Positions 1-64,000 of a DNA stretch of 64,000 nucleotides are shown here, piece by piece. The notes under the pieces were generated by a model that saw only the letters and a list, made by a program, of their open reading frames with translations, had not been told where the DNA came from and did not search any database. Numbering within the stretch: the first letter of the stretch is position 1; the number at the start of each line of letters is the position of its first letter. The DNA is from Pseudomonas yamanorum. GTDB taxonomy: Bacteria; Pseudomonadota; Gammaproteobacteria; Pseudomonadales; Pseudomonadaceae. Made by a program: the position numbers and the translations under genes. The stretch lies in contig NZ_LT629793.1 in the NCBI RefSeq assembly GCF_900105735.1, forward strand, positions 3,472,001 through 3,536,000, given 5' to 3'.

Positions 1-2
1 AT

Positions 3-209
3 TCCTTTGCCGAGGCAGTGAAAAAGAATTTCGGTATTGCACCGGCACTCATTACGGCAGTGAACAATGAGATCCCTGCGAATTGGACCATGCCCGGCCG
101 ACCGGATGGCACTACTCGAAACTCTGCTTCGATGGGTTCGCTCTTCGGAGGGGCCAGCGGTGGCGCAACCTCTCAGTCGAGCGTAAAGCCAGTTGGACGC
201 CTTGGTTGA
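3..209 (+). CDS. 3' end of a gene cut by the window edge; likely CBASS CD-NTase tail
   Basis: The reading frame is open from the first bases to a TGA at 207-209, so this is most likely the C-terminus of a longer protein rather than a 63-aa gene starting at the GTG at 18. The last 25 or so residues are rich in Ser, Gly and Ala and end in V-G-R-L-G. In type II CBASS the gene directly before cap2 is normally the cyclic-nucleotide synthase (CD-NTase), and Cap2 conjugates through that protein's C-terminal residue, usually glycine or alanine at the end of a flexible tail. Both position and terminal Gly fit. The catalytic part lies outside the window, so identity is inferred. The frame overlaps the cap2-like gene by 17 bp if that gene starts at 193. 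Confidence 0.55.
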   Translation, partial: SFAEAVKKNFGIAPALITAVNNEIPANWTMPGRPDGTTRNSASMGSLFGGASGGATSQSSVKPVGRLG

Positions 210-1977
210 TCCTATTACGACGCCATTGCAGCGCGGAATCGCCGCACTGCGAAATACCCTAGGTCAGGACGCTGCCGATGCATTGCTCCAGCCCGCACCC
301 ATGCGGGCTGACGAAGCGGCGTCCTTTTACTTTCCCTTGCCCATCGATTACACGGGGCAGGAGCGGCGACTGCGTATTGGTTTCCCCTCCAATTTTCCCC
401 GTGGGCTCTTGCGGCTGAACGTCGAACCCTCTCCATGGCTGGTTTGGCCGCATGCCACCAGGTCGGGGCTTTGCCTTCATGGCTTTCAGGAACGCCCCAT
501 CATGGGCTCCCCGGAGGTTGTGGTAGAGGACAGCCTTGCTCGCTTGGCACAGATCGTTTCGTTGTCCAAGATGGGATCAAGCCAGGCAACGCGCGATATC
601 GAATTTCAGAACGAGATCACTACCTACTGGTCTTTTCAGCACGGTCAGTCATTCCAGAACCTTTTACTGTTGGATCGACCTCAGGCTGCCTCGCAGTTGT
701 TTGCGCTCAGCGATCCGCGCCGGGCTGTGCCATCCGGTCAGGAAACGGTTTGGTTAGCATCGAACGTAGCTGCACTCAAAGGGCATTACCGACGGGTTGT
801 CGGGCGTTCCGCTGTCATTCGCGCGGCCGAAACTCCCGGTTTTTACGTCAAGCTTCAGAATTATCCGGATATCCGCACCCCGGATCCAGAAGATCTATTG
901 CCGTGGCTAACGCCCCACCTTCAACCAGACGATGCTGAGCAATTGCTGGCATGGTTTGAGCAGCATGGAACGTTGGCAAGTCGATGGATTGTTCTGGAGC
1001 TTCCTGGGGGGACGGATGCTCCAACGTATTGCCTCAATGTACGCTCGCTTGGCGTACAGCAGGAGCGGGGGGCAAAGTTTGGCTTGCGTACAGCGCGCCG
1101 CCGGCCAGCTATCGCAAATGCACATCCTCCGGCGCTCGTCCGGGCAACTGCCCTGGACGTGCTTGATCGAGCGTCCATTCTGTCCCGCGATACAAGCGGC
1201 ACTGCCCAGCACCTTGAAAGTGCTCGGGTAGTTTGCGTTGGTGTTGGCTCGTTAGGCAGTGCGGTGGCAATACAGTTGGCACGATCCGGTGTCGGCCACC
1301 TCACCCTCATCGATCCTGACACCTTGGTATCAGCCAATCTGGGGAGGCATGTTCTTGGAGCGGATAGCCTAGGGAGACTGAAAGCCTCAGCGTTGAGGGA
1401 CAAGATTTTGTTAGATCTTCCGACGACAGAATGCACCGCTTATTCGACTTTTGCCGAAGTGGTGATGAGCAGCAAACCAGAAGTGTTCGATAACGCAGAT
1501 CTGGTGGTGATCACGACAGCAGATTGGCAGTCGGAGGTCACTGTATGGCGAGCGAAATCCAGCGGCGCTCCTTGGGGGCTCTTACAAGCCTGGAGCGAAC
1601 CGTATACCCAGGTAGGTCATGCGCTATTCGCACCAGCCGGTACGTTTGATGGCCGTCATCTATTCACGAACGTCGGCGATTTCTTGCATAGATTTACAGA
1701 GTGGCCGGGAGGAGGTGTTGTTCCGCTGCCCGCCTGTGGGGAGAGCTTCATCCCAGGCGGCTCACTGGGGATGACCAATATCGCCTCTATGGTGTCGCAC
1801 ACGGCCCTACGCGCATTAACTGGCAACATCGCCACTGCATCTTGGATCAGCAGCATTTACAGACCTGAAGATGTGCTGAGCCTGGGAGGCCAATACCAAG
1901 GGCCCAAACTGCCAGAGGGGGCGCAGCAAATCCTACTCGAGCGTGGATGGCCGGAAGATAAGGACGAAACGGTATGA
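193..1977 (+). CDS. cap2: Cap2-like E2-E1 ubiquitin-transfer fusion (type II CBASS)
   Basis: A 594-aa protein, the usual size of full-length Cap2, which joins an E2-like and an E1-like domain and links the CD-NTase C-terminus to a target, priming anti-phage signalling. Residues about 1-140 form the E2-like part with a candidate catalytic Cys94 in SGLCLHG. The E1/ThiF part carries the nucleotide-binding glycine motif GVGSLG at 350-355, followed by the acidic LIDPD segment, and a candidate E1 Cys515 in PLPACGES. The start is uncertain: TTG at 193 gives this length, TTG at 202 is possible, and the first ATG (301) would cut into the E2 domain; no strong ribosome-binding site is visible. The stop overlaps the next start as ATGA. 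E1-E2 fusions with a JAMM partner also occur in other bacterial ubiquitin-like operons, so CBASS is the favoured but not the only reading. Confidence 0.85.
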   Translation: MDALVDPITTPLQRGIAALRNTLGQDAADALLQPAPMRADEAASFYFPLPIDYTGQERRLRIGFPSNFPRGLLRLNVEPSPWLVWPHATRSGLCLHGFQERPIMGSPEVVVEDSLARLAQIVSLSKMGSSQATRDIEFQNEITTYWSFQHGQSFQNLLLLDRPQAASQLFALSDPRRAVPSGQETVWLASNVAALKGHYRRVVGRSAVIRAAETPGFYVKLQNYPDIRTPDPEDLLPWLTPHLQPDDAEQLLAWFEQHGTLASRWIVLELPGGTDAPTYCLNVRSLGVQQERGAKFGLRTARRRPAIANAHPPALVRATALDVLDRASILSRDTSGTAQHLESARVVCVGVGSLGSAVAIQLARSGVGHLTLIDPDTLVSANLGRHVLGADSLGRLKASALRDKILLDLPTTECTAYSTFAEVVMSSKPEVFDNADLVVITTADWQSEVTVWRAKSSGAPWGLLQAWSEPYTQVGHALFAPAGTFDGRHLFTNVGDFLHRFTEWPGGGVVPLPACGESFIPGGSLGMTNIASMVSHTALRALTGNIATASWISSIYRPEDVLSLGGQYQGPKLPEGAQQILLERGWPEDKDETV

Positions 1978-2456
1978 CGGATATCGCATGGCGCTGGCGA
2001 TGGCCGGAGGTGAATTCCGAACTATTGGTGTCCCAAGCTGTCGCGGACATCTTGGTTAGTCATCGGCAGGGCCTTTTTGGCGTGGAGCGAGGGGGACAGT
2101 TATTCGTCAATCCGGTTGATCCGAAAGGTCTGCTGTTGGCCTTGGCCACGGTGCCTCATCGCGCCGATCGGTCAGGTTGGTCTTGGCTAGAGTTGGATGC
2201 GGAGCGGTGCCGTCAGGAGATCAGGGCTGCCAACGAACAAGGGTTACGTCTGGTGGGCTACTGGCATACACACCCCCAATCCGTTCCGGTGATCTCTCCG
2301 GCAGATATCGGAAGTTTCTCCAAATTTGCTGCACGTTACACGCAGGATTTGCCGCACCCGATAGCCGTTATTGTCGGCAAGTCCGAAAAACCTGAAGGTA
2401 TCAAGGCGTGGTCGTTCAGGGACGGCAGATATGTTGAGGCCACCTGGGTCAGATGA
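1974..2456 (+). CDS. cap3: Cap3-like JAMM/JAB deconjugating metalloprotease
   Basis: A 160-aa JAB1/MPN-type zinc isopeptidase. The metal-binding JAMM signature is complete: a candidate catalytic Glu38 in GVERGG, then His98 and His100 in YWHTHP, Ser108, and Asp111 at the spacing H-x-H-x7-S-x2-D. In CBASS, Cap3 cleaves the bond made by Cap2 and so limits or recycles the CD-NTase conjugate. The ATG at 1974 lies in an ATGA overlap with the cap2-like stop, so the two are translationally coupled. The size is that of stand-alone bacterial JAB proteins. It ends 29 bp before the convergent exonuclease gene. Confidence 0.87.
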   Translation: MTDIAWRWRWPEVNSELLVSQAVADILVSHRQGLFGVERGGQLFVNPVDPKGLLLALATVPHRADRSGWSWLELDAERCRQEIRAANEQGLRLVGYWHTHPQSVPVISPADIGSFSKFAARYTQDLPHPIAVIVGKSEKPEGIKAWSFRDGRYVEATWVR

Positions 2457-2485
2457 GCTTTAAGTCCGTGAGGGTGGAAGGCAGG

Positions 2486-3034
2486 TCAGCGTTTACCTTT
2501 ACCCGCTAGCATCAGAGCGAAGAGCTCTGCCTGAAAGCGGGCATCATCCAATGCGTTATGGTTCGGCTCGCTGAGTGGCTTCAGCGCAGCGGTCATTTTG
2601 GATGATTTTGTTTCCTGCCAGCTGCAACCTAAAGCGCCCATAAAGTAGGCCTTCATGTCGATGGCGGTAAAACCAAAGGGGTTGGTTTCCAGGTATTTGT
2701 GGAAGTAGTAATTGACGAATGACCAGTCAAACGGCGCATTGAGTCCTACGAAAATGACCTTTTGCCCCGTTTGGCAGGACGATTTCAGCCACTGATCAAA
2801 TGTCAGCATCGCCTGTTGCGGAGCGAGGCCATCACGCTCCAGATTCTCCAGAATCAGCCCCGATACTGCCAGCGCTTCGGGGTCGTGTTTCGGACTGTCA
2901 GGTCGTAGTTCAAGATAGATGGACGTTTCAGGTTGGGCTACAAGACAAGCTCCAATGGAAAGCAGACTGTATTCGCCTGGTATAGGTCCAGACGTCTCGA
3001 CATCGACGGAAACATAAAGCTCATCAGGGTGCAT
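2486..3034 (-). CDS. DnaQ-like DEDDh 3'-5' exonuclease
   Basis: A 182-aa single-domain exonuclease of the DnaQ/RNase T fold. ExoI is visible as VSVDVETSG (Asp11, Glu13), ExoII as the Asp in NAPFDWSF, and ExoIII as NHNALDDAR, the DEDDh His and Asp. It lacks polymerase or clamp-binding extensions, so it is not the replicative epsilon subunit. The ATG at 3034 is preceded by AAAGGA at good distance. It is convergent with the Cap3-like gene. Exonuclease genes occur as accessory genes in some CBASS loci, but the opposite strand here means a functional link is only suggested. The substrate (RNA or DNA) cannot be told from sequence. Confidence 0.85.
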   Translation of the reverse strand: MHPDELYVSVDVETSGPIPGEYSLLSIGACLVAQPETSIYLELRPDSPKHDPEALAVSGLILENLERDGLAPQQAMLTFDQWLKSSCQTGQKVIFVGLNAPFDWSFVNYYFHKYLETNPFGFTAIDMKAYFMGALGCSWQETKSSKMTAALKPLSEPNHNALDDARFQAELFALMLAGKGKR

Positions 3035-3213
3035 GTCATATCCTTTCGTGTAGTTACCTGATCACGCTCAGGCTTAGCCATGTGAAGGTGGAAAGGCAGG
3101 TATAGCCGTTGACCCATTTTTTGCCCTTTCACTCGTTATCCGGCGTTCGAGCAGCGGCAGTGCCTGTCTGTCAGCGGTTGCCCATTCCTTTGGTCAGCTC
3201 TGCGCCCAGGCAT

Positions 3214-3229
3214 AATGATGTGTGTCATT
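3214..3229. promoter_or_regulatory. Inverted repeat AATGA-N6-TCATT, possible antitoxin operator
   Basis: Perfect 5-bp arms around TGTGTG, 28 bp before the ATG of the antitoxin-like gene. Antitoxins commonly bind such dyads to repress their own operon. The short arms make this a weak call. Confidence 0.3.
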
Positions 3230-3256
3230 CTGATGGCGGATGAGGGCCGGACGATC

Positions 3257-3895
3257 ATGAGTGAAACCGAGCGTTGGATAGTCAAGTGCCAAAAAACTGA
3301 GGACGGTACTGGCGACATCATCATCGATCTGCCTCAAGAGTTGCTTGACCAAATGAGGTTAGGTGTTGGGGACGACCTGGAGCTAACCGTAGCGAATGGC
3401 ACACTAGTGCTTACGCCCGTGCACAACGCAACATCATTGCGGCCCATGGTTTCTGGCGTCCTGCGTCAGGATGTCTATCATGCTTACCGCATGCGTCTGG
3501 AGAGGCTTCTTCATATCTCTGTCAATGCCTCGGATCTGGACATTCACGACATGATAGTAGCTGGCTTCTCGGTCAGCCTGATCAAAATGCTTTGTGATGA
3601 TGGAACCTTAAGCGACGAAGAGCGCGATAGAATCATTCAACCCAAAACGCTAAAAACAAAACTGTCAGCCAATCAGCTCTTAACCCTGCCTGAGAGCGAT
3701 CGCCTTTTCCGGTTTGTACATATTACCGCCATGGCCGAGGTGATCTTCGGTGACAAAGTTAAGGCCAAACAATGGCTTTCCAAACCCAAAGCCCGCTTTT
3801 TGGGAGAAAGCCCATCGTCGATGGTTGCTACAACCTTTGGCACACATCTAGTCGAAGAAATGCTGATTCAAGTGTCGGAGGGCATGTCATTTTGA
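3257..3895 (+). CDS. Antitoxin-like protein: AbrB/MazE N-domain fused to Xre/MbcA/ParS toxin-binding domain
   Basis: A 212-aa protein from the ATG at 3257, which has GAGGG upstream; an earlier ATG at 3215 lies inside an inverted repeat. Residues about 10-55 look like an AbrB/MazE swapped-hairpin DNA-binding domain (a IIIDLPQELLDQ strand-turn, then GVGDDLEL and NGTLVLTPV). The last 75 residues resemble the DUF2384 toxin-binding domain of Xre-RES and MbcTA antitoxins, with a repeated turn around FGDKVKAKQWLSKPKARF. Such antitoxins normally carry an Xre helix-turn-helix at the N-terminus and are followed by a RES-domain toxin. Here the DNA-binding module differs and no intact toxin follows, so this may be an orphan antitoxin. 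Domain assignment is by eye. Confidence 0.65.
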   Translation: MSETERWIVKCQKTEDGTGDIIIDLPQELLDQMRLGVGDDLELTVANGTLVLTPVHNATSLRPMVSGVLRQDVYHAYRMRLERLLHISVNASDLDIHDMIVAGFSVSLIKMLCDDGTLSDEERDRIIQPKTLKTKLSANQLLTLPESDRLFRFVHITAMAEVIFGDKVKAKQWLSKPKARFLGESPSSMVATTFGTHLVEEMLIQVSEGMSF

Positions 3896-4264
3896 TTCAG
3901 CCGCAGCCAAACGGCGTCTACCGCTCCTTGAGTAACATGGATTTCAGGCGCCTATACCGGCGTCGCCTTGCCGATACGGCATCCACGGGCATCCATTGAA
4001 GCACTAGGTTTCACTCACATCGGCACGTACCGTTGAGAAAGATACACGCACGGCAATGGCATAGCTGGGTACTGGCGCAAACCACTTTATCGGGTGGCAG
4101 CTCGATAGAAATCATCCCGTTCAGTGAGATGAAGGGAGAAGACGAAACAGCCATGAGGTCACCCTGCTGCTATCCGTCGGCATCGGAACCTGGTGATCCG
4201 CTAGCAGCTAAGCTGAGTGATGCTTCTCGTTCGAATCGGTTTTTTTGATCGGCAGGAGGTAGTC
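3892..4264 (+). other. Gene-poor stretch, possible toxin remnant
   Basis: A short frame from a TTG at 3892, overlapping the antitoxin stop as TTGA, runs to a stop at 3999 and includes GVYRSLSNMDFRRLYRRR. Its place is where a RES toxin would be expected, but I cannot align it convincingly. A further open frame at 4033-4248 has no recognisable motif and composition unlike a real protein. Most likely this is decayed coding sequence or leader DNA for the next gene. Confidence 0.25.
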
Positions 4265-4657
4265 ATGAATTTGGCAGATTATATTTCAGTGCTTTCTGAT
4301 GGTGAGAAAGTAGACGGATGCCAACTCACCACACCAGATGCTGTAGCGCTCGCCCGCCTGCATTTCCCTTCCCGTGCCTATTGTCTTGTTGCTGATTGGG
4401 CAATATTGGATCTCGACGTCACAACAAGTCAGCTGAAAGCCATTAAGGACAGGGAGCTAATTCCTGCTCTCGTTTACGCTTCGACCGTTATCCAAGATAG
4501 TAAAGGTCGCTTCGCACCTGGTGATTGGGTCAAAACAACACTGGGTGTTTCTTTCACCCACAACTGCCTGTTTCCAACAAAAAACACAGTTTATGTGCTG
4601 ATGGGGGCCGGTCGAAGGTTGCGTACAGATTTAGACATCGCACTGAGCCTGTGCTGA
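4265..4657 (+). CDS. Small DUF6957-like protein
   Basis: A 130-aa soluble protein from the ATG at 4265, chosen because AGGAGG stands 6 bases before it. No signal peptide or membrane segment. Features include FPSRAYCLVADWAILDLD, FAPGDWVKTT and NTVYVLMGAGRR. These resemble a small family in Pseudomonas genomic islands and prophages that I remember as DUF6957, with no known function. The AT content is higher than in the core genes to the right, in keeping with acquired DNA. Confidence 0.6.
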   Translation: MNLADYISVLSDGEKVDGCQLTTPDAVALARLHFPSRAYCLVADWAILDLDVTTSQLKAIKDRELIPALVYASTVIQDSKGRFAPGDWVKTTLGVSFTHNCLFPTKNTVYVLMGAGRRLRTDLDIALSLC

Positions 4658-4732
4658 AAAACTCACTCCCACACAGGTGAGTGGCAAGTCGCGCTCGCAT
4701 AGCGTTTCGGCATTAATGAACGCCGCCGCTAT

Positions 4733-4880
4733 TGTGTCAATCTATGTTGTTACCAATCGAGCACCGTATTTGAAATGTGACGCGCCTGTGTCAGTCTATG
4801 TTGCTGTTGTGTGGACCCCGGATCATCCTAAAGGCCCCGGTTTACTTGAGGGCCTGTGTCAAACTATGTTGTTGGTAACC
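4733..4880 (+). repeat. Three imperfect direct repeats, possible transposon-end array
   Basis: Three copies of a roughly 19-22 bp unit, consensus TGTGTCARWCTATGTTGYT, start at 4733, 4787 and 4855 (spacing 54 and 68 bp). The first and third also share a following TTACC/TAACC. They span about 150 bp at the junction between island genes and core genes and stop 3 bp before a terminator stem. Arrays like this occur at the left end of Tn7-like elements, where three separated transposase sites are spread over about 150 bp. No terminal ACA is visible on the core side, so the transposon reading is unproven. Confidence 0.6.
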
Positions 4881-4882
4881 AA

Positions 4883-4910
4883 ACCCCCGTTCTTCGGGGG
4901 TTTTGCTTTT
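4883..4910 (+). terminator. Rho-independent terminator
   Basis: Stem ACCCCCG/CGGGGGT with loop TTCTT followed by TTTTGCTTTT. It lies 226 bp after the last island gene, directly after the third direct repeat, and insulates lemA from upstream transcription. Confidence 0.85.
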
Positions 4911-5023
4911 TCAGGCTACCGGATATCGGGTCTTGCCGTTTCTGTGGACTAATTCCGGGAGTATTCCCCTGCTTTACCCCTAGAATGCGCCCTGTGGATA
5001 ACTAGCCAGGGAATGCCGCCGCC

Positions 5024-5605
5024 ATGAACATCGAACTGCTGATCGCCGGTATCGTCGTGCTGATTATTGTGGTCGGCCTGGTCGGCTGGCTGGTGGGGGT
5101 CTACAACGGCCTGGTGATGCGCCGCAACGATGTGGATAAAGCCTTCGCCAACATCGACGTGTTGCTCAAGCAGCGGGCAGACCAGATTCCCGACCTGATG
5201 CGCGTGGTGCAAGCCGCCATGAGCCATGAGAACGCGCTGTTCACCCGCCTCAGCGACGCCCGTACCGCGTACCTCAACGCCAGCAGCCTCACCGATAAGG
5301 TCGATGCCTCCAACCAGCTCAATACGGCGCTCAAGTCGGTGATTGCGGTGGCCGAGAATTATCCGACGCTGATCTCCGGCCCCAACATGGTCGAGTTTCA
5401 GCAGGCGATCTCGGCGGTGGAAGAGCGCATCGCCGACCGCCGCGAGTTCTTCAATGAGTCGGTCAACCTCTACAACATCGCCATCGCGATTTTCCCTGAT
5501 CTGTTCTTCGCCAAGATGCTTGGCTACCAGCGCATCCCGCTGCTGGCCATCAGCGCCGAAGAAACCCGCTACGAGGGCGTGAAGCTTGAGGTGCCGGGAG
5601 CATGA
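5024..5605 (+). CDS. lemA: LemA family membrane protein
   Basis: A 193-aa protein with one N-terminal membrane segment (about residues 4-26) and a helical remainder, the usual LemA layout. The family hallmark YNGLVMRRNDVDKAFANIDV follows the membrane segment, and RADQIPDLM and ENYPTLIS are also typical. LemA proteins are widespread and poorly understood; the fold suggests a membrane-anchored helical scaffold. This is not the GacS sensor once called LemA in Pseudomonas. The stop overlaps the next gene's ATG by 4 bp, so the two are co-translated, and LemA next to a GIDE-domain protein is a recurrent bacterial pairing. Confidence 0.93.
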   Translation: MNIELLIAGIVVLIIVVGLVGWLVGVYNGLVMRRNDVDKAFANIDVLLKQRADQIPDLMRVVQAAMSHENALFTRLSDARTAYLNASSLTDKVDASNQLNTALKSVIAVAENYPTLISGPNMVEFQQAISAVEERIADRREFFNESVNLYNIAIAIFPDLFFAKMLGYQRIPLLAISAEETRYEGVKLEVPGA

Positions 5606-6768
5606 AAACCACTCAGGCGGGCGTTGTCGCGAAAAAGCCGGCTTGGAAAACCTTGGTGGCGCTGATCTTTCTTGCCGGCTTCATCGGCCTGATGGTTTAC
5701 GCCCCGACGATCCTGGTTGCGCTGTTTTTCCCTGTCTGCATTTTGATCGGTTTGCTGGCCAGCTTCGGCCCCAACTTCTATCGCACCGAACAACGCCTGG
5801 CCACCAGCCAGATACGCTCCTTGGCCATGGGCCTGGTGGAGGTCAACGGCAAGGTGATCGTCGACACACCGCTGATCTCCCCGGTCAACGGCAAGCCTTG
5901 TGCGGGTTACGTGTGGATCATCGAGGAAGGCACCAAAGACAAGGACGGCGATTGGAGCTGGAGCCAGGTCTCAGCCGAGGCTCGCTGCAACGACTTCCGC
6001 CTGCAGGACGCCACCGGGGAAGTGACGGTGATTGCCGAAGGCATCGACCTGTTCGGCAAGAAGCGTCCTGACGACCATGAGTGGATCAGCAACTCCCGCC
6101 GCCAGGGCGAACTGCTCCTCTCCCAGGATATGCAGGTGATGCTGATTGGCGACGCCTGCGAACGTGACGGCAAGACGGTGATTGCCCAGGGCAGGCAACG
6201 TGACGCAGTGTTCGGCGTGGCCGAGACCAAGGATGTGGAGAATCGCCGTGTGCTGGCGCCGTTGTGGCGTGCCGGTGGTTTCTATGCGGTGGTGGTGGGC
6301 CTGATCGGTGTCGGCATCATGGCCATGACCCCGGAACATTTTGCCCAACTGCACCTGCCGGGCCCCGCCACCTACCAGCAAATGGCGGGATTGAACCCGG
6401 CCTATCGTTTTCTGGCCTGGTTGTACCGTGACAATGGCTTCGTAATCCCTTTCATGGCCGCGTTTGGCTTTTTGCTGACGATGTTTGTGGTGTTGCTCGC
6501 GCTGCGGCTGTTGCTGCCCAAGGGCATGCGCCTGGCGGTGGGCCGTGTGCTGGGCGCCTGGATGGGATTGGGCATGGTGATTGGTGGCGTGGTGACGTTG
6601 CTGCTGGTGGTGGCTCAGGTGGACACCATGAAGGTGTTCCTGGTGTGGATGATGATTCTGCTGGGCACCCTGGTGTTTTCGATCTTTGAGCAACGCAAGC
6701 TGGGGGTGGCGTACAAGCATTTCGCAAAAGATGCAGGCACCGCCGGTTTAGGCGACGAAGACGCCTGA
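5602..6768 (+). CDS. GIDE-domain (MULAN-like) multi-pass membrane protein
   Basis: A 388-aa protein. Two membrane helices lie at about 17-55, then a soluble domain at about 70-215 (MGLVEVNGKVI, SPVNGKPCAGYVW, RDAVFGVAE), which resembles the GIDE domain of the eukaryotic E3 ligase MULAN/MAPL. Four further membrane helices follow between about 227 and 365. No RING finger is present, so no ligase activity is implied. Overlap with lemA by ATGA and shared strand point to one functional unit in the cytoplasmic membrane, possibly in envelope stress or protein quality control. The gene ends directly against the convergent pbpC stop with no spacer. Confidence 0.8.
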   Translation: MKTTQAGVVAKKPAWKTLVALIFLAGFIGLMVYAPTILVALFFPVCILIGLLASFGPNFYRTEQRLATSQIRSLAMGLVEVNGKVIVDTPLISPVNGKPCAGYVWIIEEGTKDKDGDWSWSQVSAEARCNDFRLQDATGEVTVIAEGIDLFGKKRPDDHEWISNSRRQGELLLSQDMQVMLIGDACERDGKTVIAQGRQRDAVFGVAETKDVENRRVLAPLWRAGGFYAVVVGLIGVGIMAMTPEHFAQLHLPGPATYQQMAGLNPAYRFLAWLYRDNGFVIPFMAAFGFLLTMFVVLLALRLLLPKGMRLAVGRVLGAWMGLGMVIGGVVTLLLVVAQVDTMKVFLVWMMILLGTLVFSIFEQRKLGVAYKHFAKDAGTAGLGDEDA

Positions 6769-9066
6769 TCAGGGTACAAACTCAACCTTCAAGCCTCGGC
6801 TCGCGCTGCGCCCCTGATCATCAGTGACCCGCAACCGATAGTCCCCCGACTTACCCGGCCGCCAGTTCAGCGTGGTTTGCGGCGGGCCCTGGCCGATCAG
6901 AGTCTGGTCGGCAAACCAATACAGCGTCAGTGCATCACTGGCTGCGTTGGCGTTCAGCGGGATGCTTTCCTGGGGCTGGGAAAGACGCAGGTGATAGCTG
7001 ACCTGAGTCAGCGGCGAGCGAATCTGCGGCGCCTCGCTCTGGTCGCCGATACGATTGGGTTGGCAACTTTTCTGCACATTGGGCGGCGTGCGCCGGGGCA
7101 GCCCGGCGGCGCGGAACAGCCGCTGCACATCGCTGGGCCAGAATTCGAAGACTTCTTCACGGGTGTACTGCGGGTCGAATGGCGGGCACGCGGCCTTGCC
7201 GGTCCGGGTGTCGATCAGCACCGGGCGGTGCAGGTTGGACACGCGAATTGGTGACACGCCGGGGATGTACCAGGTCTTGCGGGTACGTGGGCACCAGCGG
7301 TTGGGCAAGTCGCCAGAGGCGGCGCAGACGTCGATGCGGATCAGCCCGGCGGGCGGCTTGTCGGGTTTGATCACCACATTCGGCAAGGCCAGCGGCAGGG
7401 CGTCGGCGATACGGAAGAACAGGGGTGCGGCGGTTTTCGCGCCAATAAACTCCGGATTTGGACGCCCATCGAAGTTGCCCACCCACACCACCAGCACGTA
7501 AGGGCCTACGAGGCCGGCGCTCCACGCATCGTGAAAACCCCATGAGGTGCCGGTCTTCCAGGCCGTGCGCCAATGGCGTCCCGGCAGCCCGTCCGGGCGC
7601 GGGTTGCGCCGCAGCATGTCGCGCACCATAAAGGCCGCTTGTGGGGTGAGTAGCTGGGGACCAGTGGTTTGCGGCTGTTCCTGCAAATAGCGCAAGGGTC
7701 TCAGATGTCCGTCACCGGCCAGCATCACATACAGCCGCGCCAGCTCCTCGGGCGTCATCTCGCCGCCGCCCAGGGCCAGCGCCAAACCGTAATGGCTTTC
7801 GCCTCGCAGGCCCTTGATCCCGGCGCGTTGCAGCAATCCGTAGAGTGACGGCGAGCGGGTTTGGCTGGCCAGCCACACCGCCGGGATATTGCGGCTGCGG
7901 ATAAGCGCATCACGGGCTGTCACCGGCCCGACAAAACTGCCGTCGAAATTTTCCGGCTGGAAGTAGCCGAAGTTACTCGGCATGTCCTTGAGGATGCTCA
8001 TGGGGTGGATCACCCCTTGGTCCAGCGCCAGCCCATACAGGAATGGCTTGAGCGTAGAGCCGGGCGAGCGCCGCGACAGCACACCGTTGACCTGGCCATG
8101 GATGCCTGTGGATAAGTAATCCGCCGAGCCCACCAGGGCTTTTACGCTCTGGTCGCGGCTGTCGACCAGGATCGCCGTAGCGTTTTCCACACCGCTGCTG
8201 CGGCGCTCGGCGATAAAACCGGTGATCAGCCGTTCCAGCAATTGTTGCAGCGGCTGGTTGAGGGTGCTGTTCAACTCGTTGCCGGTTTGCGAGGCCAGCA
8301 ACTGTTCGCTCAAGTGCGGCGCCAGAAACGGGATCTGCTGGCGGTTGCGGGCTTCCAGCGGCAAGTCCAGCAAGCTGTCGTTACGCGGGTCCTGTGGATA
8401 AGTTTCCCGCCAGTCCGCCATCAGTCGTTGCCGAGCGGTTTGCAGCGATGGCCCGAAGCGCGCGCGGCGACCGGGTTGCTGAGGAATCACGGCCAGCGCC
8501 AGCGCTTCAGACAAGGACAATTGCGCCGCTGACTTGCCGAAATAGATCCGGCTGGCCGCTTCGGCACCTTCGATATTGCCGCCCATGGGGGCCAGGTTGA
8601 GGTAGGCCTCGAGAATGTCATGCTTGCTGTAACGCGCCTCCAACCACAACGCCAGGGCCATCTGCTGCAGCTTGCCGGGCACCTGGCGGGTATTGAGATC
8701 CCACAGGCGCCTGGCCAACTGCATGCTCAAGGTCGAGCCGCCCTGGCGCTGGCCGCCGCTATAAGTGGCCATGGCCGCCCGCAGCAACGCCGGGGGATTG
8801 ATCCCCGGGTGCCAGTAGAAATTGCGGTCTTCCTTGAGCAGCAACGCTTCCACCAATGACGGAGAAATCCGCTCCAGGGGTAGCCACAGGCGATATTGCC
8901 CATCAGCCGCCAGGGTCATGCGCAGCAGCGAACCGTCATCGGCCAGCACCACCCGTGAGGAGGTGGCGGCCTGTTCCAGCGGTGCATGGGGCCACAGTCG
9001 CAGCCCCGCCAGAATCAACGCCGCCGCCAGCAGCGGCGTCAGGCTTTTAAGGCTTGGTAATTTCAA
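6769..9066 (-). CDS. pbpC: Penicillin-binding protein 1C
   Basis: A 765-aa bifunctional peptidoglycan synthase with an N-terminal membrane anchor at about 10-25. The GT51 glycosyltransferase motifs are EDRNFYWHPG (catalytic Glu79) and GGSTLSMQLAR. The transpeptidase motifs are S337-T-L-K340, SRN and KTG at 504-506. The C-terminal region of about 90 residues matches the extra domain typical of PBP1C. It lies 3' of, and overlaps by 20 bp, the alpha-2-macroglobulin gene on the same strand. This pairing is conserved in many Gram-negatives and is read as defence plus repair: the macroglobulin traps proteases after envelope breach while PBP1C mends the wall. Confidence 0.96.
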   Translation of the reverse strand: MKLPSLKSLTPLLAAALILAGLRLWPHAPLEQAATSSRVVLADDGSLLRMTLAADGQYRLWLPLERISPSLVEALLLKEDRNFYWHPGINPPALLRAAMATYSGGQRQGGSTLSMQLARRLWDLNTRQVPGKLQQMALALWLEARYSKHDILEAYLNLAPMGGNIEGAEAASRIYFGKSAAQLSLSEALALAVIPQQPGRRARFGPSLQTARQRLMADWRETYPQDPRNDSLLDLPLEARNRQQIPFLAPHLSEQLLASQTGNELNSTLNQPLQQLLERLITGFIAERRSSGVENATAILVDSRDQSVKALVGSADYLSTGIHGQVNGVLSRRSPGSTLKPFLYGLALDQGVIHPMSILKDMPSNFGYFQPENFDGSFVGPVTARDALIRSRNIPAVWLASQTRSPSLYGLLQRAGIKGLRGESHYGLALALGGGEMTPEELARLYVMLAGDGHLRPLRYLQEQPQTTGPQLLTPQAAFMVRDMLRRNPRPDGLPGRHWRTAWKTGTSWGFHDAWSAGLVGPYVLVVWVGNFDGRPNPEFIGAKTAAPLFFRIADALPLALPNVVIKPDKPPAGLIRIDVCAASGDLPNRWCPRTRKTWYIPGVSPIRVSNLHRPVLIDTRTGKAACPPFDPQYTREEVFEFWPSDVQRLFRAAGLPRRTPPNVQKSCQPNRIGDQSEAPQIRSPLTQVSYHLRLSQPQESIPLNANAASDALTLYWFADQTLIGQGPPQTTLNWRPGKSGDYRLRVTDDQGRSASRGLKVEFVP

Positions 9067-12000
9067 GCTGGCCTACTTTGCCGCGTCCTTGCAGGGTGGT
9101 TTCGTACATGCCCTCGGCGTAGGCCGGTGGCGTATTGAAGGTACCGGCGTTGGTGGCGCGCACGCGGTACACGAAGGTGCCTACGTCCCGCAGCGCGGTG
9201 CCGTACAACACCACTCGGTCATCACGCACATCGACGTAGTCCGGTTGCCAGTTGCTCAAGTCGGTCTCGCCAATCGGCGCCTGCCAGGCGTCGGCTTCCT
9301 CGGTGTCTTCGCTGGTTTCAACGTACTCCGAATCGTCGCCTTCGCTTTCCTCACTGCTGGCCGCTTCCGGCTCCGGCGGCAAGTTATACACAGGCTCGAC
9401 GCCGCCTGGCAGCAGGTCGACCACGGCCACTTGTTGCACCTGATCACGGTCGGTGGCCCGCAAGCGCAGGCGCACGAGGAACTCATCACCCACCGCGACC
9501 TTGCTGACTGGGTTGCCTTTGAGGTCGAGGTATTCGTGGATGATTTCCAGGCCGCTATTGATCGGCTTGAGGTTGGCGCCCTTGTCATAGCCGGCTTCGC
9601 TCAGCATGTAGAACGCCGCCGGGCCATCGGATTTTTCCATCTGCAGCTTTTGCGTACCGGCAGGCACCGCCGCACGTGGCGGCTGGCCGGCCATCTGCAA
9701 CAACTGTTGCTGCTTGTCGCTGAGCCATGCGGTGGCCTTGAGGGTCATGTCGCTTTGCGCGCGCTGGCCATAGTTGTCCAGGGCCCGCAGCAACAGTGCC
9801 GCCGACAGCGAGTTGTAGCGTTGCTCGTTGAGGCGCTTGCCGAGTTTATCCAGCAGGCTTGCCGGCACATCGTCGAGCATTTCCGGGAAGTGACGGGCGA
9901 GCAAATGCAGGTGCTCTGCGTCGTGCACCAGCGGGTCGTAATACAGGCCGTCGCTGTTCCATTTATCCGACAGGGAAAGCCACGGCACCTTGCGGAACAG
10001 CGTGTCGGCCTGACGATCCTGCTTGAGCAACTTGTAGCTGGCGGCGAGGTATGCGGCGCCAATGTCGTTCTGCCAGGTGTCCTTGAAGTAGCTCTCGTAG
10101 CGTTCGCGGATATCGCTCAAGGCGCCGCTCACCAGAATCCCCTGACGGCTCAGGAGGTAACTGGCATAGGCGCGGTTGCGCAATTCCGACAGACCTTCGC
10201 TCGGGCCGTTGGCCAGGTCGGTGAGGTACGCGTTGGAACGTTGCAACAGGTCTTCCGGTACCGGCAGCCCGCGCTCCCTGGCTTCGATCAGGAAGTCGGT
10301 GGCATACAGGCTGGCGTACGGCGCTACGTCCGGGTTGGCCGCCCACAGGCCAAAACCACCGGCCTGGTTCTGCCGCTGACGCAGCATGCGCACCGCGCCG
10401 TTGAAGGCCTGCTCGGCCTCCGGCGCGTTACCACCCCAGATCAACGCCGGCATGGCCTTGGACACCAATTGCTCGGTGCAGGCGTAGCCGTAGTCATCCA
10501 GGTAATGCTTGAGGCCGTTGGCCCAGACCAGCGGCGAAGCGGCGACGCCCAATTGCACATCGCGCAACTGGCCGAACAGGTCGCGGGTCGGTTTCAGCTC
10601 TTTGCTGGCGCTGTCGAAACGGCCCAGGCTCAGGGCCACCCGATGTTCGCTCAATGGCCGGATCGACGTGGTTTCCGCCACCTGGATCCGCTTGCCATCC
10701 GGCAGCACCGCGACGAAGCGCAAGTCGGCCGAGCCGAGGTTTTCCCCAACCTTGATCTTGAACTCGGCGACGCCTTCCTTGCGCGGTTGCAGGGCCAGGG
10801 TGCTGGCCTTGTCGCCTTGCACCTGCAGGCCATTGCTGGTCTGCACTTCAAACTTCACGTCCGCCGCGGCGTCGAGGTTGCTGAACACCCCGGCGCTGAC
10901 GCTGAACACATCACCCGGCGCGACAAAAGCCGGCACGTTCGGCGTGATCACCAGCGGCCCGCGCACTTCGGTATTGGCCTCGCTGACGCCCACGCTGTCG
11001 CTGTCCACGGCCACCGCAAACAGGTGCAGCTTGCCGTTGAAGCTGTCCGGAACCTGGTAATGCAACACGGTTTCACCGGCCGGCAAGTCCACCAAGCCCG
11101 ACCACCAGGCCACTGGCGGCTGATGTTTACGCTTGAACGGGTTGAGATGATTGGCCAGGGCGCCTTCGGTGTCACCACCCGGCGCTGCCCCACTGAGCAG
11201 GCGGCTGAATTCCGGCAGGATCAGGTCAAGAATCTGACTGGTACCGACCTCCAGTGCACGCTTCTGGAAGAAGAAGCCCAGCGGGTCCGGCGACTGGTAG
11301 CGCGCCACTTGCAGGATGCCTTCATCCACCGCGTAGACCACTGCGCGGCCAGGGCGGTCGGCGTTGATCTTGATATCCAGAGTCTGCCCCGGCTCAATCT
11401 TCGCCGGGCCTTCGACTTTCAACGCCATGCGCCGCGCGTCGAGGTTGATGCTGAACGGCACCACGCCGTAGGACAGCGGGCTCATGTAGACCTCGGACGA
11501 GCCGATGTCCCGCACGAACTGCACGTTGACGTAGGCATTGCCCTCAAGCCCGGCAGGAACGCGGATATGTTGCACGCTGTTGGTGCTGTCGGCCTTGAAC
11601 CACTGCTGGGTGTAGACCTTGTCCCGTTCGATGGTGATCAACCCGGCCCCGGTGTACGGCGCACGAATGCTGATGGCGATCTCATCACCGGTGGCGTAGC
11701 TGCGTTTATCCAGGCGCAGTTGCAGCTCGGCATTGCGTTCCAGGGAACGTGAGGTATTGCCCCGACCGGCAACGCTGTAGTCGATCTGGTTCAGCAGATT
11801 GCCGTTGGCGTCCTTGAGTTGCAGGGTGAAATCGCCCGGAGTGCCGGTGTTCAGGGTTTGCTTGGCGCCGTCCTTGGTCATCACCACCGGCGAGGCCGGC
11901 TGGCTGATGTTCTTGATGCGCGACTCGTATTTGTAGGTGCCGTTGGATTGCTTCACCAGCACCGAGACGTAACGGTGCTCGACTACTTCACTGGTCAGGC

Positions 12001-14890
12001 CGTCCACGGCGACTGGCGTGAGGTCTGGCGCCACGGCCAGCCATTGCACCTGACGCGGTGCGTCCTTGGCGACGAAGGACAGCGAATCCTGACTCTTCAC
12101 ACCCACCAGGTACGGCGCTGCCGACACCAGCAACGCGCTTTGTGCGGCGACGTTACGACCGCCTTCGGCTTCGTACACCTGGGTCATCACTTGCAGGCGG
12201 TAGGTGCTGTTGGCGAAGCGTTGCAGGTTCAGGTCGAGCAGCGCCTGGCCATTGTCGTCGACGGTGGTTTCGGCCAGGTCTTCGGAGCTGGCTTCTTCCA
12301 GTGAGTCATTCAGGCGGAAGCGGTAATCCGGGTAACGATCAAACGCCGCGAGCGTTGGGCTCAGGGACATTTTTGCCGTGACGCGACGGCCCGCCGCCGG
12401 AGCGCCGAACAAGTGCATCGCGGTGACTTTGGCCACCACTTGGTCCGGCGGGATCCAGCCCAGCACCGGTGTATCGTGCAAGCTCAGGCTGACTTTCATC
12501 CGGTCCGGTTCAAAGTCGCGGACCTTGAAGCTGACGCTGCCCAGATCAGTGCGGCGCTGCTTCTCGCCGATCAGTTGCAGGGTCGCGGTGTAATCGCCGG
12601 ATGGCGCGACTTCGCTGCTTGGGAAATCAAAAGTCTCAAAGCCGCTGGCCGACAGTTTCAATGGCTGGCGAATCACCTCAAGACCACGTGGGTCGGTGAT
12701 CTGCAGCTCAACCGGCAGGCCTTGCAGGGCGCCTTTCCAGTCGCCGCTGCGCACGATCATGCCCAAGTGCGCGGTCTCGCCGGGCCGGTACAGGCCACGG
12801 TCGGTAAACAGGTAGGCGCTGAGGCGATTGATCGCACCGTCTTCTTCCAGGCCGCCTACATCAAAGCGCGACAAATCCAGCTGCTGGGACTGACGGGCAA
12901 TCGGCAGGAACGATTGGTCGTTGCCGCGACTGACCACATACATCAATGGCGTTTTCTCACGGCGCAGTTCATCCAGCTTGGCGAAGTGCGCGTGGCCTTC
13001 GGCGTCGGTATGGCCGCTGGCGACCGGCAAGCCGTTGCGGCCGATGATATCGACCTGGGCGTCGGACACCGGCGAGCCGTTGCCGATGGACTGTACGTAC
13101 ACGTCGTGGCTGCCATCGCTGGAGCGCTTGGCGATGATGCCCAAGTCGGTAACCACGATGAAACGCAGGTCGCTGGTGGTATTGCGCGAGTAGTCGAAGG
13201 TGCGATCAGCCGGGTCGTCCTGCGGGCTCAGCTTGAGCACAAAAATCCCCCGGCGGCCGCCGTTGGCCGTCAGGTAGCTGCTCAGGTCGACGTTGTCGTA
13301 GACGGTTTTGGACGGGTCGCCAGCCGACAGCGGAATGTCCAGGCTCTGACGCTCCACCATCCGGTCGAAGTAGTCATTGGCAAAATTCGGTCGGGCAAAG
13401 CTGCCGCTGCTCTGGTCCACCAAGTGTTGCAACTGGTTGGGCAGCAGGCGCGCGATTTCCACATGGGCGCCGGGCACGCCACGGGCCATGAAGCCCAGGC
13501 GTTTTTCGCCGGTGAGGCTGAGCAGGGCGCCGTCGGACAGGAACTGCAGCGTGCGCGGATAAGCCGGCATGCTCACGAGAGAAGCTGTCGGATTTTTCGC
13601 CAGGTAGCCGCCGATGGCTTCCAGGTTGGCCGGTACCCGCACGTACAGGGCGCGGCCCGGCGGGGCCTTGAACTTGAAGGCGTGCAGGGTATTCAGCGGT
13701 TCGACGCTCGGCACGTGGGTCAGCTTGACCTTGGTGCTGCTGGCCAGCAGCTTGTCGTCGATGTCTTGCAGGTTCCAGGGGCGGGTATCGTCCTCGGCTT
13801 TTTCCGGCAGCATCCAGGCCTGGACCTTGTTGGCGATGGTCTCGTCGGCCACGGCGCTGGAACTGCTGAACATCAACACCGGCTCGGGCTCGCCGCGCTC
13901 GTTGTCGACAAAGCTGACTTCGGCGCCGGTAAAGGTCAGGCGATAGCGGCCGGGCACGGTGACTTCGGCCACCAGCGGTGCAGTGCTGGCGTTGCCGCCG
14001 TCACGGGCCTTGAGGCCTTCATCGAGCTTGGCGCTGACCGGGGTGCTTTCCAGCGGAGTGGCCAGGGCGGCGGAGCGTACAAAAGCGTTGAGCTTGTGCT
14101 CGTCGAAGGTGACTTCCGGACGGTTGGGCAGTTGCGCGTCGCGGTAGGCCAGGCCTTTGCCGAGGGTGACCGAGGCACGCTTGCGTACGCTGTCTTCATC
14201 TACCGGGTGGGAAAAGTGGAAGGTCGCGACCAGCTGTTTCTGCGTCGGGTTGCTCGGGTCTTGGTACAGCTCGTTTTGCGTCAACGTCGCGCGGAACGGC
14301 TGGGTGGAGAATTGGCTGGTGTATTGGCTGAGCAGTACACCGTCGGCCAACAGGTTTTTCTTGGCCAGGTCGATGGTGTAGTGGGCGTCGACGGGCCAGT
14401 CTTTTTCCGGGGTGAACACCAGGCTGCGGTCGTCCGACCAGCGCCAGGTACCCGCAATGGTCGGCTTGAGCGTGATGCCTTCGGTGACCGGTTTGCCAAT
14501 GGCTGCCAGCGGAGCCACGGATTCGGCGAAGCGCACCTGCAAGTTATCCACAACCGGCTGCGGCTGGGTGTAATCCGTCAGGTTGGGCTTGTGCAGCGAA
14601 TAGCCCACGGTGTGGGGTTGCGGCAGGTGGGAATACCAATGCCAGCCATAGACGCCTGCGGCCACCAGCAACGCCAGGGCCAGTACACCGCCTGCGGCCT
14701 GACGCGGATACGCCCGGGCCTTATGGCCGACATTGACCAGGCCGTTGCCGGACGCTTGCATCCAACGCGGCGGTTGCCACTGGCCGAACAGGCTACGCGC
14801 CAGCCATCGCACAGCGCGGAACACAACACTCACCACTGAGATCAAGGCCCCGAAAAAACGGCGGCTGGTCGCTTTTAACGAATCAAACAT
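9047..14890 (-). CDS. yfhM: Bacterial alpha-2-macroglobulin (YfhM type)
   Basis: A protein of about 1947 aa, among the longest genes in the window. I start it at the ATG at 14890 because CAGGGATG lies at suitable distance; an ATG at 14899 is also possible, and the longer frame up to 15106 runs into the LysE gene and has no support. The N-terminus is basic, followed by one membrane helix (ALALLVAAGVYGW at about 67-79) and a large periplasmic part. The thioester motif C-T-E-Q is intact with Cys1471, so it should covalently trap proteases. An acidic low-complexity stretch (SSEESEGDDSEYVE) lies near the C-terminus. The E. coli homologue is a lipoprotein; here no lipobox is seen and anchoring looks like a signal anchor. 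Coupled to pbpC. Confidence 0.93.
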   Translation of the reverse strand: MFDSLKATSRRFFGALISVVSVVFRAVRWLARSLFGQWQPPRWMQASGNGLVNVGHKARAYPRQAAGGVLALALLVAAGVYGWHWYSHLPQPHTVGYSLHKPNLTDYTQPQPVVDNLQVRFAESVAPLAAIGKPVTEGITLKPTIAGTWRWSDDRSLVFTPEKDWPVDAHYTIDLAKKNLLADGVLLSQYTSQFSTQPFRATLTQNELYQDPSNPTQKQLVATFHFSHPVDEDSVRKRASVTLGKGLAYRDAQLPNRPEVTFDEHKLNAFVRSAALATPLESTPVSAKLDEGLKARDGGNASTAPLVAEVTVPGRYRLTFTGAEVSFVDNERGEPEPVLMFSSSSAVADETIANKVQAWMLPEKAEDDTRPWNLQDIDDKLLASSTKVKLTHVPSVEPLNTLHAFKFKAPPGRALYVRVPANLEAIGGYLAKNPTASLVSMPAYPRTLQFLSDGALLSLTGEKRLGFMARGVPGAHVEIARLLPNQLQHLVDQSSGSFARPNFANDYFDRMVERQSLDIPLSAGDPSKTVYDNVDLSSYLTANGGRRGIFVLKLSPQDDPADRTFDYSRNTTSDLRFIVVTDLGIIAKRSSDGSHDVYVQSIGNGSPVSDAQVDIIGRNGLPVASGHTDAEGHAHFAKLDELRREKTPLMYVVSRGNDQSFLPIARQSQQLDLSRFDVGGLEEDGAINRLSAYLFTDRGLYRPGETAHLGMIVRSGDWKGALQGLPVELQITDPRGLEVIRQPLKLSASGFETFDFPSSEVAPSGDYTATLQLIGEKQRRTDLGSVSFKVRDFEPDRMKVSLSLHDTPVLGWIPPDQVVAKVTAMHLFGAPAAGRRVTAKMSLSPTLAAFDRYPDYRFRLNDSLEEASSEDLAETTVDDNGQALLDLNLQRFANSTYRLQVMTQVYEAEGGRNVAAQSALLVSAAPYLVGVKSQDSLSFVAKDAPRQVQWLAVAPDLTPVAVDGLTSEVVEHRYVSVLVKQSNGTYKYESRIKNISQPASPVVMTKDGAKQTLNTGTPGDFTLQLKDANGNLLNQIDYSVAGRGNTSRSLERNAELQLRLDKRSYATGDEIAISIRAPYTGAGLITIERDKVYTQQWFKADSTNSVQHIRVPAGLEGNAYVNVQFVRDIGSSEVYMSPLSYGVVPFSINLDARRMALKVEGPAKIEPGQTLDIKINADRPGRAVVYAVDEGILQVARYQSPDPLGFFFQKRALEVGTSQILDLILPEFSRLLSGAAPGGDTEGALANHLNPFKRKHQPPVAWWSGLVDLPAGETVLHYQVPDSFNGKLHLFAVAVDSDSVGVSEANTEVRGPLVITPNVPAFVAPGDVFSVSAGVFSNLDAAADVKFEVQTSNGLQVQGDKASTLALQPRKEGVAEFKIKVGENLGSADLRFVAVLPDGKRIQVAETTSIRPLSEHRVALSLGRFDSASKELKPTRDLFGQLRDVQLGVAASPLVWANGLKHYLDDYGYACTEQLVSKAMPALIWGGNAPEAEQAFNGAVRMLRQRQNQAGGFGLWAANPDVAPYASLYATDFLIEARERGLPVPEDLLQRSNAYLTDLANGPSEGLSELRNRAYASYLLSRQGILVSGALSDIRERYESYFKDTWQNDIGAAYLAASYKLLKQDRQADTLFRKVPWLSLSDKWNSDGLYYDPLVHDAEHLHLLARHFPEMLDDVPASLLDKLGKRLNEQRYNSLSAALLLRALDNYGQRAQSDMTLKATAWLSDKQQQLLQMAGQPPRAAVPAGTQKLQMEKSDGPAAFYMLSEAGYDKGANLKPINSGLEIIHEYLDLKGNPVSKVAVGDEFLVRLRLRATDRDQVQQVAVVDLLPGGVEPVYNLPPEPEAASSEESEGDDSEYVETSEDTEEADAWQAPIGETDLSNWQPDYVDVRDDRVVLYGTALRDVGTFVYRVRATNAGTFNTPPAYAEGMYETTLQGRGKVGQLEITKP

Positions 14891-14970
14891 GGTGAGCATC
14901 CCTGGCAATGTGTCGCGTATCTTACACGTCTCTTTAATACAAAAGATGACGGCAAAACACGTCGTTTTGC

Positions 14971-15600
14971 TCAGGCTTGCTGTACGAAGGTGAGGCGTAT
15001 CGCAAAACCGATCAAAAGACTGCCAAACAGCCATTGTTGCAGGCGTTGGGCGGACGGGCTGCGCTGCAGCCAGCGGCCGATTCTGGCGCCGGCCAATCCA
15101 TAGCAACTGTCGAATGCCAGGCCGACGGCCACGAGAATTACGCCCAACGTTGCGAACTGCGCCGTCACCGAAGCGCCGTGTGGATCAATGAACTGCGGCA
15201 GCAATACGGAGCAGAACAGCAGCGCCTTGGGGTTGAGCAGGTTGGTCAGCAGGCCGCGTTGGAAGGCTCCGCGCCAGGCATGCGCCGGTGCCGGGCCATC
15301 CCCGGTGTTCAGGTTGGGCAGCAGGTTGGAGCGCAGGCACTGCACGCCGATCCACAGCAGATACGCCGCACCGCCCAGGCGCACCACATCGAAGGTCCAG
15401 GGCGCGACCTTGAACAACGTCGCCAGACCCATCCCGGCCAGTGCCACGTGGCAGGCCCGTGCGAGCCCCAAACCGACTGCGGTTGCCAGCGCCATCGCTT
15501 TGCCCTGGCGGGCGCCGGTTTGCAGCAGCAGGATCATGTCCGGGCCGGGCAGCAGGTACACCACCGCCAGCGCGACTAAAAACAACCAGAGTTCTGCCAT
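14971..15600 (-). CDS. LysE/RhtB family amino-acid exporter
   Basis: A 209-aa inner-membrane protein with about six helices. The family signature is seen at the N-terminus (VVYLLPGPDMILLLQTGARQ) and in the GLLTNLLNPKALLFCSV loop. The ATG at 15600 has AGGGGCAGG before it and gives the standard N-terminus; the open frame continues upstream to 15636 without a better site. It probably exports an amino acid, homoserine or threonine, driven by proton motive force; the substrate cannot be told. The divergent Lrp-type regulator 136 bp away is the usual controller of such exporters. Confidence 0.93.
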   Translation of the reverse strand: MAELWLFLVALAVVYLLPGPDMILLLQTGARQGKAMALATAVGLGLARACHVALAGMGLATLFKVAPWTFDVVRLGGAAYLLWIGVQCLRSNLLPNLNTGDGPAPAHAWRGAFQRGLLTNLLNPKALLFCSVLLPQFIDPHGASVTAQFATLGVILVAVGLAFDSCYGLAGARIGRWLQRSPSAQRLQQWLFGSLLIGFAIRLTFVQQA

Positions 15601-15736
15601 GTGCCTGCCCCTTGCGGTACGTGATTCGTAGGGCAATTTTAGAGGTGAAGGCCGGGGCAGGTGCTTGCGTAGTCAACCGGAAAGGCGTCTAGTCTTGGCA
15701 CAATCTGCCACTTTTGACGGGCGAAACAGTTTACTT

Positions 15737-16219
15737 ATGCCAAACCTGAAACTGGATGCGTTTGACCGCAAGATTCTTGAGGCCCTGCAACGGGACGGCC
15801 GGTTGAGCAATGTGCAACTGGCAGACGAGATTGGCTTGTCGGCGTCGCCTTGCTTGCGGCGGGTGCGGTTGTTGGAAGAAGCCGGAGTGATTCGCGGCTA
15901 TCAGGCGAGCCTCGATCGGGATGAAGTGGGGTTGGGGCTGACGGTGTTTGTCGGGGTCAAAGTGGAGCGGCATAACGACGAACAGGCGGAAGCGTTTCGG
16001 TTGGCGGTGACCGCGTTGCCTCAGGTTATTTCGGCGTTTCTGGTGTCGGGGGAATCGGATTTTCTGCTGCAAGTGGTGGTGTCGGACTTGCGCGGGTATG
16101 AGCGGTTCCTGACCGGGAGTTTGTTGAAGTTGCCGGGGGTGAGCGATATCCGCAGCAACTTCGCAATTCAAACGGTGAAGACCCCGGGGCCGTTACCGTT
16201 GGGGCATCTTCCCGGCTAG
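15737..16219 (+). CDS. Lrp/AsnC family transcriptional regulator
   Basis: A 160-aa regulator: N-terminal winged helix-turn-helix (LDAFDRKILEALQRDGRLSN, then LADEIGLSASPCLRRVRLLE) and C-terminal RAM effector-binding domain (GLTVFVGVKVE, VSGESDFLLQVVV). The start at 15737 gives the canonical Lrp N-terminus. Divergently placed to the LysE exporter, so it likely senses an amino acid and controls export through the shared intergenic region. Confidence 0.93.
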   Translation: MPNLKLDAFDRKILEALQRDGRLSNVQLADEIGLSASPCLRRVRLLEEAGVIRGYQASLDRDEVGLGLTVFVGVKVERHNDEQAEAFRLAVTALPQVISAFLVSGESDFLLQVVVSDLRGYERFLTGSLLKLPGVSDIRSNFAIQTVKTPGPLPLGHLPG

Positions 16220-16220
16220 A

Positions 16221-16329
16221 GCGTTCCCACGCTCCGCGTGGGAACGCCGCCTTGGACGCTCCGCGTCCGCTCTTAACGTCGTGACGCGGAGCGTCACCGG
16301 ATGCATTCCCACGCAGAGCGTGGGAACGA
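16221..16329. repeat. Complex palindromic repeat made of four hairpins
   Basis: The outer units CGTTCCCACG-CTC-CGCGTGGGAACG (16222-16246) and CATTCCCACG-CAGAG-CGTGGGAACG (16304-16328) are near mirror images. Between them lie GGACGCTCCGCGTCC and GTGACGCGGAGCGTCAC. The whole block is roughly palindromic and is of a type scattered in P. fluorescens-group genomes. It follows the Lrp gene and could act as a terminator for it. Confidence 0.8.
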
Positions 16330-16349
16330 TCAGAAACTCCTCTCCCTTC

Positions 16350-16449
16350 GTAGCAGCTGTCGAGCTTTAGCGAGGCTGCGTAGGGCGCGACTCGGTCTGA
16401 GGTCGGTGGTGCGGCCGACGCAGCCTCGCTGGAGCTCGACAGCTGCTAC
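16350..16449. repeat. Long inverted repeat with 31-bp arms
   Basis: The arms at 16350-16380 and 16419-16449 are almost perfectly complementary (core GTAGCAGCTGTCGAGC and its complement), flanking a 38-bp centre. It differs from the block at 16221 and resembles a second dispersed Pseudomonas repeat family. It separates the Lrp gene from the ynb-like operon. Confidence 0.8.
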
Positions 16450-16475
16450 GGGGGAGAAGGTCATGGAGTGAGGTT

Positions 16476-17408
16476 TCAGGTCCACCAGTAGCGCACGAGA
16501 TGAAAGAAGATCGGCGCGGCAAAACACACCGAATCCAGCCGGTCCAGCATCCCGCCGTGTCCTTCGATCATGTGCCCCCAATCCTTCACGCCGCGGTCGC
16601 GCTTGATCGCCGACATCACGATCCCGCCCGCAAACCCCAGCAGGTTGATCAGCAGCGCAATCAGGAACGACTGCCAGGGATTGAACGGCGTGGTCCACCA
16701 CAGCGCCGCACCGATCAGGGATGACAACAGAATCCCGCCGACAAACCCTTCCACCGTCTTCGACGGCGACAGGTTGGGCGCGATCTTGTGTTTGCCGAAC
16801 AGCTTGCCGCACACGTACTGCAAGACGTCTGACAGCTGCACCACGATCACCAGGTAGGCGATCAGCAGCAGGTTGCGGCCTTCGTAGCCGACGATATCCA
16901 GGGTCAGCAGCGCCGGCACGAAGGACACGCAGAACACCGCGATCATCAGCCCCCATTGCACCTTCGACGCCCGTTCCAGGAAGTGCGTGCTGTCGCCGCC
17001 CAGTGACGCAAGGATCGGCAGCAGCAAAAATACGTACACCGGGATAAAGATCGAGAACAGCCCATACCAGTCGAAGTAGATCAGCAGGTATTGCAGCGGC
17101 AACGCCAGGTAAAACGCCGCCACCAGTGCCGGGTAATCGCTGCGCCGGGTGGGCGTGAGCGTGAGGAATTCCCGCAGGGCATAGAACGACACGGCGTAGA
17201 ACAGCAGGATCACCGCGCCGGTGCCGAGCCAGAAGGCCACACCGATCACCACCACCATCACCCACCAGGCATTGATGCGGGCGTTGAGGTTGTCGATCAC
17301 CGCGTTAGGTGTGCCACGGGTGCGCAGTTTGAGGATCAGGCCGATCAGCGAGGCGAGCACCAGGATCGCGCCGATCCCGCCGAACAACATCAGGGTTTGG
17401 CTATCCAT
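16476..17408 (-). CDS. ynbB: CdsA-like phosphatidate cytidylyltransferase (YnbB type)
   Basis: A 310-aa membrane enzyme with about eight helices. The CTP transferase signature is near the C-terminus (LSPSKTVEGFVGG, then IKRDRGVKDWGHMIEGHGG and LDRLDSVCFAAP). It makes CDP-diacylglycerol from CTP and phosphatidic acid. The ATG at 17408 is separated by one base from the PlsC stop. It is the last gene of a six-gene operon that carries homologues of all four E. coli ynbABCD genes, so it is probably a dedicated paralogue serving this operon rather than the housekeeping CdsA. Confidence 0.9.
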   Translation of the reverse strand: MDSQTLMLFGGIGAILVLASLIGLILKLRTRGTPNAVIDNLNARINAWWVMVVVIGVAFWLGTGAVILLFYAVSFYALREFLTLTPTRRSDYPALVAAFYLALPLQYLLIYFDWYGLFSIFIPVYVFLLLPILASLGGDSTHFLERASKVQWGLMIAVFCVSFVPALLTLDIVGYEGRNLLLIAYLVIVVQLSDVLQYVCGKLFGKHKIAPNLSPSKTVEGFVGGILLSSLIGAALWWTTPFNPWQSFLIALLINLLGFAGGIVMSAIKRDRGVKDWGHMIEGHGGMLDRLDSVCFAAPIFFHLVRYWWT

Positions 17409-17409
17409 G

Positions 17410-18030
17410 TCAGGAATGCTCCGGGGCGAGGGCGAGCAAGGCGTCGCGGGTGCGGGCGAGGAACAGCGCCTTGTCTTCGCCTTCCTCCAGCTGCAGCGGT
17501 GCGCCAAAGCTGGTAGTGCACAGCAAGGGCAGCGGCAGCACGCGGCCCTTGGGCATGACCCGGTTGAGGTTGGCGATCCACACCGGGATCAGCTCGGCTT
17601 GTGGATAACTCTTGGCCAGGTGATACAGCCCGCTTTTGAACGGCAGCAGGCCGTCTTCCAGGTTGCGTGTGCCCTCGGGAAAGATGATCAGCGAGTCTCC
17701 CTGTTCCAGGGCCTGAAGCATCGGTTGCAGGGGGTTATCCACAGGGTCTTTGCGCTCGCGGTCGATCAGCACGCCATTGAACACCCGGCTGATGATGTAG
17801 CGTCGCAGGGCGCTTTTGTTCCAGTAGTCACTGCCGGCCACCGGGCGGGTGAATTTACGCAGGTTCTGCGGCAACGAGGCCCACAGCAGCACGAAATCAC
17901 CGTGGCTGCTGTGGTTGGCGTAATAGATGCGCTGCACCGGCACGGGCGCGCAGCCAAGCCACAGGCTGCGGGCGCCGGTGACGGTGCGGGCCATGGAGGT
18001 AATCAGGGTGGCGACCACGGGTTCGAACAT
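17410..18030 (-). CDS. 1-acyl-glycerol-3-phosphate acyltransferase family (PlsC-like)
   Basis: A 206-aa acyltransferase. The catalytic H-x4-D motif is NHSSHGD and the acceptor-binding motif is FPEGTR. The ATG at 18030 has AAGGA upstream. It would provide phosphatidic acid, the substrate for the CdsA-like enzyme encoded directly after it, giving a complete short lipid route: PlsC, CdsA, CDP-alcohol transferase. It has no counterpart in the E. coli ynbABCD operon as I know it. Confidence 0.9.
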   Translation of the reverse strand: MFEPVVATLITSMARTVTGARSLWLGCAPVPVQRIYYANHSSHGDFVLLWASLPQNLRKFTRPVAGSDYWNKSALRRYIISRVFNGVLIDRERKDPVDNPLQPMLQALEQGDSLIIFPEGTRNLEDGLLPFKSGLYHLAKSYPQAELIPVWIANLNRVMPKGRVLPLPLLCTTSFGAPLQLEEGEDKALFLARTRDALLALAPEHS

Positions 18031-18039
18031 GAGGATTCC

Positions 18040-18483
18040 TTATCCGGCGAAGGGCAGCCAAGGGCTGGCCAGGATGACGGCCACGGTCAGCAGCACTTGC
18101 GCCGCCAGCAGGTAGGCTTGCTTGCGCAACAGTTTCAAGGCGCCGCGACGGCGTTCGGTCCAGGGCCGGCCCGCGCGTTTGGCGGATTGCAGGCCAAGGG
18201 TTTGCATGGCTTGGTCGAAGTCGGGCGTGCGCTCGGTGTCCCGGGCCAGCAGGGCGAACAGGTCAGCGTCGAAGGCCACCCGCAGCGCCCAGTATTTTTG
18301 CAGCAGCCCGAGCACAATCATCCACAGGCTGAGGGTCAGGCAGATCGGCGTGATACTGGCCATCAGCAGTTGCGCGAGGCCGAACAGTACGCCGAGCAAG
18401 GTCAGGCCTGTGGATAACTGATCCAGGGAACGGCCGCGGCGCAGCAGGCTGGCGACGACCTGTAATTCCATATCAGCGGGCAT
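18040..18483 (-). CDS. Small membrane protein of the ynb-like operon, unknown function
   Basis: A 147-aa protein with two hydrophobic segments in the first half (about 25-60) and one near the C-terminus (about 122-143), separated by a basic, Arg-rich cytoplasmic-looking stretch. No family recognised. The ATG at 18483, inside the preceding gene, has GGAGGG 9 bases before it; a second ATG at 18471 follows the preceding stop by one base. Its place between the phosphatase and PlsC suggests a part in the same lipid pathway, perhaps as an enzyme partner. Confidence 0.75.
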   Translation of the reverse strand: MPADMELQVVASLLRRGRSLDQLSTGLTLLGVLFGLAQLLMASITPICLTLSLWMIVLGLLQKYWALRVAFDADLFALLARDTERTPDFDQAMQTLGLQSAKRAGRPWTERRRGALKLLRKQAYLLAAQVLLTVAVILASPWLPFAG

Positions 18484-19771
18484 GGGTTAAACCCTCCAGG
18501 GCTTCACGGTGAGCGGGATGCAGGACCACACGCGAGCGTGCTGTACGAATAATAGCCACCGCTTCGTCGACATTGCCTGCGCGCCCGGTATGTAGCAGCC
18601 ATGCAGCCACAGCCGTGGCACTTCGCGAGTAACCAAGGGCGCAGCACACCAGCAATGGCCCGGCTGAGCGCAGTCGTTCAATGGCTTGGGCGGCTTCCAG
18701 GCATTGCGCGGCGGTGGGCGCCGTGAGGTCGAGCACCGGCAAGCTGTAATAGGCGCGGCCCTGTGGATTAATCGGTAACTCGGCGCAGAGATCGACCACC
18801 GCCTTGAATGACTCCAGCTCGCCGCCGGTGGGAATTCGCCCTAGCCAAACGTTATCCACAACTTCGTCGGGCTGTGGATGTTTACGTGTCCACAGGCGGG
18901 AATTGATCCAGGCGGCTACTAGATAAGGCGCCAACAACCAGCGTACCGCCGGAGTGAGTCGCCCGTCGGCGCGTTTCTGAAAGCCTGAGACGCCCAACAC
19001 CAGATAATTCGCCTTCATCAACCCGAGGGAAACTGCCGGCCAAAGCAGCCACAACCAGCCCCCACCGAGAGAAAACGCGAGGACCAGACACACCAGCGAC
19101 CCGAAGCCATAGCGCAAACCCAGCCGCCAACGCTGCCGGTCCCGGGTCAGGTGGGCATTCAGCAGCGGGCTCGGATGTTCCGGCGGCCACAGCCACACAC
19201 ACAGCCAGCCGGCGAGGGCACCTGTGGGTAAGTCGATAAAGTGATGTTGATAAGTGGTCAGTACCGAAAGGCCGATCAGCGCAAACCAGCCATGCACCAG
19301 CCAGCGCCAAAGGCCCTGGCTATGCCGCTGGTACATTATCCACAGCACTACTAGCAAGGCGATGTGCAGCGATGGCGCCTGGTTGAACGGCTTGTCGAAC
19401 CCGGCGAGTACGGCAAACAGCCAACCGAACACGCCGTCCAGTTCCGGCCTTTCGAAGGTGAAGCGCAGTGGCCAGATCAGGAAGCAGGTGACGGCAATCA
19501 CCTGGGCCGTCAGCAGGCGCAAGGCGTGTTGCTTCAACTCATGGCGGGTGCTGGGCAGCAGCAGGGAAAAACCGTAGAGCAGGTCGATCGACCAGTAGGG
19601 CACGATGGTCCAGGCCCAGAACGGGATATGGGTTTCCCAGCCGAACACCATGGTGCCCACGTCGCTGCGCTGGCTGGTGACCCACGTAGCAAAGCCGTAG
19701 GTGCTGAAAAACAGCGGCGCCAACAGCAGCAGCCACAGCACCGCCGGTTTTAACAGGCCCGGTTCACGCAT
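18473..19771 (-). CDS. ynbD: PAP2-like / dual-specificity phosphatase fusion (YnbD type)
   Basis: A 432-aa protein. The first 280 residues are a multi-pass membrane PAP2-like domain with SLHIALL and TYQHHFIDLPTG, the conserved His-bearing segments of lipid phosphatases. The C-terminal 150 residues form a cysteine phosphatase domain with the C-x5-R loop at Cys377 to Arg383 (CALGYSRSA). Size and layout match E. coli YnbD (about 430 aa). It may remove phosphate from a lipid head group, such as a phosphatidylglycerophosphate-like product of the CDP-alcohol transferase. The stop of the upstream gene is 3 bp away. Confidence 0.88.
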   Translation of the reverse strand: MREPGLLKPAVLWLLLLAPLFFSTYGFATWVTSQRSDVGTMVFGWETHIPFWAWTIVPYWSIDLLYGFSLLLPSTRHELKQHALRLLTAQVIAVTCFLIWPLRFTFERPELDGVFGWLFAVLAGFDKPFNQAPSLHIALLVVLWIMYQRHSQGLWRWLVHGWFALIGLSVLTTYQHHFIDLPTGALAGWLCVWLWPPEHPSPLLNAHLTRDRQRWRLGLRYGFGSLVCLVLAFSLGGGWLWLLWPAVSLGLMKANYLVLGVSGFQKRADGRLTPAVRWLLAPYLVAAWINSRLWTRKHPQPDEVVDNVWLGRIPTGGELESFKAVVDLCAELPINPQGRAYYSLPVLDLTAPTAAQCLEAAQAIERLRSAGPLLVCCALGYSRSATAVAAWLLHTGRAGNVDEAVAIIRTARSRVVLHPAHREALEGLTHAR

Positions 19772-19774
19772 GGG

Positions 19775-21529
19775 TCAGACTCGCTGTGCCAGGGACACGC
19801 TGAAAATCCCCCACTCATCCACACGCTGGGTGATTTTGCGGAAACCGGCGGCTTCCACCAGTTGATCCATCTCTGCCTGACTACGCCGGCGCATTACCCA
19901 GGCCTGGCCCTGACGGTGGCTGGTGAGGGCGCGGGCGATCAGTTCCAGTTGCGGGTGCCACGGTTGGCCGGTGTACACCAGATAGCCTCCGGGCTCCACG
20001 GCTTCGGCCAAACCGGCGAGCGAACCGCCGACCATCGCGTTATCCGCGAACAGTTCATACAGCCCGGACACCACCGCCAGCGTCGGCTTGGGCTGCAGCG
20101 CTGCCAGGTCCGCCCGGTCAAACGCATCGCCTTTGACGAACTGGGCGATGTCTCCCAGGCCTTTTTCACGAATCAGCGCGCCACCGTCGCGCACGTTGAT
20201 GTCGCTGTAGTCCCGCAGCAGGATCGATTCCGGCAACGGCGAAACGCCCTGCAAGGCTTCCAGAATGTACCGACCATGCCCGGCGGCGATGTCGACGATG
20301 CGCACTTCCTGCTGCTCGTCCCGCAGCTTGGCCATCGCCAGGCGCAGCAGCTCTTCCACGTTCAGCTTGCGTTGGCGAATACCGCGCCAGCCGATGGAGT
20401 TCAGGTAATTGGTGTCGATCATCCGCCCCAGCCCGCCTTTGCCGGTGGGTTTGTTGCGGTACACGTAGTCCAGGGTGCTGCCGGAGTCGAAGCCGGTATC
20501 GAAACCAAGCTTCACGCCATCCGACAGTTTGCTGCCCAGGCCCATGCTGGCGCGGGTCATGCGCCAGTAGAGGTCGCGCAGGGAGTTGCGTGGCAACGGC
20601 GCGGCGAGGGATTCGGATTCGGCGCAGGTCAGGCCGATCTTGTCGGCATCCAACAGCGTCGCGCGGTCCAGCGGGTGTTCGAAGTTCTGCAGGATAAAGC
20701 GCCGGGCGCTGCTCAAGGCCACCGCGCGGTCACGTTCACCGAGGGTGTCGTGGAAGAAGCCGGGGAGGATATGCAGTTCTTTTTTCAGGCTGCCCAGGCG
20801 GTCGAAAAACTGCTGCTGGGGTTTGCGGTGCACCACAAAGTCCGAGCCGGAGATCAGCAGTTGGGTCGGCACCTGGATTGCCTGGGCATCGGCTACAACC
20901 CGATCGGCGGCTTCGTACAGGCCCAGCAGCACATTCACCGAGATGGCTTTGGTGATCAGCGGATCGCTGTCGTAGGACGCCACGCGCTCCGGGTCATGGC
21001 TCAGGAACTTGGCCTTGACGTAACTGTTGACGAAAAAATTGCCGCGAAACTTGCGCATCAGCGCCAGGCCCGGCCGGGCGAAGGGCACGTAGAGCTTGAC
21101 CTTGAACGCGGGCGAGGCGAGTACCAGCGAGCGGATCCTTGGTGCGTAGTCGTGCACCCAGGTCGCCGCGATCACTGCGCCGACACTCTGGGCGATCACC
21201 GCGAGGTTTTCTTCCTCAATGCTGTAGGTGGTGCCGATATGGTCAACGAAGGTCTGCACGTCCCGCGCACTGGTGGCGAAGCTCGGGCTGTCGCCGCGCG
21301 CGCCGGGGGATTGGCCGTGGCCGCGGGCGTCCCAGGCGAAGAAGTCGAATTCCGGCAGGTTCAGTTCGTCCACCAGGTGGGCGATACGCCCGGAGTGCTC
21401 GTGGCCGCGATGGAACAGCAAAATCGCCTTGCGGGGTGCAAAGCCCGCGGGCGCGGTGGCGGGCCAGTGACGGTAGAAAAGCTCCACCCCGTCATGGGTG
21501 CTGAAGGTGTGCTCTTGCTGTTCACGCAT
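19775..21529 (-). CDS. ynbC: Alpha/beta hydrolase fused to SAM methyltransferase (YnbC type)
   Basis: A 584-aa fusion. Residues 1-290 are a serine hydrolase (lysophospholipase-like) with the oxyanion region LLFHRGHEHSG, nucleophile elbow IAQSVGAV and a late LPGFFHDTLGE His. Residues about 390-584 are a class I methyltransferase with IVDIAAGHGRYILEAL as the SAM-binding motif. Length matches E. coli YnbC (585 aa). The combination with lipid enzymes suggests removal of an acyl chain and methylation of a lipid head group. ATG at 21529, 11 bp after the CDP-alcohol transferase gene. Confidence 0.88.
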   Translation of the reverse strand: MREQQEHTFSTHDGVELFYRHWPATAPAGFAPRKAILLFHRGHEHSGRIAHLVDELNLPEFDFFAWDARGHGQSPGARGDSPSFATSARDVQTFVDHIGTTYSIEEENLAVIAQSVGAVIAATWVHDYAPRIRSLVLASPAFKVKLYVPFARPGLALMRKFRGNFFVNSYVKAKFLSHDPERVASYDSDPLITKAISVNVLLGLYEAADRVVADAQAIQVPTQLLISGSDFVVHRKPQQQFFDRLGSLKKELHILPGFFHDTLGERDRAVALSSARRFILQNFEHPLDRATLLDADKIGLTCAESESLAAPLPRNSLRDLYWRMTRASMGLGSKLSDGVKLGFDTGFDSGSTLDYVYRNKPTGKGGLGRMIDTNYLNSIGWRGIRQRKLNVEELLRLAMAKLRDEQQEVRIVDIAAGHGRYILEALQGVSPLPESILLRDYSDINVRDGGALIREKGLGDIAQFVKGDAFDRADLAALQPKPTLAVVSGLYELFADNAMVGGSLAGLAEAVEPGGYLVYTGQPWHPQLELIARALTSHRQGQAWVMRRRSQAEMDQLVEAAGFRKITQRVDEWGIFSVSLAQRV

Positions 21530-21539
21530 CGCAAAATCC

Positions 21540-22160
21540 TTATGCAGAAGGGGAGGTTTGTTGTTCTTTGAGGCCTTGGCGCACGCGGTTGACCAGGGTG
21601 TAGGCCAACAAGGCCGCGACCAGCCACATCACCGCCTCGACCCAACCGGCACCGAGCCAGCCCAGTGCCACGCCGGTGGCCAGAACCCCGAGCACAAATG
21701 CCCGATCGCTCTTGCCCATGGGGCCGTCGTAGCGCCGCGAGGCCCCGACCATCGGCCCGAGCACGCCGGCGTATTCGCTGAACACCGCCAGCAGCGTCAC
21801 CAGCAATACCGGCGCCAGGCTGACCTCGGGGATCAGCGCAAACGGCAGGATCAGCGCGCTGTCGGCGATCACGTCACACAGTTCATTGAGGTAGGCGCCG
21901 AGTCGCGACTGCTGGCCGAATTCCCGGGCGAGCATGCCGTCGATGGCATTGAGGGCCATGCGCAGGATCATCCACAGCGGAATCAGCGCAAACAGCCACA
22001 CATGTTGTGCGAAGCCGGCAATCAGCAATCCCACCAGGAGGGAAATCACCCCGGCCAGCACGGTGATCTGGTTGGCGGTGGTGCCGTTGTCGTAGAGGCG
22101 CTGCACCAGCGGGCGCAGCAGGTTCTGAAAACGCGGTTTAAGCTGATAGATCGAAATCAT
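21540..22160 (-). CDS. ynbA: CDP-alcohol phosphatidyltransferase (YnbA type)
   Basis: A 206-aa membrane protein, first gene of the operon. The CDP-alcohol transferase motif is present as NAIDGMLAREFGQQS, then G-AYL-N-ELC-D. Two of the four usual aspartates are Asn; from memory E. coli YnbA has the same substitutions (NALDGMLAR, ILNETGD), so this is a subfamily trait rather than decay. It should transfer a phosphatidyl group from CDP-diacylglycerol to an unidentified alcohol. The order after it is ynbC, ynbD, small membrane gene, plsC-like, ynbB. Confidence 0.9.
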   Translation of the reverse strand: MISIYQLKPRFQNLLRPLVQRLYDNGTTANQITVLAGVISLLVGLLIAGFAQHVWLFALIPLWMILRMALNAIDGMLAREFGQQSRLGAYLNELCDVIADSALILPFALIPEVSLAPVLLVTLLAVFSEYAGVLGPMVGASRRYDGPMGKSDRAFVLGVLATGVALGWLGAGWVEAVMWLVAALLAYTLVNRVRQGLKEQQTSPSA

Positions 22161-22304
22161 GGGGAGTGACGCTTCCTTGTCCGTAAGCCCGCGAAAAACT
22201 CTGGGGAGTGTGCCGATTTATCACGGTTGAAACCAGTGATGGCTCCTGTTTCTGGGGCTTTCGTCACTATCTGTGTGAAACCAAACAAAAATTTCACGCT
22301 TCGG

Positions 22305-22317
22305 GTTATAGAGTAAC
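22305..22317. promoter_or_regulatory. Degenerate Zur-like dyad before the SPFH operon
   Basis: GTTATAGAGTAAC lies 27 bp before the ATG at 22345. It keeps the outer GTTA/TAAC of the two clear Zur boxes in this window (TGTTATACTATAACA at 41327) but has two mismatches in the right half. It may be a weak Zur site or chance. Confidence 0.25.
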
Positions 22318-22344
22318 TAATTGTTTCTGGGTGGGCGTTTGGGG

Positions 22345-24276
22345 ATGCGAGTGGATCTAGACGCTGATGACGTGGCCATCGAAGGGTTGCCGCGGTTTCA
22401 GCAAGGGTTGTTTCATGCCCGCCGTTTAAGGCAGGCCGGCATTGCCCTGACGGTGCTGGCGGTCGGCGGCTGGATGCTGGCGCTGTTTGTGGCGCTGTTC
22501 GCCCCGCTGTCGATCTGGCCGGTGGTACTGATCAACTGCGCCTCGGCATTGCTGGTGCTGGTGGCCGGTGTTCAGTCGGCCTGGTGGGTCGCGGATTGGC
22601 GGGCCATGGCGCTGGAGGAGCCGGCTGCACGGCTGATCGAGCAGCCGCTGCCACAAGAAGAACCTGGCTGGCTTAACCGGCAGTTCGGTCGCGTCGGCAA
22701 TGGCTTGCTGGTGCAAATTGGCGCGCCGGTGTTCTGGCTGTGTGGCTGGTCGTTGCTGGCGCTGTTCAGCGTCCTGGAATTCTGGAGCCTAACCTTGCCC
22801 GCCGCTGCAGTGGGCCAGGCTGCCAGTGTGGGCGCGGCCATTGCCTTGGCACTGGCATTCGGCTTGCTGGTGTTTGAACGCCGCATGGCCCAGGAAAGCA
22901 CCGCCCAATGGCCGGAAGCCGCGCAACTCGCGCAATTGAGCCGGGTGGCGATTATCTGCCTGGTGATCAGTGCGATTTGTCTGCTGTTCGCCGGTGAAGA
23001 ATCCGTCTGGCCGCTGCGCCTGGCCGTGTTGATCGGCCTGTTGCCGGCCCTGGTGGCGCTGGAGTTTCTGTTAAGAGGCTTGCTGTCGCTGTTCAGCCCG
23101 CGCCAAGAGCGGCTTGAACCGCGCCTGATGGCGCAAAGTTTTATCGCCGGGATGCTGCGCTGGCCGCCGCAACCGTTGCTCGCCTTGCAGCACGAACTGC
23201 ACAACCGTTTCGGCATCGACCTGCGACAGATCTGGGCCTTTACCTACATGCGCCGGGCGTTCCTGCCGGTACTGGTGGTGGTGCTGGCTGTAGGTTGGTT
23301 GCTGACCGGCGTGCATGAAGTCGCTCTGCAAAGCCGTGGGATTTATGAACGCTTTGGCAAGCCGGTGGAGGTCTTCGGGCCTGGCCTGCATGCCGGTTTG
23401 CCGTGGCCGCTGGGCCGCGTGCTGAACGTGGAGAACGGCGTGGTCCATGAGCTGGCCACCAGCGTTGGCGAAGCGGCAAACACCGACGTCGCTCCGGCCG
23501 AGGGCCCGGCGCCGTTGATCGCCAACCGCCTCTGGGACGCTACCCATGTGAATGACAAAGCCCAGGTGATTGCCAGCAGCAGCGGCGACAAACAGAGCTT
23601 CCAGATCGTCAATATGGATGTGCGCTTCGTGTACCGCATCGGCTTGACCGACCAGGCCGCACTCGCCGCCACCTATAACAGTGCCGATGTGCCCACGCTC
23701 ATCCGCAGTACCGCCAGCCGCATCCTCGTCCACGAATTTGCCTCGCGAACCCTCGATGAATTGCTGGGTGAAGAACGCAACAACCTCGCCGATGACATTG
23801 GCAAGGCGGTGCAAGCGGACCTGAAGACACTCGACAGCGGCGTGGAAATCCTCGCCACCGTGGTGGAAGCCATTCACCCGCCTTCCGGTGCGGCCAACGC
23901 TTACCACGCGGTTCAGGCCGCACAGATTGGCGCCCAGGCGCTGATTTCCCGAGAGCGCGGCGCTGCCAGCGAGCAAACCAACCAGGCGTTGCTGCAAGCC
24001 AGCACAGCCCGCGACCAGGCCCAGGCCACGGCTCACGAAGTCAGTGCTGGCGCCCAGGCAGCAGACCTGCGCTTCAGCGCCGAACAAAAGGCCTATCAAC
24101 AAGCGGGCCAGGCCTTCGTGCTGGAGCAGTACCTGAGCCAACTGAGCCAGGGCCTGGCCCACGCCAAATTACTCATTCTTGATCATCGCCTGGGCGCCAG
24201 TGGCGCACCGACCATCGATCTGCGTTCCTTTACCTTACCGGCTGACCCTGCGGTGCCGCGTAAAGCCGTTCAATAA
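22345..24276 (+). CDS. SPFH/Band 7 membrane protein with polytopic N-terminus (HflK-like)
   Basis: About 643 aa from the ATG at 22345 (a TTG at 22321 is an alternative). Five or more hydrophobic segments fill the first 240 residues, a last one (VLVVVLAVGWLL) precedes an SPFH domain beginning with VALQSRGIYERFGKP, and an Ala/Gln-rich coiled coil (about 530-590) follows. This is much longer than ordinary HflK (about 400 aa). First gene of a four-gene operon encoding three SPFH proteins and a metal ATPase. SPFH proteins form large membrane cages or scaffolds, so this set may wrap or regulate the ATPase. Function otherwise unknown. Confidence 0.85.
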   Translation: MRVDLDADDVAIEGLPRFQQGLFHARRLRQAGIALTVLAVGGWMLALFVALFAPLSIWPVVLINCASALLVLVAGVQSAWWVADWRAMALEEPAARLIEQPLPQEEPGWLNRQFGRVGNGLLVQIGAPVFWLCGWSLLALFSVLEFWSLTLPAAAVGQAASVGAAIALALAFGLLVFERRMAQESTAQWPEAAQLAQLSRVAIICLVISAICLLFAGEESVWPLRLAVLIGLLPALVALEFLLRGLLSLFSPRQERLEPRLMAQSFIAGMLRWPPQPLLALQHELHNRFGIDLRQIWAFTYMRRAFLPVLVVVLAVGWLLTGVHEVALQSRGIYERFGKPVEVFGPGLHAGLPWPLGRVLNVENGVVHELATSVGEAANTDVAPAEGPAPLIANRLWDATHVNDKAQVIASSSGDKQSFQIVNMDVRFVYRIGLTDQAALAATYNSADVPTLIRSTASRILVHEFASRTLDELLGEERNNLADDIGKAVQADLKTLDSGVEILATVVEAIHPPSGAANAYHAVQAAQIGAQALISRERGAASEQTNQALLQASTARDQAQATAHEVSAGAQAADLRFSAEQKAYQQAGQAFVLEQYLSQLSQGLAHAKLLILDHRLGASGAPTIDLRSFTLPADPAVPRKAVQ

Positions 24277-24288
24277 GGAGTTCATCTG

Positions 24289-25284
24289 TTGAGCGCTCAT
24301 TCTCACGATCACGCGGGCCATGGTCACCACCACGGCCATCATCATCACCATCACGGTGATGAACAGGAAGCCGGCCCGTTCCCTTGGCGGCGTATGGGCT
24401 GGGCGGTGTTGCTGGTGCTGTTCGCCGTCGCCGCGGCGAGCCTGGTGCAGGTGCGTTCCGGTGAAGCCACGGTGATTACCCGTTTCGGCAACCCGTCGCG
24501 GGTATTGCTGGAACCTGGCCTGGGCTGGCGCTGGCCCGCCCCGTTCGAAGCGGCGATCCCGGTGGACCTGCGCCTGCGCACCACCTCCAGCGGTTTGCAG
24601 GATGTGGGCACCCGCGATGGCCTGCGAATCATCGTGCAGGCCTACGTGGCCTGGCAGGTGCAGGGCGACCCCGACAATGTGCAGCGCTTTATGCGCGCGG
24701 TGCAGAACCAGCCGGATGAAGCGGCGCGGCAGATTCGCACCTTTGTCGGCTCGGCGCTGGAAACCACCGCCGCCAGTTTCGACCTGGCCAACCTGGTGAA
24801 CACCGATGCCAGCCAGGTGCGTATTGCTGATTTTGAAGCGCAACTGCGCCAGCAGATTGATCAACAATTGCTCACTACCTACGGCGTGCGCGTGGTGCAG
24901 GTGGGCGTTGAACGGCTGACCTTGCCCTCGGTGACCCTCGCCGCCACCGTCGACCGCATGCGCGCCGAGCGCGAGACCATCGCCACTGAACGCACGGCCG
25001 TGGGCAAGCGTGAGGCGGCGCAGATTCGTTCGGCTGCCGAGCGTGATGCGCGGATCGTCCAGGCCGACGCCACGGTGAAAGCCGCCGATATCGAAGCGCA
25101 ATCCCGGGTCGAAGCCGCGCAGATTTATGGCCGGGCCTACGCCGGCAATCCGCAGTTGTACAACCTGCTGCGCTCACTCGACACCCTGGGCACAGTTGTC
25201 ACACCGGGTACCAAAATCATCCTGCGCACCGACGCTGCGCCGTTCCGCGCTTTGGTGGATGGGCCGAAGGATATTCAGCCATGA
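24289..25284 (+). CDS. SPFH protein with histidine-rich N-terminus (HflC/HflK-like)
   Basis: A 331-aa protein starting with TTG at 24289, 8 bases after AAGGAG. Residues 4-22 hold 13 histidines, a likely metal-binding tail on the cytoplasmic side. One membrane helix (about 37-55) then leads into an SPFH domain (VRSGEATVITRFGNPSRVLL) and a charged coiled coil (about 225-280). The His tail and the downstream P1B ATPase without an N-terminal metal-binding domain suggest this protein may deliver metal to the pump. The stop overlaps the next ATG as ATGA. Confidence 0.87.
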   Translation: MSAHSHDHAGHGHHHGHHHHHHGDEQEAGPFPWRRMGWAVLLVLFAVAAASLVQVRSGEATVITRFGNPSRVLLEPGLGWRWPAPFEAAIPVDLRLRTTSSGLQDVGTRDGLRIIVQAYVAWQVQGDPDNVQRFMRAVQNQPDEAARQIRTFVGSALETTAASFDLANLVNTDASQVRIADFEAQLRQQIDQQLLTTYGVRVVQVGVERLTLPSVTLAATVDRMRAERETIATERTAVGKREAAQIRSAAERDARIVQADATVKAADIEAQSRVEAAQIYGRAYAGNPQLYNLLRSLDTLGTVVTPGTKIILRTDAAPFRALVDGPKDIQP

Positions 25285-26315
25285 GTGAGCGGGAAAGCCT
25301 CGACAGCCCGTGGATCCAGGCTGGACGGCTGACGTTCCTGGCGCTGTATGCGGTGACGGTGTTGGCCGCATTGGCATGGGCGTTTTCCAACGTGCGGCAG
25401 ATCGACCCGCAGAACCGCGCCGTGGTGTTGCACTTCGGCGCGCTGGACCGGATCCAGAATGCCGGGCTGCTGCTGGCCTGGCCGCGTCCGTTCGAGCAAG
25501 TGGTGCTGTTGCCCGCAGCGGACCGGGTAATCGAGCGCCGGGTGGAGAACCTGCTGCGTTCCGATGCGGCCACCCAAGCCGACCGCGTGGCCAGTTTTGC
25601 CACGCCGCTGAGCGACGCCCTGGCCGGCTCCGGCTACCTGCTGACCGGCGATGCCGGGGTGGTGCAACTGGATGTGCGGGTCTTCTACAAGGTTACCGAG
25701 CCCTATGCATTTGTGTTGCAGGGCGATCATGTTCTGCCGGCGCTGGATCGACTGGTCACCCGCAGCGCCGTGGTGCTGACCGCTGCGCGAGACCTGGACA
25801 CCATTCTGGTGGCGCGCCCCGAGCTGATCGGCGCCGACAACCAGGCTGCCGAACGCCGCGAACGGCTGCGCGGTGATCTGGTGCGAGGCATCAATCAACG
25901 CCTGGCCGACCTGACGTCCACCGGCCTTGGCCTGGGCATCGAAGTCACCCGGGTCGACGTGCAATCAAGCCTGCCGGGCCCGGCGGTCAACGCCTTCAAC
26001 GCGGTACTGACCGCCAGCCAGCAAGCCGACAAGGCCGTAGCCAATGCGCGCACCGACGCCGAGAAACTCACCCAGACCGCCAACCAGGACGCCGACCGTG
26101 CTGTCCAGGTAGCTCACGCCCAGGCCAGCGAGCGTCTGGCCAACGCCCAGGCACAAACCGCCACCGTCGCCAGCCTGGCCCAGGTCAAAGACCCCGGCCT
26201 GCTGCTGCGCCTGTACCGCGAACGCCTGCCGAAGATTCTCGGCCAGGCCGGCTCCGTGACCACGGTTGACCCTAAAGACGATTCCCGCCTGATCATTCAG
26301 GGAGCCGAACAATGA
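25281..26315 (+). CDS. SPFH protein, third of the operon (HflK-like)
   Basis: A 344-aa protein with one membrane helix (about 18-36), an SPFH domain opening with IDPQNRAVVLHFGAL, and an Ala-rich coiled coil (about 235-300: QQADKAVANARTDAEK). It has no His-rich tail. Its start and stop both lie in 4-bp overlaps with neighbours, so stoichiometric synthesis with the second SPFH protein and the ATPase is likely; HflK and HflC likewise form mixed cages. A FtsH-regulating role is the family default, but the company of a metal pump points elsewhere. Confidence 0.87.
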   Translation: MSERESLDSPWIQAGRLTFLALYAVTVLAALAWAFSNVRQIDPQNRAVVLHFGALDRIQNAGLLLAWPRPFEQVVLLPAADRVIERRVENLLRSDAATQADRVASFATPLSDALAGSGYLLTGDAGVVQLDVRVFYKVTEPYAFVLQGDHVLPALDRLVTRSAVVLTAARDLDTILVARPELIGADNQAAERRERLRGDLVRGINQRLADLTSTGLGLGIEVTRVDVQSSLPGPAVNAFNAVLTASQQADKAVANARTDAEKLTQTANQDADRAVQVAHAQASERLANAQAQTATVASLAQVKDPGLLLRLYRERLPKILGQAGSVTTVDPKDDSRLIIQGAEQ

Positions 26316-28207
26316 CCGCCCACGCCGCCCCGATACTCTCATCGGCCGAACAACGCAGCGCCGCCCGGCAACTGACCCTGGCGATGCTCGCCTTGGGCTT
26401 GCTCAGCCTGGGCCTGGTATGGCGCTGGCTGGCGCCGGACCAGACCGGCGTGAGCCAACTGCTGCTGGGCGTCGCCTCATTGCTGGTGGCCGTGCCCGTG
26501 ATGCGCTCGGCCTGGTACAGCCTGCGTTATCCGAGCCTGCATGGCATCACCGACCAACTGATCGCCCTGGCCATGCTCGGCGCCTGGGCCACCGGCGACC
26601 TGCTGACCGCTGCGCTGCTGCCGATCATCATGATCTTCGGCCATGTGCTGGAAGAGCGCAGTGTCATCGGCTCCCAGGAAGCGATTCATGCCCTAGGCAA
26701 ATTGACCCGCAGCCATGCGCGCCTGGTGCAGGCGGACGGGACCATTCTGGAAGTCGACAACGGCATCCTGAAGACCGGCGATATCGTCGAAGTGCGTGCC
26801 GGTGACCGGGTGCCCGCCGATGGCGTGGTGCTGTCGGGCCAGGCCAGCCTGGACACTGCGCCGATCACCGGCGAATCGGTGCCGCTTGAGGCCAGTGTTG
26901 GCGTGCAGGTGTTTGGTGGCGCGATCAACCTCGACGGCCTGCTGCGCCTGGAAGTGACCCGCACCGGCAATGAGTCGACCCTGGGCAAAGTCATCGCCCT
27001 GATGCAGAGCGCCGAACGTTCCAAGCCGCCGATCACCCGATTGCTGGAGCGCTACGCCGGCAGTTATATGGTGCTGGTGCTGTTGCTGGCGGCGGTCACC
27101 TGGTTTGTCACCAATGACGCCCAGGCGATGCTCGCGGTGCTGGTGGCTGCATGCCCGTGTGCATTGGTGTTGTCGGCTCCGGCCACGGCAATTGCGGGCA
27201 TTGCGGTGGCGGCGCGTCACGGCATTCTGATTCGCAGCTCGGCATTTCTCGAAGAGCTTGCAGACCTGACGTCACTGGTGGTCGACAAGACCGGCACTCT
27301 GACGTTTGGCACCCTGCGTTTGCAGTCCATCGACACCCGCGAGCCGGATCGGCAAGTGCTGCTCAACCTGGCGGCCAGCCTCGGCTCCGCCAGCAGCCAC
27401 CCGGTCAGCCGGGCATTGGCGGGGTTGGCGACTCAGGAACAAATGCTGGTGCTGTCGGATATTCGCGAGCGCCAGGGCCTCGGTGTGGTCGCGCAGACCG
27501 GGCAGGGCGAAGCCGCCCTCGGTCGGCCGGAATTGTTTGAACAACTGGGCATCCCGACCACGGCAGTCCCCAACCACGATGGCCCGATTGCCGGGCTGGC
27601 GCTGAACGGGCAATTCCTCGCCTGGCTGTTGCTGGCGGACAGCGTGAAACCTGAAGCCCGCCAGGCAATGAAGGAGCTGCGTGAACTGGGCCTGGGTCGC
27701 CAACTGTTGCTGACGGGCGACCGCCAAAGCGTGGCCGACAGCCTGGCGTTGGAAGTGGGCATCAGCGACGTCGAAGCCCAGGCTTTGCCGGAAGACAAGC
27801 TCAACCGCGTGCTGGGGGAAATCGGCAGCGGCTTCCGGCCGATGGTGGTGGGCGACGGGATCAACGATTCCCTGGCGCTCAAGGCGGGTGTGGTCGGCGT
27901 GGCGATGGGCGCGGGCGGGGCGGATATCGCCTTGGCGTCGGCGGATGTGGTGCTGATCGGTAGCGACCTGCGGCGCTTGGGTACCTGTGTGCGCTTGAGT
28001 CGCCAGTGCCGGCACACGTTGCAGGTCAATGTGATTATCGGCCTGGGCTGGACGTTGGCGATCGTGGTGTTCGCCGCATTTGGCTGGCTGGGCGCGGCGG
28101 GAGCGATGATTGCGGCGGTGTTGCACAACCTCAGTACGCTGCTGGTGCTGGGTAATGCGGGGCGTCTGTTGCGGTTCCAGGAGCCGTTATTGAAACTCGA
28201 GGAATAA
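26312..28207 (+). CDS. P1B-type heavy-metal translocating ATPase
   Basis: A 631-aa pump without any N-terminal HMA or His-rich domain. The P-type motifs are all present: TGES, the membrane metal motif C281-P-C283 (ACPCALVLSAP), phosphorylation site D325 in DKTGTLT, and GDGIND. The last helix has H605-N606-L-S-T followed by LLVLGN, unlike the Asp of ZntA-type Zn/Cd pumps or the Met-Ser pair of copper pumps, and closest to the HEGST of CoaT/P1B-4 pumps. Substrate is therefore open: zinc, cobalt or another divalent metal. Last gene of the SPFH operon, overlapping the previous stop by 4 bp. Confidence 0.92.
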   Translation: MTAHAAPILSSAEQRSAARQLTLAMLALGLLSLGLVWRWLAPDQTGVSQLLLGVASLLVAVPVMRSAWYSLRYPSLHGITDQLIALAMLGAWATGDLLTAALLPIIMIFGHVLEERSVIGSQEAIHALGKLTRSHARLVQADGTILEVDNGILKTGDIVEVRAGDRVPADGVVLSGQASLDTAPITGESVPLEASVGVQVFGGAINLDGLLRLEVTRTGNESTLGKVIALMQSAERSKPPITRLLERYAGSYMVLVLLLAAVTWFVTNDAQAMLAVLVAACPCALVLSAPATAIAGIAVAARHGILIRSSAFLEELADLTSLVVDKTGTLTFGTLRLQSIDTREPDRQVLLNLAASLGSASSHPVSRALAGLATQEQMLVLSDIRERQGLGVVAQTGQGEAALGRPELFEQLGIPTTAVPNHDGPIAGLALNGQFLAWLLLADSVKPEARQAMKELRELGLGRQLLLTGDRQSVADSLALEVGISDVEAQALPEDKLNRVLGEIGSGFRPMVVGDGINDSLALKAGVVGVAMGAGGADIALASADVVLIGSDLRRLGTCVRLSRQCRHTLQVNVIIGLGWTLAIVVFAAFGWLGAAGAMIAAVLHNLSTLLVLGNAGRLLRFQEPLLKLEE

Positions 28208-28211
28208 ATTT

Positions 28212-28269
28212 TTCAGTCTCGCTGTAACGCCATGGGGGGACCTCACTCTAGTGCTATGTCGAGACTGAA
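28212..28269. promoter_or_regulatory. 10-bp inverted repeat flanking the bufferin leader, with a possible ECF promoter
   Basis: TTCAGTCTCG at 28212-28221 is exactly complementary to CGAGACTGAA at 28260-28269, with a 38-bp spacer. Inside lies TGTAACG (28223-28229), similar to an ECF sigma -35 element, and CTCTA about 16 bp later as a weak -10. The repeat could act as operator or RNA stem. The ATPase operon ends just before it. Confidence 0.4.
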
Positions 28270-28314
28270 CAATCCGTTCAGACCGACTCCACTACCGATC
28301 ATGAGGAATACACA

Positions 28315-28566
28315 ATGAACATCAAATCCGCTGCTGCTGGTGCCGCCCTCGCTATCGCCGCTGCTGGCATGTTTGCCGGTGTTGCCACTCAGGTGCAGGC
28401 AGCAGACGCCCAGGTCCATTGCTATGGCGTCAACGCCTGCAAAGGCCAGAACGACTGCAAAACCAAAGACCACGCTTGCAAAGGCATGGGTTCTTGCAAA
28501 GGCCAGGGCTTCCTGTCGATGAGCAAAGCGATGTGCGATCAGAAAGGCGGCAAAGTCGGCGAGTAA
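28315..28566 (+). CDS. bufA1: Bufferin-type RiPP precursor (DUF2282)
   Basis: An 83-aa peptide with a Sec signal peptide (about 1-29, ending VQA) and a Cys-rich mature part with Cys at 36, 42, 48, 55, 61 and 74, set in repeats such as NACKGQNDCKT and HACKGMGSCKGQ. This is the DUF2282/BufA1 pattern. In described systems the partner MNIO enzyme turns core cysteines into thiooxazole groups, and the exported peptide binds copper and protects the cell. The precursor is encoded 67 bp before the enzyme gene, as expected. Confidence 0.9.
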   Translation: MNIKSAAAGAALAIAAAGMFAGVATQVQAADAQVHCYGVNACKGQNDCKTKDHACKGMGSCKGQGFLSMSKAMCDQKGGKVGE

Positions 28567-28633
28567 CCGGCAACCGAGTGCAACCGCAGCGGGCACCCCC
28601 TCCGCTGCGGACACTTTCCCCAGGAGTGTTTTT

Positions 28634-29479
28634 ATGTCCGCTTCCCTTCCGAGTCTGGGTTACGGCCTGGGTTTACGCAGCGAGTACTACCAGCAGATCC
28701 TTGAACAATCGCCGGCCGTGGATTGGTTCGAAGTGATCTCCGAGAATTATCTGGTGCAGGGCGGCAAGGCCTTGTACTACCTGGACGCGATAGCCGAGCG
28801 TTATCCCCTGGTGATGCATGGCGTGTCCCTGTCCATTGGTGGACCCCATGCCCTCGATATCGATTACCTGAAACAACTCAAGCAGCTCTCCGAACGCATC
28901 CAGCCGGCGTGGGTTTCCGACCACTTGTGCTGGAGCCGCGGCAACGCGCACCAGTTGCATGACCTGCTGCCGCTGCCATACACCGAAGAAAGCCTGTACC
29001 ACGTCGCCGGTCGCGTCCGGCAGGTGCAGGATGTGTTGCAGCGTCCCTTCGTGCTGGAAAACGTCTCCAGCTATGTGCGCTCCAAGGCGGATGAGTTTAC
29101 CGAGTGGGAATTTCTCAACGCCCTGACCCATCTCACCGGCTGCCAGCTGCTGCTGGATGTGAATAACGTCTACGTCAGCTCACGCAATCATGGGTTCGAC
29201 GCCTGGGAATTTATTCGCAACCTGCCGCCCGAAAGCATCCGCCAACTGCACTTGGCCGGGCATATGGATTACGGCGACTACGTGATCGACACGCACGACC
29301 ATCCGGTATGCGATCCCGTGTGGGCGCTGTATCAGCAGACCCTGGAGCATCTTGGGCCGGTCTCGACCTTGCTGGAACGCGATGACCATTTCCCGCCGTT
29401 CCAGGAGTTGCTCGACGAGCTGAGCAAGGCCCGTGAACTGGGCGCGAGCGCGTTGGACAGGAGAGCGTTATGCGCCTGA
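28634..29479 (+). CDS. bufB: MNIO family modification enzyme (DUF692, BufB)
   Basis: A 281-aa TIM-barrel, multinuclear non-heme iron oxidative enzyme. Conserved pieces include GYGLGLRSEYY at the N-terminus, MHGVSLSIGG, DHLCWSRG, ENVSSYV, LLLDVNNVYVSS and LAGHMDYGDYVIDTHDHPV, which carry the metal-binding His, Glu, Asp and Asn residues. It modifies cysteines of the adjacent BufA1 peptide. ATG at 28634 with GGAG 8 bases upstream; the stop overlaps bufC by 10 bp. Confidence 0.93.
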   Translation: MSASLPSLGYGLGLRSEYYQQILEQSPAVDWFEVISENYLVQGGKALYYLDAIAERYPLVMHGVSLSIGGPHALDIDYLKQLKQLSERIQPAWVSDHLCWSRGNAHQLHDLLPLPYTEESLYHVAGRVRQVQDVLQRPFVLENVSSYVRSKADEFTEWEFLNALTHLTGCQLLLDVNNVYVSSRNHGFDAWEFIRNLPPESIRQLHLAGHMDYGDYVIDTHDHPVCDPVWALYQQTLEHLGPVSTLLERDDHFPPFQELLDELSKARELGASALDRRALCA

Positions 29480-30255
29480 TTGATTGGCAGTTGGCCTTTG
29501 AACAGCACTTGCTGGCCGAGACGTCCACTGCCAGCAACAGCTTCAGTGCCACCTTGATCGGCGGCCCGACCCTGGATGTCGAGACGGGCCTGGCGATTTA
29601 CCACAACGCCTATCACGCACGGTTGCAGGAAGTGCTGCGCGATGACTTCAGCGCCGTCTGGTATTGGCTGGGGGACGATGAGTTTGCGCAGTTGGGTTCG
29701 GCCTATATCCGGCGTTACCCCTCGGCCCATTACAGCCTGCGTTGGTTCGGCGAGCGGTTCCCCGGGTTTATCGTTGAACATTATGCCGAGCAGGGCGCTC
29801 CGCTGGCCGAGCTGGCGCGGCTGGAATGGGCCTTCACCCTGGCCTTTGATGCACCGCAAGGCGAGCCGTTGACCCTGCAAGACATGGCAACGCTGCCGCC
29901 TGAAGACTGGCCCGGGTTGCACGTGCAGCTCGCACCTTCGGTGCAGCAGGTGACGTGTGATTTCAACAGCCTGGGTATCTGGCGTGCCAGCAAGGGCGAG
30001 TGGGATTTTCCCGGCAGCGAGGCCTTGCCGTTGGCGCAGGTCTGCCTGGTCTGGCGCCATCAGAATGTTTGCCAGTACCGCAGCCTGGAAGCGGCTGAAG
30101 CCAGCGCGCTGACCGGCATGGTCACCAGCGGCTGGAGTTTTTCCGAACTGTGTGCCGAGTTGGCAGTCACTTACCAAGAGGGCGCGCCATTGCAAGCGGT
30201 TACCTGGCTGAAACAGTGGGTCCAGGAGGGTTTGCTCCAGCGGCGGGCACCATAG
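29470..30255 (+). CDS. bufC: DUF2063 bufferin partner protein (BufC)
   Basis: A 261-aa soluble protein. The N-terminal DUF2063 helical domain shows LAIYHNAYHARLQEVLRDDF and YIRRYPSAHYSLRWFG; the C-terminal part is a small mixed domain. In MNIO systems such partners bind the precursor peptide and present it to the enzyme. Overlaps bufB by 10 bp, so the two are coupled. No BufD/DoxX gene follows; a terminator and cfa come next. Confidence 0.9.
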   Translation: MRLIDWQLAFEQHLLAETSTASNSFSATLIGGPTLDVETGLAIYHNAYHARLQEVLRDDFSAVWYWLGDDEFAQLGSAYIRRYPSAHYSLRWFGERFPGFIVEHYAEQGAPLAELARLEWAFTLAFDAPQGEPLTLQDMATLPPEDWPGLHVQLAPSVQQVTCDFNSLGIWRASKGEWDFPGSEALPLAQVCLVWRHQNVCQYRSLEAAEASALTGMVTSGWSFSELCAELAVTYQEGAPLQAVTWLKQWVQEGLLQRRAP

Positions 30256-30260
30256 AAAAG

Positions 30261-30291
30261 GGCTATTGTTTCGATAGCCTGCTAATTTTTC
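30261..30291 (+). terminator. Rho-independent terminator after the bufferin operon
   Basis: Stem GGCTAT/ATAGCC with loop TGTTTCG, followed by TGCTAATTTTT. Only 6 bp in the stem, so moderate strength. Confidence 0.6.
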
Positions 30292-30310
30292 CGTGGATGG
30301 TCTACCCTCA

Positions 30311-30326
30311 TTTCAGACGTCTGAAA
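30311..30326. promoter_or_regulatory. Perfect 16-bp palindrome upstream of cfa
   Basis: TTTCAGACGTCTGAAA reads the same on both strands and ends 16 bp before the cfa ATG, next to the AAGGGGGG ribosome-binding site. Position and symmetry suggest an operator for a dimeric repressor. It does not match the PsrA or LexA consensus as I know them. Confidence 0.5.
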
Positions 30327-30342
30327 CAAGGGGGGACTACTC

Positions 30343-31527
30343 ATGCTCGCGCAACTTCCACCGGCCTTACAGAATCTTCAGCTACCGCTGCGTCTTCGAC
30401 TCTGGGACGGCCATGAATTCAACCTGGGCCCGGATCCCAGCGTCACCATTGTGGTCAAGGACCCCATGATGGTTTCAAAGCTTAGCCATCCGACGCTCGA
30501 TTCATTGGGCGAAGCCTTCGTCGAGGGCAAACTGGAGCTGGAAGGCTCCATTTCCGAAGTGATCAGGGTCGTTGACGAGCTGAGTCATGCCTTGGTTGAT
30601 GACGACGAGGACACCCGTCCGGTGCGCTCGATCCACGACAAGGCCACCGACGCAGCGGCTATTTCCTACCATTACGACCTGTCCAACGAGTTCTACCAGC
30701 TGTGGCTGGACCGTGACATGGCCTATTCCTGCGGGTATTTCGAGACCGGCAGTGAATCCCTCGATCAAGCCCAACAAGACAAATTCCGCCACCTGTGCCG
30801 CAAACTGCGGCTGCAGCCGGGGGAGTATCTGCTCGATGTGGGCTGCGGTTGGGGCGGGCTGGCACGCTATGCCGCGCGGGAATTCGGGGTCAAGGTGTTT
30901 GGTATCACCCTGAGCAAGGAACAGCTGGAGCTGGCCCAGGAAAGGGTGAAAGCCGAAGGCCTGGAAGACCAGGTAGAGCTGACGCTGCTGGACTACCGCG
31001 ACTTGCCCCAGGATGGCCGGTTCGACAAGGTGGTGAGCGTGGGGATGTTTGAACACGTCGGTCACGCCAACCTGGCGGAGTACTGCAAGATTCTCTATGG
31101 CGCGGTGCGTGAGGGCGGCCTGGTGATGAACCACGGCATTACCGCCAAGCACACGGATGGCCGGCCTGTGGGCCGTGGCGCCGGGGACTTTATCGAGCGC
31201 TATGTGTTTCCCAATGGCGAGCTGCCGCACCTGGCGATGATGACCGCCGAGATCAGCGAAGTCGGGCTGGAAGTGGTCGACGTCGAAAGCCTGCGCCTGC
31301 ATTACGCGCGCACGCTGGACCATTGGAGCGAGCGCCTGGAAGATAACCTGGAGGCGGCGGGCAAGATGGTGCCGGAGCAGGCCTTGCGCATCTGGCGCCT
31401 GTACCTGGCCGGCTGCGCGTATGCGTTTGCCAGGGGCTGGATCAACCTGCACCAGATCCTGGCGGTGAAACCCCATGCCGATGGTAGCCATGAGCTGCCG
31501 TGGACGCGGGATGACCTTTACCAGTAG
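30343..31527 (+). CDS. cfa: Cyclopropane-fatty-acyl-phospholipid synthase
   Basis: A 394-aa SAM-dependent enzyme that adds a methylene bridge to unsaturated acyl chains of membrane phospholipids, usually on entry to stationary phase or under acid and other stress. The SAM site is LLDVGCGWGG (about 166-175), and the family pieces ISYHYDLSNEFY, MAYSCGYF, SVGMFEHVG and FIERYVFPNGELP are present. N-terminal lipid-binding domain about 1-105. It stands alone between the bufferin terminator and a REPIN, with a perfect palindrome just upstream. Confidence 0.95.
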   Translation: MLAQLPPALQNLQLPLRLRLWDGHEFNLGPDPSVTIVVKDPMMVSKLSHPTLDSLGEAFVEGKLELEGSISEVIRVVDELSHALVDDDEDTRPVRSIHDKATDAAAISYHYDLSNEFYQLWLDRDMAYSCGYFETGSESLDQAQQDKFRHLCRKLRLQPGEYLLDVGCGWGGLARYAAREFGVKVFGITLSKEQLELAQERVKAEGLEDQVELTLLDYRDLPQDGRFDKVVSVGMFEHVGHANLAEYCKILYGAVREGGLVMNHGITAKHTDGRPVGRGAGDFIERYVFPNGELPHLAMMTAEISEVGLEVVDVESLRLHYARTLDHWSERLEDNLEAAGKMVPEQALRIWRLYLAGCAYAFARGWINLHQILAVKPHADGSHELPWTRDDLYQ

Positions 31528-31549
31528 GCAATGGTACCGGTGATCTAAA

Positions 31550-31638
31550 TGTGGGAGCGGGCTTGCTCGCGAGGGCGTTGTATCAGAAACACATTCAGTG
31601 ACTGACACTCCGCTTTCGCGAGCAAGCCCGCTCCCACA
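31550..31638. repeat. REPIN (TGTGGGAGCGGGCTTGC type)
   Basis: Inverted arms of 23 bp (TGTGGGAGCGGGCTTGCTCG, then CGA, and the complement) at each end around a 43-bp centre. A typical dispersed Pseudomonas REP doublet, placed between convergent cfa and cls genes. Confidence 0.92.
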
Positions 31639-31656
31639 CTTGGTTCGGTGCAAGCC

Positions 31657-33096
31657 TTACAAAATTGGGGAAATAAGCCGCGCGACCCGCATGCCCAGTT
31701 GTTGCAGGCGGTGGGTCTGGCGGTTTTCTTCCTGGCTGATTTCATGGGCCAGGGCGAAGTCTTCCAGCAGCATTTGCTCTACCTGGCTGGCGAAGGTCTC
31801 ATCCACGGTCAGCAACATCACTTCGAAATTCAGCCGGAATGAACGGTTATCCAGGTTCGCACTGCCGATGGCGCTGATTTCACTGTCCACCAACACCACT
31901 TTCTGATGCAGGAACCCCGGCGTGTAGCGGAAGACCCGCACGCCCGCGCGCACCGCTTCGATCGCATACAGGCTGGAGGCGGCGTAGACGATGCGGTGGT
32001 CCGGCCGTGACGGCAGCAGCAGGCGCACGTCGACACCGCGCAATACCGCCAACCTCAACGCCGCAAACACCGCCTCATCAGGAATGAAATACGGGCTGGT
32101 TATCCACACCCGCTCGGTCGCCGCATGAATCGCCTCGACGAAAAACAGCGAGCAGGTTTCGTAGGGATCCGCCGGGCCGCTGGCGAGTAATTGGCAGAGC
32201 ACGCCGTCGTCCGGGTAGGTATCCGGCAGCAGCAGCGGCGGCAACTCACGCGCGGCCCAGAACCAGTCTTCGGCAAAGGATTCCTGCAAGCACGCCACCA
32301 CCGGGCCGCTGACTTGCACATGGGTGTCACGCCACGGTGCCAGAGGTGGTTTCTTGCCCAGGTATTCATCGCCGACGTTATGCCCGCCGACAAACCCGGT
32401 AATGCCGTCGACCACCACGATCTTGCGGTGGTTGCGGAAGTTGACCTGGAAGCGATTGAGCCAGCCGCTACGCGTGGCGAATGCCTTGACCTGCACCCCG
32501 GCGTCCCGCAGTGATTGGACATAACGGTGGGGCAGGGCATGGCTACCGATACGGTCATACAAGACGAAAATCGACACGCCTTCGGCGGCCTTTTCCTTGA
32601 GCAAGGTGTGCAGTTGGCGGCCGAGCTCGTCGTCATGAATGATGAAGAACTGGAACAGCACGGCGGTTTTTGCCGAGCGGATCGCCTCGAAAATCGCGCT
32701 GAAGGTGGCCTCGCCATTGATCAACAAGCGCACCTGGTTGTTCGCCAGGCAGGGCATGCGCCCCAGCTTGGGCATGGCCCGTAGCGAAGCGTAGGCCTGG
32801 GAGTTGCGCGCGGCCAATGCCTCTTCAACCCATGGGCGCCAGTTCAGCTCGGTTATCGCCTTGTGCATTTCCTGGTTGGCCTGGCGCCGCGCCTGAATGT
32901 AGGCGTCGAAAGTGCTCCGGCCAAAGATTAGGTAGGGAATCAGCGTCAGGTAGGGGATGAACATCAGCGACAACGCCCAGGCAATCGAGCCTTGGGCGGT
33001 CCTGACGGTCAGCACCGCATGGATGGCGGCGAGGGTGCCCAGAAAATGCAGGGTGGCAATGAAATAGGCGAGCAGGTGCGGGCCAAAGAAATCCAT
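31657..33096 (-). CDS. clsA: Cardiolipin synthase A
   Basis: A 479-aa phospholipase D-family enzyme that condenses two phosphatidylglycerols to cardiolipin. Two N-terminal membrane helices (about 8-55), then two HKD motifs: [18 protein letters not shown] and [18 protein letters not shown]. Length matches ClsA. ATG at 33096 is used; a TTG two codons earlier (33102) sits closer to AGGAGT and could be the real start. Confidence 0.95.
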
Positions 33097-33226
33097 GGAC
33101 AACGGTACTCCTGACGAACAAGTGCCTAACAGACCATGTTCGGCCCCGAATGTCGCTATTTTATTTGCTGTGCAACACTGGCGCTTTTGCGGCGTCTAAC
33201 GCCGACAATTGCCCAGGAGTTACCCG

Positions 33227-33748
33227 ATGAATGCTCGTCTGCTTGGTTTGGCCATGGTTGTTGGTTTAACGCTGCCCGTGGCGGCGCAAGCGCAGATGCT
33301 GGCGCCGGGCTTGTGGGAACTGACCACCAGCAACATGAAGGTCGATAACCAGGACCTGCCGGACTTGTCGCTGATCCTCGGTCAGCTCAAGCAACAGATG
33401 ACCCCGGAACAACGCGCGATGCTTGAGAAGCAAGGCATCACCATGGCCGGCAAAGGCGTCCAGGTGTGCCTGACTCCAGCCCAGGTGGCGTCCGATTCCA
33501 TCCCGTTGACGGACCCGCAATCGGGTTGCAAACAGCAGGTGACGGACAAGACCGGCAACCAGTGGAAATTCCGCTTCAGCTGCCCGAAAGCCCAGGGCAC
33601 TGGCGTGGCGACGTTCCAGAGCCAACAGGAATTCACCACCACGGTGAACGGCACCTTCAACGCTACCGGCGTTCAGCAGAAGGGCAGCCTGGACACCCAC
33701 GCGCAGTGGTTGGGCAGCGACTGCGGCACCGTCAAACCGCGCGCTTAA
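33227..33748 (+). CDS. Secreted DUF3617-type protein
   Basis: A 173-aa protein from the ATG at 33227, preceded by AGGAG. Signal peptide about 1-22 (LAMVVGLTLPVAAQA). The mature part has the DUF3617 opening MLAPGLWELTTSNM and four Cys (VCLTP, GCKQQ, FSCPK, SDCGT), likely two disulfides. Periplasmic; function unknown. Confidence 0.85.
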   Translation: MNARLLGLAMVVGLTLPVAAQAQMLAPGLWELTTSNMKVDNQDLPDLSLILGQLKQQMTPEQRAMLEKQGITMAGKGVQVCLTPAQVASDSIPLTDPQSGCKQQVTDKTGNQWKFRFSCPKAQGTGVATFQSQQEFTTTVNGTFNATGVQQKGSLDTHAQWLGSDCGTVKPRA

Positions 33749-33770
33749 CTGAGAGGTACCCCGATAGAAT

Positions 33771-33859
33771 TGTGGGAGCTGGCTTGCCTGCGATAGCGGT
33801 TTATCAGTGCCAATCAGGTTGACTGGCACACCGCAATCGCAGGCAAGCCAGCTCCCACA
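33771..33859. repeat. REPIN (TGTGGGAGCTGGCTTGCC type)
   Basis: Arms TGTGGGAGCTGGCTTGCC... and its complement over about 29 bp, one mismatch. Same family as the element at 56672-56761 and slightly different from that at 31550. It lies between the convergent DUF3617 and pyrQ genes and may end both transcripts. Confidence 0.92.
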
Positions 33860-33889
33860 GTTGATTGGGGTGCCAACTCATAGCTCTCT

Positions 33890-35227
33890 TCAACGCTGGA
33901 AGTGCAGCGGCAGCCCTTGGCAACTGTCGTGCACGCGCCCGTCGTGCCAGGCCAGGTGGCCGGAGACCAGGGTGGTGCTGACGCTGTGCCGGAAGCTGCG
34001 CCCGGCAAAGGGCGTCCAGCCGCAACGGGCCATAATCGGCTGGCTGCTGACGGGCTTGCCTTGGGGTTCGGGTTTGATCAGCACCAGGTCGGCCCAATAG
34101 CCTTCCCGCAGGTAGCCACGGTCGGGGATCGCAAACAGGTCAGCAACGCGATGGCTGGTTTTCGCCACCAGAGTAGTCAGCGGCAGCAGGCCGTCAGCCA
34201 CCAATTCCAGCAGCGCCGGCAGGGCGTGTTGCACCAACGGCAAGCCTGACGGTGCTTCACGATATGGCAGCTGTTTTTGCGCCCAGGTGTGCGGCGCATG
34301 ATCACTGCCAATCACATCCAGACGATCACTCAACAATGCCAGGCGCAGGGCGTTGCGGTCGGCGCGTGTCTTGATGGCCGGGTTGCATTTGATCTGGTGG
34401 CCGAGGCGCGCGTAGTCGCGGTCATCGAACAGGAGGTGATGCAGGCAGACTTCCGCCGTGATGCGTTTTTCCGCCAGGGGTTTGTCTTCGAACAGCACCA
34501 ACTCCCGGGCGCTGGTGATGTGCAACACATGCAGGCGCGTGCCATGCCGCTTGGCCAGTTCCACCGCCAAAGACGACGAGCGATAGCAGGCTTCGGCATC
34601 GCGAATCAGCGGATGAGCCACAGCAGGAATGTGCTCGCCGAAGCGCTCGCGCATCCGTTGCTCGCTGGCCTGGATGCTGGGCGTGTGCTCGCAGTGGGCC
34701 AGGAGAATGGTCGGCACCTCGGCGAACAGGCGTTCGAGAATCTTCGGGTCATCCACCAGCATATTGCCGGTGGAGGCGCCCATGAAGACTTTGACGCCAG
34801 CCACCTCGCGCGGGTCCAGCGCGGCCACTGTGTCGAGGTTGTCGTTGCTCACCCCAAAGTGAAAGCCATAGTTGGCCACCGAATGCAGGGCCGCGCGGCG
34901 CTTCTTGTCGGCGAGGGCGTCCAGGTTCAACGTCGCCGGGTTGGTGTTGGGCATGTCCATGAAACTGGTGATGCCACCGGCCACCGCTGCACGGGACTCG
35001 CTGTAGAAGCTGCCCTTGTCCGGTGCGCCGGGTTCACGGAAATGGACTTGGTCGTCGATCATGCCCGGTAGCAGCCACTGGCCTTGGGCGTCGATTTCCA
35101 CCGTGGCATTGGCGTTGTCGATGCTGCTGGCGATCTTCTCGATACGGCCATTGGCGACCAGCAGGTCAGCCTCGAATTCCTGGCCTTCGTTCACCAGGCG
35201 GGCGTTGCGGATCAGCAGGCGGCTCAT
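33890..35227 (-). CDS. pyrQ: Dihydroorotase, zinc-starvation paralogue
   Basis: A 445-aa amidohydrolase. DDQVHFREPG carries the first metal His pair position, and MDMPNTNP, AHCEH, LHITSARE and GSDHAPH complete the active site. It cyclises carbamoyl-aspartate to dihydroorotate in pyrimidine synthesis. ATG at 35227; longer open frames upstream run through the preceding gene. It is the last gene of the putative Zur-controlled chain and corresponds to P. aeruginosa PA5541, thought to replace the housekeeping enzyme when zinc is scarce. Start lies 2 bp after the preceding stop. Confidence 0.92.
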   Translation of the reverse strand: MSRLLIRNARLVNEGQEFEADLLVANGRIEKIASSIDNANATVEIDAQGQWLLPGMIDDQVHFREPGAPDKGSFYSESRAAVAGGITSFMDMPNTNPATLNLDALADKKRRAALHSVANYGFHFGVSNDNLDTVAALDPREVAGVKVFMGASTGNMLVDDPKILERLFAEVPTILLAHCEHTPSIQASEQRMRERFGEHIPAVAHPLIRDAEACYRSSSLAVELAKRHGTRLHVLHITSARELVLFEDKPLAEKRITAEVCLHHLLFDDRDYARLGHQIKCNPAIKTRADRNALRLALLSDRLDVIGSDHAPHTWAQKQLPYREAPSGLPLVQHALPALLELVADGLLPLTTLVAKTSHRVADLFAIPDRGYLREGYWADLVLIKPEPQGKPVSSQPIMARCGWTPFAGRSFRHSVSTTLVSGHLAWHDGRVHDSCQGLPLHFQR

Positions 35228-35229
35228 GG

Positions 35230-35790
35230 TCAGAACTCGTTTTGCAGGGCTTTGTAACCCAGCACCAGGTCGACGTTGGTGCGTGCCACGTCTTCGGAAA
35301 ACTCCGAAGCGCTGACACTCACCGGCGGAAACTGGGACAGGTCGGTGTTGGGGCCGATGCGGGTGGTGGAAGGCACGTAGAACGCGGCGGGCAAATCGCG
35401 GCCATCGACCACCGAGTTGTGCCGCACCACGCAGCCGTCGCCGACGACGCAGTTGAACAGCACACTGTTGAAGCCGATGAAGACCCGGTCGCCGACGGTG
35501 CACGGGCCATGAACGATGGAACGGTGGGCGATGGAGGTGAACTCGCCGATGGTCACCGCGGCGCCGGATTTGGAGTGGATCACCACGCCGTCCTGGATAT
35601 TTGAATTGGCGCCGATGGTGATCGGGTCCATGTCGCCATTGGCGTCGACTTCGTCGGCGCGGATCACCGCGTAAGGGCCGACAAACACGTTTTCGCCGAT
35701 GATGACCTTGCCGCAGATGATTGCGGTTTTGTCGACGTAGGCCGATTCGGCAATCACGGGCAGATCACCGGAAGGGTTCTTGCGGATCAT
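35230..35790 (-). CDS. Gamma-carbonic anhydrase-like left-handed beta-helix protein
   Basis: A 186-aa hexapeptide-repeat protein (IICGKVIIGENVFVGPYAVI, then IGANSNIQDGVVIHSK and VRHNSVVDG) with the metal-binding His residues of the gamma class. Gamma enzymes can use iron or cobalt, so it may stand in for zinc beta-carbonic anhydrase. ATG at 35790 overlaps the hisI-like stop as ATGA. Homologue of PA5540. Confidence 0.9.
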   Translation of the reverse strand: MIRKNPSGDLPVIAESAYVDKTAIICGKVIIGENVFVGPYAVIRADEVDANGDMDPITIGANSNIQDGVVIHSKSGAAVTIGEFTSIAHRSIVHGPCTVGDRVFIGFNSVLFNCVVGDGCVVRHNSVVDGRDLPAAFYVPSTTRIGPNTDLSQFPPVSVSASEFSEDVARTNVDLVLGYKALQNEF

Positions 35791-36212
35791 GGGGCAGGCT
35801 CCTGGAGGGGCGCAGTGAGGATGTGTACGTGGCGGCCGTCGATGGCGTTGTAGAAACAGGTGGGTCGCCCGGTGTGGCAGGCCGGGCCTTGCTGGTCGAC
35901 GATCAGCAACACGGCGTCGCCGTCGCAATCCAGGCGCGCCTCCACCAGCAGTTGCCAGTGGCCGGAGGTTTCGCCTTTGCGCCACAACTGCTGGCGCGAG
36001 CGGGACCAGTAGCAGACCTGCCCGGTGGCCAGGGTTTCGTCGAGGGCCTGGCGGTTCATCCAGGCCAGCATCAACACCTCGCCGCTGCCGTGTTGCTGGG
36101 CGATGGCGGCGATCAGGCCATCGCTGTTCCACGGCAGGGCGTCGAGCACGCGGTCGAGTGGAAAGCGGCTGCCGATGGCGGCCTTTTCCAGGTCGAGCAT
36201 GCTCAGTTTCAT
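35787..36212 (-). CDS. hisI: Phosphoribosyl-AMP cyclohydrolase paralogue
   Basis: A 141-aa HisI enzyme, third step of histidine synthesis. Conserved parts: EVLMLAWMNRQAL, YWSRSRQQLWRKGE, the Asp cluster in DCDGDAVL, and PACHTGRPTCFY with the metal Cys/His residues. ATG at 36212 in an ATGA overlap with znuA. The ordinary hisI is normally beside hisE; this copy inside a zinc-uptake chain is a likely low-zinc paralogue. Confidence 0.92.
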   Translation of the reverse strand: MKLSMLDLEKAAIGSRFPLDRVLDALPWNSDGLIAAIAQQHGSGEVLMLAWMNRQALDETLATGQVCYWSRSRQQLWRKGETSGHWQLLVEARLDCDGDAVLLIVDQQGPACHTGRPTCFYNAIDGRHVHILTAPLQEPAP

Positions 36213-37093
36213 GGCTTGCTCAGGGCCGCGCACAGGGTGTTGAGGTTGTATTCGAACAGGCCGGTAAAGGTGCTGGCCGGGCCTTCTGCAGCCAGGGCGT
36301 CCGAGTACAGCGTGCCGCCGATTTGCGCGCCACTTTCGTCCGCGATCTGCTTGAGCAGGCGCGAGTCCTTGATGTTTTCCATGAACACGGCCTTGACCTT
36401 GTCCTTGCGGATCTGGGTGATCAGCGTGGCGACTTCGGCAGCAGACGGTTCACGTTCGGTGGACAAACCTTGAGGCGACAGGAACTCGATACCGTAGGCC
36501 TGACCCAGGTAACCGAAGGCGTCATGGGAGGTCACGATGCGACGGTTGCCCGGTGGCAGGGCGCCGAACTTGGCTTTGGCTTCAGCCAGCAGGCGGTAGA
36601 TTTCTTTCAGGTACACCTGGCTGTTGTGCTCGTAGTCCGCCTTGTTGGCCGGGTCGGCAGCGATCAGCGCCTTGGTGATGTTGTTCACGTAGATCACGGT
36701 GTTGGCCAGGTTGTGCCAGGCGTGTGGGTCGGGAATGGTCTCGCCGTCTTCTTCCATGGTGTGGGACAGCACGCCTTTACTGGCGGTGACCACGGTGGCC
36801 TTGGTTTCGGTGCTGGTGACCAAGCGATCCAGCCACGGCTCGAAGCCGAGGCCGTTCTTGATGATGACCTTGGCTTTGAGCAGGGCCTTGGCATCGTCTG
36901 GCGTCGGTTCGTAGGTGTGGGCGTCAGCATCGGGGCCGACCATGTTGCTGATCTGGATATGATCGCCACCGACCTGGTGGGTCATGTCGTCAAGAATACT
37001 GAAGCTGGTAACCACCTGAAGCTTGTCGGCAGCCTGGGCCGTCGCGAACGACAGCGGCAGCAACACACTGAACAGCACGAGTAGAGCGCGCAT
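36209..37093 (-). CDS. znuA: Zinc ABC transporter, substrate-binding protein
   Basis: A 294-aa periplasmic protein with signal peptide (about 1-21, TAQA). Metal ligands are expected in DAHTYEP, DPHAWHN, TSHDAFGYLG and YSDAL. The long His/Asp loop seen in many ZnuA proteins is absent, so manganese or a wider range is not excluded; company in a Zur-type chain favours zinc. ATG at 37093 with GAGGTG upstream. Follows znuB on the same strand. Confidence 0.9.
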   Translation of the reverse strand: MRALLVLFSVLLPLSFATAQAADKLQVVTSFSILDDMTHQVGGDHIQISNMVGPDADAHTYEPTPDDAKALLKAKVIIKNGLGFEPWLDRLVTSTETKATVVTASKGVLSHTMEEDGETIPDPHAWHNLANTVIYVNNITKALIAADPANKADYEHNSQVYLKEIYRLLAEAKAKFGALPPGNRRIVTSHDAFGYLGQAYGIEFLSPQGLSTEREPSAAEVATLITQIRKDKVKAVFMENIKDSRLLKQIADESGAQIGGTLYSDALAAEGPASTFTGLFEYNLNTLCAALSKP

Positions 37094-37104
37094 CGGGAAA
37101 CACC

Positions 37105-37971
37105 TCATTGGGATGTAAGCAAAGGCGGGCGGCGCAGCAAGCCGTGCACCGGACCGAAGACCACGGACAGCAGGTACAAGCCGCCAGCCACCAGCACAAT
37201 CGCCGGGCCGCTGGGCAGCGAGTAGTAGAACGACAGCAACAAGCCAAGCCACACCGACAGGCATCCCAGCACCGCTGATATGGCGATCAACACCGGCAGG
37301 CGCCGGCTCCAGAAACGTGAAGCAATCGCCGGCAACATCATCAACCCGACCACCATCAAGGCGCCGATGGCCTGGAAGCCGATCACCAGGTTCAACACCA
37401 CCAGCGTCAGGAACAGCCCGTGAGCCAACGGGCCGAGGCGGCTGACGGTTTGCAGGAACAGCGGGTCGAGGGTGTCCAGCAGCAGCGGTTTGTAGATCAC
37501 CACCATGGCGATCAGGCTGAAGCCCGAGACCCAGAGCATGCCGGTGAGGGTCGGGCCGTCGACCGCCAAGGCCGAGCCGAACAGCAGGTGCAGCAGGTCC
37601 AGGCGTTTGCCGGCGAGGCCAAGAATCAGCACGCCGCTGGCCAGGGAGATTGGGTAGATGGCGGCGAGGCTCGCGTCTTCCTTAAGGCCCGTGCGGCGGG
37701 TGATCCAGGCGGCGAGGCCGGCCATGCTCAGGCCGGCGCCCAGGCCACCGATGGTCAGCGCGGGCAGGCTCAGCCCGGCAAACCAGAAGCCCAGGGCGGC
37801 GCCGGGGAGGATGCCGTGGGACACCGCGTCACCGATCAGGCTCATGCGACGCAGGATCAGGAACACTCCCAGCGGCGCCGTGCTGCATGCCAATACCAGC
37901 CCGCCGACGAGGGCGCGGCGCATGAAAACGAAGTCGAGAAACGGCATCCACAGGTGAGCGGCGAAGTGCAT
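37105..37971 (-). CDS. znuB: Zinc ABC transporter, permease
   Basis: A 288-aa inner-membrane ABC-3 permease with eight or more helices. Typical segments are RRMSLIGDAVSHGILPGAAL and FQAIGALMVVGLMMLPAI. Start ATG at 37971 overlaps the znuC stop (TGATG). Partner of ZnuC and ZnuA. Confidence 0.93.
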   Translation of the reverse strand: MHFAAHLWMPFLDFVFMRRALVGGLVLACSTAPLGVFLILRRMSLIGDAVSHGILPGAALGFWFAGLSLPALTIGGLGAGLSMAGLAAWITRRTGLKEDASLAAIYPISLASGVLILGLAGKRLDLLHLLFGSALAVDGPTLTGMLWVSGFSLIAMVVIYKPLLLDTLDPLFLQTVSRLGPLAHGLFLTLVVLNLVIGFQAIGALMVVGLMMLPAIASRFWSRRLPVLIAISAVLGCLSVWLGLLLSFYYSLPSGPAIVLVAGGLYLLSVVFGPVHGLLRRPPLLTSQ

Positions 37972-38639
37972 CAGGCCACCTGCATGTGTGACTGGGGGCG
38001 GATCAGCTCTTTGCTTGAGCCGAACACGCAACCGCTGCTTTTGATCTGCACCACTTGCTGGGTGTGTTGGCGGACCGAGCCGAGGTCATGGCACACCACG
38101 ACCACCGTGCGGCCTTCATCGTGCCAGGCATGGATGTGTTTCCAGCACAGCGCCTGGCCGTCTTCGTCGAGGGCGGCGTGGGGTTCGTCCAGCAGCAATA
38201 TCGGGGACTCGGCCAAACTCATGCGGGCGAGCAGGGCGCGTTGCAGTTCGCCACCGGACAAGGCCATCAACGGCCGATGCTCCAGGCCACTGAGGCACCA
38301 GTCTTCGAGTACGGCGCTCAGGCGTTCGGTGCGTTGTTGCGGGGTTTGCTTGTTGCCCCAGAAGCCGGCGGCCACCAACTCTTGCAAGCTGATGGGGAAC
38401 TGGCGGTCGAGGTTCTGTTGTTGGGGCAGGAACGACAGGCCACCACGGCGTGGAACCTCAATCGTCACTTTCCCGGCCAAGGGCTTCTGCAAGCCGGCGA
38501 TGACTTTCAGCAGGCTGCTTTTGCCGGTGCCGTTGGCGCCGATGATGCCGGTGAGACTGCCTTTTTCCAGGGTGAAATCGACGGCAGGGGTCAGTGGTTG
38601 GCCGGGGGCGCCCCAGCGCAAAGCGGTGCAGGTGATCAT
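37971..38639 (-). CDS. znuC: Zinc ABC transporter, ATPase
   Basis: A 222-aa ABC ATPase: Walker A GANGTGKSS, Q-loop FLPQQQ, signature LSGGELQRA, Walker B ILLLDEP and switch VVCHD. ATG at 38639 overlaps the folE2 stop as ATGA, an unusual direct coupling of zinc uptake to a zinc-independent enzyme. Confidence 0.94.
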   Translation of the reverse strand: MITCTALRWGAPGQPLTPAVDFTLEKGSLTGIIGANGTGKSSLLKVIAGLQKPLAGKVTIEVPRRGGLSFLPQQQNLDRQFPISLQELVAAGFWGNKQTPQQRTERLSAVLEDWCLSGLEHRPLMALSGGELQRALLARMSLAESPILLLDEPHAALDEDGQALCWKHIHAWHDEGRTVVVVCHDLGSVRQHTQQVVQIKSSGCVFGSSKELIRPQSHMQVA

Positions 38640-39532
38640 TCGGAAGGTCTCGTCCAGCGGCTTTCAGCCACGGCATCGTGCGCGTGCAGGCTTTCGGCGT
38701 GGATCACTTTCAAGTGGAAGGCAATGACCGCATCCGAGCGTTTCAAGGCGAGGTTCAGGCGGCGGGCGGCGTCTTCGCAGAACATCAGGTTCTGCCCGTT
38801 GGCCAGGGCGAAGGCTTGTTCGTCCGCGCGCTTTACGGCGGTTTGTACGGCGGTGCCAAGGGCTGCTTCGGTTTCGTCGATCAGTTGCGTCAGCGGCAGG
38901 GTTGGCTGGTCGCCTTGAAGGCGGACCTGCAACAGCGCGCTGCTGCGCTGGCTGTGGGGCGTGGCGACGATGCCGTTTGCACTGCCGAGCCAGGTCAGCA
39001 CGTCTTCGTGTTGCAGCGGTGTGCCGGCGAAGTCTTCGATAAATTGCTGCTGAATCAATTGCCTGGCGAGGGCAGCCGAGCACGGGCAGGTTGAAGAGTA
39101 AGTAACGTCAATTTTTAGTTCCACGTGGAACATCTGGTTTTCCAGGCGGGCTTCGATGCTCACCGGGTAGCTTTTCCACCCGGCCAACGGGCTGACCAAC
39201 GCCGGGCGTTTTAGCAGCAGATCCGTATGAATCCGCAGGTAGGCATTTGTGGATAAACCTTCATGACTGTCGAGAAAACGTTGCAATACACTGCGCAGCA
39301 GTGCTGGCGTAAGCGGCTGCTGTTCAAGCATCTCCAGCGCCAGATAAAGCCGAGACATATGAATGCCACGCGCTTCGCCGTCGTCCAGGCTGACGCCTGC
39401 ATCGGCCTTGGCGCTGAGGCGCTGGCCGTCGATCTGAATGGGCAGGGCAATGCCGCACATGCCCACCCAATCCAGCGGCAAGGCTTGGCGTGAAGCCTGC
39501 GCGGCGATATCGGGCAGAGTCAGCGCGTTCAT
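38636..39532 (-). CDS. folE2: GTP cyclohydrolase IB (FolE2)
   Basis: A 298-aa enzyme that starts folate and queuosine synthesis from GTP. The type IB active-site Cys lies in SSTCPCSAAL; QNLMFCEDAAR is also typical. FolE2 works with several metals and substitutes for zinc-dependent FolE, so it is a classical Zur target. First gene of the chain, 30 bp from the Zur-like box at 39563. Confidence 0.95.
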   Translation of the reverse strand: MNALTLPDIAAQASRQALPLDWVGMCGIALPIQIDGQRLSAKADAGVSLDDGEARGIHMSRLYLALEMLEQQPLTPALLRSVLQRFLDSHEGLSTNAYLRIHTDLLLKRPALVSPLAGWKSYPVSIEARLENQMFHVELKIDVTYSSTCPCSAALARQLIQQQFIEDFAGTPLQHEDVLTWLGSANGIVATPHSQRSSALLQVRLQGDQPTLPLTQLIDETEAALGTAVQTAVKRADEQAFALANGQNLMFCEDAARRLNLALKRSDAVIAFHLKVIHAESLHAHDAVAESRWTRPSE

Positions 39533-39562
39533 GAGCAGTCCATCGTTGGAAATAAAAAGACA

Positions 39563-39577
39563 TGTTATATTATTACA
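39563..39577. promoter_or_regulatory. Zur-like box between folE2 and the amidase
   Basis: TGTTATATTATTACA differs by one base from the perfect dyad TGTTATA-N-TATAACA found at 41327. It lies 30 bp upstream of folE2 and 82 bp upstream of the amidase, so one repressor could control both directions. Confidence 0.85.
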
Positions 39578-39659
39578 ATTGAATCGACGAAAGTTTTTCT
39601 GCTCTGTCTTTTATTCAGTCATGTCGAGTACGGACGCTCCTTTATTTGCGGTGTAAGTC

Positions 39660-40883
39660 ATGCACAGACGTCAACTCCTCAACCTGCTGCTGGCCAGCGC
39701 GGTGTTCACCCTGCCCTTTGGTGTATCTGCCGCGCAGATCCGCAATGCACGGTTGTGGCGCTCGGATAACAAGCTGCGGCTGGTGCTGGATCTCAGTGGC
39801 CCGGTGCAATACAAGACCTTCACCCTGACCGCGCCGGAGCGGTTGATCATTGATTTGAGCGGCGCGAAGTTGACCGGGGATTTCAGCCAACTGGCCCTGA
39901 CCAACAGCGGCATTACCTCGATTCGCTCGGGGCACTTTGGCCAGGGTGATACGCGGATCGTGCTGGATTTGAAGGCGCCGATGCAGCTCAACAGCTTTCT
40001 GCTGCCGCCGCAGGATGGCCAGGGCCACCGCCTCGTGCTGGACCTGACAACTGCCACTCATGCGCCTATGCAAATCGCTGCGGCACCGGCCGCGTTGGCT
40101 GCCCCCGTGCCGGCGCCGGTGGACAAAGCGCATCCGAAACGCGACATCATCGTAGTGGTCGACCCCGGCCATGGCGGTAAGGACCCTGGTGCAATAGGCT
40201 CCAAAGGCCAGCGTGAAAAAGACGTGGTGCTGTCCATCGCCCAATTGCTGGCCAAGCGCTTGAAGCGTGAGAAGGGCTTCGATGTGAAGCTGGTGCGCAA
40301 CGACGATTTCTTCGTGCCGCTGCGTAAACGCGTGGACATCGCCCGTCAGCACAAGGCCGACATGTTTATCTCGGTGCACGCTGATGCGGCGCCACGGCTT
40401 ACGGCGTCAGGCGCTTCTGTCTATGCGTTGTCTGAGGGCGGTGCGACGTCCGCCACGGCGCGGTTCATGGCACAGCGGGAGAACGGTGCCGACCTGTTGG
40501 GCGCTACCACGTTGCTCAACCTCAAGGACAAGGACCCGATGCTCGCCGGCGTCATTCTCGACATGTCGATGAACGCCACCATCGCCTCCAGCCTGCAGCT
40601 GGGCAGTTCGGTGCTGGGCAGCCTGCAAAGCATCACCACGCTGCATCAAAAACGCGTGGAACAGGCCGGCTTTGCGGTACTCAAGTCGCCGGACGTGCCG
40701 TCGATCCTGGTGGAAACCGGGTTTATCTCCAACACCCAGGACGCCCAGCGGCTGGTCACCGCACGCCATCAACAGGCGGTGGCAGACGGTTTATTTGAAG
40801 GGCTGAAAAACTACTTCCAGAAGAACCCGCCGATGAACAGCTACATGGCCTGGGTTCAGGAACAGAAGAATGGCCAGGTCTAA
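39660..40883 (+). CDS. amiA: N-acetylmuramoyl-L-alanine amidase
   Basis: A 407-aa periplasmic cell-wall amidase. N-terminal signal with paired Arg (MHRRQLLNLLLA), AMIN domain about 25-130, Pro/Ala linker, then Amidase_3 domain with zinc ligands in VVDPGHGGKDPG, REKDVV, SVHADA and catalytic Glu in LVETGF. It cuts the amide bond between peptide and muramic acid during cell separation. Homologue of PA5538. A zinc enzyme behind a Zur-like box seems odd and may replace amidases that fail at low zinc, or free wall-bound metal. Confidence 0.92.
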   Translation: MHRRQLLNLLLASAVFTLPFGVSAAQIRNARLWRSDNKLRLVLDLSGPVQYKTFTLTAPERLIIDLSGAKLTGDFSQLALTNSGITSIRSGHFGQGDTRIVLDLKAPMQLNSFLLPPQDGQGHRLVLDLTTATHAPMQIAAAPAALAAPVPAPVDKAHPKRDIIVVVDPGHGGKDPGAIGSKGQREKDVVLSIAQLLAKRLKREKGFDVKLVRNDDFFVPLRKRVDIARQHKADMFISVHADAAPRLTASGASVYALSEGGATSATARFMAQRENGADLLGATTLLNLKDKDPMLAGVILDMSMNATIASSLQLGSSVLGSLQSITTLHQKRVEQAGFAVLKSPDVPSILVETGFISNTQDAQRLVTARHQQAVADGLFEGLKNYFQKNPPMNSYMAWVQEQKNGQV

Positions 40884-41248
40884 CAGCCGGTAATCCGGCT
40901 GCAGGTGAATTTGGCGCTGACTCCACCAGAACTGGAAAACCGGTTGATGGTGGTCCAGCCCACTCGCCGCGTGTAGCCCACCCACGCCTCACCATCGGAT
41001 GCCAACCCGGTAAAGAACGTCAGCTGCCCGTAGCGGCTGTTGGTCTGTGCCCAGTAGCGTTTGCCGATCACCTCGAAACCCCGCAAATACGTGGTGCTGC
41101 CCGCCGTCGCGACGCTGTAGGCATTGCCCTGCGCGTCGACGCACGCCAGCAGGTTGGCGCTGCGGGTGCAGTTGGCCAGCAGGCTGGGCACCTGGGCGTT
41201 GGCCAGGCTCGCCACCATCAGCAACACAGCGCACAACAGGTATTTCAT
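40880..41248 (-). CDS. Small secreted Cys-containing protein, unknown
   Basis: A 122-aa protein from the ATG at 41248 with signal peptide about 1-18 (LLMVASLANA). The mature part has four Cys: ANCTRSANLLACVD near the start and TCSRITGC at the very end, which could form two disulfides, plus aromatic-rich middle (YWAQTNSRYGQL). No family recognised; it may correspond to PA5537. Divergent from dksA2 across the Zur-like box at 41327, so probably induced at low zinc. The 3' end overlaps the amidase stop by 4 bp, convergent. Confidence 0.75.
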   Translation of the reverse strand: MKYLLCAVLLMVASLANAQVPSLLANCTRSANLLACVDAQGNAYSVATAGSTTYLRGFEVIGKRYWAQTNSRYGQLTFFTGLASDGEAWVGYTRRVGWTTINRFSSSGGVSAKFTCSRITGC

Positions 41249-41326
41249 AGAGGTTCTCGGGGCGTTTTCGCCTGCCAGCATTGCGCCCTTCGTCGTTACG
41301 AGCAAGGGGGATTGGCTTATTTGCAT

Positions 41327-41341
41327 TGTTATACTATAACA
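41327..41341. promoter_or_regulatory. Zur-like box upstream of dksA2
   Basis: TGTTATACTATAACA, a perfect dyad around one central base and flanked by AT on both sides. It lies 33 bp before dksA2 and 78 bp before the divergent secreted-protein gene. Confidence 0.9.
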
Positions 41342-41374
41342 TTAAAAAACAGCCTGACCCGTGAACCACCTCCA

Positions 41375-41779
41375 ATGACCGAACAAGACCTTCTCGCCCA
41401 ACCCTCCGCCGACTACATGAATGAAGCCCAGCAAGGTTTCTTCCGCGAGCTGTTGCTGGCCCAGCGTAATGAGCTGCAAGCGCGCATCGATGCCGAATTC
41501 ATGGTGCTGCGCGAACAGGAACCCAACAGCGATCCCGCCGATGTGGGCAGTGCTGAAGAACAGCGCCAATGGCAACTGCGCCTGCTGGAGCGCGAAAAGA
41601 AGCTGTTGGACAAGATCGACGAGGCCTTGGAGCACCTGGCCCGAGGCGAATACGGCTGGTGCCGTGAAACCGGCGAGCCCATCGGCCTCAAGCGCCTGTT
41701 GCTGCGCCCCACGGCCACCCTGTGTATCGAAGCCAAAGAACGTGAAGAGCTGCGCGAACGCCATCAACGGGCGATTTGA
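41375..41779 (+). CDS. dksA2: Zinc-independent DksA paralogue
   Basis: A 134-aa RNA polymerase-binding factor that works with ppGpp. Coiled-coil tip DPADVGSAEEQ carries the acidic residues. The four-Cys zinc finger is reduced to Cys96-x2-Thr99 and Cys117-x2-Ala120, the pattern of P. aeruginosa DksA2, which needs no zinc. ATG at 41375, 33 bp from the Zur-like box. First gene of dksA2-zigA-DUF1826-COG0523. Confidence 0.95.
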   Translation: MTEQDLLAQPSADYMNEAQQGFFRELLLAQRNELQARIDAEFMVLREQEPNSDPADVGSAEEQRQWQLRLLEREKKLLDKIDEALEHLARGEYGWCRETGEPIGLKRLLLRPTATLCIEAKEREELRERHQRAI

Positions 41780-41806
41780 CCGGCCAACCCTGATGAGGAA
41801 TACCTG

Positions 41807-43012
41807 ATGCCCAATCGTCTCCCCGTTACTGTGCTGTCCGGATTCCTCGGCGCCGGTAAAAGCACGCTGCTCAACTACGTCCTGCGCAACCGCGAAAACC
41901 TGCGGGTGGCGGTGATCGTCAACGACATGAGCGAAATCAACATTGATGGCAGTGAGGTCCAGCGCGACGTCACCCTCAATCGCTCCGAAGAAAAACTGGT
42001 GGAGATGAGCAACGGCTGCATCTGCTGCACCTTGCGCGAAGACTTACTGGAGGAAGTCGGAAAGCTCGCCAAGGAAGGTCGGTTCGATTACCTGCTGATT
42101 GAATCCACCGGTATCTCCGAGCCGTTGCCGGTGGCGGAAACCTTCACCTTTCGCGATGAGGAAGGCCAGAGCCTGGCGGATATCGCTCGGCTCGACACCA
42201 TGGTCACCGTGGTCGACGGCATGAACTTTCTGCTCGACTACCAGGCTGCCGAAAGCCTGACGTCGCGGGGCGAAACCCTGGGTGAAGAAGACGAACGCTC
42301 GATCACCGACCTGCTGATCGAGCAGATTGAATTCGCCGACGTGATCCTCATCAGCAAGATCGACCTGATCAGCAGCCGCGAGCGCGAGGAGTTGATGGCG
42401 ATCCTGGAGCGGCTGAATGCTCAGGCGGAAATCATCCCGATGGTCATGGGCGAAGTGCCGCTGGCGAAGATCCTCAACACCGGTCGTTTCGACTTCGAAC
42501 GCGCGTCCCAGGCACCCGGATGGTTGCAGGAATTGCGTGGCGAGCACGTGCCGGAAACCGAGGAATACGGCATCGCTTCCACCGCGTATCGCGCCCGCCG
42601 CCCATTCCATCCGCAGCGTTTTTTCGACTTTATCGACCGGCCTTGGGTGAATGGAAAACTGCTGCGCTCCAAGGGCTTTTTCTGGCTGGCCAGCAAACAC
42701 CAGGACGCCGGCAGTTGGTCCCAGGCCGGCGGCCTGATGCGCCATGGTTTCGCCGGACGCTGGTGGCGTTTCGTGCCAAAAACCCAGTGGCCGCAGGACG
42801 AGGAGGGTGTCGCCGCGATCATGAACAACTGGCAGCCGAGTACCGGCGATTGCCGCCAGGAACTGGTGTTTATCGGCCAGAACATCGACTTCGCGCAGAT
42901 GACCGCCGAACTGGACGCCTGCCTGCTCACTGACGATGAAATGGTCACAGGCGTCGAAGGCTGGCGCTTGTTGGCTGATCCCTTTGGCCCTTGGTTCGAA
43001 GAGGCTGCCTGA
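41807..43012 (+). CDS. zigA: COG0523 GTPase, zinc chaperone-like (ZigA)
   Basis: A 401-aa G3E GTPase with Walker [10 protein letters not shown] (12-20), metal-binding C71-I-C73-C74 and SKID as the G4 motif; a C-terminal CobW domain follows. Such proteins pass zinc to client enzymes when it is scarce. Matches PA5535. The stop and the next start overlap as TGATG. Confidence 0.93.
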
Positions 43013-43656
43013 TGCTGGCACCGACCCTGAAACTGCGCCCGGTGATTCGCCAGACTCACGGTGAAACCCCGGCCGTGCTCACCGATATCCTTGAAGATGG
43101 CGTGAATCTCGCGGTGTGGCAGCGTCAGTTGCCGCTGCACATCGCCGAGTTCGGCGCGTTGCTGGTGGCGCTCAATGAGCCGTTGGCCGAGTCGCTGGTG
43201 GTTGAGTTGAACAGCGAAGACGCCGAGCCGAACCTGCAGGACTTCGCGTCAGGTAGCCGCGACCTTGAAGGTTACGAAGGCTTTATCGCCGATGTGTCGT
43301 GGCTGGTCAGCGCCTTTGCCTGTTTGCTGGGCGCCAAGCGCATCGGCGTGCGCCTGCGGCTGCTGGACAAAGCGATGTGCCCGCGTTTTCACGTGGACCA
43401 TGTGCCGGTGCGGCTGATCACCACTTACGCCGGTATCGGCAGCCAGTGGTTGCGCGAAGGCGTGATGGAGCGGCGGCACCTGAGCCAGGCGAGCGCGGAG
43501 CCGGAAGCGCGCATTGAGCAAATCCACTGCGGTGAAGTGGCGTTGCTCAAGGGCGAAAAATGGCACGGCAACGAAGGCTTTGGCCTGATCCACCGTTCCC
43601 CGCAGCTGCAAGCGAATGAGCGACGGTTGATCCTGACGCTGGATTGGTTGGCGTAA
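43012..43656 (+). CDS. DUF1826 protein
   Basis: A 214-aa soluble protein with a conserved core MCPRFHVDHVPVRLITTYAG, where FHVDH suggests a metal site. Matches PA5534 by position. It is coupled to zigA by a TGATG overlap, so a role with the GTPase under zinc limitation is likely. Activity unknown. Confidence 0.85.
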   Translation: MLAPTLKLRPVIRQTHGETPAVLTDILEDGVNLAVWQRQLPLHIAEFGALLVALNEPLAESLVVELNSEDAEPNLQDFASGSRDLEGYEGFIADVSWLVSAFACLLGAKRIGVRLRLLDKAMCPRFHVDHVPVRLITTYAGIGSQWLREGVMERRHLSQASAEPEARIEQIHCGEVALLKGEKWHGNEGFGLIHRSPQLQANERRLILTLDWLA

Positions 43657-43689
43657 CCGGGTAGGATCAAACCTCTCTACACGGTCTGA

Positions 43690-44664
43690 ATGATGTCCAC
43701 CATGCTGCAGAACATTCCTACCCACATGATTGCCGGGCCCTTGGGCGCCGGCAAGACCAGCCTGATCAAGCACCTGCTGGCCCAGCGCCCGGCCAACGAG
43801 CGCTGGGCGGTGTTGATCAACGAGTTCGGGCAGATTGGCCTGGATGCCGCGTTGCTCACCCGTGATGACGACGGTATTGCCCTCGGTGAAGTGGCGGGTG
43901 GTTGCCTGTGTTGCGTCAACGGTGCGCCGTTCCAGGTAGGACTGGGCCGTTTGTTGCGTAAGGCCAAGCCCGACCGGCTGTTTATCGAGCCGTCCGGGTT
44001 GGGGCATCCGGCTCAACTGCTCAAGCAATTGCGGGAAGCGCCCTGGCAGCAGGTGCTGGCGGTGCAGCCGTGCGTGCTGGTACTGGATGCCCAGGCGTTG
44101 GCGGCGGGCAAGCCATTACCTGATGCCCAACGTGAGGCATTGGCCAGCGCCGGGCTGTTGGTATTGAACAAGAATGAAGCCCTGAGTGATGCGCAGCGCC
44201 TGGTGATTCAAGGGCAATTGCCTGACCGGCCGATCTATTGGACTCAGCAGGCGCATCTACCCCTGGCGCAACTGCCGGGTTTGAACGCTCAAGCCGCAGC
44301 GGCTGTGGATAACTTCGAGGTGCCCAAAGGCGTGGGGCAAATGCCGGCCATCTGGACGGATCCGTCGGCGCCGATTTGCCTGAGTCAGGGCCAGGAGGGT
44401 GGCTGGAGCATTGGTTGGCGCTGGCATCCAAGCCAGCAATTCGACCGGCAGCGCTTGCAGCAATGGCTGGCGTTGCTGGACTGGCGGCGGGCAAAACTGG
44501 TTATCCACAGCCTCGACGGTTGGATGTCCGCCAACGCTGTGGATAACGCCATGTTGGCCTGGTTGCCCAGTGAATGGCGCCGAGATTCGCGTATCGAATT
44601 GATCTTCAGTGAAGCGCAGGATGTTGCGCAATTACAGGACGCGTTAGCCGATTGCCGTCAGTGA
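43690..44664 (+). CDS. Second COG0523 GTPase
   Basis: A 324-aa G3E GTPase with Walker A GPLGAGKTS and metal motif C72-L-C74-C75. It is shorter and only distantly similar to the neighbour ZigA, in line with PA5532. ATG at 43690, with alternatives at 43693 and 43702. The 3' end overlaps the convergent DUF3301 gene by 7 bp. Two distinct COG0523 proteins in one operon suggests separate clients. Confidence 0.9.
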   Translation: MMSTMLQNIPTHMIAGPLGAGKTSLIKHLLAQRPANERWAVLINEFGQIGLDAALLTRDDDGIALGEVAGGCLCCVNGAPFQVGLGRLLRKAKPDRLFIEPSGLGHPAQLLKQLREAPWQQVLAVQPCVLVLDAQALAAGKPLPDAQREALASAGLLVLNKNEALSDAQRLVIQGQLPDRPIYWTQQAHLPLAQLPGLNAQAAAAVDNFEVPKGVGQMPAIWTDPSAPICLSQGQEGGWSIGWRWHPSQQFDRQRLQQWLALLDWRRAKLVIHSLDGWMSANAVDNAMLAWLPSEWRRDSRIELIFSEAQDVAQLQDALADCRQ

Positions 44665-45056
44665 CGGGTCTTGCTGCTGCCATGCTCCTGGCGCCACTGG
44701 CTTAGCTCGATGATCTCGGCGCTGGGCAGTGGCGTCTTGATCTCAAACGGGTAGGGCGCCAGCTCGATTTGCGCGCTGTGGGCGCCGAACTGGGTGATGG
44801 TCCCCGGGTGCCGCGTTTCGCCGGTCACGGTGAATTCAAAGTTGTAGATCCGTGCCAAACGCCGCCGACCGCTGGCATCCTTCACAAAACCGATACGCTT
44901 CAACGCCACGGCGCCATCGAGCAGCTCAATGTCGAGCTTGGCGCAGTGCTGCTTGACCCGTTCCAGCGCCCGCTCGCGCAGGCCGTGGTTGTGCCACAGC
45001 CAGGCGGCACCGGTCGCCAGCAGCATCAGCACGAAGATATTTCCGAGGGTCAGCAT
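44658..45056 (-). CDS. DUF3301 membrane-anchored protein
   Basis: A 132-aa protein from the ATG at 45056. One N-terminal membrane helix (about 5-21), then a soluble domain with RIYNFEFTVTG and the basic pattern LARIYN of DUF3301. Unknown function. A longer frame to 45728 runs through pdxY on the other strand and is not real. Confidence 0.82.
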   Translation of the reverse strand: MLTLGNIFVLMLLATGAAWLWHNHGLRERALERVKQHCAKLDIELLDGAVALKRIGFVKDASGRRRLARIYNFEFTVTGETRHPGTITQFGAHSAQIELAPYPFEIKTPLPSAEIIELSQWRQEHGSSKTRH

Positions 45057-45173
45057 TCGATGAACTCCAACAAAGTGTGGCCAGCTTAACTGCGTCTCCG
45101 GTCTGTCGTACAGGCCGCGTTTAGTCGCATACTGCGCAGCCAGAAATTCAACCGCTTTACGGAAATCCCCTGC

Positions 45174-46046
45174 ATGAAACGTACGCCCCATCTGCTTGCG
45201 ATCCAGTCTCATGTGGTCTTTGGCCACGCCGGAAACAGCGCCGCCGTGTTCCCCATGCAACGGGTCGGGGTGAACGTGTGGCCGCTCAATACCGTGCAGT
45301 TCTCCAACCACACTCAGTATGGTCAGTGGGCGGGAGAAGTGTTGGCGCCGCAGCAAATTCCTGCACTGGTGGAAGGCATCGCGGCGATTGGCGAGCTGGG
45401 CAACTGTGATGCGGTGCTCTCCGGCTATCTGGGCAGCGCGGCCCAGGGGCGGGCGATCCTTACCGGTGTGGCGCGGATCAAGGCGATCAACCCAAAGGCT
45501 TTGTACCTGTGCGACCCGGTGATGGGCCATCCGGAGAAAGGCTGCATCGTGCCCCAGGAGGTCAGCGACTTCCTGCTGGACGAAGCGGCGGCGATGGCCG
45601 ACTTCCTGTGCCCCAACCAGTTGGAGTTGGACAGCTTTGCCGGGCGCAAGCCACAGTCGCTGTTCGATTGCCTGGGCATGGCCCGTGCGTTGCTGGCCCG
45701 TGGGCCGAAAGCGGTGTTGGTCAAGCACCTGGATTATCCCGGCAAGCTGCCGGACGGCTTCGAGATGCTACTGGTGACAGCCGAAGGCAGCTGGCACCTG
45801 CGCCGGCCGTTGCTGGCGTTCCCGCGTCAGCCGGTGGGCGTGGGTGACCTGACGTCGGGCCTGTTTTTGGCGCGGGTGTTGTTGGGCGACAGCCTGGTGG
45901 CGGCCTTTGAGTTCACCGCTGCAGCAGTGCACGAAGTGCTGCTGGAAACCCAGGCGTGCGCCAGCTATGAGCTGGAACTGGTGCGCGCCCAGGACCGGAT
46001 TGCCCATCCGCGGGTTCGCTTTGAGGCGACGCCAATAGGGCTTTAA
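45174..46046 (+). CDS. pdxY: Pyridoxal kinase
   Basis: A 290-aa ribokinase-family enzyme of vitamin B6 salvage, phosphorylating pyridoxal. [28 protein letters not shown] and the catalytic-base region [12 protein letters not shown] are characteristic. Length is standard. Confidence 0.95.
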
Positions 46047-46528
46047 GGCCCGTCGGCCTTGATTTCCTGATAGCGCTTCTCCAGCTCCTGGCGAATCTGC
46101 CGGCGCTGTTGAGCCTGCACAAATCGGCGCTTGTCTTCGCTGTTCTGCGGTTGCAGCGGCGGTACGGCGGCCGGTTTGCGCTGGTCATCCACCGCGACCA
46201 TGGTGAAGAAGCAGCTATTGGTATGGCGCACCGAACGCTCGCGGATGTTCTCGGTGACCACCTTGATCCCCACTTCCATCGACGTGTTGCCGGTGTAGTT
46301 GACTGAGGCCAGGAAGGTCACCAGCTCGCCGACATGGATCGGCTCGCGAAAAATCACCTGGTCCACCGACAGCGTCACCACGTAACGGCCGGCATAACGG
46401 CTGGCGCAGGCGTAGGCCACTTCGTCGAGGTATTTGAGCAGCGTGCCGCCGTGCACATTGCCTGAAAAGTTGGCCATGTCAGGGGTCATCAATACTGTCA
46501 TCGACAGCTGGGCGTTTCCGGGTTCCAT
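46043..46528 (-). CDS. Acyl-CoA thioesterase (hotdog fold, YciA/BACH type)
   Basis: A 161-aa hotdog protein. The catalytic region is [20 protein letters not shown] and [16 protein letters not shown] is also conserved. It hydrolyses acyl-CoA. The C-terminal 40 residues are charged and Gln/Arg-rich. ATG at 46528; the longer frame to 46603 has no better site. Convergent 4-bp overlap with pdxY. Confidence 0.92.
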
Positions 46529-46823
46529 AGCACACTCACGGGTTGTAGGCATTGGGTGGGGAGGCACCTCTGCGGGTGCTGGAATCTTTGCAGAGCCATT
46601 CATAACGGGACGCTGGGGCCCGGCTTGCCGTCACGCCCGGGGCGATCTGTTTCCATATATTGCACCGGCTTTCTGTCGCAAGTCGCGGTGTTACCCTTCA
46701 AAAGCCCGTCTCAGGGGCAATTCTTACGATCAAGGCAGACTTTTCTTTCCGTTCATTTGGACCTTTCGGGGCGAATGCGTGGAAATGGGAAAAGCGCCAG
46801 TACCCCTCAAGGAGCCCCTCGCC
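46529..46823. other. Divergent intergenic region, no gene seen
   Basis: 295 bp between the thioesterase and the antiporter. Open frames cross it but lack coding character. It should hold both promoters; I see no clear operator. Confidence 0.5.
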
Positions 46824-48587
46824 ATGCACGCCATCAGCTTTATCCAGGACCTGGCCGTGATCATGCTGGTGGCCGGGGTGGTGACGATCCTGTTCCATCG
46901 GCTCAAGCAGCCGGTGGTGTTGGGGTATATCGTCGCCGGCTTTATTATCGGCCCGCACACCCCACCGTTTGGCCTGATCCACGACGAAGACACCATCAAG
47001 ACCCTGGCCGAACTGGGGGTGATCTTCCTGATGTTCTGCCTGGGCCTGGAGTTCAGCCTGCGCAAGCTGTTCAGGGTCGGTGCCACGGCGTTCATTGCTG
47101 CGTTCCTCGAGATCATCCTGATGATCTGGATCGGCTACGAAATCGGCCGCTGGTTCGACTGGAACACCATGGACTCACTGTTCCTGGGCGCGATCCTGGC
47201 GATTTCCTCCACCACCATCATCGTCAAGGCACTCAATGACCTGAAGATGAAAAACCAGCGCTTTGCCCAGCTGATTTTTGGCGTGCTGATCGTCGAAGAC
47301 ATCCTCGGCATCGGCATCATCGCCTTGCTGTCGAGCATCGCCGTCAGCGGTTCGGTCAGCTCGGGCGAGGTGTTCTCCACCGTCGGCAAGCTGTCGTTGT
47401 TCATGATCGTCGCGCTGGTGATCGGGATCTTGCTGGTGCCACGCTTGCTGGAGTACGTAGCCAAGTTCGAAAGCAACGAAATGCTGCTGATCACCGTGCT
47501 GGGCCTGTGCTTCGGCTTCTGCCTGCTGGTGGTCAAGCTGGAATACAGCATGGTGCTGGGGGCGTTTCTGATCGGCGCGATCATGGCCGAATCCCGGCAA
47601 TTGTTGAAGATTGAACGCCTGATCGAACCGGTTCGCGACATGTTCAGTGCGATCTTCTTTGTTGCCATTGGTTTGATGATCGACCCGCAAATCCTCTTGC
47701 AATACGCCTGGCCGATCGCGGTGATTACCGTGGCCGTGGTGCTGGGGAAGATGTTGTCCTGCGGGCTGGGGGCGTTTATCGCCGGCAACGATGGCCGCAC
47801 CTCGCTGCGGGTGGGGATGGGCCTGTCACAGATTGGCGAGTTTTCATTCATCATCGCCGCGCTGGGGATGACGTTGCAGGTCACCAGCGATTTCCTGTAT
47901 CCGGTGGCGGTGGCGGTTTCTGCGATCACCACGCTGCTTACCCCGTATCTGATCCGTGGCGCTGACCCGCTGTCGCTGAAGATTGCGGCCGTGATGCCCA
48001 AGCGCATGAGCCGGGTGTTCGGGATGTATGGCGAGTGGTTGCGCAGTATTCAGCCCCAGGGCGAGGGTGCGATGCTGGCGTCGATGATCCGCAAGATCAT
48101 TTTGCAGGTGGGGGTGAATCTGGCGCTGGTAGTGGCGATCTTCTTTGCCGGCAGCTTTTTCGCGGCGCGTATTGGCAGCTACCTGGAAGGCTGGATCAGC
48201 GATCCGAGCTGGCAGAAGGCATTGATCTGGGGTGGGGCGTTGCTGCTGTCGCTGCCGTTCCTGATCGCGGCGTACCGCAAGCTCAAGGCGCTGTCGATGC
48301 TGCTGGCGGAGATGAGCGTGAAGCCGGAGATGGCTGGGCGCCACACTCAGCGCGTGCGCCGGGTGATCGCCGAAGTGATCCCGATTCTTTCGCTGCTGGT
48401 GATTTTCCTGCTATTGGCAGCCTTGTCGGCCAGTATTCTGCCGACCAACAAGTTGCTGGTGCTGATCGCCGTGGTGACGGCCGCGGTGGCCGCCGTGCTC
48501 TGGCGCTGGTTCATCCGCGTGCATACGCGGATGCAGGTCGCTTTGCTGGAGACCCTGGATAACCATAAGGACACGCCGGAGCACTAA
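46824..48587 (+). CDS. Kef/YbaL-type monovalent cation:proton antiporter
   Basis: A 587-aa CPA2 antiporter. The ATG at 46824 has AAGGAG 9 bases upstream; longer frames start inside the thioesterase. The N-terminal transport domain of about 13 helices (KQPVVLGYIVAGFIIGPHTP, FLMFCLGLEFS, GMGLSQIGEFSF) is followed by four more helices instead of a TrkA-N ligand-gating domain. Likely moves K+ or Na+ against H+. Homologue of PA5518. Confidence 0.92.
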   Translation: MHAISFIQDLAVIMLVAGVVTILFHRLKQPVVLGYIVAGFIIGPHTPPFGLIHDEDTIKTLAELGVIFLMFCLGLEFSLRKLFRVGATAFIAAFLEIILMIWIGYEIGRWFDWNTMDSLFLGAILAISSTTIIVKALNDLKMKNQRFAQLIFGVLIVEDILGIGIIALLSSIAVSGSVSSGEVFSTVGKLSLFMIVALVIGILLVPRLLEYVAKFESNEMLLITVLGLCFGFCLLVVKLEYSMVLGAFLIGAIMAESRQLLKIERLIEPVRDMFSAIFFVAIGLMIDPQILLQYAWPIAVITVAVVLGKMLSCGLGAFIAGNDGRTSLRVGMGLSQIGEFSFIIAALGMTLQVTSDFLYPVAVAVSAITTLLTPYLIRGADPLSLKIAAVMPKRMSRVFGMYGEWLRSIQPQGEGAMLASMIRKIILQVGVNLALVVAIFFAGSFFAARIGSYLEGWISDPSWQKALIWGGALLLSLPFLIAAYRKLKALSMLLAEMSVKPEMAGRHTQRVRRVIAEVIPILSLLVIFLLLAALSASILPTNKLLVLIAVVTAAVAAVLWRWFIRVHTRMQVALLETLDNHKDTPEH

Positions 48588-48601
48588 ATGGGCCTGAGGT
48601 T

Positions 48602-48653
48602 GGGGCTGCTTCGCAGCCCAGCGCGAGCAAGCTCGCTCGCCACTACAAGCGCC
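48602..48653. repeat. Single REP unit
   Basis: GGGGCTGCTTCGCAGCCC followed by GCGAGCAAGCTCGCTCGC, two short hairpins of the dispersed Pseudomonas REP type, 15 bp after the antiporter stop. Confidence 0.75.
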
Positions 48654-48671
48654 CTCGGCACACCGTAGGTA

Positions 48672-49079
48672 TCAGCTTTCCAGCCAGACGTCCCGGGCCC
48701 AGTGCCACACCGATTCCCAGGTTTCTTCGGTGACGAGTTCTTCTTCGCCGGACCACAGCACCACGGTGCCGTCTTCTTCGACGCAGTAGTAATCGTCGCC
48801 GTCCTGGCAGATCGGGATCATGCTGCGGTCAACACCGGCATCCCAGGCGTTGGCGGCAACGTCTGGCAGGTAGGTGTGGGACTGTGGGTCGGTGACGGTC
48901 ACCGGCTCCAGGCTGCCGTAGACCACGTCGCTGACGGTCAGCAGGAATTCACGGAAGACGAACGGAATATCGATGAACAGTTGTTCCTCGATTTCCACCA
49001 GTTGGTCTTCGTCAGGCAGCTCCAGAGGAACCGGTACCGGTTCGTTGGCTTCACGCAATTGTTCGATAACTTCTTCCAC
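48672..49079 (-). CDS. SMI1/KNR4 (SUKH) family protein
   Basis: A 135-aa acidic protein. LPDEDQLVEIEEQLFIDIPF, FREFLLTVSD and a late trp-rich segment match the SUKH fold, used in toxin immunity and other binding roles. No toxin gene is adjacent and its homologues seem core in Pseudomonas, so a housekeeping role is more likely. Confidence 0.85.
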   Translation of the reverse strand: MEEVIEQLREANEPVPVPLELPDEDQLVEIEEQLFIDIPFVFREFLLTVSDVVYGSLEPVTVTDPQSHTYLPDVAANAWDAGVDRSMIPICQDGDDYYCVEEDGTVVLWSGEEELVTEETWESVWHWARDVWLES

Positions 49080-49161
49080 GGCCGGGATCCTCTTGCTAGA
49101 TGACGCGGTTTATAGGGGCGTTTTATACAGTAGCTCGCTATAAGTGCAACCGTGAAATAGA

Positions 49162-49188
49162 AAACCCCGGACAAGTCCGGGGTTTTTG
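49162..49188 (-). terminator. Bidirectional terminator
   Basis: AAAACCCCGGAC-AA-GTCCGGGGTTTTT, an 8-bp GC stem with A and T runs on both sides, 28 bp after the Tim44-domain gene's stop. Confidence 0.9.
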
Positions 49189-49215
49189 TTACTGCATACT
49201 CGAAGCGAGCAGGGA

Positions 49216-50091
49216 TCAGCCGTTCTGGCGGATACCGGCGACCAGCCAAGGCTGGTTTTCGCCTTGTGGGCGTTCCATGTTCCAGCTTTCGCTGAACACT
49301 TCGCCCTGGTCAAAACGCGAAGTCTTCGACACGCCGCTGAAGGTCAGGGTGGCGATGGTCTTGTCGGCGCGGTCATCCACACCTTCAAGCTGCACTTTCA
49401 GGTCTTCGATGTAGGTCGACTGGAAGCCGTCGCCCAGGTCAGCACGTTCGCGCTTGAGGAATTCCAGCAATTGCGGGGTCACGAACTCGGCGATCTTGTC
49501 CATTTCGTTGGCGTCCCAGTGTTGCTGCAGGGACTGGAAGTGGCTGCGGGCCGCTTCGACGAAACGCTCTTCGTTGAACCAGGCTGGCGCGTTGATCACC
49601 GGACGAGCGGCGGCAGGAGCCGCCGAACCACCGAAGATCGAACCCATTGCAGCAGGCTTCTGCTCGAACACTTCACGCTGCATCGGCGCGCCAGCCGGAG
49701 CCATGTGCTCCTGCTGCTTGCGGCGACGGGCGGCGATAAAGCGGAAGATCAGGAAGGCGATGACCGCCATGATCAGGATGTCGAAGATCTGCATGCCCTG
49801 GAAGCCGCCGCCCATGAACATGGAGGCGAGCAGGCCACCGGCCGCGATACCGGCCAGAGGGCCCAACCAGCGCGAAGCACCGCCAGCCTTGGCAGCAGCG
49901 CCTGCGGCACCGGCCGCGCCAGCGGTCGCAGCTGCGCCGCCCATGCCGCCGCCGGATGGGGCCATTTGGCTGGTCTGGTGGCTCGGGGCCGAGCCCATGG
50001 ATTTGCCGCCACCGAAGCGCTTGGCGTTGGCGTCGAGGCTCATCGTCAGGCCGATGCACAACGCCATGGCGATGCTAAGAAAACGTTTCAT
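49216..50091 (-). CDS. Tim44-like domain protein
   Basis: A 291-aa envelope protein: signal peptide about 1-23, a Gly/Ala-rich low-complexity stretch (about 48-70), one or two membrane segments (about 78-120) and a C-terminal Tim44-like domain (about 170-290). ATG at 50091. Widespread in Proteobacteria; role in bacteria unclear, perhaps protein interaction at the membrane. Confidence 0.88.
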   Translation of the reverse strand: MKRFLSIAMALCIGLTMSLDANAKRFGGGKSMGSAPSHQTSQMAPSGGGMGGAAATAGAAGAAGAAAKAGGASRWLGPLAGIAAGGLLASMFMGGGFQGMQIFDILIMAVIAFLIFRFIAARRRKQQEHMAPAGAPMQREVFEQKPAAMGSIFGGSAAPAAARPVINAPAWFNEERFVEAARSHFQSLQQHWDANEMDKIAEFVTPQLLEFLKRERADLGDGFQSTYIEDLKVQLEGVDDRADKTIATLTFSGVSKTSRFDQGEVFSESWNMERPQGENQPWLVAGIRQNG

Positions 50092-50183
50092 AAAGGGAAT
50101 TCCCATTTGTGGATTGCACGCGCGCCATGTTGCACAGGTGTGATGTCAGTGGCTAGCGGCATAGTGTTTCGGGCTTTTGCGTA

Positions 50184-50229
50184 GGGCCAATACCGAATCG
50201 TCTGTAGGACTTAGTACAGATATTGGCCC
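50184..50229. other. Large imperfect hairpin between uvrD and the Tim44 gene
   Basis: GGGCCAATA (50184-50192) pairs with TATTGGCCC (50221-50229), and CTGTA pairs with TACAG inside it. No T-run follows on either strand, so it is not a classical terminator. Confidence 0.45.
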
Positions 50230-50282
50230 CACCGCTGCCAAATACAAGGGCGGGGCAACATCCTTCATGTTCTGCAGTTGTT

Positions 50283-52466
50283 TCAGATTGCTTCGAGCTT
50301 GGCGTAGCCCATCATCAGCCACTTGCTGCCTTCGGCGAAGTTCACCTGCACCCGGGCTTGGGCGCCGGCGCCTTCGAAGTTGAGGATCACGCCTTCGCCG
50401 AAGATCGCATGCTTGACCTGCTGGCCAAGGCTGAACGGTGTTTCGGGGATTTCCGAGCCGGCGAACATGCTGCTGGAGTTCTGCTGCTGGCCGCCGCCGA
50501 ATGGTCGGCTGACGCTGTTTGACAGGCGCACTTCCTGAATCAGCCCTTTCGGCACTTCACGTACGAAGCGCGAGACCTTGTTGTAGGTCTCACTGCCGTA
50601 CAGGCGCCGCGTTTCGGCGTAGGTCATCACCAGGTTCTGCATGGCCCGGGTGATGCCCACATAGGCCAGGCGGCGCTCCTCTTCCAGGCGGCCGGGCTCT
50701 TCCAGACTCATCTTGTGGGGGAACAGGCCTTCTTCCATACCCACCAGGAACACGTACGGGAATTCCAGGCCCTTGGCGCTGTGCAAGGTCATCAGCTGGA
50801 TGCTGTCTTCGTGCTCGTCAGCCTGGGTGTCGCCGGCCTCCAGCGAAGCATGGCCGAGGAATGCCGCCAGTGGCGTCAGGTCTTCGTCCTCTTCATTGTT
50901 TTCGAACGCGCGGGCGGCGCTGACCAGTTCCTCAAGGTTTTCTACCCGGGCCTGGCCTTTCTCGCCTTTTTCCGCTTCGTGGTAGGCGATCAGGCCGGAC
51001 TGCTCGATCACGGTCTGGGTCATCAGGTGCAGGGGCATTTCCATGCACTTGGCGGCCAGGTTCTCGATCAGCTCGACAAACACGCTCAACGCACCGGCCG
51101 CACGGCCGGTCAGGCCCTTGTTGGCGATCAGCAGGCGCATGGCTTCCCACATCGACACATCGCTGTGGCGTGCATGGTCGCGAATCGCCTCGACGGTCTT
51201 CTCGCCAATGCCGCGGGCCGGGATATTGATCACCCGCTCCAGCGCCGCATCGTTGCCGCGACCTTCCAGCAAGCGCAGGTAGGCCATGGCGTTCTTGATT
51301 TCAGCACGTTCGAAGAAGCGCTGGCCGCCATAGATACGGTACGGAATGCGCTCGCGCAGCAAGGCCTCTTCCAGCACCCGTGATTGGGCGTTAGAACGAT
51401 AAAGAATCGCGATATCGCTGCGGGCCAGGCCGGTTTTCAGGGCGCTTTCGATGGTTTCCACCACGTAGCGCGCTTCATCGTGTTCGTTGAAGGCGGCGTA
51501 CAGGTTGATCGCCTCGCCTTCGCCGCCGTCGGTCCACAGCTCTTTGCCCAGGCGCCCGGTGTTGTTGGCGATCAAGGCGTTGGCGGCCTTGAGAATCCCG
51601 GCGGTGGAGCGGTAGTTCTGCTCCAGGCGAATGGTTTCGGCGTCCGGGAAGTCGTCGCTGTACTGGTAGATGTTCTCGATTTTCGCGCCACGCCAGCCGT
51701 AGATCGACTGGTCGTCGTCGCCCACCACCATCAAGCTGTCGCCGCCTTTGGCCAGCAGGCGCAACCAGGCGTACTGCACGGCGTTGGTGTCCTGGAACTC
51801 GTCCACCAGGATGTGGCGGAAACGCTTCTGGTAGTGCGCCAGCAAGCCCGGGTTGTCGCGCCACAGGTCGAGGGCGCGCAACAGCAGTTCGGAGAAGTCG
51901 ATCACACCGGCGCGTTGGCAAGCCACTTCATAGGCTTCATAAATGCTGCGCATGGTGGCCAGGAACAGGTCACCGCTGGCCTGGATATGTTGCGGGCGCA
52001 GGCCTTCATCTTTCTGGCCATTGATAAACCACTGGGCCTGACGGACCGGCCAGCGTTGTTCGTCCAGGCCCAGCTCGCGGATCACCCGCTTGACCAGGCG
52101 TTGCTGGTCGTCGCTGTCGAGAATCTGGAAGGTCTGGCTCAGGCCGGCTTCCTGCCAATGGGCCCGCAGCAGGCGGTGCGCCAGACCGTGGAAGGTGCCC
52201 ACCCACATGCCGGCCGGGCTGATGCCCATCAACTGCTCGATGCGATGACGCATCTCCGCAGCGGCCTTGTTGGTGAAGGTCACCGACAGGATGGAGTGAG
52301 GCGAGGCGTTCTCGACCTGGATCAACCAGGCGATACGGTGCACCAGCACTCGGGTTTTACCGGAGCCAGCACCGGCCAGGACCAACTGACGGCCAACGGG
52401 GGCAGCTACGGCCTGGCGTTGGGCATCGTTGAGGGAGTTCAGCAAAAGGGAGAGATCATCGCGCAT
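50283..52466 (-). CDS. uvrD: DNA helicase II UvrD
   Basis: A 727-aa superfamily 1A 3'-5' helicase for nucleotide excision and mismatch repair. Motif I GAGSGKT, motif II VDEFQDTN, motif III VGDDDQSIYGWRGA, motif IV QNYRST, motif V LMTLHSAKGLEFP and motif VI YVGITRA are all present; the C-terminal SH3-like tail is intact. Homologue of PA5443. Confidence 0.97.
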   Translation of the reverse strand: MRDDLSLLLNSLNDAQRQAVAAPVGRQLVLAGAGSGKTRVLVHRIAWLIQVENASPHSILSVTFTNKAAAEMRHRIEQLMGISPAGMWVGTFHGLAHRLLRAHWQEAGLSQTFQILDSDDQQRLVKRVIRELGLDEQRWPVRQAQWFINGQKDEGLRPQHIQASGDLFLATMRSIYEAYEVACQRAGVIDFSELLLRALDLWRDNPGLLAHYQKRFRHILVDEFQDTNAVQYAWLRLLAKGGDSLMVVGDDDQSIYGWRGAKIENIYQYSDDFPDAETIRLEQNYRSTAGILKAANALIANNTGRLGKELWTDGGEGEAINLYAAFNEHDEARYVVETIESALKTGLARSDIAILYRSNAQSRVLEEALLRERIPYRIYGGQRFFERAEIKNAMAYLRLLEGRGNDAALERVINIPARGIGEKTVEAIRDHARHSDVSMWEAMRLLIANKGLTGRAAGALSVFVELIENLAAKCMEMPLHLMTQTVIEQSGLIAYHEAEKGEKGQARVENLEELVSAARAFENNEEDEDLTPLAAFLGHASLEAGDTQADEHEDSIQLMTLHSAKGLEFPYVFLVGMEEGLFPHKMSLEEPGRLEEERRLAYVGITRAMQNLVMTYAETRRLYGSETYNKVSRFVREVPKGLIQEVRLSNSVSRPFGGGQQQNSSSMFAGSEIPETPFSLGQQVKHAIFGEGVILNFEGAGAQARVQVNFAEGSKWLMMGYAKLEAI

Positions 52467-52745
52467 CGGCGCATTCTAGGGTGCCCGGGAGAGTCGGGCA
52501 AATCCCAATGCCGGATGGTCGCGGGAAAACTTCAGGGCCCGCACTGGATAAGGCAACAATCTATTCACGGTGATGACCGGTCGGTCATCGCCCACAGCCC
52601 GCGCCCTGTCTCACTCAAGCTGTCTGGCTCCAAGGTTTGCGCCTGATTATCGCGCTGTTTTTATGACGTGGAGCAGTTTGGCCCGAGCGTTTGCTTGTGT
52701 ATGCTCCGTCGACGTTTCGGGCTCACCATTATAAGAACACTGCCT
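52467..52745. promoter_or_regulatory. Divergent promoter region with dyad
   Basis: 279 bp between uvrD and the GGDEF/EAL gene. A perfect 7-bp inverted repeat GATGACC-GGTC-GGTCATC lies at 52572-52589 and could be an operator. No gene seen; an in-frame extension of the downstream gene to 52668 lacks support. Confidence 0.4.
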
Positions 52746-55619
52746 ATGACCCTTAGCATTGACCTGGCTGGCCCCTCGGTGGCGCCGGCGCAGGTTATCC
52801 GCAAGCACTACGCCATGGAGATGGCGGTCGAGCGCACGCGCCTGCTTTACCAGGGCTCCCTGCTGCCTACCTTATTAATGCTGGTGAACGGACTGGTCTG
52901 CGCCTGGTTACTCTGGAGCCCGCAGCGTTACCTGCTGGACAGCATTTGGCTGGTGTGGCTGCTGACGCTGGTGGCCCTGCGGGTGATTCAGGTGGCGGCG
53001 TTCGATTCGGCCATGCCGAGTCGTCAGGCGCTCCCGATCTGGCGCCGCATGTTCATGCTGGGCTCGGCCGTCAGCGGCCTGACGCTGGCCAGCGCTGCCA
53101 TCGCCCTGGTGCCGGTGGACAGCTTCGCGCAACAGGCCTGGGTGTTCGGCTTGCTCGGCGCGGCGACCTTGTCCGCGAGTGTGGCCTACGCCGTCAGCCT
53201 GCCTGCGTTTCTGTCGTTTGCCTTGCCCTGTCTGGTGCCGGCCATCCTCTATTTATTCTGGACCGGCGACCCGCAGCAGCAGGGTTGGGGCTTTTTGGGC
53301 CTGATTCTGCTGGCCTCCCTGAGCCTGGTGGCGTGGCAGGTCAACCGCCTGATCCAGCGCGGGCTGCTCAGGCGCTTCCAGAACCAGGCGTTGATCGAGC
53401 ACCTGCAGCAAGCGCAGCAGCGCAGCGAGCAGTTGAATCAGGAACTGGTGCGTGAAGTGGAGCAGCGACGCCAGGTCGAGCGAGAGTTGCGCGAGGCGCA
53501 GATCGGCCTGCAACAGCGCGTCGATCAGCGTAGCCAGGAACTGGATGTCGCCAGCCTGGCCCTGAGCAAAAGCGAGGCGCGCCTGGCGATGGCATTGCAG
53601 GCCAGCGAACTGGGCCTGTGGGACTGGAACCTGCAAACCGACGAGGTCCACCACACCCAACTCAAGGAGCTGTTCGGCCTGGAGCCGGAATACGTCACGG
53701 CGATGCTCAGCCATCTCAAGCCGCGTCTGCACCCCGACGACTTACCGCTGCTCAAGCGTGCGCTGGTGGAACACCTGAAAGGCCGCAGCGAGGATTACCT
53801 GGTGGAGTACCGGGTGCGCCATGGCGATGGCCATTGGGTGTGGATTCAGGACCGTGGCCGCGCCGTGGAGCGCTCGCCCGGCGGACGCGTCACGCGGATG
53901 CTCGGCACCCGCCGCGACATCAGTGCTGGCAAAGCTCTGGAAGAACAGCAGCGCCTGGCCTCGACGGTGTTCGAGGCGGCCAGCGAAGGCATTGTGATCC
54001 TGGACCCGGACTACGTGCTGGTAGCGGTCAACCAGGCGTTCAGCCGCGTCACCGGCTTCGACATTGACGACATGATCGGCCGCAATGTCGTCGAACTCCC
54101 CAGCAGCCGCGACGCACGGCGTCACTTCCCGGTAATCCGCCAGGCGCTGCTTAGCCACGGCACCTGGCAGGGCGAACTGGTGGAAACCCGCAAGAACGGC
54201 GAGCTCTACCCGCAATGGCTGCAACTGAATGTGGTGCGCGATATTCGGGGAAATGTCAGCCATATCGTCGGCTTCTTCGCCGATCTGTCCGCGCGGCGCG
54301 AGTCCGAGGAGCGCATGCGCTACCTCACTCATTACGATGAATTGACCGGGTTGGCCAACCGTTCATTGTTCCGCGAGCGGCTGCGGGAAGCTCATCAGCG
54401 TGTGCGCCAGGGTGGCCGCAGCCTGGCCCTGCTGCATATCAACCTGGACCGTTTCAAGCTGCTCAACGACAGCCTTGGGCATGAAGTAGCCGACCAGTTA
54501 TTGCAGAAGATGGCCCGCCGCTTGATCAACGCCTTGCCCGAAGCCGACACCATTGCGCGGCTCTCGGGCGATGAATTCGCCGTGTTGTTCGATGCGTACG
54601 GCAACCTGTCGAGCCTGGCTCGGGTGGCCACGCGGCTGCTGGCCAAGTTGCGGGTGCCAGTGACGGTGGAAGGGCATGAGCTGGTGGTCAGCGCCTCAAT
54701 GGGCGTCAGCCTGTTGCCCGACAATGCGCGGGAAATATCCGCGCTGGTCAGCCAGTCGAACATGGCCATGCAGCACGCCAAGCATTTGGGCGGGAATAAT
54801 TTCCAGTTCTACACCGACAGCCTGCAAGCCAGCACCCTGGAGCGCTTGCAGCTGGAAAACCAGCTGCGCAAGGCGATTGATGAGCGCCAGCTCACGGTGT
54901 TCTACCAACCCAAGCTGTGCCTGGCCAGCGGCAAGCTGAATGCCGCTGAGGCGTTGATTCGCTGGGAGCATCCGCACTGGGGCATGGTGCCGCCAGGGGA
55001 CTTTATCGGGCTGGCCGAAGAAACCGGATTGATCGTACCGCTGGGGGAGTTCGTACTGCGTCAGGCCTGCTGGCAAGCCTGTGAGTGGCAGCGCCAGGGG
55101 CTGGAACCGATCCGTGTGTCGGTCAACCTGTCGGTGCACCAGTTGCGCCAAGGGAAGCTGGTCAGTCTGGTGCGCCAGGTGTTGGAAGAAACCGGGCTTG
55201 ATCCGCAGTACCTGGAGCTGGAGCTGACCGAAAGCCAACTGCTCGACAGTGTCGAACACATTATTTCGACCTTCCAGCAACTGCGCGACTTGGGTGTGAA
55301 ACTGGCGATTGATGATTTCGGCACCGGCTACTCGTCCCTCAGTTACCTCAAGCGCATCCCCGTGGACTACGTGAAGATCGACCAGACGTTCATTCGAGGC
55401 CTCGGGCAGGGCCGCGAAGATGCCTCGATCACCCGCGCAATCATCGCCATGGCCCACGGGCTGTCGCTCAAGGTGGTGGCCGAGGGCGTGGAAGATCAGC
55501 AGCAGCTGGATTTCCTGCGGGCCGAGCAATGCGATGAAGTGCAGGGCTATTTGATCAGTCGGCCGGTGGAAGCGGACGGTCTGGCGGATTTGTTACGAAA
55601 AAATGCCGATTTTCCGTAG
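52746..55619 (+). CDS. Membrane PAS-PAS-GGDEF-EAL protein (c-di-GMP turnover)
   Basis: A 957-aa protein. Five to six membrane helices (about 35-205), a coiled coil (about 210-285), two PAS domains (about 290-400 and 415-530), a GGDEF domain with S607-G-D-E-F611, and an EAL domain with E735-A-L followed by DDFGTGYSSL. The first Gly of GGDEF is Ser and the upstream inhibitory RxxD is PEAD, so cyclase activity is doubtful and product inhibition unlikely, whereas the EAL site looks intact. Probably a phosphodiesterase tuned by PAS and membrane signals. Homologue of PA5442. Confidence 0.93.
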   Translation: MTLSIDLAGPSVAPAQVIRKHYAMEMAVERTRLLYQGSLLPTLLMLVNGLVCAWLLWSPQRYLLDSIWLVWLLTLVALRVIQVAAFDSAMPSRQALPIWRRMFMLGSAVSGLTLASAAIALVPVDSFAQQAWVFGLLGAATLSASVAYAVSLPAFLSFALPCLVPAILYLFWTGDPQQQGWGFLGLILLASLSLVAWQVNRLIQRGLLRRFQNQALIEHLQQAQQRSEQLNQELVREVEQRRQVERELREAQIGLQQRVDQRSQELDVASLALSKSEARLAMALQASELGLWDWNLQTDEVHHTQLKELFGLEPEYVTAMLSHLKPRLHPDDLPLLKRALVEHLKGRSEDYLVEYRVRHGDGHWVWIQDRGRAVERSPGGRVTRMLGTRRDISAGKALEEQQRLASTVFEAASEGIVILDPDYVLVAVNQAFSRVTGFDIDDMIGRNVVELPSSRDARRHFPVIRQALLSHGTWQGELVETRKNGELYPQWLQLNVVRDIRGNVSHIVGFFADLSARRESEERMRYLTHYDELTGLANRSLFRERLREAHQRVRQGGRSLALLHINLDRFKLLNDSLGHEVADQLLQKMARRLINALPEADTIARLSGDEFAVLFDAYGNLSSLARVATRLLAKLRVPVTVEGHELVVSASMGVSLLPDNAREISALVSQSNMAMQHAKHLGGNNFQFYTDSLQASTLERLQLENQLRKAIDERQLTVFYQPKLCLASGKLNAAEALIRWEHPHWGMVPPGDFIGLAEETGLIVPLGEFVLRQACWQACEWQRQGLEPIRVSVNLSVHQLRQGKLVSLVRQVLEETGLDPQYLELELTESQLLDSVEHIISTFQQLRDLGVKLAIDDFGTGYSSLSYLKRIPVDYVKIDQTFIRGLGQGREDASITRAIIAMAHGLSLKVVAEGVEDQQQLDFLRAEQCDEVQGYLISRPVEADGLADLLRKNADFP

Positions 55620-55718
55620 TTGAGCCCAAGCCGCACGCGGGGCTACATCGGTCCTGCCCGCTGTTTCAGCGGGCAGCAGCGTGATTAAGTGATGCATCGA
55701 GCGGGCAAATCGGTAATT

Positions 55719-55737
55719 CTTGTAGTATAACTACAAG
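55719..55737. promoter_or_regulatory. HexR/RpiR-type operator
   Basis: CTTGTAGTATAACTACAAG, perfect 8-bp arms around ATA. The inner TTGT-N9-ACAA is the HexR-family pattern. It lies 44 bp before the regulator gene, suggesting autoregulation. Confidence 0.8.
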
Positions 55738-55781
55738 CTTGCTACATCCCTGGCGTCTGCCAATAACAAGAGTCCAGCCCT

Positions 55782-56648
55782 TTGAACCTGTTGCAACATA
55801 TCGCCCAGTCGCGCCACCTGTTACGCAAATCGGAACTCAAGGTTGCCGATCACGTGCTGCTTGACCCTGCGGCTGTGATGCACAGTTCCATGGCCGACCT
55901 GGCCCACAGCGTGGGCATCAGCGAGCCGACCATCGTGCGCTTCTGCCGCGCCATTGGTTGCTCCGGGTTCCAGGACTTGAAGCTCAAGCTGGCCCAGAGC
56001 CTCGCCGCCGGTGCGAGCTTCGGGCAGTTCGCGATTCACGAAGACGACTCCGTCGCCGACTACAGCCTGAAAATCTTCGACACCACCCTGCATACCCTGA
56101 TGGAAGTGCGGGAAAAGCTTGACCCGGTAGAGCTGCAAAAAGCCGTGACCGCCATGTCCCAGGCCCAGCGCGTGGAGTTCTATGGTTTCGGCGCGTCCGG
56201 TGCGGTGGCGGCGGATGCCCAGCACAAGTTCTTCCGTTTGCTGCTGACGGCGGCGGCCTACAGTGACCCGCACATGCAGGCGATGTCGGCAGTGACGTTG
56301 AAGCCCACCGACGTGGCGATCTGCATTTCCCAGTCCGGCCGCTCCAAGGATTTGCTGATCACCGCCAACCTGGTGCGTGAAAGCGGTGCGACCCTGATTA
56401 CCCTGTGCCCGAGCCAGACGCCATTGGCGGAGCTGTCGACCGTCAACCTGGCGATCGATGTGCACGAAGACACCGAAATCTACACGCCATTGACCTCGCG
56501 TATCGCCCACCTGGTGGTGATCGACGTGCTGGCGATGGGCGTGGCCATGGCGCGGGGCCCGAGCCTGGTCAACCACCTCAAGAGCGTGAAGCGAAGCTTG
56601 CGCAGTCTGCGGTTGTCACCCAAGTCCGTAAAAGCCCTCGACGACTGA
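55782..56648 (+). CDS. MurR/RpiR (HexR-like) transcriptional regulator
   Basis: A 288-aa regulator starting with TTG at 55782. N-terminal HTH_6 domain (about 1-77: MADLAHSVGISEPTIVRFCR) and C-terminal sugar isomerase (SIS) domain (about 125-255: VEFYGFGASGAVAADAQHKF, CISQSGRSKDLL). It should sense a sugar phosphate and control central carbon genes. By position it matches PA5438 rather than the hexR beside zwf. The pyruvate carboxylase locus nearby fits a carbon-flux role. Confidence 0.92.
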   Translation: MNLLQHIAQSRHLLRKSELKVADHVLLDPAAVMHSSMADLAHSVGISEPTIVRFCRAIGCSGFQDLKLKLAQSLAAGASFGQFAIHEDDSVADYSLKIFDTTLHTLMEVREKLDPVELQKAVTAMSQAQRVEFYGFGASGAVAADAQHKFFRLLLTAAAYSDPHMQAMSAVTLKPTDVAICISQSGRSKDLLITANLVRESGATLITLCPSQTPLAELSTVNLAIDVHEDTEIYTPLTSRIAHLVVIDVLAMGVAMARGPSLVNHLKSVKRSLRSLRLSPKSVKALDD

Positions 56649-56671
56649 CTCAAGGGCATACTCGGTCAAAA

Positions 56672-56761
56672 TGTGGGAGCTGGCTTGCCTGCGATAGCGA
56701 TCTGTCAGTTGCCATCTTCATTGGCTGATGCACCGTTATCGCAGGCAAGCCAGCTCCCACA
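56672..56761. repeat. REPIN (TGTGGGAGCTGGCTTGCC type)
   Basis: Arms as in the element at 33771-33859, around a 30-bp centre of different sequence. It follows the RpiR-family gene. Confidence 0.92.
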
Positions 56762-56873
56762 GTTGATCGTGTTTGAGCCCCGGAAGATTCATCGTCCTGT
56801 CATCCCCGTGCCGCTAAACCGTCATTGCCCGAGCCCATCCTGAACTCCCCTTACTCGCATTGGGAGACTCGAA

Positions 56874-57071
56874 ATGGCTCGGCAATACGAAGAAAGCAAC
56901 AGCGCTGTCAAAACCCGCCGCCAACAGGAAGACCAGCGCCGCATGGCCTTCCGTCGCGCAATTGAAGACCGCTGCGATCAGCGCCAATTGCAACAGAGCA
57001 TCAGTGACTATCCGGAACTCCACTGGCAGGCGCCCGCAGCTGCCCAGCGAAGCGCTCAGCCAGCGCGCTGA
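56874..57071 (+). CDS. Small conserved charged protein (PA3496-like)
   Basis: A 65-aa protein rich in Arg, Gln and Glu (KTRRQQEDQRRMAFRRAIED), then SDYPELHW. No signal or membrane segment. ATG at 56874 has GGGAG upstream. It resembles a small Pseudomonas family I remember as PA3496-like. Its last 71 bp overlap the 3' end of pycR on the other strand, which is unusual but the composition looks coding. Confidence 0.65.
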   Translation: MARQYEESNSAVKTRRQQEDQRRMAFRRAIEDRCDQRQLQQSISDYPELHWQAPAAAQRSAQPAR

Positions 57072-57975
57072 TTTGCAGCCGCTCGCTGCGGATAAAGCCC
57101 AGGAAGGCATGGGCCACCGGTGACAGGCGTTTGGCCTTGGCCTGCACCAGGCACCAACTGCGGTACAGCGGCAGTTCTTCCACCGGCAGCTCCTTGAGCC
57201 CGCCGGTGGCCAGTTCCAGGTTGACCGCGTGGCGTGTCAGCAGCGCCACGCCCAACCCGGCGGTCACGCACTCGCGCTGCGCCTCGGCCGAAGACACTTC
57301 CACCGTCTGGGTGAAGTGCACGCGCTTCTCCTTGAAGTACTCCTCGCACGCCATCCGCGTCCCGGACCCCGGCTCGCGCAACAGCAGCGTGTAAGGCTCA
57401 AGGTCCTGCAGGCGCAACGGCCCTTGATGGCTCAGCGGATGGTCGTGGGGCGCCACCGCGACAATCGGGTTGTTCAGGAACGGCAGGAATTCCAGGCCCA
57501 TGTCCTGGGGCACCATGGACATGATCACCAGGTCATCGCGGTTGTCCGACAGCCTGCGAATCACCTGGGCGCGGTTGACCACCGTCAGGTGCAGGTTGAC
57601 CTCAGGGTGCTGGCGCTTGAAGGCGGCAAATAGGTGCGGCACGAAATACTTGGCGCTGGATTCCACCGCCAGTTTCAGCTGGCCTTGCAACGAGCCCTGC
57701 ATGTCAGAGAGCTGCATGTCGAGGTTTTCCAGGCGCCCGAAGATGTCTCGGCTGGCCCGTTGCAGGGCTTCAGCTGCTTCAGTCATATAGAGCTTTTTGC
57801 CGACGTAATCGAATAACGGCTGGCCCAGCAGCTCTTCCAGCTGCTTGATTTGTAGGCTAACGGCCGGTTGCGTGAGGGACATTTCCTCGGCTGCGCGGCT
57901 GTAGGAACGCAAATCACAGACTTCATTGAAAATCTGCAACTGACGCAATGTCATACGCATCAATGACTTACGCAT
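57001..57975 (-). CDS. pycR: LysR-type regulator of pyruvate carboxylase
   Basis: A 324-aa LysR regulator: HTH at about 12-65 (MTLRQLQIFNEVCDLRSYSR, LTQPAVSLQIKQLEELLGQP) and effector domain after 95. ATG at 57975 is used; ATGs at 57960 and 57954 and a TTG at 57981 are alternatives. Divergent from pycA, matching PA5437 PycR, which affects pyruvate carboxylase and virulence in P. aeruginosa. Confidence 0.92.
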   Translation of the reverse strand: MRKSLMRMTLRQLQIFNEVCDLRSYSRAAEEMSLTQPAVSLQIKQLEELLGQPLFDYVGKKLYMTEAAEALQRASRDIFGRLENLDMQLSDMQGSLQGQLKLAVESSAKYFVPHLFAAFKRQHPEVNLHLTVVNRAQVIRRLSDNRDDLVIMSMVPQDMGLEFLPFLNNPIVAVAPHDHPLSHQGPLRLQDLEPYTLLLREPGSGTRMACEEYFKEKRVHFTQTVEVSSAEAQRECVTAGLGVALLTRHAVNLELATGGLKELPVEELPLYRSWCLVQAKAKRLSPVAHAFLGFIRSERLQISALAERFAGQLRAPASGVPDSH

Positions 57976-58010
57976 ACTCAAGCACTCCCGCCGACCTCTG
58001 ATGCCCTGAC

Positions 58011-58028
58011 TATAAGTCTTTGCTTATA
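58011..58028. promoter_or_regulatory. LysR-type dyad TATAAG-N6-CTTATA
   Basis: Perfect 6-bp arms in the pycR-pycA divergent region, 36 bp from pycR. It contains the T-N11-A core of LysR sites, so it is a likely PycR recognition site. Confidence 0.6.
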
Positions 58029-58170
58029 CACAACCCAATTATTATTGATTTTTGTTAATCCCTACAGGGGCATAGTGTGTGTCTCGCGACTGGCTTGAAA
58101 CATTTGGTCACGCGCCGACCCGGCTCCGGCGGGTCGAAGTAGGTAGCAATCGGCTCAAGGGAATTTCCAA

Positions 58171-59586
<1,416 letters not shown>

Positions 59587-59597
59587 GGAACATTCCA

Positions 59598-61406
59598 ATG
59601 ACTAAAAAAATCTTCGTAACCGACACCATCCTGCGCGACGCCCACCAATCGTTGCTGGCGACCCGCATGCGCACTGACGACATGCTGCCGATCTGCGACA
59701 AGCTCGACAAAGTCGGCTACTGGTCCCTGGAAGTCTGGGGCGGCGCGACCTTCGACGCCTGCGTGCGTTTTCTGAAAGAAGACCCGTGGGAGCGCCTGCG
59801 CAAACTGCGTGCGGCCTTGCCCAACACGCGCCTGCAAATGCTGCTGCGTGGCCAGAACCTGTTGGGCTATCGCCACTACAGCGACGACGTGGTCAAAGCC
59901 TTCGTCGCCAAGGCTGCCGTCAACGGTATCGACGTGTTCCGCATCTTCGACGCGATGAATGACGTGCGTAACCTGCGGGTGGCCATCGAAGCGGTAAAAG
60001 CGGCCGGCAAACATGCCCAGGGCACCATCGCCTACACCACCAGCCCGGTGCACACCATCGAGGCGTTCGTGGCCCAGGCCAAGCAAATGGAAGCCATGGG
60101 TTGCGACTCGGTGGCGATCAAGGACATGGCCGGCCTGCTGACGCCATACGCCACCGGCGAGCTGGTCAAGGCGCTGAAGGCCGAGCAAAGCCTGCCGATC
60201 TTCATTCACTCCCATGACACCGCCGGCCTGGCTTCAATGTGCCAACTCAAGGCTATCGAAAACGGCGCCGACCATATCGACACCGCGATCTCCAGCTTCG
60301 CCTGGGGCACCAGCCACCCGGGTACCGAGTCGATGGTCGCGGCCCTCAAAGGCAGCGAATTCGACACCGGCCTCAGCCTGGAACTGCTGCAGGAAATCGG
60401 CCTGTACTTCTACGCCGTGCGCAAGAAGTACCATCAGTTCGAAAGCGAATTCACCGCCGTCGACACCCGTGTGCAAGTCAACCAGGTACCGGGCGGGATG
60501 ATTTCCAACCTGGCCAACCAGCTGAAAGAGCAGGGCGCGCTTAACCGCATGAGCGAAGTGCTGGCCGAAATCCCGCGCGTTCGTGAAGACCTCGGCTTCC
60601 CGCCGCTGGTTACCCCGACTTCGCAGATCGTCGGCACCCAGGCGTTCTTCAACGTGCTGGCCGGCGAGCGCTACAAGACCATCACCAACGAAGTGAAGCT
60701 GTACCTGCAAGGCGGCTACGGCAAGGCGCCGGGCACCGTGAATGAAAAACTGCGGCGCCAGGCGATCGGCAGCGAGGAAGTCATCGACGTGCGCCCGGCG
60801 GACCTGCTGAAACCGGAAATGACCAAGCTGCGCGGCGAAATCGGCGCGTTGGCCAAGTCCGAAGAAGACGTGCTGACCTACGCGATGTTCCCGGACATCG
60901 GGCGCAAGTTCCTCGAAGAGCGCGACGCCGGCACCTTGAGCCCTGAAGTGCTGTTGCCGATTCCTGAAGCCGGCGGCGTGGCCCGCGCCGGTGGTGAAGG
61001 CGTGCCGACCGAGTTCGTGATCGACGTGCACGGCGAAAGCTACCGCGTGGACATCACCGGTGTCGGCGTCAAGGCCGAAGGCAAGCGTCACTTCTATCTG
61101 TCCATCGACGGCATGCCCGAAGAAGTGGTGTTCGAACCGCTCAACGAATTCGTCAGCAGCGGCGGCAGCAAGCGCAAGCACGCTACCGCGCCGGGCCATG
61201 TCAGCACCGCAATGCCGGGCAATATCGTCGACGTGCTGGTCAAGGAAGGCGATGTGGTGAAAGCCGGCCAGGCCGTGTTGATCACTGAAGCGATGAAGAT
61301 GGAGACCGAAGTACAGGCGTCTATCGCCGGCAAGGTCACCGCCGTTCACGTGGCCAAGGGCGACCGGGTCAACCCGGGTGAAATCCTGATTGAAATCGAA
61401 GGCTGA
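59598..61406 (+). CDS. pycB: Pyruvate carboxylase subunit B (carboxyltransferase and biotin carrier)
   Basis: A 602-aa protein. The carboxyltransferase TIM barrel (about 5-270) has TILRDAHQSLLATRMRT and the metal motif in HSHDTAG; a conserved central domain follows, and the biotinyl domain carries Lys567 in EAMKMET. It transfers the carboxyl group to pyruvate, forming oxaloacetate. It resembles oxaloacetate decarboxylase alpha (OadA), but the PycA neighbour and absence of membrane subunits favour carboxylase. Confidence 0.95.
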   Translation: MTKKIFVTDTILRDAHQSLLATRMRTDDMLPICDKLDKVGYWSLEVWGGATFDACVRFLKEDPWERLRKLRAALPNTRLQMLLRGQNLLGYRHYSDDVVKAFVAKAAVNGIDVFRIFDAMNDVRNLRVAIEAVKAAGKHAQGTIAYTTSPVHTIEAFVAQAKQMEAMGCDSVAIKDMAGLLTPYATGELVKALKAEQSLPIFIHSHDTAGLASMCQLKAIENGADHIDTAISSFAWGTSHPGTESMVAALKGSEFDTGLSLELLQEIGLYFYAVRKKYHQFESEFTAVDTRVQVNQVPGGMISNLANQLKEQGALNRMSEVLAEIPRVREDLGFPPLVTPTSQIVGTQAFFNVLAGERYKTITNEVKLYLQGGYGKAPGTVNEKLRRQAIGSEEVIDVRPADLLKPEMTKLRGEIGALAKSEEDVLTYAMFPDIGRKFLEERDAGTLSPEVLLPIPEAGGVARAGGEGVPTEFVIDVHGESYRVDITGVGVKAEGKRHFYLSIDGMPEEVVFEPLNEFVSSGGSKRKHATAPGHVSTAMPGNIVDVLVKEGDVVKAGQAVLITEAMKMETEVQASIAGKVTAVHVAKGDRVNPGEILIEIEG

Positions 61407-61438
61407 TCAACAGCCTTCGAGACTACCGCTTAAACCTC

Positions 61439-61466
61439 GGGGGGGCATGTGCCCCCTTTTTTTTCG
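61439..61466 (+). terminator. Rho-independent terminator after pycAB
   Basis: GGGGGGCATGTGCCCCC followed by eight T residues, 32 bp after the pycB stop. Confidence 0.95.
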
Positions 61467-61480
61467 CCTGGAATTTGCCC

Positions 61481-62554
61481 TCAGGCCGCCACGGCTTCCT
61501 TGGGTTTGAACGCCACAGAAGCCCCGGTTGGGGTGTAGATCAGCTCGGGGGTGTAGGCCTTCAGGTTGCTGGTGACCGTGCCGAACTGGCCGTCTACCTG
61601 CTGGGCATCAACCACCCGTAGCTGGCGCCCCAGAAGCTGGTCATTCTCGGCCGTGACTTCGATGTTCAGCGTGGCGTTGTTCAAGAGGGCGCGGTTCTCG
61701 ACTTTCAAAGTGCTGTGGGCTTCGTCCTTGCCGACCTTGAAGGCCAGTGTCGAATCTGGTTCAAGGCTCAAGGTGTCCTTGACCCTGGTCTGCGACTTCG
61801 TAGCCGGGTCGAGCAGCAGGGTGCCCGCGACATTCAGGCTGCCAATGGTGCCACCTGCGTAGGTGCCGCCCGGGCGTATGTGCATCTCCCCACCGATTCG
61901 GCTTTTGTTGATCAGGGTTGCGTCGGCGTAGACCTCACCCTTCTGGTTGGCGGGCACGGGGCCGGTCAAGGTCCAGGTGCCGCTGCCGACCCAGAGGTGT
62001 TGCATCTGGCTGGCACCGTCAAAGGTGCCACCCTTGGCGCTGTCCAGCAGCACCTGGTTGGTGCCGCTGCCTCCGTCGACTGCACCGTCGAAACCGCCGC
62101 TGCCGCGCACAATCAACAGGTCGTCGCCGCCGCCCATGTCCAGGGCAATGCCGTTGCTGCCTTTGATCAAGCCTGCGTTCACCACCTCGTCCGCCTGGTT
62201 GCCCGCAAGTTTTACCCCGGTACCCTTTTTGTTTTCGATAAGGCCCTGGTTTTCCAGCCAGACAGGATTCTGGCCGGCGCTTGAAAGGCCCTGGGTCGTG
62301 GCGGTAGGCGAGTTGGTGATTTCGATGCCTCGCAGTGAAGTGCGGGGACCGGTTTTGGCGTAGGGGGAAATCAGCTGGCTGACATTATCGATGTCCAGTC
62401 CTGCCCCATTGTTGAGGGTTACGGAGATGGAGGTGAAGTTTGCGCTGACGGGGGCGGCTGAAGGTGGGCGAGGTGCGACGGCCTCGGCGAGTGACCGAGT
62501 GCCGTAGGCCAGCAGGGAGCCTAGGGAAGGAAGGTACGGGATTGTCGACGACAT
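61481..62554 (-). CDS. Passenger-like beta-helix protein without beta-barrel
   Basis: A 357-aa protein whose body reads like an autotransporter passenger: IENKKGTGVKLAG, GIALDMGGGDDLLIVRG, and a late YTPELIYTPTG segment of the kind that normally leads into a beta-barrel. It lacks the barrel and has only a weak hydrophobic N-terminus (YLPSLGSLLAYG), not a clear signal peptide. ATG at 62554 with AAGAGG 10 bases upstream. It follows, on the same strand, a gene for a barrel domain. Secretion route unknown. Confidence 0.75.
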   Translation of the reverse strand: MSSTIPYLPSLGSLLAYGTRSLAEAVAPRPPSAAPVSANFTSISVTLNNGAGLDIDNVSQLISPYAKTGPRTSLRGIEITNSPTATTQGLSSAGQNPVWLENQGLIENKKGTGVKLAGNQADEVVNAGLIKGSNGIALDMGGGDDLLIVRGSGGFDGAVDGGSGTNQVLLDSAKGGTFDGASQMQHLWVGSGTWTLTGPVPANQKGEVYADATLINKSRIGGEMHIRPGGTYAGGTIGSLNVAGTLLLDPATKSQTRVKDTLSLEPDSTLAFKVGKDEAHSTLKVENRALLNNATLNIEVTAENDQLLGRQLRVVDAQQVDGQFGTVTSNLKAYTPELIYTPTGASVAFKPKEAVAA

Positions 62555-62665
62555 AATGTTCCGGCCTCTTGGGTGAAAGAGACCGGAATGTAGCGAGCAA
62601 CCCGGGTTGATGACTGTCAGGACATCGGGCCGATGCTTGCGGGATTCTTCCTCAATTCACCGAGG

Positions 62666-63994
62666 TTAGAACGCCATCCGCCAGTTGCCCATCAGTCCTT
62701 GTTGAAGGCTGTTGCCGCCGACCTCGGCGGTATAGGCCAGGCCCATGGTCTGTTGTGCCGAGAGTGCCAGGTCGAGCCCGGTGTGCAAGGTGAGGCTGTC
62801 ACGGTCAAGGGAGGTGCCTTCGATGCTGAAGTCACTGTTGAAGCTTGGTCGTTTTATCAAGGCTGAGGATTGGCGCACGCTGCTGTCCACGTCGCCGTAG
62901 AGATGCTTCCAGCTAGTGCTCAGATGCGGTTTCAAGGTCATCCGGTTGTCCAGCTCAAACGCGCTGGTCATGCGCAGGCCGAAGGTACTGCTGAGGTTTT
63001 CCTGGGTCTGGGTGCCGACGTTCAGCGCTGTGAAGCCGCCTTTTTCCTGGTAGCTGTCACGGTGATAGCGCTGGTAGCCGACACCGGCAAAGGGTTCGAC
63101 GCTGAAGCTGCCCTTGTCCAGTTGATAGCCCAGTTCGGCGAAAGCGTTCTGGCTTTGGGCGTTGTATTTGCCTTTGGCCTGCTCGCGATAATCGACGAAG
63201 TCAGAGTCCACGGAGCGTTTGGATTGGCCGGCATGGCCGCTGTAGATCGCACCCAGGCGCAGGGCCAGGGGCCCGTCCTGCCGCACCGCGTAACCACCAA
63301 GGTGCCAGCTGTCCAGATCACCCTTGAAGCGTTTGGCGCTCAGGTCGCTGGCAGACTTGGCGCCCATTACACCCACTCGCCATGCGTCATTCACTGCCCA
63401 GTCGCCACCTAGCATCAGGCCAGTGGTTCGGCGATCCAGACCCGCGCTACCGTGCTGCCCATCGAGCTTGCCAGTGTCGCCCAGAGCCTGGAGCCAGACG
63501 CGACCATTGCCTGCGCCATTGCTGACGTTGCGGTCGTCGCTCAGTTGGCGCATGGCTGAAAGCAGGCTGCTATTGAGCTGTTTCATGCTGTCTTGAGTGG
63601 CGGTGCCAAGGTTGGCGTTCTGGCTGCCTGCCAGTTGCTCAAGGACCGCACCCGCACGGCCTGGTGCCAGATTGTCGAGGTCCCGGGTGAAGCTTTCCAG
63701 TTGATATTCTTGCCATTCGTTGAGCTTTCCCGACTCGAGAAGGGTATCCACGGCCGAGTCCAAGACGCGAGCGACCTGCTGGCCGTTGCGGGTGGTCGCT
63801 TGGTCGGCGAAGTAGAAGTCGGGAGTGGGCTCGGGTGGCTTGGGATACGGGTGGCCCTGCTGGCCTACCGCCGGTTGTGGGGTGAGCCACTCGCTGTCTG
63901 GATCAATCTCCTCTTGCGCCTGGACGAATTGGGCGCTGTTGGCTCCCAGTGCGAAGATGATGGCGACAGCGAGCTGTTTCTGTAGGAGTGGCAT
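62666..63994 (-). CDS. Autotransporter beta-domain outer-membrane protein
   Basis: A 442-aa protein with signal peptide (about 1-26, FVQA), a Pro-rich and helical spacer (about 27-160) and a C-terminal autotransporter barrel (about 165-442: VWLQALGDTGKLDGQHG, then alternating amphipathic strands) ending in Phe, the outer-membrane assembly signal. It has almost no passenger of its own. The start is 7 bases from the window edge, so an earlier start cannot be excluded. Confidence 0.87.
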   Translation of the reverse strand: MPLLQKQLAVAIIFALGANSAQFVQAQEEIDPDSEWLTPQPAVGQQGHPYPKPPEPTPDFYFADQATTRNGQQVARVLDSAVDTLLESGKLNEWQEYQLESFTRDLDNLAPGRAGAVLEQLAGSQNANLGTATQDSMKQLNSSLLSAMRQLSDDRNVSNGAGNGRVWLQALGDTGKLDGQHGSAGLDRRTTGLMLGGDWAVNDAWRVGVMGAKSASDLSAKRFKGDLDSWHLGGYAVRQDGPLALRLGAIYSGHAGQSKRSVDSDFVDYREQAKGKYNAQSQNAFAELGYQLDKGSFSVEPFAGVGYQRYHRDSYQEKGGFTALNVGTQTQENLSSTFGLRMTSAFELDNRMTLKPHLSTSWKHLYGDVDSSVRQSSALIKRPSFNSDFSIEGTSLDRDSLTLHTGLDLALSAQQTMGLAYTAEVGGNSLQQGLMGNWRMAF

Positions 63995-64000
63995 GTAAAC

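Follow-up and report, generated by a model that had tools for sequence, protein, structure and literature searches.

Four adjacent genes of Pseudomonas yamanorum, encoding three SPFH proteins and a P1B metal pump, match by sequence the hmtA operon of a Pseudomonas, which is known but poorly understood. We consider a dedicated partnership between the SPFH proteins and the pump to be the best reading of this gene set. All four genes were confirmed among the open reading frames of the window, a stretch of 64,000 nucleotides (contig NZ_LT629793.1, positions 3,472,001 to 3,536,000), and all lie on its + strand. The original prediction had called the complex undescribed, a view that is not supported: its counterpart in P. 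aeruginosa is the hmtA locus, which is known to be induced by zinc starvation.

The first gene, S1 (22345..24276), starts with ATG and encodes a PA2439-like protein of 643 aa, in which a predicted CDF-like membrane domain is joined to an HflK-type SPFH domain. The frame also offers a TTG further upstream, at 22321, but a length of 643 aa is shared by two near relatives that NCBI names. S2 (24289..25284, TTG start) follows after a gap of 12 bp and encodes a PA2438-like SPFH protein of the HflC type with a His-rich N-terminus. The HflK-type, PA2437-like S3 (25281..26315) and the HmtA-like (PA2435-like) pump (26312..28207) are each joined to the preceding gene by an ATGA overlap. The tight coupling of the genes was thus correctly predicted, as was the presence of three SPFH proteins, since the Pfam Band_7/SPFH model (PF01145, cut-off 23.6 bits) scores 80.6 bits in S1 (23335..23964), 110 in S2 and 60.3 in S3.

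The pump matches the Pfam models for the E1-E2 ATPase and hydrolase domains, whereas an HMA domain is not detected. TIGR01525 (518 bits) and the cadmium/zinc subfamily model TIGR01512 (484.1 bits, cut-off 313.5) are both matched over cut-off. Both cysteines of the CPC metal motif (C281-P282-C283, 27152..27160) are present in 27 of 27 aligned pumps, and so is H605 (28124..28126) in the last membrane helix, where the window pump reads LHNxST. In alignments H605 stands opposite the H of HEG in 7qbz and opposite the Asp of ZntA-type 4umv; the Lys of 4umv aligns with a Thr. ZntA-type pumps are marked by a Lys and an Asp in their two final membrane helices, and both are absent here, suggesting that this pump is a mixture of features from different P1B classes. 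The absence of any metal-binding domain, as claimed originally, holds for the window pump and does not extend to all orthologues: at least four His precede the first membrane helix in 26 of 105 scored pumps (105 of 111 were scorable, six further pumps being left out).

The hmtA locus of P. aeruginosa (PA2439-PA2434) shows the same order of genes, namely SPFH (HflK), SPFH (HflC), SPFH and P1B pump; in the window, too, a P1B ATPase with CPC and without HMA domain is placed after three SPFH genes. A P. aeruginosa-labelled relative of S2 carries the same kind of His tail and shares 95.5% identity across 312 residues with S2 of one sister-genus locus (L177), whose order of S1, S2, S3, a 162-aa ORF, pump and a 181-aa ORF is in keeping with PA2439-PA2434. 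Unlike the hmtA locus, the window has no gene between S3 and the pump, and its pump is directly followed by a bufferin cassette. In the window only S2 has a His tail, whereas pumps of the sister-genus loci read (L137, L170-L180) carry one as well. At the position of PA2436, a putative secreted protein of 150-162 aa is encoded between S3 and the pump (L137 11142-11594, L177 6481-6969); its L137 copy gave no Pfam match.

Zinc-starvation induction and an upstream Zur site are features of the P. aeruginosa locus. In a znuA mutant PA2439 (HflK family), PA2438 (HflC), PA2437 (HflC family) and PA2435 (HmtA) are reported to be 9.0-, 10.6-, 14.4- and 5.6-fold up, respectively (Pederick 2015, PMC4542158). 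Zur together with zinc shifts the PA2439 promoter (PMC8531726), and proteins of the PA2439 region are raised in zinc depletion, PA2438 and PA2439 significantly so by the paper's account (PMC11761036). Contrary to this, hmtA mRNA was found to be low throughout, with no zinc repression (PMC8531726), and hmtA is named as the exception to Zur binding (PMC10393844). Import of Zn and Cu by HmtA has been reported, as known via reviews such as PMC10393844, which says that import needs confirmation. In the available open-access literature two papers list the SPFH and pump genes side by side, the other matches seeming unrelated by title, and SPFH proteins and ATPases are unmentioned in the available text of the bufferin paper (PMC12452194).

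A Zur-like box, GTTATAGAGTAAC, is located at 22305..22317 (+ strand), 27 bp before the ATG of S1, and matches 10 of 12 positions of the Zur consensus. Of 112 loci, mostly close relatives, 88 have a site with at least 10/12 matches ahead of S1, compared with 0.6% of shuffles, and the reversed motif reached this score at one of the 112. In the six loci from Rhizobium, Burkholderia and Paraburkholderia the scores of 6-8 are at background level. The P. yamanorum genome contains 14 distinct sites with one mismatch or none, which does not exceed the reversed control (9+8 vs 10+7), so that the pattern alone is not specific. Judged by motif and conservation, the box before the first SPFH gene is a candidate Zur site. 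Among the 11 of 14 genomic sites whose flanks were viewed, five precede genes of a kind fitting zinc starvation: the S1-pump operon, folE2/amiC (39564), dksA (41328), a TonB receptor and a ZrgA-family zinc uptake gene.

The window also contains a zinc-starvation island (33890-44664), in which the Zur-like boxes at 39564 and 41328 are located. It comprises an amidohydrolase, a ZnuA-type binding protein, an Azt-like ABC transporter, FolE2, an AmiC-like amidase, DksA, ZigA and a second CobW-type GTPase. The bufferin cassette (28315-30255) separates the pump from the gene that comes next and codes for a BufA2 family metallophore, the MNIO maturase BufB and a DUF2063 partner. We rejected a copper unit defined by these bufferin genes, since of 77 loci that have both the pump and the gene after the cassette, 51 carry the cassette and 26 do not; a BufC-like remnant is kept at one locus (L072).

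The count of 13 His in the first 22 residues of S2 (24289..24354) proved exact. The remaining 309 residues contain no His and the whole protein no Cys. A tail with at least six His is found in 109 of 111 loci holding S2, including L146, whose tail has 10 His; L066, which has neither S2 nor pump, was left out. A cruder count on stop-to-stop frames gave 102 of 111, because seven of the frames below the threshold extend far beyond the start on its 5' side or contain a stop there. As a control, 19 different canonical HflK/HflC rows contain at most two His per 25-residue stretch within the first 170 residues, suggesting that the tail of S2 is more than chance. S2 lacks the tail at L142 and L169, where the pumps begin with a Cys/His stretch (five and four His), so that each of the 111 modules has a His segment on S2 or on the pump. 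As read from the sequence, the tail precedes a membrane helix with two Arg beside it and is therefore probably cytosolic.

According to the first proposal for the locus, this tail feeds the pump from the cytosol as part of a complex for metal export or detoxification. Most P1B ATPases do export (PMC10393844), both the S2 tail and the pump N-termini are probably cytosolic, and bufferin genes, associated with copper, adjoin the pump. The zinc-starvation induction and Zur binding seen in P. aeruginosa (PMC11761036, PMC8531726, PMC4542158), the reported import by HmtA (PMC10393844) and the lack of the bufferin cassette at a third of the 77 loci keeping pump and next gene speak against it, and we regard an export complex as improbable, the least credible of the alternatives weighed here. 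Since the direction given in the literature is import, the S2 tail would more likely receive or buffer metal than feed an exporter.

We compared the SPFH trio with the canonical proteins of this type. In bacteria the HflK/HflC cage is chiefly known as an enclosure of the protease FtsH, and it includes the nearest solved structures by sequence, likewise built from HflK- and HflC-type SPFH proteins. The window set differs in having three SPFH genes instead of two, a P1B pump alongside instead of FtsH, and in addition a predicted CDF-like domain and a His tail. All three proteins miss the curated NCBI cut-offs for HflK/HflC (S1 62 vs 159.4 bits, S2 97.4 vs 134.4, S3 89.3 vs 159.4). In the tree S1, S2 and S3 form clades apart from canonical HflK/HflC with support 100/100, subject to a long-branch warning; S2 groups nearer to HflC, whereas S1 and S3 lie towards HflK. 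This first tree leaves out S2 of L139 (in-frame stop), the first rows of L122 and L125 and duplicate own rows, and a second tree leaves out more canonical rows than the first. As the cut-offs are missed and the clades are separate, we rejected the trio as the ordinary HflK/HflC of the genome, which has a separate pair elsewhere.

The trio might nevertheless be a further set of HflK/HflC-type proteins that modulate the zinc protease FtsH; it would then be produced under zinc starvation and share no more than its regulation with the pump. HflK/HflC being the closest solved relatives by sequence fits this explanation, and the authors of the proteome study connect PA2438/PA2439 with HflB/FtsH (PMC11761036). 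The missed cut-offs, the genome's own HflK/HflC pair and a relative fused to a metal transporter domain (Aquibium, see below) argue against it. Moreover, the trio is linked to the pump, and no FtsH was found among the 57 features listed within ~8 kb at four plasmid loci, for which the gene table is incomplete. Modulation of FtsH is thus unlikely in our view, although it is the strongest of the competing explanations.

A dedicated partnership of trio and pump is in line with their distribution. That the four genes might rarely be together elsewhere, the point on which the original prediction could have failed, was not borne out: linkage was complete in the samples analysed. Within the genus S1 was found in 39 of 59 genomes and the pump in the same 39, the other 20 having neither; in all 39 both genes are located on one contig and strand, 2,030-2,233 bp apart. 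In one of the genomes (G034:C1:934955-936897) S1 consists of two open frames, a membrane part and an SPFH part, with the break near the domain border. In a sample of 299 genomes of the phylum S2 (at least 67% identity) was detected in nine, together with the pump in the same nine; other SPFH matches to S2 in these genomes, among those listed, have at most 32% identity. Chance grouping was rejected on the basis of this linkage (39/39 and 9/9). From 192 genome-contig loci (genome_contigs) encoding an S1 relative 80 were kept, and 79 of them hold all four genes, the remaining contig being cut. Eleven plasmids matched S2, ten of them at 60-80% identity, and all eight examined from these ten contain the four genes; hosts are Klebsiella aerogenes, Burkholderia ubonensis, Paraburkholderia sprentiae and Rhizobium. 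Searches of the class revealed no further copy of S1 in 369 genomes and none of the pump in 274. The pump was found in 13 of 25 genomes of the sister genus and in 5 of 119 and 1 of 199 genomes of two other families. For the large samples the best few candidates per genome were scored. Otherwise rare, the four-gene set behaves like a horizontally moved unit. Some copies may have decayed, as S2 of G607 (TAG) and the pump of G975 (TAA) contain in-frame stops.

The genes of PaFlo5-PaFlo6-PaFlo7 (PA14_33070, _33080, _33110; PMC13086221) likewise form a predicted operon for three SPFH proteins, which from the gene numbers and the single three-SPFH operon we infer to be PA2439-2437. They are patchy and thought to be horizontally acquired, as the window set behaves; the paper gives them as absent from the P. 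fluorescens reference, whereas fluorescens-labelled loci in our set hold the trio. Their deletion left growth in LB unchanged, lowered biofilm by ~20% and attenuated the strain in Galleria. The main text of this paper yields no match for hmtA, P-type ATPase, Zur or chelat, and its lone 'zinc' concerns FtsH. Such a mild effect of removing PaFlo5-7 in PA14, assayed without zinc limitation, would suit a trio that organises membrane or chaperones proteins generally in zinc starvation without touching the pump, and SPFH proteins have been proposed in the literature as general membrane organisers. Against this general role stand the inseparability of the trio from a single family of pumps, both on plasmids and in different classes, the His-rich segments on S2 or pump and the predicted CDF-like domain of S1, which make it quite unlikely.

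The N-terminal domain of S1 (residues 18-254, 22396..23106) is tentatively predicted to adopt a CDF-like membrane fold. Foldseek gave no E under 0.001, and the best E belongs to a receptor; among the best 50 of 238 rows CDF chains have the highest probabilities. The full-length model of S1 has a pLDDT of 43. A sequence match to PF01545 was found neither in the window S1 nor in four plasmid orthologues, and hhalign returned nil for this domain against the CDF domain of Aquibium. The HxxxD/DxxxD metal site of helices 2 and 5 is absent, by eye, from the predicted helices of 27 S1 proteins. The seemingly zinc-transporter-like domain suggests that the pump, and not a protease, is the partner which the SPFH proteins serve.

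A distant second case supports this connection between SPFH proteins and a metal pump. On a plasmid of Aquibium oceanicum (NZ_CP018172 16552-25241; L187 8553-17242), among copper-handling genes, a CDF-HflK-type fusion is followed by an HflC-type and an HflK-type gene, a PPIase gene and a P1B pump with HMA domains. As in the window the SPFH order is HflK-HflC-HflK, then the pump. The first SPFH gene encodes a true CDF domain (PF01545, E 4.5e-25) with, unlike the window S1, two HxxxD motifs. Further differences are the low identity of the HflC-type protein to S2 (28.7%), the PPIase gene before the pump, SPFH proteins without His tail, and a pump with HMA domains, a long His-rich linker and ZntA-like last helices. 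In a search for CDF-SPFH fusions in 72,556 plasmid records Aquibium was, at the settings used, the only match spanning the fusion. The tree joins the two HflK-types of Aquibium to each other. AU tests did not reject a grouping of S1 with AqK1 (p 0.135) or with AqK2 (0.15); for S3 they tend to weigh against either grouping, with AqK2 (0.038) or with AqK1 (0.025).

Taken together, the hmtA operon is probably a Zur-repressed zinc-starvation unit in which a dedicated SPFH trio scaffolds or cages the P1B pump, with S1 docking and the S2 tails buffering metal. Repression would follow the P. aeruginosa model, to which box and homology point. The P1B ATPase would move Zn, perhaps also Cu, most likely inward according to the literature. 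S1-S3 appear to be a dedicated paralogous set of one HflC-type and two HflK-type proteins, distinct from the genome's FtsH modulators, and most likely assemble as hetero-oligomers into a scaffold or cage in the membrane, in which the pump takes the place of FtsH. The CDF-like domain of S1, without the CDF metal site, probably docks the cage to the pump, and a ring of His-rich S2 tails on the cytosolic face would take up or buffer the metal released by the pump. More tentatively, and falling somewhat short of an even chance, a class of bacterial SPFH cages may exist for metal pumps rather than proteases. In such cages an HflK-HflC-HflK hetero-oligomer with a fused CDF subunit would enclose a P1B ATPase, His tails would line the cytosolic mouth, and a closed zinc-handling compartment would form in the inner membrane, the four-gene unit being passed between proteobacterial classes; the CDF subunit would have kept its metal motifs in Aquibium, while in the hmtA line it would be no more than a structural dock.

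If a dedicated SPFH set is indeed tied to the pump, HflK/HflC-type cages would be customisable to clients other than FtsH. This would help to explain HmtA as an odd P1B ATPase, a reported importer with no HMA domain, and would give a role to three SPFH proteins of P. aeruginosa whose deletion was reported without a test under zinc limitation.
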